Virus record (IMG/VR): IMGVR_UViG_3300020452_000743
Span: 1-22,039 of that record
Reading direction: 5' to 3' (one strand)
DNA length: 22,039 bases
From: a virus
Translations under genes and position numbers: made by a program
The notes under the pieces: model-generated
Told to the model about the DNA's origin: nothing
Seen by the model: the letters and a program-made list of their open reading frames with translations, nothing else
Databases searched by the model: none
Shown here: piece after piece, positions 1 to 22,039 of the stretch
How the letters are laid out: each line of letters opens with the position of its first letter
Position numbering within the stretch: the stretch's first letter is position 1

Positions 1-1673
1 TTGCATCTTGTGTTCTGGTTGATATTGATGACACCCTCGATAGTATCTTTAGCTCTGATATGGCTATTGGCAAATACGTTGCACAGAGGGCTGGTATCGG
101 CATTAACGCAGGACGAATCAGAGGGATCAACAGTAGAATCCGTGGCGGCGAAGTACAACACACAGGAGTTGTCCCATTTCTCAAAAAATTTGAGTCAACT
201 GTCAGATGCTGTACTCAGAACGGGATCAGAGGCGGCTCAGCAACTGTCCACTTCCCTATTTGGCATCAAGAAATCAAAGACATCCTCGTCCTCAAGAACA
301 ACAAAGGAACAGAAGACAACAGAGTCAGAAAGTTAGACTACAGTATTCAGTTAAGTAAGATATTCTATGAACGTTTTATCGAAGATAAGGAAATCTCGTT
401 ATTTTCCCCTCATAATTGTCCTAACTTGTCTGAGAGTTTTGGGACCCCTGAGTTTGATGAGTTATATTGCCGTTACGAATCTGATGAATCCATCCCTAGA
501 ACAACCATCGGAGCACAAGAATTAATACTTGATCTGCTTAAGGAGAGAGCAGAGACTGGTCGTATCTACATTATGAATATTGACCATTGTAATAGTCATA
601 GTTCATTTAAAGATAAGATTGAGATGAGTAACCTCTGTCAAGAGATCACTCTACCTACTAAACCATTACAACACATTGATGATCCAGAAGGAGAGATTGC
701 CTTGTGCATTCTCTCTGCTATCAATGTAGGTAAGGTAAGATCTGATAATGAACTTGAGGATCTTTGTGATCTCTCAGTTCGTGGACTAGAAGAATTAATT
801 GATTACCAGAATTACCCTGTCATTGCAGCAGAGATTGCTACTAAGGCAAGGAGATCGCTTGGAGTAGGGTTCATTGGACTTGCACATTATCTTGCTAAGT
901 TAGGGTTCAACTACGACTCACAGGAGGCATGGGATGCTGTTCATGGACTGTCTGAATCCTTCCAATACTATCTACTTAAGTCATCTAATGAGATTGCTAA
1001 GGAAAAAGGTAAGTGCGGATACTTTAATCAGACTAAGTATGCTGATGGAATTCTTCCAATAGATACATATAAAAAAGACGTAGACGAGATTTGTTCTCAA
1101 CCACTTACACATGATTGGGATAGTCTTAGGACATCTATCAAAGAGCACGGACTCAGGCACAGCACTCTGTCCGCACAAATGCCTTCGGAGAGCAGTTCCG
1201 TTGTGTCAAACGCAACAAATGGAATTGAGCCTCCTAGAGATTTCTTGTCCATTAAGAAGTCAAAAAAAGGACCTCTTAAGCAGATTGTTCCGTCTTATAA
1301 CACCCTGAAGAATAGCTATACTTTATTGTGGGATATGCCTAGTAATACTGGTTATATCAACGTGGTTGCAGTAATGCAAAAGTTCTTTGATCAGGCGATC
1401 AGTGGTAACTGGTCATATAATCCCACTCACTTTGAAGACTCTGATGTACCTGTATCACAAATGGCACAGGATCTTTTGACGACTTATAAATTAGGTTGGA
1501 AGACATCTTACTATCAGAATACTTATGATAATAAACATGATGAAGCTGAACCATCACATCCTGTAGGATGGCACGATAATGTATCGGAAGTGGGTATTCA
1601 AGGTGAGGGACACGATTTACTTAATGAGTTATGTGAGATTGATGATGATGATTGTGAGTCATGCAAAATTTAA
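1..1673 (+). CDS. nrdA: Ribonucleoside-diphosphate reductase, alpha subunit (class Ia), 5'-partial
   Basis: Catalytic subunit of class Ia ribonucleotide reductase, reducing NDPs to dNDPs with NrdB. Only the C-terminal part is present: the frame is open from base 3 and the start lies upstream of the window. The first visible residues, ASCVLVD, match the E. coli region around Cys225, so the fragment begins at the first redox cysteine (bases 9-11). It continues with QRAGIGINAGRIRG. The catalytic NLCQE motif (Cys439/Glu441 equivalents) and GEIALC (Cys462 equivalent) follow. The protein ends in CESCKI, a C-terminal cysteine pair that passes reducing equivalents to the active site. The pair is spaced CxxC, where E. 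coli has CxxxxC. nrdB follows after 13 nt, so the two are probably co-transcribed. No intron or homing endonuclease interrupts the visible part. Identification is secure; the N-terminal ATP-cone region cannot be assessed. Confidence 0.96.
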   Translation, partial: ASCVLVDIDDTLDSIFSSDMAIGKYVAQRAGIGINAGRIRGINSRIRGGEVQHTGVVPFLKKFESTVRCCTQNGIRGGSATVHFPIWHQEIKDILVLKNNKGTEDNRVRKLDYSIQLSKIFYERFIEDKEISLFSPHNCPNLSESFGTPEFDELYCRYESDESIPRTTIGAQELILDLLKERAETGRIYIMNIDHCNSHSSFKDKIEMSNLCQEITLPTKPLQHIDDPEGEIALCILSAINVGKVRSDNELEDLCDLSVRGLEELIDYQNYPVIAAEIATKARRSLGVGFIGLAHYLAKLGFNYDSQEAWDAVHGLSESFQYYLLKSSNEIAKEKGKCGYFNQTKYADGILPIDTYKKDVDEICSQPLTHDWDSLRTSIKEHGLRHSTLSAQMPSESSSVVSNATNGIEPPRDFLSIKKSKKGPLKQIVPSYNTLKNSYTLLWDMPSNTGYINVVAVMQKFFDQAISGNWSYNPTHFEDSDVPVSQMAQDLLTTYKLGWKTSYYQNTYDNKHDEAEPSHPVGWHDNVSEVGIQGEGHDLLNELCEIDDDDCESCKI

Positions 1674-1686
1674 GGTATAGTGTTTA

Positions 1687-2880
1687 ATGAATCAATTCAA
1701 TTTTCGACAGTCTTCAGGTAAAGTTATGGGTAACAAAGTGAAGGGGATGACGGTCTTTAACACCAATGAAGTAGATACTAAAAAACAACCAATGTTCTTT
1801 GGTGCTCCTCTTGGGATTCAAAGGTATGATAGTTTTAAGTATCCACAGTTTGAGAATTTAACAAAGCAACAGTTAGGATATTTTTGGAGACCAGAAGAGG
1901 TATCCTTACAAAAGGATCGTGGAGACTTCCAATCTTTACGTCCAGAACAAAAACATATATTTACATCTAACTTAAAGTACCAGACTATGCTTGACTCAGT
2001 TCAAGGTAGAGCACCTGGTATGGCATTCATTCCTTACTGCTCCTTACCTGAGTTAGAAGCATGCATGGAGTGTTGGTCTTTTATGGAAATGATTCATAGT
2101 AGATCATATACTTATATTGTTAAGAATGTATATCCAAAGGCTTCTGATGTATTTGATACTATTCTTAGGGATGACAAGATTTTAGAACGTGCTGCTAGTG
2201 TCACTGAGTCTTACGATAACTTCATTGCATATGCACAGGAGTATGGTCAGAGCACTGCTTGGACAGATGACATGAGAGACCATCCCAATTCTGAATGGAC
2301 AAGAAAAGATTTAAAGCGTTCACTTTATAGAGCAGTGGCTAATGTCAACATTCTGGAAGGTATCCGCTTTTATGTTTCTTTTGCTTGTAGTTTTGCTTTT
2401 GGTGAGCTTAAACTCATGGAAGGATCTGCGAAAATCATATCTCTTATTGCAAGAGATGAGAACCAGCATCTGGCAATAACTCAAAACATATTAAACCATT
2501 GGAGGAAGGGTCATGATGATCCTGAGATGGCAGTGATTGCAAAGGAGGAAGAAGATTGGACATACCAAATGTTTGATCGTGCTGTGAATGAGGAGAGAAA
2601 ATGGGCAGAGTATTTATTTAAGGATGGAAGTATGATTGGATTGAATGATAAACTTCTACAGAATTATGTTGAGTGGATTGCAAACCGTCGCTTGAGGTCT
2701 ATTGGTTTAAAACCCCAGTATGATATTCCTGCTAAAAACAATCCATTACCTTGGACAGAGCATTGGATCTCTTCTAAGGGATTACAGGTAGCACCACAAG
2801 AGACTGAGGTTGAGTCTTATGTTGTTGGTGGTATCAAACAAGACGTTAAGAAGGACACCTTCTCAGGATTTAAATTATGA
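1687..2880 (+). CDS. nrdB: Ribonucleoside-diphosphate reductase, beta subunit (class Ia)
   Basis: Radical-generating subunit of class Ia ribonucleotide reductase; 397 residues, close to E. coli NrdB. Every diiron ligand is visible: Asp80 (QKDRGDF), Glu134 and His137 (MEMIHS), Glu224 (NILEGIRF), Glu258 and His261 (RDENQH). The tyrosyl-radical residue is Tyr141 in HSRSY. The subunit therefore looks active and is of the Tyr-radical type. The ATG at 1687 lies 13 nt after the nrdA stop; no strong Shine-Dalgarno is seen. The residues before the family-like start of similarity (about 1-35) form a poorly recognisable N-terminal extension. Unlike T4 nrdB, the gene has no group I intron. The stop codon overlaps a tiny membrane-peptide ORF by 4 nt. 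Confidence 0.97.
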   Translation: MNQFNFRQSSGKVMGNKVKGMTVFNTNEVDTKKQPMFFGAPLGIQRYDSFKYPQFENLTKQQLGYFWRPEEVSLQKDRGDFQSLRPEQKHIFTSNLKYQTMLDSVQGRAPGMAFIPYCSLPELEACMECWSFMEMIHSRSYTYIVKNVYPKASDVFDTILRDDKILERAASVTESYDNFIAYAQEYGQSTAWTDDMRDHPNSEWTRKDLKRSLYRAVANVNILEGIRFYVSFACSFAFGELKLMEGSAKIISLIARDENQHLAITQNILNHWRKGHDDPEMAVIAKEEEDWTYQMFDRAVNEERKWAEYLFKDGSMIGLNDKLLQNYVEWIANRRLRSIGLKPQYDIPAKNNPLPWTEHWISSKGLQVAPQETEVESYVVGGIKQDVKKDTFSGFKL

Positions 2881-2954
2881 CCACATTTATAGTATGGGTA
2901 TGTATTTCAATATTGATTTACATATTTTTGAAGAACTTTAAAAATCATGCGTAA
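2877..2954 (+). CDS. Tiny single-pass membrane peptide (25 aa), hypothetical
   Basis: A 25-codon frame beginning MTTFIVWVCISILIYIF and ending in a basic tail (KNFKNHA). The first ~18 residues form one hydrophobic segment, as expected for a transmembrane peptide with a cytoplasmic positive tail. It fills the only gap between nrdB and the following HAD gene. Its ATG overlaps the nrdB stop (ATGA) and its stop overlaps the next start by 8 nt, which is the junction style used across this window. I recognise no family. It could be chance, since the stretch is short and AT-rich; the double overlap and the hydrophobic pattern are the evidence for it. Confidence 0.45.
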   Translation: MTTFIVWVCISILIYIFLKNFKNHA

Positions 2955-3651
2955 GTATATTTTTGATGTAGATGGGACTCTTACACCTAGTAGGAGTCAA
3001 ATTGATAAATCATTTCAAGCATTCTTTATAAAATTTTGCTGCACATATCCAGTATATCTGGTTACTGGTAGCGACAGACAGAAGACCGTTGACCAACTTG
3101 GTCTTGATATTTGCTATAGAGCAAGGAGAGTATATAATTGCTCTGGTAGTGATGCTTATGAAAGAGACGTTAATGTCTATAGAGATGATTGGGAACTACC
3201 TAAGCAGGTAGAAAAATTTTTAGAAGATGAGTTAGCATATAGTTGTTTTCCTATTAGGAATGGTTCTCATATTGAGAGAAGACCTGGTGGAGTAAACTTC
3301 AGCATCTTAGGTAGAGGTAAAGATACCTTTAATGGAAGGGAAGAGTACGTTAAGTGGGACAAGGAGAGATTAGAGAGAGTTGATATAGCAGAGAGACTTA
3401 AAACCCAGTTCCCAGACCTAGAGGTACAGGTAGGAGGTCAGACTGGATTAGATCTATCACCAAAGGGAAGTAATAAAAGTCAAATCTTAAGAGACTTTGA
3501 TAAGACTGATGACTTACACTTCTTTGGTGACATGATGGAGGAAGGACAGAATGATTATCCTTTAGCAATGGCAATATTAGACAATATGATGGGAACCTGT
3601 TACAATGTGAACGATTATAAAGAGACTCAAAAATTGTTACTAAATATTTGA
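2947..3651 (+). CDS. Phosphomannomutase-like HAD-superfamily enzyme
   Basis: 234 residues, close to eukaryotic-type alpha-phosphomannomutase (PMM, about 245). HAD motif I is FDVDGT (Asp7, Asp9), motif II VTGSDR (Thr40-Ser42), motif III Lys177 in GSNKSQIL, and motif IV FFGDMMEEGQND (Asp195, Asp203). The cap carries HIERRPGGVNFSILGR, which resembles the PMM substrate-binding stretch with its conserved arginines, and GGQTGLDLSPKG resembles the PMM segment leading to motif III. PMM interconverts mannose-6-phosphate and mannose-1-phosphate in the cytosol, the step before GDP-mannose. That fits the GDP-mannose/fucose genes about 10 kb downstream, though this gene sits beside nrdAB. Alternatives are another sugar-phosphate phosphatase of the Cof/HAD-IIB type. 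The family match is good; the substrate is inferred. Confidence 0.75.
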   Translation: MRKYIFDVDGTLTPSRSQIDKSFQAFFIKFCCTYPVYLVTGSDRQKTVDQLGLDICYRARRVYNCSGSDAYERDVNVYRDDWELPKQVEKFLEDELAYSCFPIRNGSHIERRPGGVNFSILGRGKDTFNGREEYVKWDKERLERVDIAERLKTQFPDLEVQVGGQTGLDLSPKGSNKSQILRDFDKTDDLHFFGDMMEEGQNDYPLAMAILDNMMGTCYNVNDYKETQKLLLNI

Positions 3652-3672
3652 CATGACATATAAATTTACTAA

Positions 3673-4122
3673 ATGGTTGAAGGAGGAGTTTACGAAAACC
3701 CCTGGCTATATGAGGGTAAACCTTTCACTACTGACGATATTGGCGATCAGTTCGGTTTCGTCTACCTCATTACTAATCTTGAATCGGGTAGAAAATACAT
3801 CGGAAGGAAAAACTTCCAACAGCATCGAAAGCCTAGAGGTAGCAGACGCAAACGGACGAGTGAGAGTAACTGGAAAGCATACTACGGAAGTTCTAAAGAA
3901 CTTAACGAGGACAGGAAACTTCTGGGGAATACCTCCTTCTCAAGAGAAATCCTAGGATTATACAAGACGCAAGGAAAAGTAAACTACGAAGAAACGAGAC
4001 AATTATTTCTAAATAATGTCTTAACAGAGTCGCTTGACGATGGCACTCCTGCGTACTATAATAGTAATGTTCTAGGACGCTACTACAAAAAAGACTACTA
4101 CGAAGGAACTCTTTTTTCCTAA
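3673..4122 (+). CDS. GIY-YIG nuclease-like protein
   Basis: 149 residues. The N-terminal core reads GFVYLITN (28-35), then KYIGRKNF (41-48), the two halves of a GIY-YIG motif. A conserved-looking basic block (RGSRRKRTSESNWKAYYGSS) follows, then REIL with Glu92 as the candidate metal-binding acid. The GIY-YIG fold makes DNA nicking or double-strand cuts in homing endonucleases (T4 Seg, I-TevI) and repair enzymes. No intron lies beside it, so if it is a homing enzyme it is free-standing. The start at 3673 is the first ATG after an in-frame stop at 3670-3672. A second ATG at 3653 opens a different frame that I reject. The function is not certain: this phage-common family has no assigned role that I know of. 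Confidence 0.7.
   Translation: MVEGGVYENPWLYEGKPFTTDDIGDQFGFVYLITNLESGRKYIGRKNFQQHRKPRGSRRKRTSESNWKAYYGSSKELNEDRKLLGNTSFSREILGLYKTQGKVNYEETRQLFLNNVLTESLDDGTPAYYNSNVLGRYYKKDYYEGTLFS
4034..4062 (+). promoter_or_regulatory. Sigma70-type promoter, TTGACG-17-TATAAT
   Basis: The -35 TTGACG (4034-4039, 5/6) and -10 TATAAT (4057-4062, 6/6) are separated by exactly 17 nt. They lie inside the 3' end of the GIY-YIG gene and face the small-gene group starting at 4170. The expected start is near 4069, giving a leader of about 100 nt that contains the hairpin at 4131-4144. Confidence 0.6.
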
Positions 4123-4130
4123 ATAATTAC

Positions 4131-4144
4131 TACCCTAACGGGTA
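4131..4144 (+). other. Small perfect hairpin in leader
   Basis: TACCC and GGGTA form a five-base-pair stem closed by a TAAC tetraloop, 9 nt after the stop of the GIY-YIG gene. No T-run follows, so it is not a classical terminator. It may stabilise or cap an mRNA end. Confidence 0.35.
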
Positions 4145-4169
4145 AGAATCAGCCAAGTAGAAGAATTTG

Positions 4170-4262
4170 ATGATGTGGATGCAACTTATTTGCTGCCACA
4201 TTTTCTGTTTCATGTTTGTATTTTTCTATGTTGGGTTACTAGTAAAACTTAATGACAAGTAA
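4170..4262 (+). CDS. Tiny cysteine-rich membrane peptide (30 aa), hypothetical
   Basis: A 30-codon frame beginning MMWMQLICCHIFCFMFVFF, followed by YVGLLV and a short charged tail. About 23 residues in a row are hydrophobic, consistent with one transmembrane helix, with three cysteines in its first half. It fills the space between the GIY-YIG gene and the next hypothetical gene, whose ATG it overlaps by 11 nt. It also lies downstream of the promoter at 4034-4062. It starts with two ATG codons in a row; a purine-rich AGAAG lies just upstream. No family is recognised. Support comes from the gap-filling position and composition. Confidence 0.42.
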   Translation: MMWMQLICCHIFCFMFVFFYVGLLVKLNDK

Positions 4263-4464
4263 GTATACTAGGGACATGCTAGTCAAGTCCATAGTTGCAA
4301 ATCACATGTCTGGCATAGGATCAACATCTATAGCTAATCAAACCTACGTCAGTCAACTCAAAGATTTGTACCATAAATGGGAGCATGTCTCTTCAGAGGA
4401 TTTACTCCTCATGTATAATAAGATACAAAAAACTGCTATTACACTAAGTCAACTAACACCTTAA
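4252..4464 (+). CDS. Hypothetical protein (70 aa)
   Basis: A 70-residue soluble-looking protein starting MTSKYTRDMLVKSIVANHMSG. It is mixed-charge and probably helical, with a second amphipathic segment near residues 34-60 (SQLKDLYHKWEHV, EDLLLMYNKIQK). No signal peptide or metal motif is visible and I do not recognise a family. It overlaps the tiny membrane ORF upstream and precedes the SleB-like gene by 12 nt, so it belongs to the same transcription unit from the promoter at 4034-4062. Confidence 0.7.
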   Translation: MTSKYTRDMLVKSIVANHMSGIGSTSIANQTYVSQLKDLYHKWEHVSSEDLLLMYNKIQKTAITLSQLTP

Positions 4465-4476
4465 AATTTTTTTGTT

Positions 4477-4881
4477 ATGATTCCCATTCCTTTAGTATGT
4501 TTAATGTACTCTACTCTCGATCCCGCTGAGTATGTAGAAATAGCAAGAGTAGTACAAGTTGAAGCATACCGACACTCCAAAGATGAATATGGTGTCGCTG
4601 CTAATATTATGAACCGAGTTGCATCTGACGACTTCCCCGATTCTGTAACTGAAGTTACCAAGCAACCCCATCAATACGAGGGATTAAGAATATTTCCAAA
4701 TAAAAAAATAGATTCGGCATTAGTCGCAAAATTATCATCACCCAAAGGGCAAATCGGTGTTTGTAATGCTTTAAATAAATTGGAAGGGCGTAAGTATTTT
4801 AAGGGACAATCACAACTATATAATAGGGTTCCTGAAGAAGACCCTATGTTCCACCCTAATGGAAACTTTTACCATCACTGA
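4477..4881 (+). CDS. SleB/CwlJ-like cell wall hydrolase
   Basis: 134 residues resembling the SleB-type Hydrolase_2 fold. VVQVEAYRHSKDEYGVAANI (with the VEA glutamate as likely catalytic acid) is followed by MNRVASDDFPDSV, matching the family's 'NRV....FP.TV' block, and then an HQYEG segment. The end, MFHPNGNFYHH, resembles the aromatic/His-rich end of the domain. Members cleave peptidoglycan as lytic transglycosylases or amidases. In a phage this suits lysis, virion entry or remodelling. The first 14 residues are mildly hydrophobic but make a weak signal peptide, so export would need a holin or virion packaging. The fold is moderately supported; the bond cut is unknown. Confidence 0.65.
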   Translation: MIPIPLVCLMYSTLDPAEYVEIARVVQVEAYRHSKDEYGVAANIMNRVASDDFPDSVTEVTKQPHQYEGLRIFPNKKIDSALVAKLSSPKGQIGVCNALNKLEGRKYFKGQSQLYNRVPEEDPMFHPNGNFYHH

Positions 4882-4886
4882 CGATT

Positions 4887-5183
4887 ATGGACTTAGACAA
4901 GAATCAAAACATTAATAAAGTTAAGAGGGAAGACCTCGCAGATTTTGGTGCTGACAATATTGCTGGTTTCCAAAACTATATCGCACAACAGATTGGAGAT
5001 GATGAGAATTCTATCTTATCTCAAGTCATGGAAAAGAATGCTCAATCAGAATTTTTATACAAGCATTCTGCTGCACATAGTGGAGAACTAGATGTTGTTA
5101 CTGGAATGCCTACAGGTAGAACCCAGAAGTTTGAAGATTTCATCACACCCAAGCGTGGGGTTGACAAGAAGCAGACAGACTGA
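4887..5183 (+). CDS. Hypothetical protein (98 aa)
   Basis: 98 residues, acidic and soluble, beginning MDLDKNQNINKVKREDLADFG. It has an asparagine/glutamine-rich middle and a lysine-rich tail (KRGVDKKQTD). No transmembrane segment or known motif is visible. It follows the SleB-like gene by 5 nt in the same operon. Its last codons contain the -35 box of the strong promoter at 5161-5189, so the promoter sequence constrains the C-terminus. No function can be given. Confidence 0.75.
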   Translation: MDLDKNQNINKVKREDLADFGADNIAGFQNYIAQQIGDDENSILSQVMEKNAQSEFLYKHSAAHSGELDVVTGMPTGRTQKFEDFITPKRGVDKKQTD

Positions 5184-5189
5184 TATAAT
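5161..5189 (+). promoter_or_regulatory. Perfect consensus sigma70 promoter with extended -10
   Basis: TTGACA (5161-5166) and TATAAT (5184-5189) are both 6/6 matches with a 17-nt spacer, and TGA directly before the -10 makes it an extended -10. Transcription should start near 5196, at the head of the structured RNA. It is the strongest promoter in the window by sequence. Confidence 0.8.
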
Positions 5190-5195
5190 ATATTT

Positions 5196-5356
5196 GTTGA
5201 GGCGACGGTCTTGGCACGGGAGTGACTGAATAAACTTACTGGCATATTGCTGGTTAAGGTGATGAGACACAGGTGGTGCTGCACCGAGAGGTGAATCGAC
5301 TTACCAGTCGGGTCTCAGGCAAAGATGTAATTACTCTGTAGTAATGCCCGTCTTTT
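5196..5356 (+). ncRNA. Structured RNA: candidate riboswitch-like leader or small RNA
   Basis: About 160 nt without a credible ORF, directly downstream of a perfect promoter. Visible helices are TGAGAC (5263-5268) with GTCTCA (5312-5317), enclosing GGTG/CACC (5275-5278/5282-5285) and CGACT/AGTCG (5297-5301/5306-5310, loop TACC). GGCA/TGCC (5318-5321/5345-5348) encloses ATTACT/AGTAAT (5330-5335/5340-5345); the outermost pairs of these two compete at 5345. GACGG (5204-5208) can close the domain with CCGTC (5348-5352), followed by a TTTT run. The cupin gene starts 44 nt later, so this may be a cis-regulatory leader or a processed small RNA. From memory, the manA and wcaG RNA motifs occur in marine cyanophages near nucleotide-sugar genes; I could not test membership. 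Confidence 0.65.
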
Positions 5357-5399
5357 GTTGGTACACAGGAACCCAACCTCCCATACACTCTTTTTAATC

Positions 5400-5900
5400 A
5401 TGTATGAGTTAATTAAAAACAGATTCCAAAAGTGTAAAAAGGTAACATGGGATGATGTGATTGATAAAATGGATCACGATCTGTCCTCTAATCGTTGTAG
5501 AATTGTTGGTGAAGGAATCGGTACGTTTCCTTCTCTTTTTACTTTCAGTGAGAATTATTTTCCTGGTACACTTTACCCTGCTATGGAAGAGGTTGATCTT
5601 CAGGAATCTGGTCTTGATAGCATGCACGTATACGCTTCATTCATCAAAGGAGCACCTACCTATGGTAGACACAATGATGATACTGATGTTATTATAGTAC
5701 AAGCAAGAGGTAAAATGACGTATGGTTTTGATGATGGCACATATGCACATCTAGAACCAGGTGATAGTCTTTTTATTCCTGCGTATACATATCATGATCC
5801 GATATGTAATAAAGGTCCACGAATTAGTTTGAGTTTTGGGTATGCCAACAAGAGAAGATCTATTACACTACCGACTTCAAGCAGTACTCAGGGAGAATAA
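5400..5900 (+). CDS. Cupin/JmjC-like Fe(II)-type protein
   Basis: 166 residues from the ATG at 5400; an upstream in-frame TTG at 5355 lies in the structured leader and is rejected. The C-terminal half is a double-stranded beta-helix: GRHNDD (His91, Asp93), then RGKMTYGF, LEPGDSLFIPAYTYHDP (His132) and SLSFGYAN. His-x-Asp plus a distal His is the iron-binding triad of JmjC-like and other 2-oxoglutarate oxygenases. The same fold also serves sugar isomerases of the cupin type, so oxygenase and sugar-binding roles both remain possible. It is the first gene after the structured RNA and its perfect promoter, so it is the likely target if that RNA is a switch. No Shine-Dalgarno is evident. Confidence 0.65.
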   Translation: MYELIKNRFQKCKKVTWDDVIDKMDHDLSSNRCRIVGEGIGTFPSLFTFSENYFPGTLYPAMEEVDLQESGLDSMHVYASFIKGAPTYGRHNDDTDVIIVQARGKMTYGFDDGTYAHLEPGDSLFIPAYTYHDPICNKGPRISLSFGYANKRRSITLPTSSSTQGE

Positions 5901-6045
5901 TTTTCCTGATTTAGAATATATTGGAGAACGTCCTAGTTATAAAACAGGTGATATGGTTCATTGGTATCGTATAGGAAAAGCAGAAGTTCCTGTTGATGCT
6001 ATCACAGAGTTTGAAACGGAGGCAGAAGAAGATGATGCTAGTTAG
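5842..6045 (+). CDS. Hypothetical protein (67 aa)
   Basis: 67 residues from the ATG at 5842, overlapping the 3' end of the cupin gene by 59 nt, which is longer than other overlaps here. The sequence is helix-like at first (EDLLHYRLQAVLRENNFPDLEYIGERPSY), then has an aromatic stretch (DMVHWYRIG) and an acidic tail. Its end overlaps the start of the zinc-ribbon gene. No family is recognised. The coding frame is believable because it fills the space to the next gene. The true start could be further downstream. Confidence 0.55.
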   Translation: MPTREDLLHYRLQAVLRENNFPDLEYIGERPSYKTGDMVHWYRIGKAEVPVDAITEFETEAEEDDAS

Positions 6046-6277
6046 ATGTAAGATGTGTGGAGTGGAATTAGCAAGTTCTAAGAAACCTCAGTGCTGCGGT
6101 TGTTCCAATCAAATGATTGTGAGTGAGGATAGTGTGAGTGCTAAGGATCTTAGTAGTGTTGTTATGGTTAACCACATTCATGGTGTGGAAGAGACCACAC
6201 TCAGTAAAAAAGAATTAGAGTGGCAAGAAAATAGGAAGAGAAGAAAAATTAAACGATTGGATTTTGAAGTAAGATGA
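6032..6277 (+). CDS. Small zinc-ribbon-like protein (81 aa)
   Basis: 81 residues starting MMLVRCKMCG. Cysteines at 6, 9, 21, 22 and 24 (CKMC then QCCGC) make a likely zinc site of the C-x2-C...C-x2-C or CC-x-C type. The rest is charged, with a basic end (ENRKRRKIKRLDFEVR) that could bind nucleic acid or protein. A GGAGG about 9 nt upstream of 6032 decides the start over the longer in-frame extension beginning at 5993. The ATGA at the end overlaps the next gene. The function is unknown; a DNA-, RNA- or polymerase-binding accessory role is a guess from the zinc site and basic tail. Confidence 0.65.
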   Translation: MMLVRCKMCGVELASSKKPQCCGCSNQMIVSEDSVSAKDLSSVVMVNHIHGVEETTLSKKELEWQENRKRRKIKRLDFEVR

Positions 6278-6876
6278 ATATTCATGATTATATAAAGACC
6301 TTAGGGTATGAAGATGATTCGCCAATTGAAGGAGTTCAACTTAAGGTTGGGACAAAGTTTGCCTTTGAGTTTAGGGGTAATGGAATAGTTGTTTGTCCTT
6401 ATGTAATTGAGTATAAGAATAAATTAACTTATATCAACCTTGAATATGAACAGTTAAGATCTAAACATTCTCCTTCTAAAGTTACGGATAAGATTAAACA
6501 TCTAATCCAAAATATTAGGTATCCAGAACCAGGTAGAGTTGGTGACGTTGGATGGGATGTTAAATACCTTGTAGATCCAAGGGAGTTTACCCCCAAAGAA
6601 CGTGCTAAAATTGCTATCAGTAGTTTTAGAAAAATGAAAGAGTTGTTAATAGGAACTGACTCTGGTATGGCAGGACTTAAGGGAGAACCTGGAGATATAA
6701 TTGTCTCTGATCCACTTGGAATCAAATTTGATTTAGGTCACACCAAAGAATCTGAACAGCAAGGAACTATTCAGAGAAGCGTTCTATCAAAAAAAGTATT
6801 CAACTTTGGTGATGTAAAAGAAGATGGTATGCAATATGCCATCTATGATGAGGATTACAATTTACAACCAATCTAA
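6274..6876 (+). CDS. Hypothetical phage protein (200 aa)
   Basis: 200 residues, beginning MNIHDYIKTLGYEDDSP. The middle is beta-rich (KFAFEFRGNGIVVCPYVIEYKNKLTYINLEY), followed by a charged helical region and a C-terminal part with GDIIVSDPLGIKFDLG and VFNFGDVKEDGMQYAIYDED. I recognise neither a catalytic motif nor a membrane segment. Its ATG overlaps the stop of the zinc-ribbon gene (ATGA). The next gene starts 2 nt after its stop, so it belongs to the same unit. The length and clean composition make it a real gene; no function is proposed. Confidence 0.8.
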   Translation: MNIHDYIKTLGYEDDSPIEGVQLKVGTKFAFEFRGNGIVVCPYVIEYKNKLTYINLEYEQLRSKHSPSKVTDKIKHLIQNIRYPEPGRVGDVGWDVKYLVDPREFTPKERAKIAISSFRKMKELLIGTDSGMAGLKGEPGDIIVSDPLGIKFDLGHTKESEQQGTIQRSVLSKKVFNFGDVKEDGMQYAIYDEDYNLQPI

Positions 6877-6877
6877 A

Positions 6878-7462
6878 ATGTTTATCAACGAAGTTACAAA
6901 AATAGATCCTAAGATCTTTACAGATAATGTAGACAAGATTAAGCAGGACTATATCCGATTCAGGGATATGCAATACTTCTTTGATTACTCTCATACTTAT
7001 AATCTTACTGCTGACTCCACTAATTTTGAATCTTTTATTCCAGAGTACACTGGATACATGTGGCAAGTATGTCCTTTAGTTTTTAGTCGTAAAGAAATCA
7101 AACTTACACCATTAGAAGTAAGACATTCCTTTACCACTGATTTACTCTTAGCACAGGATGTAAAACCAATTCTTGCAGTCTTCTCTATACTAGAACCAGG
7201 TGCAGAGTTAGATCCTCATGCTGACGGAGATAAGAGAATAGATCCTCAGTATATGGATTCTACTGTATATAAATTTCATCTATCTTTAGACATACCAGAG
7301 GATGGTGATAGCGCATTAGTATGTGGTGGTGAGACTAGAGTATTAGGTAACGGTGATCTAAATGTATTTGATGAGGAAGGAGAGCATTATGCATATAATA
7401 AAAGTAGTGGTAGAAGAGGAGTCCTTATCGTCTCATATATAAAAGCAGAGATTGACAAGTAG
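6878..7462 (+). CDS. 2OG-Fe(II) oxygenase, aspartyl/asparaginyl beta-hydroxylase-like
   Basis: 194 residues from the ATG at 6878; a longer in-frame start at 6824 would overlap the previous gene heavily. The C-terminal half carries the Fe(II) triad: PHADGD (His114, Asp116), then FHLSLDIPEDG, a beta-strand block LNVFDEEGEHYAYN (distal His170), and RRGVLIVSY, whose arginine (179/180) should bind 2-oxoglutarate. The 'fDd..eHe.yN...R.vLi' arrangement resembles Asp/Asn beta-hydroxylases (PF05118-like). Such enzymes hydroxylate protein side chains using O2 and 2-oxoglutarate. The substrate is unknown. It is the first of a run of oxygenases, and its 3' end contains the -35 box of the promoter for the next one. 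Confidence 0.78.
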   Translation: MFINEVTKIDPKIFTDNVDKIKQDYIRFRDMQYFFDYSHTYNLTADSTNFESFIPEYTGYMWQVCPLVFSRKEIKLTPLEVRHSFTTDLLLAQDVKPILAVFSILEPGAELDPHADGDKRIDPQYMDSTVYKFHLSLDIPEDGDSALVCGGETRVLGNGDLNVFDEEGEHYAYNKSSGRRGVLIVSYIKAEIDK

Positions 7463-7480
7463 CAATCTTGAATGTAGAAT
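7452..7480 (+). promoter_or_regulatory. Sigma70-type promoter, TTGACA-17-TAGAAT
   Basis: TTGACA (7452-7457, 6/6) and TAGAAT (7475-7480, 5/6) are spaced by 17 nt, at the very end of the preceding oxygenase gene. The expected start is near 7487, 15 nt before the ATG at 7502, so it should drive the oxygenase/radical SAM genes. Confidence 0.65.
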
Positions 7481-7501
7481 ATCGTTATATTAGGATATAA
7501 T

Positions 7502-8095
7502 ATGTCAACTATTGAACCGCATGTAGTTTGCGATGATCCAGTGGTTTTTTATCAGGAGATACTTCCACCTGAGTTAGTGGATCTCATGGTAAAAGAACTT
7601 AAGCAGATGGAAGAGGATAGAGTTCCATTTGAGGATGGTGGTGTAGGTGGTGATGCACATGGAAGAAATGATCTTACAGTACGTAACTCCAAAGTTAATT
7701 GGTGGTATGAGAGTCATTGGGCATGTAGTGTTATATCACATTATATAAATCTAGCAAATAAAAAGACGTGGCAATATGATTTAAACACTCTTGAGAGTAT
7801 TCAGATCTCTGTATATCAAGAGGGTGGTCACTATGGATGGCATAGTGATTATGGAACATCCAATAAACAGAACTGGACACGTAAGTTAAGTGCTAGTGTT
7901 TTGGTAACAGATCCTAGTGAGTATGAAGGTGGTGATTTAGTCTTCATAGATTATCATGGTAATGAAATTAATACCCCAAAAGAAAAAGGTACTATTTTAG
8001 TTTTTGATTCTAGAATTCCTCATAAAGTAAAAAAAGTAACTAAGGGTAGAAGAGTGTCTCTTGTAACTTGGATGTACGGTCCTAAGTTGAGGTAG
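7502..8095 (+). CDS. 2OG-Fe(II) oxygenase, prolyl-4-hydroxylase/PKHD-like
   Basis: 197 residues. The catalytic core is QEGGHYGWHSDYG (His114, Asp116), then KLSASVLVTDPSEYEGGDLVF, a hallmark of the P4Hc/PKHD family, and RIPHKVKKVTKGRRVSL (distal His174; Arg184 for 2-oxoglutarate). All Fe(II) ligands are intact, so it should be active. Known members hydroxylate prolyl or other residues in proteins; phage homologues have no settled substrate. The promoter at 7452-7480 and an AGGA upstream of the ATG support this start. It is followed after 2 nt by a second oxygenase of the same broad fold, suggesting co-expression. Confidence 0.9.
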   Translation: MSTIEPHVVCDDPVVFYQEILPPELVDLMVKELKQMEEDRVPFEDGGVGGDAHGRNDLTVRNSKVNWWYESHWACSVISHYINLANKKTWQYDLNTLESIQISVYQEGGHYGWHSDYGTSNKQNWTRKLSASVLVTDPSEYEGGDLVFIDYHGNEINTPKEKGTILVFDSRIPHKVKKVTKGRRVSLVTWMYGPKLR

Positions 8096-8097
8096 TC

Positions 8098-8823
8098 ATG
8101 CCTGAATTTTTTGGTGAGAATCAAGGTTGGCAAGGTGGAAAAAGTACTTGGAAACCCTCAGTTAAATGGCCTCGGTTTACTAAGGAAGGATTTAAGAAAG
8201 TAAAAATTCCTGATGATATCTATGCAGATATCATGGAGCATTATAGTAGGTGTCAGTTTGGAGAAGAGGTAGTAGAAGATAGAGGATTTGATGAGGATTA
8301 TGGTGAGTATGTTGTTGGTGGATCTATAGCAGTTAGGTTTGCAAAAAAACCAGAAGAGGTGTATTATAATAGGTCTACACTACCACATGATCTCATCCAA
8401 AAATGGGCTAAACAATTACAACCATTAATGGAAGAGTGGAGTGGTGTTGAACTTGAGTTCTCTGCTGGATATGGTATAAGGGAATACATCCCAAATTCTA
8501 TTCTATCAATTCATAGAGATAAGGCAGAGACTCATGTTATCAGTATTATAATTTTTATTGATGAGAGTCCTGAAGGAACTAAGTGGCCTTTGGAATTTGT
8601 TGATCATGAAAAAGTTATACATAAGGTAACATTTGAAAAAGGAGATATGCTTTTTTATGAAAGCTTATGTCCTCACTCAAGAAACACACCATTCTTGGGT
8701 AAGTTGTATAGGAACATGTACTTCCATTGGCGACCTGTCGATTGGGATAGTACAGAGTACCTAGGTCAAAAATGTAAATACTCCTGTATGCAGGAAGTTC
8801 TCGATGAGGAGATCGAACAATGA
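8098..8823 (+). CDS. 2OG-Fe(II) oxygenase
   Basis: 241 residues. The motif order is YIPNSILSIHRDKAETH (His139, Asp141), IIIFIDESPEGTKWPLEFV, GDMLFYESLCPHSR (distal His193), and LYRNMYFHWRP with Arg205 for 2-oxoglutarate. These match a P4H-like double-stranded beta-helix. The first ~110 residues are less conserved and probably set the substrate. The GAGG just before the ATG at 8098 gives a good ribosome site inside the end of the previous gene. The final ATGA overlaps the next small gene. The target is unknown: a protein side chain is likeliest by family, and a small molecule is possible. Confidence 0.87.
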   Translation: MPEFFGENQGWQGGKSTWKPSVKWPRFTKEGFKKVKIPDDIYADIMEHYSRCQFGEEVVEDRGFDEDYGEYVVGGSIAVRFAKKPEEVYYNRSTLPHDLIQKWAKQLQPLMEEWSGVELEFSAGYGIREYIPNSILSIHRDKAETHVISIIIFIDESPEGTKWPLEFVDHEKVIHKVTFEKGDMLFYESLCPHSRNTPFLGKLYRNMYFHWRPVDWDSTEYLGQKCKYSCMQEVLDEEIEQ

Positions 8824-9038
8824 ACGCACAAGTACAGACCGAAAAAATTTCTTTGGAGTACTTCAAAGATCATTTCCAAGAAGTATGGAGTCAATGTGGA
8901 CGTGGACGAACTTATCAAGTTGAAGGAGACTTTGAAGTTATTGAACTAAGGAAACTTGGAACACCTGCTTTGAAGGAATTAGTAAAACCAGAATGGCCAC
9001 CTGCTGATCTGGGTTGGCACTCACCTTGCGATATCTAA
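8820..9038 (+). CDS. Hypothetical protein (72 aa)
   Basis: 72 residues beginning MNAQVQTEKISLEYFKDHF. It is soluble and mixed-charge, with a tryptophan-containing C-terminus (PEWPPADLGWHSPC). It is preceded by GAGGAG at good spacing and overlaps the upstream oxygenase by 4 nt, so it is translationally coupled to it. No motif is recognised. It may be a partner or regulator of the oxygenase, but nothing in the sequence shows this. Its 3' end contains the -35 box of the next promoter. Confidence 0.7.
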   Translation: MNAQVQTEKISLEYFKDHFQEVWSQCGRGRTYQVEGDFEVIELRKLGTPALKELVKPEWPPADLGWHSPCDI

Positions 9039-9054
9039 GGGTATCGTTTATAAT
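9026..9054 (+). promoter_or_regulatory. Sigma70-type promoter, TTGCGA-17-TATAAT
   Basis: TTGCGA (9026-9031, 4/6) and a perfect TATAAT (9049-9054) are separated by 17 nt. The expected start is near 9061, 30 nt before the ATG at 9091. It would drive the genes from 9091 to 11443, a group separated by overlaps only. Confidence 0.55.
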
Positions 9055-9090
9055 ATACAGGTACAATGTAAACAACGAGTCATCGAGGAA

Positions 9091-9303
9091 ATGACACTCA
9101 GTTCTAAATTTAAAAAAGATCTAAGCACCCTACGTGCTGCTGCAAACAAGGAAATTTATTTAGACGTAAAAAATCCAAAACTATATAAAAAAGTTATGAG
9201 GTATTATGTAGGTGAAGGTGTAGAGTTATCGGGAGAAGATCCTGATGCAGACTATAATAATATTATGGATTGTATTGCAGAGGATCTTATTGGAGTGGTA
9301 TGA
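9091..9303 (+). CDS. Hypothetical protein (70 aa)
   Basis: 70 residues: a basic first half (KFKKDLSTLRAAANKEIYLDVKNPKLYKKVMRYYVGEGVE) and an acidic second half (EDPDADYNNIMDCIAEDLIGVV). The Y-rich helix and acidic tail look like a small phage accessory protein, but I can name no family. It is the first gene after the promoter at 9026-9054, with a GAGGAA ribosome-site-like stretch before the ATG. Its stop overlaps the next oxygenase start (ATGA). Confidence 0.7.
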   Translation: MTLSSKFKKDLSTLRAAANKEIYLDVKNPKLYKKVMRYYVGEGVELSGEDPDADYNNIMDCIAEDLIGVV

Positions 9304-9905
9304 ATAAAGGCACTGATATACAAACCACATATTTGGATAAGTTTATAGGGATCTGGGATAATGCCTTTGATCCCGATTTTTCCAACTGGGTTATTGATTA
9401 TTGGAAGACTACAAAATATATTGCTAATAGGAATAATCCAGTACAACAAGACAAACAAATCGCACTGAATAGTTTTTCTCCTGGTGAGGCAAATTATATA
9501 CAAGAACGTGTTGATGACTGCTTTGGTATGTACATGGATAAGTATCCATATCTTTCTAATTTTAATTTCTATAGTGGATTAGTCCTACTTCAAAAGACTG
9601 AACCTATGGAAGGGTATCATGCATGGCATAGTGAAGATAGTACATGGGAAGCACAACTTCGTACTCTTGCTTGGACAGTTTACTTTAATGATGTTGAAGA
9701 TAGTGGTGAGACAGAATTTTTATATCAACAAACTAAAATAACTCCTAAGAAAGGTAGGATCGCTATATGGCCAGGTTCATTCACTCATTTGCATAGAGGT
9801 AATCCACCTAACAAAACTAAGTATATTGCTACTGGATGGTACGCTGGAGATGGTGGTATGAATTATTTTAAACCTGGACAAAATGGAAAGGTTCAAGGTA
9901 ATTGA
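9300..9905 (+). CDS. 2OG-Fe(II) oxygenase with H-x-E iron motif
   Basis: 201 residues from the ATG at 9300, coupled to the upstream gene by ATGA with GGAG before it; the longer in-frame start at 9270 is rejected. The oxygenase core reads MEGYHAWHSEDSTWEAQLRT, RTLAWTVYFNDVEDSGETEFLY, and GRIAIWPGSFTHLHRGNPP, then KYIATGW. The first metal motif is H-S-E (His110, Glu112), not H-x-D. The distal His is 163 or 165. Glu for Asp is tolerated in some members, so I expect activity, but it is the least standard of the iron sites in the run. It overlaps the radical SAM gene by 23 nt, the longest overlap in this stretch. The substrate is unknown. Confidence 0.85.
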   Translation: MNKGTDIQTTYLDKFIGIWDNAFDPDFSNWVIDYWKTTKYIANRNNPVQQDKQIALNSFSPGEANYIQERVDDCFGMYMDKYPYLSNFNFYSGLVLLQKTEPMEGYHAWHSEDSTWEAQLRTLAWTVYFNDVEDSGETEFLYQQTKITPKKGRIAIWPGSFTHLHRGNPPNKTKYIATGWYAGDGGMNYFKPGQNGKVQGN

Positions 9906-10695
9906 TGTACCACATTTAGAATGGCATGTAACACATTCTTGCAACTTTACTTGTCAAGGATGTGGACATTTTACTAACGATGGTTATAAAGAAAATTTTA
10001 CAGTAGATGAATTAAAGTCTTGGTATCTCCCTTGGATTGATAAGATCAGACCGAGGGAGTTATCTATGCTTGGTGGTGAACCATTATTGAATAAGGATAT
10101 TATAGAGATCATCTATATGACTAAAGAGATTTGGAGTATAGAATCTGATCAAGTATTTGAATTAGTAACTAATGCTTTATTAATTGATAAGTATCCTGAT
10201 CTTCCCAAGGCATTGTCTGATACTAATTGTATCCTTACAATTACAAAACATTCTGATGATGATAAGTATATAAAATTATTTAATAGATGTATTGATAAAA
10301 TTAAATCTTGGGGTGTAGAATATGTTATACATGATGCAGTTGATTATTGGTTGAAGGCATATGTAGGTTATGGTCCTACGATTGAACCAATAGGAAGTGA
10401 TGACTTCAAAGAGAGTTGGGATAATTGTCCTACAGGACAGGAGAACTTCCAACTATATAAAGATAAAATATATAAGTGTGCTCCTTTAGCATATTTACCT
10501 CTACAAAAAAAGAAGTATGATCTCTCAGATAAATGGGAACCATATCTTAAATACATACCCTTGAGTCCTGATGGAGATATAGAGAAGTTCTTCTCCAGAA
10601 AAGCAGAGACTGTTTGTGCAATGTGTCCCAAAAAATCAGGTCGATTCAAAAAACCATCTCCATTATATTCTCCCAAACATTATGGAATTTTATAG
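9883..10695 (+). CDS. Radical SAM protein with C-terminal cysteine cluster
   Basis: 270 residues. The N-terminal THSCNFTCQGC gives CxxxCxxC (Cys20, 24, 27), the [4Fe-4S] ligand set that cleaves S-adenosylmethionine, and LGGEPLLN (63-70) is the SAM-binding GGE motif. Further cysteines at 182, 199, 245 and 248 (DNCP, YKCAP, CAMC) could hold an auxiliary cluster, like a reduced SPASM region. SPASM-type enzymes modify peptides or carbohydrates by radical chemistry. Here the gene sits between an oxygenase and an oxygenase-related protein, overlapping both. That suggests a joint modification pathway acting on a protein or sugar. Neither the substrate nor a precursor peptide gene is visible. Confidence 0.9.
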   Translation: MERFKVIDVPHLEWHVTHSCNFTCQGCGHFTNDGYKENFTVDELKSWYLPWIDKIRPRELSMLGGEPLLNKDIIEIIYMTKEIWSIESDQVFELVTNALLIDKYPDLPKALSDTNCILTITKHSDDDKYIKLFNRCIDKIKSWGVEYVIHDAVDYWLKAYVGYGPTIEPIGSDDFKESWDNCPTGQENFQLYKDKIYKCAPLAYLPLQKKKYDLSDKWEPYLKYIPLSPDGDIEKFFSRKAETVCAMCPKKSGRFKKPSPLYSPKHYGIL

Positions 10696-11443
10696 TAAAC
10701 GTGATCTATTTTCTGAGGGTATAAGATTAGAACTAATTGATAAATTAGAAAGACATTTTGAAGAGAACTTATATGATGCAGATAATGGTATACTACAAGT
10801 TACACAATGTGTTATTGATTGTCATGGATTAGCATTAAGTCCAAGTTCTTATTTTCCTTATGCTGACAGGTGTTGGAATATATTTGTTTTAAAGGTAAGA
10901 GATTGTATTCATGAGTATGCTGAACAGGTCGGTATAAATCCTAGTTCTATGATACCGTTCTCATGTTATGCTGAACGATTAAGTTATTCTATGTTTGATG
11001 GTTTAGATCCTCTAACTTGGAAGCATACTATATGGAGGAGAATGTATGAGTCTGGAGATTCATATGATCTTAAAGATTGGAGAGTTGATAAAAAATCTAG
11101 TATGATTACAGGATATAAAACTAGAGGTGATACTAATGTTCTTACTGACAAACAAGTTAAGTACCCTTTTATAAGAACAGTATTCTATTTACAAAATAAA
11201 GATCAAGCATATGGAACTCATATTGAAACTGAAGAGGGGTCACACAGACATCTTGGTGAAGAAAATTCTATATTAATATATCCAAACCTTCCTTCTTATA
11301 ATGTATTGCCTCATAATCCAGAGTACGTAGAGAGTTCTCCACCAATTAATATTATATTTGAATGGTATATTTGGGATCTTCTTCCTAAGGGTGCTAAAGG
11401 TTTTGGGCAAAAACTTAGATCGCCTGACTGGGTGCTGCCGTAG
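10682..11443 (+). CDS. Oxygenase-family-related protein lacking metal ligands
   Basis: 253 residues from the ATG at 10682, overlapping the radical SAM stop by 14 nt; an in-frame extension from 10616 lies within that gene. The C-terminal half is clearly related to the two minus-strand oxygenases downstream: IRTVFYLQNKDQAYGT and GEENSILIY correspond to their [14 protein letters not shown] and GEENSIIIF. At the place of the H-x-D motif it has no His-x-Asp, and PSYNV replaces the LNHSA/LFHSA block with the distal histidine. It is probably catalytically inactive, or binds no iron, and could be a scaffold or substrate-binding partner. The N-terminal half is unrecognised. The gene meets its minus-strand neighbour head-on with a 29-nt overlap of 3' ends. 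Confidence 0.65.
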   Translation: MEFYSKRDLFSEGIRLELIDKLERHFEENLYDADNGILQVTQCVIDCHGLALSPSSYFPYADRCWNIFVLKVRDCIHEYAEQVGINPSSMIPFSCYAERLSYSMFDGLDPLTWKHTIWRRMYESGDSYDLKDWRVDKKSSMITGYKTRGDTNVLTDKQVKYPFIRTVFYLQNKDQAYGTHIETEEGSHRHLGEENSILIYPNLPSYNVLPHNPEYVESSPPINIIFEWYIWDLLPKGAKGFGQKLRSPDWVLP

Positions 11444-12095
11444 GATCAAACTCGCAACTATTATAATTTGTTGATGGAGTAAATGTTCTCTCCATAGATG
11501 TATCGACAACAACTGTATACCTTGGATATTTTTCTACAACATCTAGTGGTGGATATATTGCACTGTGATTTAATCTAGCATCATATATGAGAGCAGTATT
11601 CTCTACACCTTGATGCATATAGATTTGCTTATCACTTACCTTAACCATTGTTCCATATTTTGGATCTGGATTTTTTAAATAGATGATTACTCCTATAGGA
11701 TTGTTATCATGGTTATGAAGATTTCTATATGGAGTAAAGGTATCTACTTTATTCTTTGCAAGGGGATCATCTTCTGGTAGACCATTATATCTTGTGACCC
11801 ATGATGAATGAAATCTTACATTCTTATAATTTAAATCTGCTAACTTACAATATTGAACTATACCTAATCTAACTCTTTCTAATAAAGTATCCCATACATA
11901 TTGATCTTTTATCTCATTTAAAATATTTGAAGTTGCCTCTGGAGGGAACACTTCAATAGTAGGATCTTTTTTAATTTTTGTAATTAGTTCATCACAACTC
12001 TCCAGTAGTCCTCCCATGACTTCTTCTGGAAGAAAGTTTTGTATGTTTAAAAAATAATTCCCATTAAATTTTTTTACTTGTGCTTTACTTGCCAT
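11415..12095 (-). CDS. 2OG-Fe(II) oxygenase-like protein (minus strand)
   Basis: 226 residues on the minus strand, third gene of a minus-strand operon. The fold follows its upstream paralogue: IEVFPPEA near residue 50, then IGVIIYLKNPDPKYGT, YMHQGVENTALIYDARLNHSAIYPP (distal His177) and YPRYTVVVD (Arg192). The first iron site reads LHNHDNN (127-130), so His and Asp are present but not in the exact H-x-D spacing of the paralogue's AHLDCD. Activity is therefore uncertain. The start at 12095 overlaps the small gene before it by 11 nt. The C-terminus extends about 25 residues beyond the paralogue's core (TFTPSTNYNSCEFDP). Confidence 0.75.
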   Translation of the reverse strand: MASKAQVKKFNGNYFLNIQNFLPEEVMGGLLESCDELITKIKKDPTIEVFPPEATSNILNEIKDQYVWDTLLERVRLGIVQYCKLADLNYKNVRFHSSWVTRYNGLPEDDPLAKNKVDTFTPYRNLHNHDNNPIGVIIYLKNPDPKYGTMVKVSDKQIYMHQGVENTALIYDARLNHSAIYPPLDVVEKYPRYTVVVDTSMERTFTPSTNYNSCEFDPTAAPSQAI

Positions 12096-12339
12096 CTTGT
12101 TGTTGCAATTTTTCTACGACAGTTTGTGATTGCATTTTTGGTACATCCATCAAACCATTAGCATCAAACCAAGGTGCTTCTTCCCAGTCAAATCCTTCAC
12201 CTGTAAAGTCTGGACTAATTATATACCAATGACAAGCAGAGTCAGGAACATCAACTGCACATATTGCCCAGTTGTCTGCCCATTGAGGTACTTGTACCCA
12301 CATGACTGCTGCTGCAAATATACTAATTAAAAATGTCAT
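12085..12339 (-). CDS. Small exported or membrane-anchored hypothetical protein (84 aa)
   Basis: 84 residues, minus strand. The N-terminus [17 protein letters not shown] is a hydrophobic stretch suitable as a signal peptide or membrane anchor. The rest is acidic and tryptophan-rich (WADNW, CHWYIIS, FDWEEAPWFDA) with two cysteines, Cys27 and Cys36, that could form a disulfide outside the cytoplasm. It sits between the two oxygenase genes with a 4-nt ATGA overlap before and 11 nt after, so it is co-translated with them. I recognise no family. Its setting suggests a periplasmic or membrane partner, but that is a guess. Confidence 0.7.
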   Translation of the reverse strand: MTFLISIFAAAVMWVQVPQWADNWAICAVDVPDSACHWYIISPDFTGEGFDWEEAPWFDANGLMDVPKMQSQTVVEKLQQQDGK

Positions 12340-13004
12340 GTTGTTGGTTTACTCCTTTTAAATGTTTCGTCTTTCATACTATATCTAAATTTATAGTCTG
12401 CTACGATAGTGTATCTAGGATACTTTTTTGTTATTGCCATAGGAGGATAAACTGCACTATGGAATAATCGACCATCAAATATAATTATTGAATTCTCTTC
12501 ACCAATGTTTAAAATATTTTGTCCACCTGCTTTTTTTATTAATGTACCATATTTTTTATCTGGATTCTTTAGATAGAATACACTAGTTATTGGATCACAG
12601 TCAAGATGTGCATGCATGTTGCCTTCAGTAGAATGTCTTCTTAGTCTATCTATTAAATCCACTTCCATTTTATGAGAGAAGTCTAAATCTTTAACTCTAG
12701 TAATCCAAGACGCATGGCGACTTAGATAATCCATAGGTATATCTATTAACTTACTATATTCTTTTACTATAAGATCGAGAGTATTATAATACTTTCTCCA
12801 TATAGGATCGTTTTTAAATTCATCATACTCAAAAAGTTTTCCTGATGCTTCGGGTGGGAAGACTTCTTCTGTAGTATCCTTCCTAGTTTTTTCTAACCAA
12901 TAAACAGAAGACTTATATAACTTTTTTAAAAAAGTTTTAGGGAATACATCAATAACTTTATAGAAGTGATATCCGTCAATTTCAATACTCTTTACTTTAC
13001 TCAC
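12336..13004 (-). CDS. 2OG-Fe(II) oxygenase (minus strand)
   Basis: 222 residues, first gene of the minus-strand operon, starting at GTG (13004). The triad is complete: HAHLDCDP (His133, Asp135), then [35 protein letters not shown] (distal His182), and [10 protein letters not shown] (Arg197) for 2-oxoglutarate. It is a clear paralogue of the gene at 11415-12095 and is related to the degenerate plus-strand gene at 10682-11443, so the family has expanded locally. Both minus-strand members carry EVFPPEA near residue 50, a subfamily mark. A late-promoter-like CATAAATA lies just upstream. The substrate is unknown. Confidence 0.82.
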
Positions 13005-13012
13005 TTTATGAA

Positions 13013-13041
13013 TTGTTATGTAGAGATATTTATGCTATACT
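13013..13041 (+). promoter_or_regulatory. Extended -10 sigma70-type promoter of the glycan operon
   Basis: TTGTTA (13013-13018, 4/6) and TATACT (13036-13041, 5/6) are separated by 17 nt, with TGC before the -10 giving an extended -10. The expected start is near 13048, 16 nt before the gmd ATG. A second perfect TATAAT at 13049-13054 has no -35 at the right distance. It is the only promoter I see for the ten genes to 21594. Confidence 0.65.
13027..13034 (-). promoter_or_regulatory. Late-promoter-like CATAAATA (minus strand)
   Basis: On the minus strand this reads CATAAATA, 7/8 to the T4 late box TATAAATA, and lies 23 nt before the GTG at 13004. It falls inside the spacer of the plus-strand promoter. 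That would let the minus operon be late and the plus operon early. A single 8-base match is weak evidence. Confidence 0.35.
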
Positions 13042-13063
13042 TAGAACATATAATGCCCATACT

Positions 13064-14065
13064 ATGAAGACAGCTTTAATAACTGGAATCACGGGTCAGG
13101 ATGGATCTTACCTTGCGGAGTTACTTCTAGAGAAGGGATATGATGTTCATGGTATTGTTCGTCGTTCTTCGATGATTAATACAGATAGGATAGATCATAT
13201 CTTTGACAAGATTACTCTTCACTTCGGTGACATGACTGACTCTGGTAATATCATTCACGTAATACAGAAAGTTAAACCAGACGAAATTTATAATCTCGCA
13301 GCACAGAGTCATGTCAAAGTATCTTTTGAGATGCCTGAGTATACAGGTCTAGTTGATGCTATGGGAACTCTGAGAGTTCTTGAAGCAGTAAGAATTCTTG
13401 AGTTGCAAGATAAGTGCAAAGTTTATCAGGCATCAACTTCAGAGTTATATGGATTGGTTCAAGAGACTCCACAAACTGAGGAGACTCCATTCTATCCACG
13501 TTCACCTTATGGTGTAGCAAAGTTATATGGATATTGGATCATCAAGAATTATAGAGAGTCATATGGAATGTATGCTTGCTCTGGTATCCTGTTTAATCAT
13601 GAGTCTCCACGTAGAGGTGAGACCTTTGTAACTCGTAAGATTACTCGTGGTCTATCTAAAATCTCATGTGGTTTACAGAAGGAGATTGTCTTAGGTAATA
13701 TCAATGCAAGACGTGACTGGGGTCATGCTAAGGATTATGTTGAAGCAATGTGGTTGATGTTACAACAAGATCAACCTAAAGATTATGTTATTGCTACAGG
13801 ACTGTCTTATAGTGTTAAAGATTTTGCTGAGAAAGCAGCAGTATATTTTGGAATTACTCTTAGGTGGGAAGGAGAAGGATTAGATGAGGTTGGTATAGAC
13901 AGGTCTAGTGGGAAAACCATCATCAGATGCAGTGATAAATATTATCGACCTGCTGAAGTTGAGACTTTATTAGGTGATGCTCGTAAAGCAAGAGAGGATC
14001 TAGGTTGGGAACCTAAGATATCTTTTGATGAATTAATTGAGGATATGTGTATCTATGGACAGTAG
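13064..14065 (+). CDS. gmd: GDP-mannose 4,6-dehydratase
   Basis: 333 residues. It converts GDP-D-mannose to GDP-4-keto-6-deoxy-D-mannose, the first step to GDP-L-fucose and related sugars, in the cytosol. The N-terminal Rossmann motif is TGITGQDG (7-14) for NADP. The catalytic region has STSELYG (Ser124, Thr125, Glu127) and [10 protein letters not shown] with Tyr149 and Lys153 (YxxxK). [16 protein letters not shown] is the classic GMD substrate block. The start at 13064 is chosen over an in-frame TTG at 13013 because family members begin at MKTALITG and the promoter lies between. It heads the ten-gene operon and overlaps fcl by 11 nt. Identification is secure. Confidence 0.96.
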
Positions 14066-14990
14066 TTCTAAAGTATTCGTTGCAGGACACAACGGTCTAG
14101 TTGGTTCTGCCATTGTTAGAAATCTAGAGTCAAAAAATTACAATAACATTTTCTGGGTACGAAGAAAGAATTGTGACCTGACAGATAGAAATCAGGTTGA
14201 CCATTACTTCGATCAATCAAAACCAGAGTATGTTTTTCTTGCTGCCGCAAAGGTCGGTGGTATTATAGGTAATAAAAAATTCCCTGCAGAATTCATCTAT
14301 GACAATCTGATGATTCAGACAAATGTCATAGACGCTGCTTATCGTCACGGTGTTAAAAAACTTGTATTCTTAGGATCATCTTGTATCTATCCTAAGATGG
14401 CAAAGCAACCAATAACAGAGGATCAGTTGATGACTGGTACTTTGGAACCAACTAATGATGCTTATGCTATTGCTAAGATAGCAGGTATCAGGATGTGTCG
14501 TGCTTATCGTGAGCAATATGGATTCAATGCTATAGCATTACAACCAACAAACTTGTATGGTGAGAATGATAACTTCCACCCAGAACATGGTCATGTAATT
14601 CCAGGTATCATGCGTAGAATGTATGATGCAAAACAGAATGGTGATGCTGAGTTTGCTTGTTGGGGTGATGGATCTGCTATGAGAGAATTCCTTTACATTG
14701 ATGATCTTGCTGAGGCATGTTATACTTGCATGGATAAGTATGACTCCGATGAGATTATTAATGTTGGTAGTGGCGTTGATGTTACTATCAAAGAACTCAC
14801 AGGTCACATTGCTGATGTAGTTGGTTACACTGGCAAGATTGTTTGGGACACTAGTAAACCTAATGGTACACCTAGGAAGGTTCTCAACGTGGATAAGATC
14901 AAGTCTCTTGGATGGGAACCAACCTTAGGTCTCAAAGAAGGACTACATAAAACTTTTGAATGGTATAAAGAAAATCATGATAGGCTTTAA
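14055..14990 (+). CDS. fcl: GDP-L-fucose synthase
   Basis: 311 residues, also known as WcaG. It performs epimerisation and NADPH reduction of the Gmd product to GDP-L-fucose. Visible motifs: AGHNGLVG (GxxGxxG, Gly11/14/17), [16 protein letters not shown] with Ser108 and Cys110, and YAIAK with Tyr137 and Lys141 (E. coli Ser107/Cys109/Tyr136/Lys140 equivalents). [21 protein letters not shown] is a typical GMER substrate-binding block. The chosen start (14055) overlaps gmd by 11 nt; an upstream TTG at 14037 is in frame but adds residues that do not fit the family. The order gmd-fcl then fucosyltransferase is the normal fucose module. Confidence 0.96.
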
Positions 14991-15771
14991 TAGGTTAGGA
15001 TTACTAGGAAGACTTGGTAATCAGATGTTCCAGTATGCTTCATTGAAAGGCATTGCTGCTAACAATGGTTATAACTGGATGATTCCACCACCACCAGAAG
15101 GCAACTTTAAGGAGTGGCAAGATCATCAATTGTTTTATCCATTTGAATTAAAGAATCTTCACAACCTTAATGTTCAACATACTGATGGTGAAAGACCTAC
15201 AGTAAAAGAAAAATCATTTGCTTTTGATGAAGACCTTTTTAATAATTGCCCTAAGTGGGTAAACATAGAAGGTTATCTTCAAAGTGAGAAGTACTTTAAA
15301 AATATTGAGAAAGAGATTAAGGAAGACTTTGCTTTTAAAGAAGAGTTTGCCAAACCATCTAGAGATATGATTGCTACTGTAGAAGAACCAGTTGCACTTC
15401 ATATTCGTAGGACTGACTATTTACAATTAGATCATCACAATAGTCTTGGATTAGATTATTATGAGAAGGCACTTGGAGAATTTGATAGTGATCGCACTGT
15501 TATTATTTTCTCTGATGATGCAGAGTGGTGTAAAGAACAAAAGTTATTTGATGGTGATAGATTTTTAGTTGCAGAAGGTAATGTTAACTATGTTGACTTA
15601 TGCCTTATGACATTATGTACTGGACATATTATTGCTAACTCTTCATTCTCTTGGTGGGGAGCATGGTTATCTAATAGTAAGAAAGTTATAGCACCTAAGA
15701 ATTGGTTTAGTGGTCATCTTGAAAAGCAAGATACCACAGATCTTTATTGTCCTGAATGGGAGGTAGTATAA
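14977..15771 (+). CDS. GT11 alpha-1,2-fucosyltransferase
   Basis: 264 residues from the ATG at 14977 (MIGFNRLG); an in-frame start at 14956 is less like the family. GRLGNQMFQYA (11-21) is the GT11 N-terminal hallmark. HIRRTDYL (142-149) is motif I, the HxRRxD GDP-fucose site, with Arg144/Arg145 expected to bind the nucleotide. FSDDAEWCK and NSSFSWWGAWL (221-231) are motifs II and III. GT11 enzymes transfer fucose from GDP-fucose in alpha-1,2 linkage to galactose or similar acceptors, making H-type structures. It overlaps fcl by 14 nt, so donor synthesis and transfer are made together. The exact linkage is inferred from the family. Confidence 0.92.
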   Translation: MIGFNRLGLLGRLGNQMFQYASLKGIAANNGYNWMIPPPPEGNFKEWQDHQLFYPFELKNLHNLNVQHTDGERPTVKEKSFAFDEDLFNNCPKWVNIEGYLQSEKYFKNIEKEIKEDFAFKEEFAKPSRDMIATVEEPVALHIRRTDYLQLDHHNSLGLDYYEKALGEFDSDRTVIIFSDDAEWCKEQKLFDGDRFLVAEGNVNYVDLCLMTLCTGHIIANSSFSWWGAWLSNSKKVIAPKNWFSGHLEKQDTTDLYCPEWEVV

Positions 15772-16490
15772 TGAAAGTTGCTGTTGTTTTTATAGGTACT
15801 GATAAGTATCTTGACTTCTTACCTAAGTGGTATGAGAGTTGTGAAGAGTATCTTCTTCCAGATGTTGAGAAGAAGTATTTGGTATTTACTAACGGTGAGA
15901 TACCAGAACCACCAAAGAATGTTGTTGTATATAAACAAGAACATTTAGAGTGGCCTTACATTACTTTGTATAGATTCAAAATGATTATACAATCATTTGA
16001 TGATATTAAAGATTGTGATTATTTACTCTTCTTAGATGCAGATATGCGTGTAGTTGATACGGTAACTACAGAAGATCTTATTGATGAGACTAAGAAGTAT
16101 ATTGGTGTTCATCATCCATGTCATTATCTTGGAATGGAACCTCATAATAAAGCACCTGGTGCATTTGAAGTTCGTCCAGTATCCCGTGCTGCTGTATCAG
16201 AAGATGAGTTAATGGATGTATATTATCAGGGATGTCTTTGGGGTGGTAAACTTCCACAGGTTCTTGATATGGTTAAGGAACTTGATAGTAGAACAGATGA
16301 GGATCATGATAAAGACATCATTGCTCAGTGGCATGATGAGAGTCATTTGAATAAATTTTATATTGAGCATAGAGATGAGGTTCATACCGTATCTCCTAGT
16401 TGTGCCTATCCAGAAGTATTTGCATCTGCATGTACCTTCGATCCAAAGATTGTCCATCTAGCAAAAGACAATAGTAAGTACCATGTTTAA
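15771..16490 (+). CDS. GT6 family glycosyltransferase (ABO/alpha-1,3-GalT-like)
   Basis: 239 residues; the ATG at 15771 is set by GGAGGT nine bases upstream and overlaps the GT11 stop by 1 nt. GT6 marks: EWPYITLYRFKMI (60-72), LFLDADMRV with DxD at Asp89/Asp91 for a Mn2+-bound UDP-sugar, HHPCHYL, an ABO-like RP-x-S-x-A stretch, YYQGCLWGG and WHDESHLNKF (187-196), the family's diagnostic block. Vertebrate GT6 enzymes add galactose or GalNAc alpha-1,3, and the ABO members need an alpha-1,2-fucosylated acceptor. The gene directly after GT11 fits that order. It keeps DxD, whereas many bacterial GT6 proteins have NxN. From memory, a GT6 gene has been reported in cyanophage P-SSM2. Confidence 0.88.
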   Translation: MKVAVVFIGTDKYLDFLPKWYESCEEYLLPDVEKKYLVFTNGEIPEPPKNVVVYKQEHLEWPYITLYRFKMIIQSFDDIKDCDYLLFLDADMRVVDTVTTEDLIDETKKYIGVHHPCHYLGMEPHNKAPGAFEVRPVSRAAVSEDELMDVYYQGCLWGGKLPQVLDMVKELDSRTDEDHDKDIIAQWHDESHLNKFYIEHRDEVHTVSPSCAYPEVFASACTFDPKIVHLAKDNSKYHV

Positions 16491-17187
16491 GATTGCACTA
16501 TTATATTCTGGACAACCCAGACATTTAAAAGAAGCGTTCCCAAATCACCACGATACATTTTGGAAACCAAATAATTCATATCAGATAGATGTGTTTGCAC
16601 ACATGTGGTATGACGAGAAGTGGATTGGTAATTACTTCTGGGATCAGTATAAAGATCGTGGAAGATGGGAAGCAGATCTTAAAGAGTTTATGCAAGACAA
16701 CTGGAATCCAAAAGCAATTAAGTTTGAGGAACCAAAAGAATTTGAACCAGAGGATATTGTACCTGATTCTAGATTCCCTCATCCAGTTAATAATATTATC
16801 TCACAGTTCTATAGTATCTCTCAGGCAAATGACCTGAAGAAAAAATATGAAGATGAGAATAATTTTAAGTATGATGTTGTAGTTCGTTTAAGAACTGACG
16901 AATACTTCCAAAGACCTATTGGTCCTATCAATGAATACAATCTTGATAGTATTAATGTCTTAAAAGAATGGGCACATGTTGAGCATGGAATCAACGATCA
17001 CTTTGCATTTGGGTCGTCTGAATTGATGGATAAATATCTGGACGTATATGAGAACTTCGTAGAGATTGCGGAGATGGGAGCAGAAATTAATCCAGAATGT
17101 ATCATTGGATTTAATGCTCAGATCAGACACAAATTACCCGTCACAAAGAATGATTGGAAGTATGTATTATGGAGGGATAAAAAATGA
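16483..17187 (+). CDS. Putative glycosyltransferase of the 'GQPR' type, copy 1
   Basis: 234 residues. The start MFKIALLYSGQPRHL, the DVFAHMWYDE block (near 36-44) and YDVVVRLRTDEYF resemble the second copy at 18557 (FFGQPR, DVFGHMWW, YDFIVLARYDT). The alternating strand pattern and the RTDE/RYDT position look like a GT-A nucleotide-diphospho-sugar fold with an acidic motif after the strand, but I cannot name a CAZy family. By context it would add a sugar to the surface glycan. It overlaps GT6 by 8 nt. C-terminal homology to its paralogue fades, so donor or acceptor specificity should differ. Function is inferred from position and general fold pattern. Confidence 0.6.
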   Translation: MFKIALLYSGQPRHLKEAFPNHHDTFWKPNNSYQIDVFAHMWYDEKWIGNYFWDQYKDRGRWEADLKEFMQDNWNPKAIKFEEPKEFEPEDIVPDSRFPHPVNNIISQFYSISQANDLKKKYEDENNFKYDVVVRLRTDEYFQRPIGPINEYNLDSINVLKEWAHVEHGINDHFAFGSSELMDKYLDVYENFVEIAEMGAEINPECIIGFNAQIRHKLPVTKNDWKYVLWRDKK

Positions 17188-18557
17188 CCAAACTTGTTAT
17201 TTTTGATTTAGACGGTGTATTAATTGATAGTAAAGATTATCATTATGATGCACTGAATGAAGCACTCGGAGAAGAGTATGCTATCAGTAGAGAAGAACAT
17301 GTTAGTACCTATGATGGTCTTCCTACTACAGCGAAGTTAGAATTACTGAGTAAGAATAAAGGTCTTCCTGCAGATAGATATGATGATATCTGGAGAGCAA
17401 AGCAAGAGAATACACTTCACATCTTTAAGACAAAAGTTGATAAGGATTATGAGTTGATGGGATACTTCCAACAACTTGTAGATGAAGGGTATAAGATTGC
17501 TGTTGCTTCTAATAGTATTCGTAATACTGTAAAAATTATTCTACTACGTCTAGGACTTCTAGAGTTCATTGACATCTATGTGTCTAATGAGGATGTGGTT
17601 AGAAATAAACCATTCCCATCTATGTACTGGAAGTGCATGATGGCTCTAGGTGCTTTACCTGATGATACGGTTATCCTTGAGGATAGTCATATTGGTAGGC
17701 AGGGTGCTTTAGATAGTAAGTGTCATTTGGTTCCTATTGAAAATAGGAGTGATTTGAATCAGGCAAAGGTTGATAGGATTAAAAGAATCCTTCAAAGTGA
17801 AAAACAAAAAGTCGCATGGGAGAGCAAAACTATGAACGTATTAATTCCTATGGCAGGACGTGGAAGTCGTTTTGCTACTCAAGGATATACATTCCCTAAA
17901 CCTCTTATTGATGTTAAGGGTAAACCAATGATTCAGGTGGTTACAGAGAACCTGAATATCAAAGCAAACTATACCTTTATTGTTCAGAAGGAACACTACG
18001 AGAAGTATAGTCTTCAACATCTATTAAATCTTATTGCACCCAATTGTAATATTGTTCAGGTAGATGGTATTACAGAAGGTGCTGCATGTACCACATTACT
18101 TGCTAAGGAGTTCATTGATAATGATGAACCACTCTTGATGGCAAACTCAGATCAGTTTGTTGAGTGGGATTCAAATGAAACTCTCTATGCATTCTCTAAT
18201 GGTGATTGTGATGGAGGTATCATTACCTTCCCTGCTACTCATCCTAAGTGGAGTTATGCAAAACTAGGTGATGATGGATATGTATCTGAAGTTGCTGAGA
18301 AGAAACCAATCTCTGAGCATGCAACAGTTGGTATCTATTGGTGGGCAAAAGGATCTGACTATGTTAAGTATGCAGAGCAGATGATTGAAAAAGATATTCG
18401 TGTTAATAACGAATATTATGTTTGCCCTGTCTTCAATGAAGCAATTGGAGATGGTAAGAATATACGTATTAAAGAGATAGAGAAGGAAGGTATGTGGGGT
18501 ATAGGTACTCCTGAAGATCTTAATTATTTCCTAGAACACTACAACGGAGAGTTCTGA
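17184..18557 (+). CDS. HAD phosphatase-sugar nucleotidyltransferase fusion
   Basis: 457 residues in two domains. Residues 1-205 are a beta-phosphoglucomutase-like HAD: FDLDGVLIDS (Asp8, Asp10), VASNS (Ser109), NKPFP (Lys142) and LEDSHIG (Asp167). Residues 217-457 are a nucleotidyltransferase: MNVLIPMAGRGSRF (signature Gly225-Arg226-Gly227), TFPKPLIDVKGKPM (Lys239), ANSDQF (Asp323, metal) and EKEGMWGIGTPEDL. Internal Met217 starts the second domain exactly. Such enzymes make NDP-sugars from sugar-1-phosphates, with the HAD half probably dephosphorylating a precursor, as in bacterial heptose pathways. The sugar is unknown; GDP-mannose formation is possible but not shown. GGAGG lies before the ATG and it overlaps copy 1 by 4 nt. 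Confidence 0.85.
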   Translation: MTKLVIFDLDGVLIDSKDYHYDALNEALGEEYAISREEHVSTYDGLPTTAKLELLSKNKGLPADRYDDIWRAKQENTLHIFKTKVDKDYELMGYFQQLVDEGYKIAVASNSIRNTVKIILLRLGLLEFIDIYVSNEDVVRNKPFPSMYWKCMMALGALPDDTVILEDSHIGRQGALDSKCHLVPIENRSDLNQAKVDRIKRILQSEKQKVAWESKTMNVLIPMAGRGSRFATQGYTFPKPLIDVKGKPMIQVVTENLNIKANYTFIVQKEHYEKYSLQHLLNLIAPNCNIVQVDGITEGAACTTLLAKEFIDNDEPLLMANSDQFVEWDSNETLYAFSNGDCDGGIITFPATHPKWSYAKLGDDGYVSEVAEKKPISEHATVGIYWWAKGSDYVKYAEQMIEKDIRVNNEYYVCPVFNEAIGDGKNIRIKEIEKEGMWGIGTPEDLNYFLEHYNGEF

Positions 18558-19282
18558 TGAAAGTTGCAGTAGCATTTTTTGGTCAACCACGATACGTGGG
18601 TAACCCACAGATTATTAATACTTACAAGGAAGTCTTACTAGACAAGTATGACTGTGATGTATTTGGTCATATGTGGTGGCAAGAAGATGGTGGAGAGTTT
18701 GATTATTCTTCATGGTCTAAAATTAGCAATTGTCCAGTTCCACCAGATGCTCCAAAGATTGTTACTGACAATTATAATCCTCTTATACTTGCTATAGAAG
18801 ATCCTCAAACATTTGAACTTCCACCCAATGCTAAGAAGTATGTTGATGAGAAGTTTACGGATAAACATCCTGATGGTCCTCATTGGAATGATAAGAACTA
18901 TAGTAATGTAATGTCACAGTTGAAGTCTATTCAACATGTATCTAATATTGTAAGACAATATTCTATTGAGAATAATATCAGTTATGATTTTATAGTTCTA
19001 GCAAGATATGATACTGTCATGATGAGGTTCCCAAATCTAGAACAACTTGATAAGTATAAGTTCTATCTACCTGGACATCATCCAAGGTTCCCTGATACTA
19101 TTCAGTTCTTTGGACCTAAGTTCTTGACATGGGCAGAGACTGCCTTTGATGAGGTTGATAATGTATATGAGGGTATATGGGAACCATCTCCAGAAGCATT
19201 TAAGTATGGTGCATTTTTAAGAAGGTTTAGTTCATCTGACCTTGTTGGATTGTCAATGGATGCTGCCTGTATAAGAGGTTAA
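18557..19282 (+). CDS. Putative glycosyltransferase of the 'GQPR' type, copy 2
   Basis: 241 residues, starting MKVAVAFFGQPRYV. The paralogue at 16483 shares GQPR, the DVFGHMWW block, the SQLKSIQHVSNIV helix (like SQFYSISQANDLK) and YDFIVLARYDTV after a predicted strand. A C-terminal segment GPKFLTWAETAFDEVDNVYEG is similar to GSSELMDKYLDVYENFVEI in copy 1. The pair probably arose by duplication and now flank the HAD-nucleotidyltransferase gene. The likely role is sugar transfer to a surface glycan; the donor is unknown. The start overlaps the fusion gene by 1 nt (TGATG) with GGAGAG upstream. Confidence 0.6.
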   Translation: MKVAVAFFGQPRYVGNPQIINTYKEVLLDKYDCDVFGHMWWQEDGGEFDYSSWSKISNCPVPPDAPKIVTDNYNPLILAIEDPQTFELPPNAKKYVDEKFTDKHPDGPHWNDKNYSNVMSQLKSIQHVSNIVRQYSIENNISYDFIVLARYDTVMMRFPNLEQLDKYKFYLPGHHPRFPDTIQFFGPKFLTWAETAFDEVDNVYEGIWEPSPEAFKYGAFLRRFSSSDLVGLSMDAACIRG

Positions 19283-19283
19283 T

Positions 19284-19853
19284 ATGGTTGTAGATTCTCT
19301 TATCAATCCTAGTAACAAAAGATTACTGTCTAGAATAATTGCACATAGAGGTAATATTGGGGGATCAAATCCTGAAGTTGAGAATAGCCCAGAGCAGATT
19401 GACAAATGTATATCTGAGGGTTATGATGTAGAGATAGATTTGAGGTATGATGACTTAACTAAAACTCTTTGGTTAGGTCATGATTCACCAGATTATAAGG
19501 TAACTTGGTATTGGTTAGCACAGAGGATTAGATACCTTTGGGTTCATTGTAAAACTTACAATACTCTCTGCGAATTATCTGATCAAACATTACCTAAAGA
19601 AAGAGGATATGATGTAGACACTGGTGGATGTAATTACTTCTGGCATCAGGAGGATCATTATACTTTAACCAGTAACAATATCATTTGGGCATATCCTGGA
19701 AAACCTTATTCTGATCTTAAAATGCTTAAGGACAACCCAAATTTATCTAACACCGTAATAGTAATGCCAGAATGGAATAAGATGGATTGGGAATCACTAC
19801 AAGTTTTACGTTGTTATGGCATTTGCACTGATCACCCTGAAAAATTAAAATGA
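19284..19853 (+). CDS. Glycerophosphodiester phosphodiesterase-like protein (GDPD superfamily)
   Basis: 189 residues. The GDPD pattern is visible: IAHRGNIGG (His21, Arg22), VENSPEQI (Glu34-Asn35-Ser36), DVEIDLR (Glu50, Asp52) and LGHDSP (His66, Asp67). The remainder follows a TIM-barrel-like order of strands (YLWVHCK, IIWAYPG, NTVIVMPEW, YGICTDHPE). It is shorter than typical GDPD enzymes (about 240-300). Typical members cleave glycerophosphodiesters; in capsule clusters, relatives may act on phosphodiester-linked polymers. It has no signal peptide, so it acts inside the cell. Its presence among transferases suggests processing of a phosphodiester-containing glycan or its precursor. Gene spacing is 1 nt. 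Confidence 0.78.
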   Translation: MVVDSLINPSNKRLLSRIIAHRGNIGGSNPEVENSPEQIDKCISEGYDVEIDLRYDDLTKTLWLGHDSPDYKVTWYWLAQRIRYLWVHCKTYNTLCELSDQTLPKERGYDVDTGGCNYFWHQEDHYTLTSNNIIWAYPGKPYSDLKMLKDNPNLSNTVIVMPEWNKMDWESLQVLRCYGICTDHPEKLK

Positions 19854-20800
19854 AAATTACTTTAGTCGGACCTGGCATTATGCCTATACCACCTACAGGG
19901 TGGGGTGCTGTTGAGATATTAGTATGGGATACTAAAAATGCACTAGAAGATTTGGGACATGAAGTTCAAATCCTTAACACAAAAGACTATCGTCATATAA
20001 TTAACGGGATCAATTCATTTGTTCCTGATTTTGTGCATGTTCATTATGATGAGTTTATTGATATTATTCCATTCATACAATATCCAAATGCTATTACTAG
20101 TCATTTTGGATACTTAGAAAGACCAAAGATGTTTGGTGGTTATATTAATGTAGCAAATCAGTTTAGAGATGTTAAACCAAATGTATTCTGTTTGTCACCA
20201 GGAATTGAGACTGTATATAATTTGATGTTTGATATACCAAAGGAGAATACTTATGTAACTCCTAATGGTGTGAATACAAATAACTTTGAATTTGATAGTG
20301 AAGCAAAGTATCCTGATCGTAGCATCTATCTAGCAAAGATTGATTATCGTAAGAGACAACATCTATTCCAGAACATTGATTCTCTATGGTATGCTGGTAA
20401 TCTTGCTGATAATAATTTTGATAGGAATAAGAATTACCTTGGTGAATGGAGCAAGGAGAAGTTGTATAAGGAGTTAACTAACTATGGTAACCTTTGCCTC
20501 TTATCAGATGGTGAAGCACATCCACTGGTCTGTATGGAAGCGTTCTGTGCTGGACTAGGTGTAGTTGTATGTGAGTGGGGTAAGGCAAACTTAGATCTTG
20601 ATAAAAAATTTATTACTGTCATCCCTGAGAATAAGATTAATGATATTGAATTTGTTGAGAGTGAGATAGTTAAGAACAGAGAATATTCTATTGCACATAG
20701 AGATGAGATCCTTGAATATTCTAAAACTTTTGAGTGGAAGAACGTGCTAGAAAAAAATTACATTCCTGCAATCAAAAAGGTTATTGAAAGATGGTCCTAG
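19850..20800 (+). CDS. GT-B glycosyltransferase (GT4-like)
   Basis: 316 residues. The N-terminus MKITLVGPGIMPIPPTGWGAVE resembles the glycine-rich donor-side start of many GT4 enzymes. C-terminal features are the LAKIDYRKRQHLF segment and GEAHPLVCMEAFCAGLGVVV, which contains an EX7E motif (Glu, then Glu eight residues on), the retaining GT-B nucleotide-sugar site. The usual region between the two Rossmann lobes is shortened relative to a typical 370-residue GT4, so the acceptor lobe may be reduced. ATGA overlap couples it to the GDPD-like gene. Donor and acceptor are unknown. Confidence 0.8.
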   Translation: MKITLVGPGIMPIPPTGWGAVEILVWDTKNALEDLGHEVQILNTKDYRHIINGINSFVPDFVHVHYDEFIDIIPFIQYPNAITSHFGYLERPKMFGGYINVANQFRDVKPNVFCLSPGIETVYNLMFDIPKENTYVTPNGVNTNNFEFDSEAKYPDRSIYLAKIDYRKRQHLFQNIDSLWYAGNLADNNFDRNKNYLGEWSKEKLYKELTNYGNLCLLSDGEAHPLVCMEAFCAGLGVVVCEWGKANLDLDKKFITVIPENKINDIEFVESEIVKNREYSIAHRDEILEYSKTFEWKNVLEKNYIPAIKKVIERWS

Positions 20801-21594
20801 ACACTAACAAATCAGCATATAAACTAGATGGATTCGGTCCAGTCTATTGTCTTAATCTCGATGAACAACCAGAGAGATGGCAATACATGGAGTCTCAGTT
20901 TAAGTACTGGCAGATAACTGATTATCAACGTGTCTCTGCTTATGATGGGCGTGATGATGACCTTAGTGATATTATTAAGGGTCGTTATCCTGATATGATG
21001 TCTGGTGGGGAGATAGGATGTATTACATCACACCTCAAAGCAATCAAACACTTCTATGAGGAGACTGATAAACCATATGCAATCATGATGGAAGATGATT
21101 GTAATTTAGATACCGTACAATTTTGGAATTTTAATTGGAATGATTTTGTAGCACATCTTCCATATGATTATGATGTGGTACAACTAGCAATCATATGTAC
21201 TGGAGATATACATGTTAAGTTACATAGGAGATTTGTCAATGACTTCTCTACTGCTTGTTATATGATTACAAGACATCATGCTGCTAAGTTGCTTAAGTAT
21301 CATGTGAAGGGAGTTGATAAGTATCGTTTAGATAATGGTGTTAAACCAAGACCAGTTGCAGATGATTTGATTTATAATTCTGGTGCAACATTCTCTACAC
21401 CTATCCTACTCTATAGATTAGAGTTAGGATCTTCTATACATCCAGAGCATATAGATTCATTCCATAGAGCAAGTCATGATGGTATATTGAACTGGTGGCA
21501 GCAACAGGGAGCAACTCTTGACGTTAAGACTTTAACTGATTATGATCCATACCTAGGTAAAGTAAGTGATCCTGGTGGTAATCCAGGCGGTTAA
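20791..21594 (+). CDS. GT25-family glycosyltransferase
   Basis: 267 residues. PVYCLNLDEQPERWQYMESQF, VSAYDGRDDD, GEIGCITSHLKAIKHFYE and IMMEDDCNL are in the order of the GT25 (LPS galactosyltransferase/procollagen galactosyltransferase-like) domain; the EDD carries the metal-binding acid. FSTACYMITRHHAAKLL and PVADDLIYN are the downstream GT25 blocks. GT25 enzymes usually transfer galactose or glucose to lipopolysaccharide or hydroxylysine. The last gene of the glycan operon, it ends in a glycine/proline tail and is followed by no clear terminator. It overlaps the previous gene by 10 nt. Its exact sugar is unknown. Confidence 0.85.
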   Translation: MVLDTNKSAYKLDGFGPVYCLNLDEQPERWQYMESQFKYWQITDYQRVSAYDGRDDDLSDIIKGRYPDMMSGGEIGCITSHLKAIKHFYEETDKPYAIMMEDDCNLDTVQFWNFNWNDFVAHLPYDYDVVQLAIICTGDIHVKLHRRFVNDFSTACYMITRHHAAKLLKYHVKGVDKYRLDNGVKPRPVADDLIYNSGATFSTPILLYRLELGSSIHPEHIDSFHRASHDGILNWWQQQGATLDVKTLTDYDPYLGKVSDPGGNPGG

Positions 21595-21609
21595 CCGTAT
21601 TCTAGGTGC

Positions 21610-21638
21610 TTGACAGGTCTTTGTGTGAATGGTAAGAT
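21610..21638 (+). promoter_or_regulatory. Sigma70-type promoter, TTGACA-17-TAAGAT
   Basis: A perfect -35 TTGACA (21610-21615) and TAAGAT (21633-21638, 4/6) are 17 nt apart, with TGG before the -10 (extended -10). The expected start is near 21645, at the edge of the palindrome that precedes the late promoter. It faces the exported-protein gene at 21803. Confidence 0.6.
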
Positions 21639-21645
21639 GTATTCG

Positions 21646-21667
21646 CAACTGTCACATGTGCCAGTTG
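21646..21667 (+). other. Palindrome/hairpin between early- and late-type promoters
   Basis: CAACTG (21646-21651) and CAGTTG (21662-21667) flank the palindrome CACATGTG, with one mismatched base on each side. It lies where the early transcript should begin and abuts the late box. It could be an mRNA 5' hairpin or a protein-binding site. Confidence 0.45.
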
Positions 21668-21675
21668 TATAAATA
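21668..21675 (+). promoter_or_regulatory. T4-type late promoter TATAAATA
   Basis: Exact 8/8 match to the T4 late box, intergenic, ahead of the exported-protein gene. Transcription should start near 21681. It is the only exact copy noticed outside coding sequence in the window and supports T4-like late expression for a structural or surface gene. Confidence 0.7.
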
Positions 21676-21703
21676 AAACTGATACAAAGGACTCGAAACT
21701 ATC

Positions 21704-21777
21704 GTACCCCTGTGTAGATGTTACTAAAGTACCCCATGTCGGGGGTGCTACCATCCGCAAGGGTTTTTTTAGTGCCC
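21704..21777 (+). promoter_or_regulatory. Structured leader with alternative hairpins and a T-run
   Basis: GTACCCC occurs twice (21704-21710, 21729-21735). ACCCC can pair with GGGGGT (21741-21746). Alternatively ACTAAA..ACCC (21723-21734) pairs with GGGT...TTTAGT (21761-21773), or GGGTGCTA (21743-21750) with TAGTGCCC (21770-21777, two wobbles). Seven T lie at 21764-21770. The foldings exclude one another, as in an attenuator, but a conventional terminator stem just before the T-run is weak. Confidence 0.45.
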
Positions 21778-21802
21778 TATGCGAGATACTTTTTAAACAA
21801 TC

Positions 21803-22039
21803 ATGTCAATCAAATCAACAATCGCTGCTTTGGCAGCATCTCCATTCTTATTCGCTGGTGCAGCTTTTGCTGGTCCATATGTGAATGTAGAGAGCAATCT
21901 TTCATATCCTGACGGAGAGTACTCTGCAACAGCTACAGATATTCATATCGGTTTTGAAGGCGGTTCAGGTAAAGTTGCTTACTATGTTCAAGGTGGTCCT
22001 TCATTGAACCATGCTGACGCTACTGACGATACAGAAACA
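21803..22039 (+). CDS. Exported protein, probable outer-membrane beta-barrel or surface protein (3'-partial)
   Basis: 79 codons are in the window and the frame is still open at the right edge. The N-terminus MSIKSTIAALAASPFLFAGA is a clear Sec signal peptide, with cleavage likely after AAFA (before GPYVNVES). The mature part alternates polar and hydrophobic residues (YVNVESNLSY, ATDIHIGFEGG, GKVAYYVQGG), a beta-strand pattern seen in outer-membrane barrels. Cyanophages are known to carry porin-like genes; whether this is one cannot be decided from the fragment. It follows both an early- and a late-type promoter with a structured leader, so expression appears specially controlled. No Shine-Dalgarno is evident before the ATG. 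Confidence 0.7.
   Translation, partial: MSIKSTIAALAASPFLFAGAAFAGPYVNVESNLSYPDGEYSATATDIHIGFEGGSGKVAYYVQGGPSLNHADATDDTET

Follow-up and report, generated by a model that had tools for sequence, protein, structure and literature searches.

The manA RNA of cyanophages, listed as a riboswitch candidate, is probably an autonomous RNA gene

Introduction

Ahead of a cupin-like gene, a 22,039-nt stretch of viral DNA (IMG/VR record IMGVR_UViG_3300020452_000743; the whole stretch is here called the window) carries a consensus promoter followed directly by a region that appears to fold. Which RNA does this locus encode, and does it control the gene behind it? An earlier note made from the sequence had proposed a folded RNA of about 160 nt, and had listed a manA- or wcaG-type riboswitch, another leader or a free small RNA as candidates. 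The manA motif was proposed to be cis-regulatory, and possibly a riboswitch, by Weinberg et al. 2010 (PMC2864571), and a 2023 cyanophage paper regards its riboswitch role as still to be verified. Our literature search found no functional study of manA, and no ligand is reported in the papers found. Abundant ocean viruses carry this class of RNA, which has stood in listings as a candidate riboswitch since 2010. Here we report that the window RNA belongs to this already known family, and conclude that an autonomous RNA gene acting in trans explains the family better than a riboswitch does.

Results

A full-length manA RNA lies ahead of the cupin-like gene

An Rfam search, which the earlier note had suggested for manA and wcaG, detected manA (RF01745) as the sole RNA family in the window, and no match to the wcaG covariance model (RF01761) was found anywhere in it. 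The manA match (Table 1) exceeds the curated gathering score, its bit score being three times the cut-off of 55.2 bits, and the guess of a manA RNA was indeed right. Because the model is matched end to end, the RNA is 193 nt long and not about 160 nt as had been estimated; its folded nature is upheld by this match and by covariation. Neither ARAGORN nor Rfam matched the window RNA to a tRNA or tmRNA, and both identities were rejected.

As had been remarked, the stretch is richer in GC than its neighbours (0.49 versus 0.363 window-wide), and 0.15% of 193-nt stretches are equally GC-rich. It also holds no believable open reading frame (ORF): the only ones that overlap it lie on the minus strand and are 60-80 residues long, and a conserved ORF through the region, which would have spoken against an RNA, did not appear. 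The cupin-like gene that had been placed behind the RNA is there, with matches to Cupin_2 and JmjC_2 that are weak; its start codon lies 12 nt past the RNA end, with no terminator or tRNA between them. The ORF upstream of the RNA has no PHROG or Pfam match. Beyond the window, manA was found in cyanophage records and IMG/VR contigs, that is, in a marine or cyanophage setting; two of 84,980 prokaryote genomes gave a match, both on contigs with phage-family genes.

Table 1 Features of the manA locus in the window
Feature	Position	Strand	Details
Upstream ORF, 98 aa	4887..5183	+	3' end holds the promoter
Sigma-70-type promoter	5161..5189	+	-35 TTGACA 5161-5166, 17-nt spacer, TATAAT 5184-5189
Predicted +1	5195..5197	+	First paired base of P1; predicted from usual promoter spacing
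manA RNA (RF01745), full length	5195..5387	+	173.2 bits (E 6.7e-47) over model positions 1-192 of 192
P1 hairpin, GACG tetraloop	5195-5203/5208-5216	+	Rfam fold; 9/9 pairs with double changes
Closing helix GGGAG/CUCCC around multibranch core	5218-5222/5378-5382	+	100% paired in 81 sequences
P2 hairpin	5238-5243/5249-5254	+	Rfam fold, covariation
P3 stem	5263-5268/5312-5317	+	6/6 P3 pairs with double changes
Three hairpins inside P3	5270-5281, 5282-5293, 5296-5311	+	Rfam fold, covariation
Long hairpin	5321..5355, outer stem 5321-5327/5349-5355	+	7/7 outer-stem pairs with double changes
3' hairpin GUUGG/CCAAC, 11-nt loop	5357..5377	+	Contiguous with closing helix; 100% paired
Cupin/JmjC-like gene, 166 aa	5400..5900	+	ATG 5400; weak Cupin_2 and JmjC_2 matches; phrog_4992

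The fold is supported by covariation

Taken alone, the folding energy of the window RNA is not unusual (z -0.79) and was rejected as uninformative; the evidence for structure is covariation together with the family match. When the Rfam fold is mapped to the window and its 56 pairs are followed through 81 non-redundant homologues, 93.6% of cells are paired, and pairing drops to 45-47% when the partners are slid by one base. Double-sided changes were found in 38 of the 56 pairs (shuffled mean 20.4), with the observed score reached by none of 500 shuffles, so that the absence of covariation, which the earlier note had named as a possible refutation, did not hold.

The GACG loop of P1 is kept in 105 of 124 loci on a stem of highly variable sequence. 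In the closing helix, A-U/U-A and G-C/A-U exchanges occur among the 81 sequences. A directed scan found 60 loci with an altered fourth base of GGGAG, nearly all of them GGGUG and about 50 with CACCC, and a scan for third-base changes gave no matches. GGGAG/CUCCC was also considered as a pseudoknot and rejected, being nested in the model and closing the core. A GGGUG 5' strand is combined with a CUCCC 3' strand at L218, L232, L238, L278 and L285, which leaves the closing helix with a U-U mismatch; these loci are possible recombinants or chimeric assemblies. The inner 4-bp stem of the long hairpin is poorly supported (59% paired). A possible likeness to a stretch of 23S rRNA (GACACAGGUGGU) was dropped, because GAGAC forms a covarying strand of a stem and conservation is confined to AGGUGGUG.

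A near-consensus promoter precedes nearly all copies

The window promoter, described in the earlier note as a perfect TTGACA-17-TATAAT with an extended -10, indeed scores 12/12, with TG at 5181-5182 and then an A before the -10 hexamer. None of the other promoter-like sites in positions 2500-22039, where 95 were scored in all, reaches 12/12, and random 40-nt control slots in related loci reached 12/12 in 12 of 19,585 cases. A free-standing noncoding RNA gene is expected to possess its own promoter, and a promoter scoring 10-12/12 lies upstream of manA in 235 of 240 homologous loci compared with 1.9% of control slots, many of these loci being mutually related so that locus counts do not equal independent events. 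The same result was obtained with a non-redundant set of 82 loci (95%).

The distance from the -10 element to P1 (median 5 nt, sd 1.5) varies less than that from the -10 element to the conserved GGGAG (sd 3.3), suggesting that +1 tracks the 5' end of the RNA. In each of the five promoterless loci, tRNA sequence abuts manA on its upstream side. At four of them (L086, L251, L265 and L287), a tRNA-Thr or tRNA-Ala was called immediately upstream of manA with a gap of 0 nt, the P1 estimate overlapping by 2 nt in two; at the fifth (L045), the upstream sequence is tRNA-Gly-like and was not called as a tRNA. A terminator overlaps the upstream promoter region in 38% of loci versus 1% of controls, and it would stop upstream transcription from entering manA.

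Sister phages carry a single copy at different sites

A model search of 35 records, with 11 complete cyanophage genomes among them, gave exactly one manA copy per record, and the copies occupy at least five different neighbourhoods. Both the single copy and the independence of position are expected of a free-standing noncoding RNA gene.

P-HM1 and P-HM2 are one species and have manA at different sites, the site used by the other phage being empty in each. In P-HM2, manA sits exactly at +1 of the gp32 promoter; P-HM1 keeps the same promoter directly before gp32, with no RNA there. In P-HM1, manA follows gp23 as a unit of terminator/promoter, RNA and terminator, and at this place P-HM2 has only the gp23 terminator and the late-promoter-like CTAAATAAT of the next gene, a TAAATA-type sequence that is kept in the empty site. 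If manA controlled its neighbour, P-HM1 and P-HM2 would control unrelated genes with the same RNA. At 4849-5023 of P-HM2 (GU075905), the annotated hypothetical proteins PHM2_011 and PHM2_012 overlap manA and are probably false genes. At least in the main text of the P-HM2 RNA-seq paper, the manA locus goes unmentioned.

tRNAs, terminators and unrelated genes surround manA

tRNAs adjoin manA far more often than expected (18 in 241 loci versus about 0.6, an about 30-fold excess), and all 35 tRNAs in manA loci are on the same strand. The cyanophage contig L251, which carries T4-like tail-fibre, CpeT and ferredoxin-oxidoreductase genes, has the gene order tRNA-Thr, permuted tmRNA, tRNA-Ala, manA and tRNA-Asn. 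Its tmRNA (4828-5119, minus strand) is of the permuted cyanobacterial type, with 144.7 bits for RF01851 and 81.1 bits for RF04321. Downstream of manA, an intrinsic terminator is present in 12% of loci versus 1.3% of controls, and these terminators have varied sequences and fall outside the manA helices and core.

The downstream protein genes of 188 loci fall into about 54 clusters. Among them are the gp32 single-stranded DNA-binding protein gene (48 loci) and transaldolase (about 26 loci), and the others include mannose-6-phosphate isomerase, phosphomannomutase, Hsp20, PurS, ThyX, carbamoyltransferase, cupin and hypothetical genes. manA was found ahead of each of six relatives of the window's cupin gene. 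At three of these loci (L291, L292 and L295), the RNA and the start codon of the cupin gene have a tRNA-Tyr between them, whose maturation would part manA from the cupin mRNA. The next downstream gene is co-directional with manA in 155 of 159 loci (background 93%), and the upstream gene is on the opposite strand in 29 of 160, above the background expectation of 4.5%; manA is thus often the first element of a transcription unit, and the genes behind it probably use its promoter too.

These surroundings bear directly on the original proposal, in which manA would be a metabolite riboswitch whose aptamer, placed in the 5' UTR of genes for mannose, nucleotides or photosynthesis, switches the gene downstream. 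Rfam likewise gives the family the type Cis-reg, and the complex and conserved fold, the occurrence of mannose-6-phosphate isomerase or phosphomannomutase among the downstream genes and the almost constant co-direction of the next gene all agree with it. However, a riboswitch or leader should precede genes of consistent function from a constant place in the 5' UTR, whereas the genes and tRNAs behind manA (gp32, transaldolase, hypothetical genes) are functionally unrelated, and in some loci manA is embedded in tRNA and tmRNA arrays, followed by terminators or separated from the cupin gene by tRNA-Tyr. The one copy per genome and the relocation to different genes in sister phages also count against a switch, as may terminators that vary in sequence outside the manA helices. 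We thus consider a riboswitch unlikely, and the earlier suggestion of one for sugar-nucleotide genes finds no support in these unrelated genes, tRNA arrays and promoter-RNA-terminator units.

A generic 5' leader would cap the transcripts of strong promoters and serve any gene, by stabilising the message, by processive antitermination (as put RNAs do) or by aiding translation. Such a role would suit an RNA that begins at +1 with co-directional genes downstream, the position of manA between the gp32 promoter and gp32 in P-HM2, and terminator-like hairpins that could be read through. It is harder to reconcile with a single copy per genome instead of many, with promoterless copies within tRNA arrays, with the P-HM1 unit, behind which a terminator is followed by a gene that carries a late-promoter-like sequence of its own, and with the tRNA-Tyr that parts the RNA from the cupin gene in three relatives of the window locus, and it appears improbable to us. 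A transcribed relic without present function, hitchhiking beside strong promoters and tRNA genes, would account for the mobile position, for the association with tRNA genes that is common for inserted elements and for the failure of blastn to detect manA in every cyanophage, but dozens of invariant bases (many of them unpaired), strong compensatory change and the one copy kept in every record searched make it very hard to believe. The free small RNA that had been listed as an alternative is favoured by the tRNA arrays, the promoter-RNA-terminator units and the relocation.

Some manA RNAs are followed by a companion hairpin

In at least 120 scanned IMG/VR loci, we observed a hairpin of the form CCUAAGAUGCAACU-loop-GGGCAGAKGG, which lies 8-20 nt past the manA 3' end wherever that end is visible (for example, L012 3494-3523). 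Its outer pairs compensate (AGACC/GGUCU, AAACC/GGUUU and UAACC/GGUUA) and it carries a conserved internal loop; among the matches listed, it occurs only just after manA, and 70 of 119 have a U-rich tail. The hairpin gave no match above chance in Rfam, and its identity with a known RNA family was rejected. The RF01745 model thus lacks a hairpin that some manA members carry, and, judged against Rfam, this element is a candidate for an undescribed 3' domain of the manA RNA. A passage by the original manA authors (PMC3023696) speaks of "modular structures".

A 3' end signal of its own, in the form of a terminator, a tRNA or the U-tailed companion hairpin, is present in a subset of manA loci and absent in the window. 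In about 80 of 182 loci, the downstream companion hairpin, terminator and tRNA are all absent, which speaks against a free-standing RNA, as does the direct junction of RNA and cupin gene in the window. The window has no tRNA, terminator or companion hairpin behind manA, so its RNA would be processed from, or stay in, a longer transcript.

Discussion

Taken together, we propose that manA is an autonomous, single-copy, trans-acting structured RNA gene that does not control its neighbour, a reading to which we assign a probability of about 0.72; our confidence stays at this level because manA often heads a transcription unit. The promoter, the structure, the single copy, the relocation between sister phages and the neighbouring tRNAs and terminators are read from genomic sequence, and from them we infer that manA is transcribed, processed and active in trans.

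It is likely that the host sigma-70 RNA polymerase would start manA at the near-consensus promoter, with the first base of P1 as +1; a few genomes would instead generate this end by maturation of an abutting tRNA. The transcript would fold into a 5' hairpin and, within the closing helix GGG[A/U]G/C[U/A]CCC, a compact multibranch core, and its 3' end would be set by an intrinsic terminator or by a cut at the following tRNA. For the window, we would expect this end to be released by processing of a longer transcript that continues into the downstream gene. The mature RNA would then act in trans, and the neighbouring gene would not be its target. Given the company of tRNAs and tmRNA, translation or stable-RNA biology is the first place to seek that target. 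A bolder and quite tentative extension is that manA may be a new functional class of phage stable RNA, one that acts in trans on the machinery of host translation or of stable RNAs, matures together with phage tRNAs and tmRNA and in some cases bears a second, hitherto undescribed 3' hairpin domain; the riboswitch filing of 2010 would then be wrong.

The window RNA shares family, helices and cyanophage setting with the manA motif as filed under RF01745. The motif is filed as cis-regulatory and a riboswitch candidate, whereas the evidence here favours a free-standing RNA gene. A parallel in setting may be stable RNAs C and D of phage T4, noncoding RNAs with no known function that lie in the T4 tRNA cluster and are made beside the tRNAs. 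Like them, manA is a noncoding RNA of T4-like phages found beside tRNAs, a likeness that concerns setting; it differs in that most copies have a sigma-70 promoter of their own and many lie apart from tRNAs. Permuted cyanobacterial tmRNA (RF01851, RF04321) adjoins manA in L251, but manA differs from it in having no tmRNA match and no recognised T-loop or tag reading frame. The wcaG RNA is a cyanophage and marine RNA from the same paper as manA and is described by a different model; both occur in S-CREM1 (PMC9964418), where wcaG, manA and an abiF-type RNA lie within about 0.8 kb (9745-10567), another cluster of noncoding RNAs around manA. Glutamine-riboswitch-like sequences were also seen near manA, at L017 (312-360) by an Rfam call and at L056, L059, L068 and L080 by eye.

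If manA is a free-standing RNA gene, experiments shift from ligand screening to finding its binding partners. P-HM1 and P-HM2, with a common host and the same RNA at different sites, form a natural test pair.

Several other genes of the window deserve mention. The product of 3673-4122 bears the PHROG label NAD synthetase, and Pfam gives it a strong match to the SegE GIY-YIG endonuclease (177 bits); the NAD synthetase label on its cyanophage homologues looks mistaken. Upstream of manA, 2947-3651 encodes a phosphomannomutase-like HAD protein (PF03332, 75.8 bits), a homologue of which sits just downstream of manA in other phages. The short cell-wall hydrolase-like ORF at 4477-4881 (PF07486) matches residues 634-756 of an 870-residue endolysin profile and is possibly a detached domain.

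Follow-up and report, generated by a model that had tools for sequence, protein, structure and literature searches.

Gene content of the cassette

The window, i.e., the whole stretch of 22,039 nucleotides analysed here (positions 1 to 22,039 of IMG/VR record IMGVR_UViG_3300020452_000743), is a fragment of a T4-like cyanophage, a virus of marine cyanobacteria. It carries a ten-gene glycan cassette on the plus strand that reaches position 21594, of which the four genes gmd, fcl, GT11, and GT6 at 13064–16490 represent the front rather than the whole row. The first of these, gmd (13064..14065, with its ATG at 13064), encodes a predicted GDP-D-mannose 4,6-dehydratase, the first step toward GDP-L-fucose (PF16363, 6e-150; TIGR01472, 542.3 bits against a cut-off of 415), which is 74–76% identical to the Gmd of P-SSM2, ACG-2014f, DSL-LC02, and DSL-LC03. 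It is followed by fcl (14055..14990), for a predicted GDP-L-fucose synthase (PF01370, 1.5e-64; NF047922, 468.3 bits against a cut-off of 500, with the next family at 104 bits), by GT11 (14977..15771), whose alpha-1,2-fucosyltransferase-like product displays an HxRRxD motif (PF01531, 1.7e-26, 93.6 bits, cut-off 23.9; phrog_2644, 6.6e-111), and by GT6 (15771..16490), for an ABO-type glycosyltransferase with a DAD metal motif and WHDESHLNK (PF03414, 8e-26, 91 bits, cut-off 25; phrog_3317, 2.1e-109). These frames are arranged head to tail with overlaps of 11 (gmd/fcl), 14 (fcl/GT11), and 1 (GT11/GT6) bases, the ATG of GT6 at 15771 overlapping the GT11 stop (TAATG) and being preceded by GGGAGG, and the GT6 frame ends at 16490. 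An earlier sequence-only reading of the window had named the same four overlapping genes: its coordinates proved exact, the family matches are clear, and the motifs it listed (HIRRTDYL, NSSFSWWGAWL, DxD, and WHDESHLNKF) were all found in the translations. For family searches and alignments, the Gmd query began at 13061 and the Fcl query at 14058 (one codon before and one codon after the start, respectively), which left the matches unaffected.

The remaining six genes include two phrog_13607 paralogues (16483..17187, phrog_13607 1.3e-42 and DUF7796 8.8e-7; 18557..19282, phrog_13607 1.2e-48) on either side of a gene that fuses a HAD phosphatase to a sugar nucleotidyltransferase (17184..18557; PF13419, 2e-24; PF00483, 1.5e-9). 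Next comes a weakly assigned glycerophosphodiester-phosphodiesterase-like protein (19284..19853; phrog_34507), named after its counterpart in DSL-LC03, where a glycerophosphoryl diester phosphodiesterase is annotated two genes ahead of the GT4-like gene in the corresponding row. A GT4-like glycosyltransferase (19850..20800; phrog_33732, 3.5e-178; PF13439, 2.5e-4, below its cut-off) and a GT25 glycosyltransferase (20791..21594; PF01755, 9.3e-13; phrog_2835, 1.8e-120) close the cassette. Immediately upstream of the cassette lies a nine-gene block encoding oxygenase-like and radical SAM proteins.

The two transferases and their pairing

Related loci were sampled as the best 80 of at least 541 window-like loci, at least 578 loci bearing GME (GDP-mannose 3,5-epimerase, whose product GDP-L-galactose corresponds to GDP-L-fucose with an added 6-hydroxyl), 206 P-SSM2-type loci, and 179 bacterial loci, so that close relatives are over-represented. 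Counts over 58 and 49 clusters cover all 122 loci, L019–L026 included. Trees, residues, and distances are based on 48 representatives, which exclude L002–L026 (of these, L019–L026 are not repeats) along with L037, L040, L041, L102, L117, L120, and L122, and include two P-SSM2-type rows (L030 and L039); the GT11 residue contrast and the cassette distances additionally leave out L035, whose GT11 is severed by the record end. GME counts refer to 79 of the 80 loci, shortened ones included, as L083, with GT11 and GT6, was already counted. Residue numbers of human GTA and of GME were assigned by hand from alignments, partly on a numbering that we assume.

The window GT6 matches the profile of its CAZy family and scores 186 bits against NF041524, below the cut-off of 250. 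Its structural model (pLDDT 89.9) is consistent with a GT-A fold, and the catalytic residues DAD, W187, E190, and K232, i.e., the DxD, WHDE, and C-terminal Lys features of the family, are present. The nearest solved fold is that of BoGT6a (TM 0.87–0.89 in the first rows; 4ayj, TM 0.87), which is also the closest solved relative by sequence. GT6 is present in 71 phage records, so the window cassette is not unique, and the DxD motif is kept in all 133 phage rows compared (the 48 representatives plus 85 further rows, namely 80 P-SSM2-type loci, not dereplicated, and five window-type ones from the GME scan). At the donor-pocket positions 266/268 of GTA, where according to the available text of PMC4202792 human enzymes carry L/G (A-type) or M/A (B-type), the window GT6 carries Q153/C155. 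The Q/C pair occurs in 46 of the 48 representatives, the other two, both P-SSM2-type, having an A/G pocket that resembles a known GalNAc enzyme. Opposite GTA Thr245 the window GT6 has Ala131, and 47 of the 48 representatives have either Ala or Ser there. Taken together, the Q/C pocket and this substitution suggest that donor and acceptor may differ from the ABO case. The A/B-antigen product proposed in the sequence-only reading is thus unproven, as the donor-pocket pair is neither A- nor B-type and one acceptor-site-aligned position differs.

The GT11 protein is assigned to its CAZy family by both its profile match and the HxRRxD motif, whose residues H142, R144, R145, and D147 are invariant in 30/30 rows, and the nearest solved folds to its model (pLDDT 92.4) are the GDP-fucose users POFUT1, FUT8, and NodZ. 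A search for GT11 residues that would mark the type of donor supply gave no firm result: the position that discriminates best within a catalytic motif, the x of HxRRxD, is T in 17/20 gmd+fcl rows and G in 22/24 GME rows, and since G is also found in ordinary fucosyltransferases, this position is no donor signature.

Across our samples, the pairing of GT11 with GT6 is conserved in both phages and bacteria. GT11 flanks GT6 in 55 of 58 viral clusters (window-like loci and sampled phage records), accompanies it in 39 of 43 P-SSM2-type clusters (from the best 80 of 206 loci), and, in bacteria, lies near it in 62 of 80 loci (best 80 of 179), compared to 31 of the 74 viral loci that bear GME but lack GT6 (from the best 80 of at least 578). 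The two frames are at most 100 nt apart in 34 of 44 labelled cassettes, and the pairing persists among phages whose GT6 share only ~31% identity. Such conservation is expected if GT6 acts on the product of GT11, whose predicted activity would make it the alpha-1,2-fucosyltransferase partner of GT6. These genes may alternatively belong to ordinary, often shuffled O-antigen or capsule clusters in which GT11 and GT6 act on different residues, without forming any blood-group-like branch. Consistent with this, GT11 is often several kb from GT6 in the P-SSM2-type set, P-SSM2 and ACG-2014f carry other genes, including methyltransferases, between the two, and the Q/C pocket and Ala131 are unlike ABO enzymes. 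However, neither the persistence of the pair at such GT6 divergence and in bacteria, nor the touching or nearly touching frames of most labelled cassettes, would be expected from this explanation, and the characterised bacterial BoGT6a takes 2'-fucosyl acceptors (available text of PMC3961637, which also reports GT6 in two cyanophages). Hence, we consider separate action of the two enzymes unlikely.

Alternative routes of donor supply

The genes supplying the L-sugar donor are less constant than the transferase pair. Of the 49 clusters for which 4 kb or more of upstream sequence is available, 20 carry gmd+fcl, 21 carry GME, none carry both, and eight carry neither, an exclusivity with a Fisher p-value of 1.3e-7 when kinship is not corrected for. 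Among 14 whole phage records, six encode a gmd more than 70% identical and no GME, six encode GME and no such gmd, and two encode neither. The complete B23 genome lacks gmd/fcl with no substitute, one of the eight "neither" clusters (L021/L022) has a gmd farther off in the same record, and the supply gene is missing from the flanks in seven of the eight loci L019–L026. The sequence-only reading had described a GT11–GT6–gmd/fcl module with GT6 tied to gmd/fcl: the transferase pair was retained, while gmd/fcl is not a fixed component, since roughly every second close cassette in the sample has GME in its place. The P-SSM2-type set (43 clusters) includes 21 gmd+fcl, four GME, none with both, five partial, and 13 with neither, and exclusivity was not significant there (p=0.10, clusters with 8 kb upstream). 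Away from GT6 the routes are not exclusive: 11 of the 79 GME loci also contain gmd, and cyanophage S-SCSM1 carries gmd, fcl, GME, and an alpha-1,2-fucosyltransferase, i.e., both supply routes, according to the available text of PMC9602691.

The GME of sister phages, which lies outside the window, is nearest to proven GME (E=6e-81 to the Arabidopsis enzyme, with the best chain of another kind at 6e-23). Residues aligned to C145, Y174, K178, and K217, which we take to be the catalytic positions of GME, are invariant in 15/15 phage proteins. This rules out a UDP-glucose 4-epimerase feeding GT6, the name given to this pre-GT11 epimerase in the S-CAM9 record. A Gmd-like gene of Bellamy (35%) was likewise rejected as a GDP-fucose maker, and a GDP-heptose route appears likelier because the best NCBIfam matches of its neighbours, although below cut-offs, are HddA and HddC.

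In GME cassettes, GME is positioned where fcl would otherwise lie, no more than 150 nt from the GT11 frame in 20 of 24 cases, and the GT11–GT6 core is thus probably fed by either L-sugar, GDP-L-fucose or GDP-L-galactose. Alternatively, GME could feed another transferase of the cassette, with the supply routes being mere lineage markers. GME indeed occurs without GT11 in 43 of 79 GME loci (best 80 of at least 578, some of them shortened). In label shuffles, GT11 follows supply type beyond GT6 similarity (0/2000), but so does the distant GT25 meant as a control (0/2000, with a larger difference), as well as GT4 (18/2000) and, weakly, the HAD-nucleotidyltransferase (216 or 28 of 2000, depending on range). 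This suggests that the GT11 signal is partly one of lineage. Arguing against GME serving another transferase are its position next to GT11, the absence of any cassette with both routes among the 49 clusters, and the several switches of supply in the trees. The fewest supply-type changes are four on the GT11 tree and six on the GT6 tree, and well-supported branches alone force two and six changes, respectively, for the GME label; for instance, L056 (GME) and L055 (gmd+fcl) share 93% identity in GT6 and only 67% in GT11. On balance, we regard a donor route unconnected to GT11 as somewhat unlikely.

Proposed product and comparison with known systems

Judging activities, order of action, and linkages from enzyme families, we consider it reasonably probable that the GT11–GT6 core builds a blood-group-like branched cap composed of an L-sugar and the GT6 sugar. 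Gmd and Fcl would convert host GDP-D-mannose to GDP-L-fucose, GT11 would transfer the L-sugar, probably in alpha-1,2 linkage, onto a galactose-like residue of a glycan, and GT6, metal-dependent by its DxD, would add a second sugar to the same residue with a retaining linkage, yielding a cap with the layout of a blood-group A or B determinant. GME, which stands in for Gmd and Fcl in sister phages, would probably supply the core with GDP-L-galactose. More tentatively, the cassette may act as a combinatorial serotype-conversion kit, in which interchangeable L-sugar supplies switch the cap between a blood-group-like form and its L-galactose analogue, while the other branch varies with the GT6 pocket (Q/C or A/G). 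Cyanophage genome papers regularly report surface-glycan genes, and those consulted name no product; a constant pair of transferases fed by one of two mutually exclusive donor routes would yield concrete structures, an L-Fuc or L-Gal cap plus the GT6 sugar, that are open to lectins, enzymes, and mass spectrometry.

Pfam and PHROG profile searches recognised no transporter, polymerase, flippase, or ligase among the ten cassette genes. Because neither polymerase nor flippase was recognised, our best guess for the carrier of the cap is the host outer polysaccharide. The same lack of transporter, polymerase, and ligase would also fit glycosylation of phage proteins (virion or tail fibre), perhaps on residues hydroxylated by the adjacent-encoded oxygenases, whose upstream block (at least three of nine genes) is found beside 8 of the 19 other representatives that carry gmd+fcl and have 7 kb of upstream sequence. 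Yet this block is absent (fewer than three genes) beside 16/16 GME and 11/19 gmd+fcl representatives, including P-SSM2, and so does not accompany the system consistently, and GT25, GT4, and sugar-nucleotide genes are common content of polysaccharide clusters, which makes a phage-protein carrier quite improbable. With a host polysaccharide as the carrier, the benefit might lie in a modified surface that counters grazers or competing phages; for cyanophage glycan clusters, a block to superinfection and a change in adsorption have been conjectured in print (available text of PMC7824862 and PMC9602691).

The human ABO pathway, in which FUT1/FUT2 (GT11) act before GTA/GTB (GT6), shares its CAZy families, and plausibly their order of action, with the cassette. 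GTA and GTB have the DxD and catalytic WHDE in common with the window GT6 and are its next-nearest folds after BoGT6a, but they are only 23–25% identical to it and differ in the donor pocket (L/G or M/A vs Q/C). Unlike the human enzymes, the 239-residue window GT6 displays no visible membrane anchor, and unlike the human pathway, the cassette encodes its donor supply alongside. Among cyanophages, the cell-wall gene set of S-SCSM1, as given in the available text of PMC9602691, shares gmd, fcl, and the alpha-1,2-fucosyltransferase with the window and adds GME; S-SCSM1 is missing among the GT6 matches listed, which omit a few of the 71 records. The P-SSM2-type cluster, whose GT6 and GT11 were already annotated, displays the same order of gmd, nucleotide-sugar epimerase (fcl), GT11, GT6, and GT25, ahead of high-light and psbA genes. 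Its GT6 is only 31.5% identical to that of the window, with A/G instead of Q/C in the pocket, and in P-SSM2 GT11 is separated from GT6 by a methyltransferase gene and a weakly matched GT4-like gene. Bacteria offer comparable GT11 and GT6 systems in Escherichia coli O86, with WbwK and WbnI (available text of PMC4202792), and in Bacteroides ovatus, whose BoGT6a is the best sequence and fold match. No GME was found in the 80 bacterial GT6 loci scanned (best 80 of 179), 13 of which carry gmd+fcl; none of their record titles names a cyanobacterium. Most bacterial GT6 (65 of 80 rows, best 80 of 179) have NxN and are presumably metal-independent, in contrast to the uniform DxD of the phage rows, and phage GT6 constitute a sizeable collection of ABO homologues of the DxD type from outside the animals.

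Organization of the cassette

The four genes named in the sequence-only reading are real, as judged from open reading frames (ORFs) and family matches, and overlap head to tail on the plus strand at 13064-16490: gmd (13064-14065), fcl (14055-14990, overlapping gmd and GT11), GT11 (14977-15771, overlapping fcl and GT6), and GT6 (15771-16490). The GT11 stop and GT6 start codons overlap as TAATG, with GGGAGG preceding the GT6 start, an arrangement that, at the sequence level, resembles that of translationally coupled genes. Against NCBIfam profiles, Gmd scored above its curated cut-off and Fcl slightly under its own, with the nearest rival family far off, and profile searches placed GT6 above the Pfam and below the NCBIfam cut-off. 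Sequence relatives of GT6 with solved structures were BoGT6a from Bacteroides ovatus (2e-22) and the human ABO enzymes (4e-17), and its predicted structure (pLDDT 89.9) matched BoGT6a best (TM 0.87-0.89 in the first rows), followed by the human A and B enzymes (GTA and GTB). For GT11, no sequence relative with a solved structure was found at E up to 0.01, and the folds closest to its model (pLDDT 92.4) were the GDP-fucose enzymes POFUT1, FUT8, and NodZ (TM ~0.5).

The cassette extends past GT6 with six further same-strand genes, up to 21594, namely two phrog_13607 paralogues, a HAD phosphatase-sugar nucleotidyltransferase fusion (17184-18557, plus strand), a phosphodiesterase-like gene, a GT4-like gene, and GT25. 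Ribonucleotide-reductase genes were read from ORFs at the left end of the window, itself a 22,039-base virus fragment; they are likewise present in its relative L069 and precede the corresponding cassette in phages Bellamy, S-CAM9, and S-PRM1.

Pairing of GT11 with GT6 and the donor pocket

Across 122 loci (the window, IMG/VR relatives, and sampled phage records), grouped into 58 clusters at 95% GT6 identity, GT11 was present in the locus for 55 clusters; the three lacking it were a metagenomic phage of 634 kb and two fragments of gut origin. A separate scan based on P-SSM2-type GT6 identified GT11 in 39 of 43 clusters, often at a distance of several kb, and bacterial GT6 loci included a GT11 match in 62 of 80 cases (the best 80 of 179). 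GT11 accompanies GT6 above its rate in viral control loci with GDP-mannose 3,5-epimerase (GME) and without GT6 (31/74), although these had flanks of 8 kb vs 10 kb for GT6 loci and some were incomplete. S-SM2, S-T4, and S-SCSM1 were among the GT11 matches listed and absent from the GT6 matches listed. Hence, GT6 is seldom seen without GT11 and GT11 also occurs without GT6, an asymmetry expected if GT6 acts on the GT11 product.

The DxD motif, which PMC3961637 ties to metal dependence, was found in all 133 phage GT6 rows compared (the two gut fragments fell outside this comparison), and bacterial GT6 displayed NxN in 65 of 80 rows. The WHDE Glu and the C-terminal Lys were conserved in GT6 rows. 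The positions of GTA 266/268 are occupied by Q/C in window-type GT6 (46 representatives plus 5 additional loci). In P-SSM2-type GT6 they are A/G (2 representatives and 80/80 loci), the pair also found by sequence alignment in BoGT6a, which PMC3961637 describes as a GalNAc enzyme. These Q/C vs A/G pairs mean that at least two GT6 donor pockets exist among cyanophages. The Q/C pocket is like neither that of the human A nor that of the human B enzyme. For the proposed A/B-antigen-like trisaccharide, the blood-group-like layout is a fair description but an A or B identity is unproven.

Alternative supply genes and their history

The “epimerase”-annotated gene preceding GT11 in Bellamy, S-CAM9, S-PRM1, S-8S53, and SynMITS9220M01 is GME, which makes GDP-L-galactose. 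The S-CAM9 and Bellamy proteins matched Arabidopsis GME at 6e-81 and 2e-82, vs 6e-23 or weaker and 7e-19 or weaker for other enzyme kinds, the remaining three are 67-97% identical to S-CAM9 GME, and the catalytic residues are invariant in 15/15 aligned viral copies. Of the 49 GT6 clusters whose upstream sequence reached 4 kb or more, gmd+fcl was present in 20, GME in 21, both in none, and neither in 8; whole records revealed gmd beyond the flank in L022 (from the L021 cluster, scored “neither”) and across the record's origin in DSL-LC03 (scored as short). Among 14 whole phage records, including 4 metagenomic or single-cell pieces, six had gmd (>70% identity) without GME, six GME without such gmd, and two neither. 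The sequence-only reading, which had joined all four genes in one module, is confirmed in its observation and partly supported in its interpretation: GT11 does partner GT6 (55/58 clusters), but gmd+fcl are not constant (20/49).

L-fucose is 6-deoxy-L-galactose. Given that both routes lead from GDP-mannose to nearly the same donor, the simplest reading of this swap is a change of donor for a single transferase. In the P-SSM2-type set (gmd+fcl 21, GME 4, both 0, partial 5, neither 13), exclusivity was not significant. Away from GT6 cassettes the two routes can be found together: 11 of 79 GME loci also contain gmd, and PMC9602691 reports both in S-SCSM1; GT11 was absent from 43 of the 79, some of these loci being incomplete. 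More broadly, GME is common in viral contigs, with at least 578 confirmed stretches, often without neighboring GT11 or GT6 (loci L204-L282). Separately, Bellamy genes 215-219 (L363:552-4350) include a Gmd-like dehydratase along with a kinase and a nucleotidyltransferase closest to the heptose enzymes HddA and HddC, below cut-offs, and probably represent a phage GDP-(deoxy)heptose route.

The supply type must have changed at least 4 times according to the GT11 tree and at least 6 times according to the GT6 tree; both trees were built by a quick method and contain some long branches. When only well-supported branches are counted, the GME label requires 2 and 6 changes, respectively. In the recombinant GME locus L056, GT6 is 93% identical to that of the gmd+fcl locus L055, GT11 is 67% alike, the long L055-like stretch starts within GT11, and GME is 91% like that of L109. 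In the recombinant gmd+fcl locus L082, Gmd and GT11 are 91% and 80% like those of L044, and GT6 is 79% like that of the GME locus L104 but only 64% like that of L044. In these events, then, the supply genes travelled with GT11, or at least with its front part, independently of GT6. A label-shuffle test for GT11 (0/2000) is in line with joint transfer of supply genes and GT11, although GT25, the intended control, gave a stronger signal than GT11, and GT4 a weaker one. Lineage accounts for part of the GT11-supply association, and clear events number two only. The HAD-nucleotidyltransferase fusion is 75-97% identical between compared cassette pairs, including pairs with differing supply genes.

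Upstream genes, proposed function, and distribution

Directly upstream of the cassette lies a dense block of oxygenase-like genes with a radical SAM gene (5355-13004). It includes matches to JmjC/cupin (ORF 5355-5900), Asp/Asn-hydroxylase (6824-7462), and 2OG-Fe(II) oxygenases (7502-8095 and ORF 9270-9905), the radical SAM gene (9883-10695; PF04055, 5.5e-10), and proteins with no Pfam match (8098-8823; 10616-11443, plus strand; 11415-12095 and 12336-13004, minus strand). The similarity between the two minus-strand ORFs (3e-41 to 8e-41) marks them as clear paralogues, and each also matches ORF 10616-11443 on the plus strand at about 1e-6 or better. Among representatives with 7 kb of upstream sequence, at least three of the nine block genes (radical SAM counted) accompany 8 of the 19 other gmd+fcl cassettes and 0 of 16 GME cassettes; the block thus belongs to the closest relatives and not to the GT11-GT6 system itself. 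Radical SAM relatives adjoin gmd+fcl cassettes L044, L047, L050, and L082, which lack most of the block. Gene content leaves room for a possible link between the cassette and protein hydroxylation through this block.

No flippase, polymerase, or ligase was recognized among the ten cassette genes in Pfam and PHROG profile searches, making it likelier that the cassette would add a cap or side branch onto a host glycan already present than a new polymer. That glycan clusters of this kind block rival phages is a standing conjecture for both cyanophages and pelagiphages (PMC7824862 and PMC7029224).

By tblastn, 71 phage records contained GT6 matches; 64 have Synechococcus or Prochlorococcus in their names, and a single species, ACG-2014f, contributes many. 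GT11 matches were detected in 101 records. The P-SSM2 GT6 already carries a GT6 annotation in its record, and a 2014 statement in PMC3961637 places GT6 in two cyanophages. No description of the GT11-GT6 pair in phages or of the donor swap was found in the open-licence literature searched. The window cassette falls within a cluster type already known from cyanophages, and what is new is that a fixed GT11-GT6 core is probably fed with one or the other of two L-sugars.
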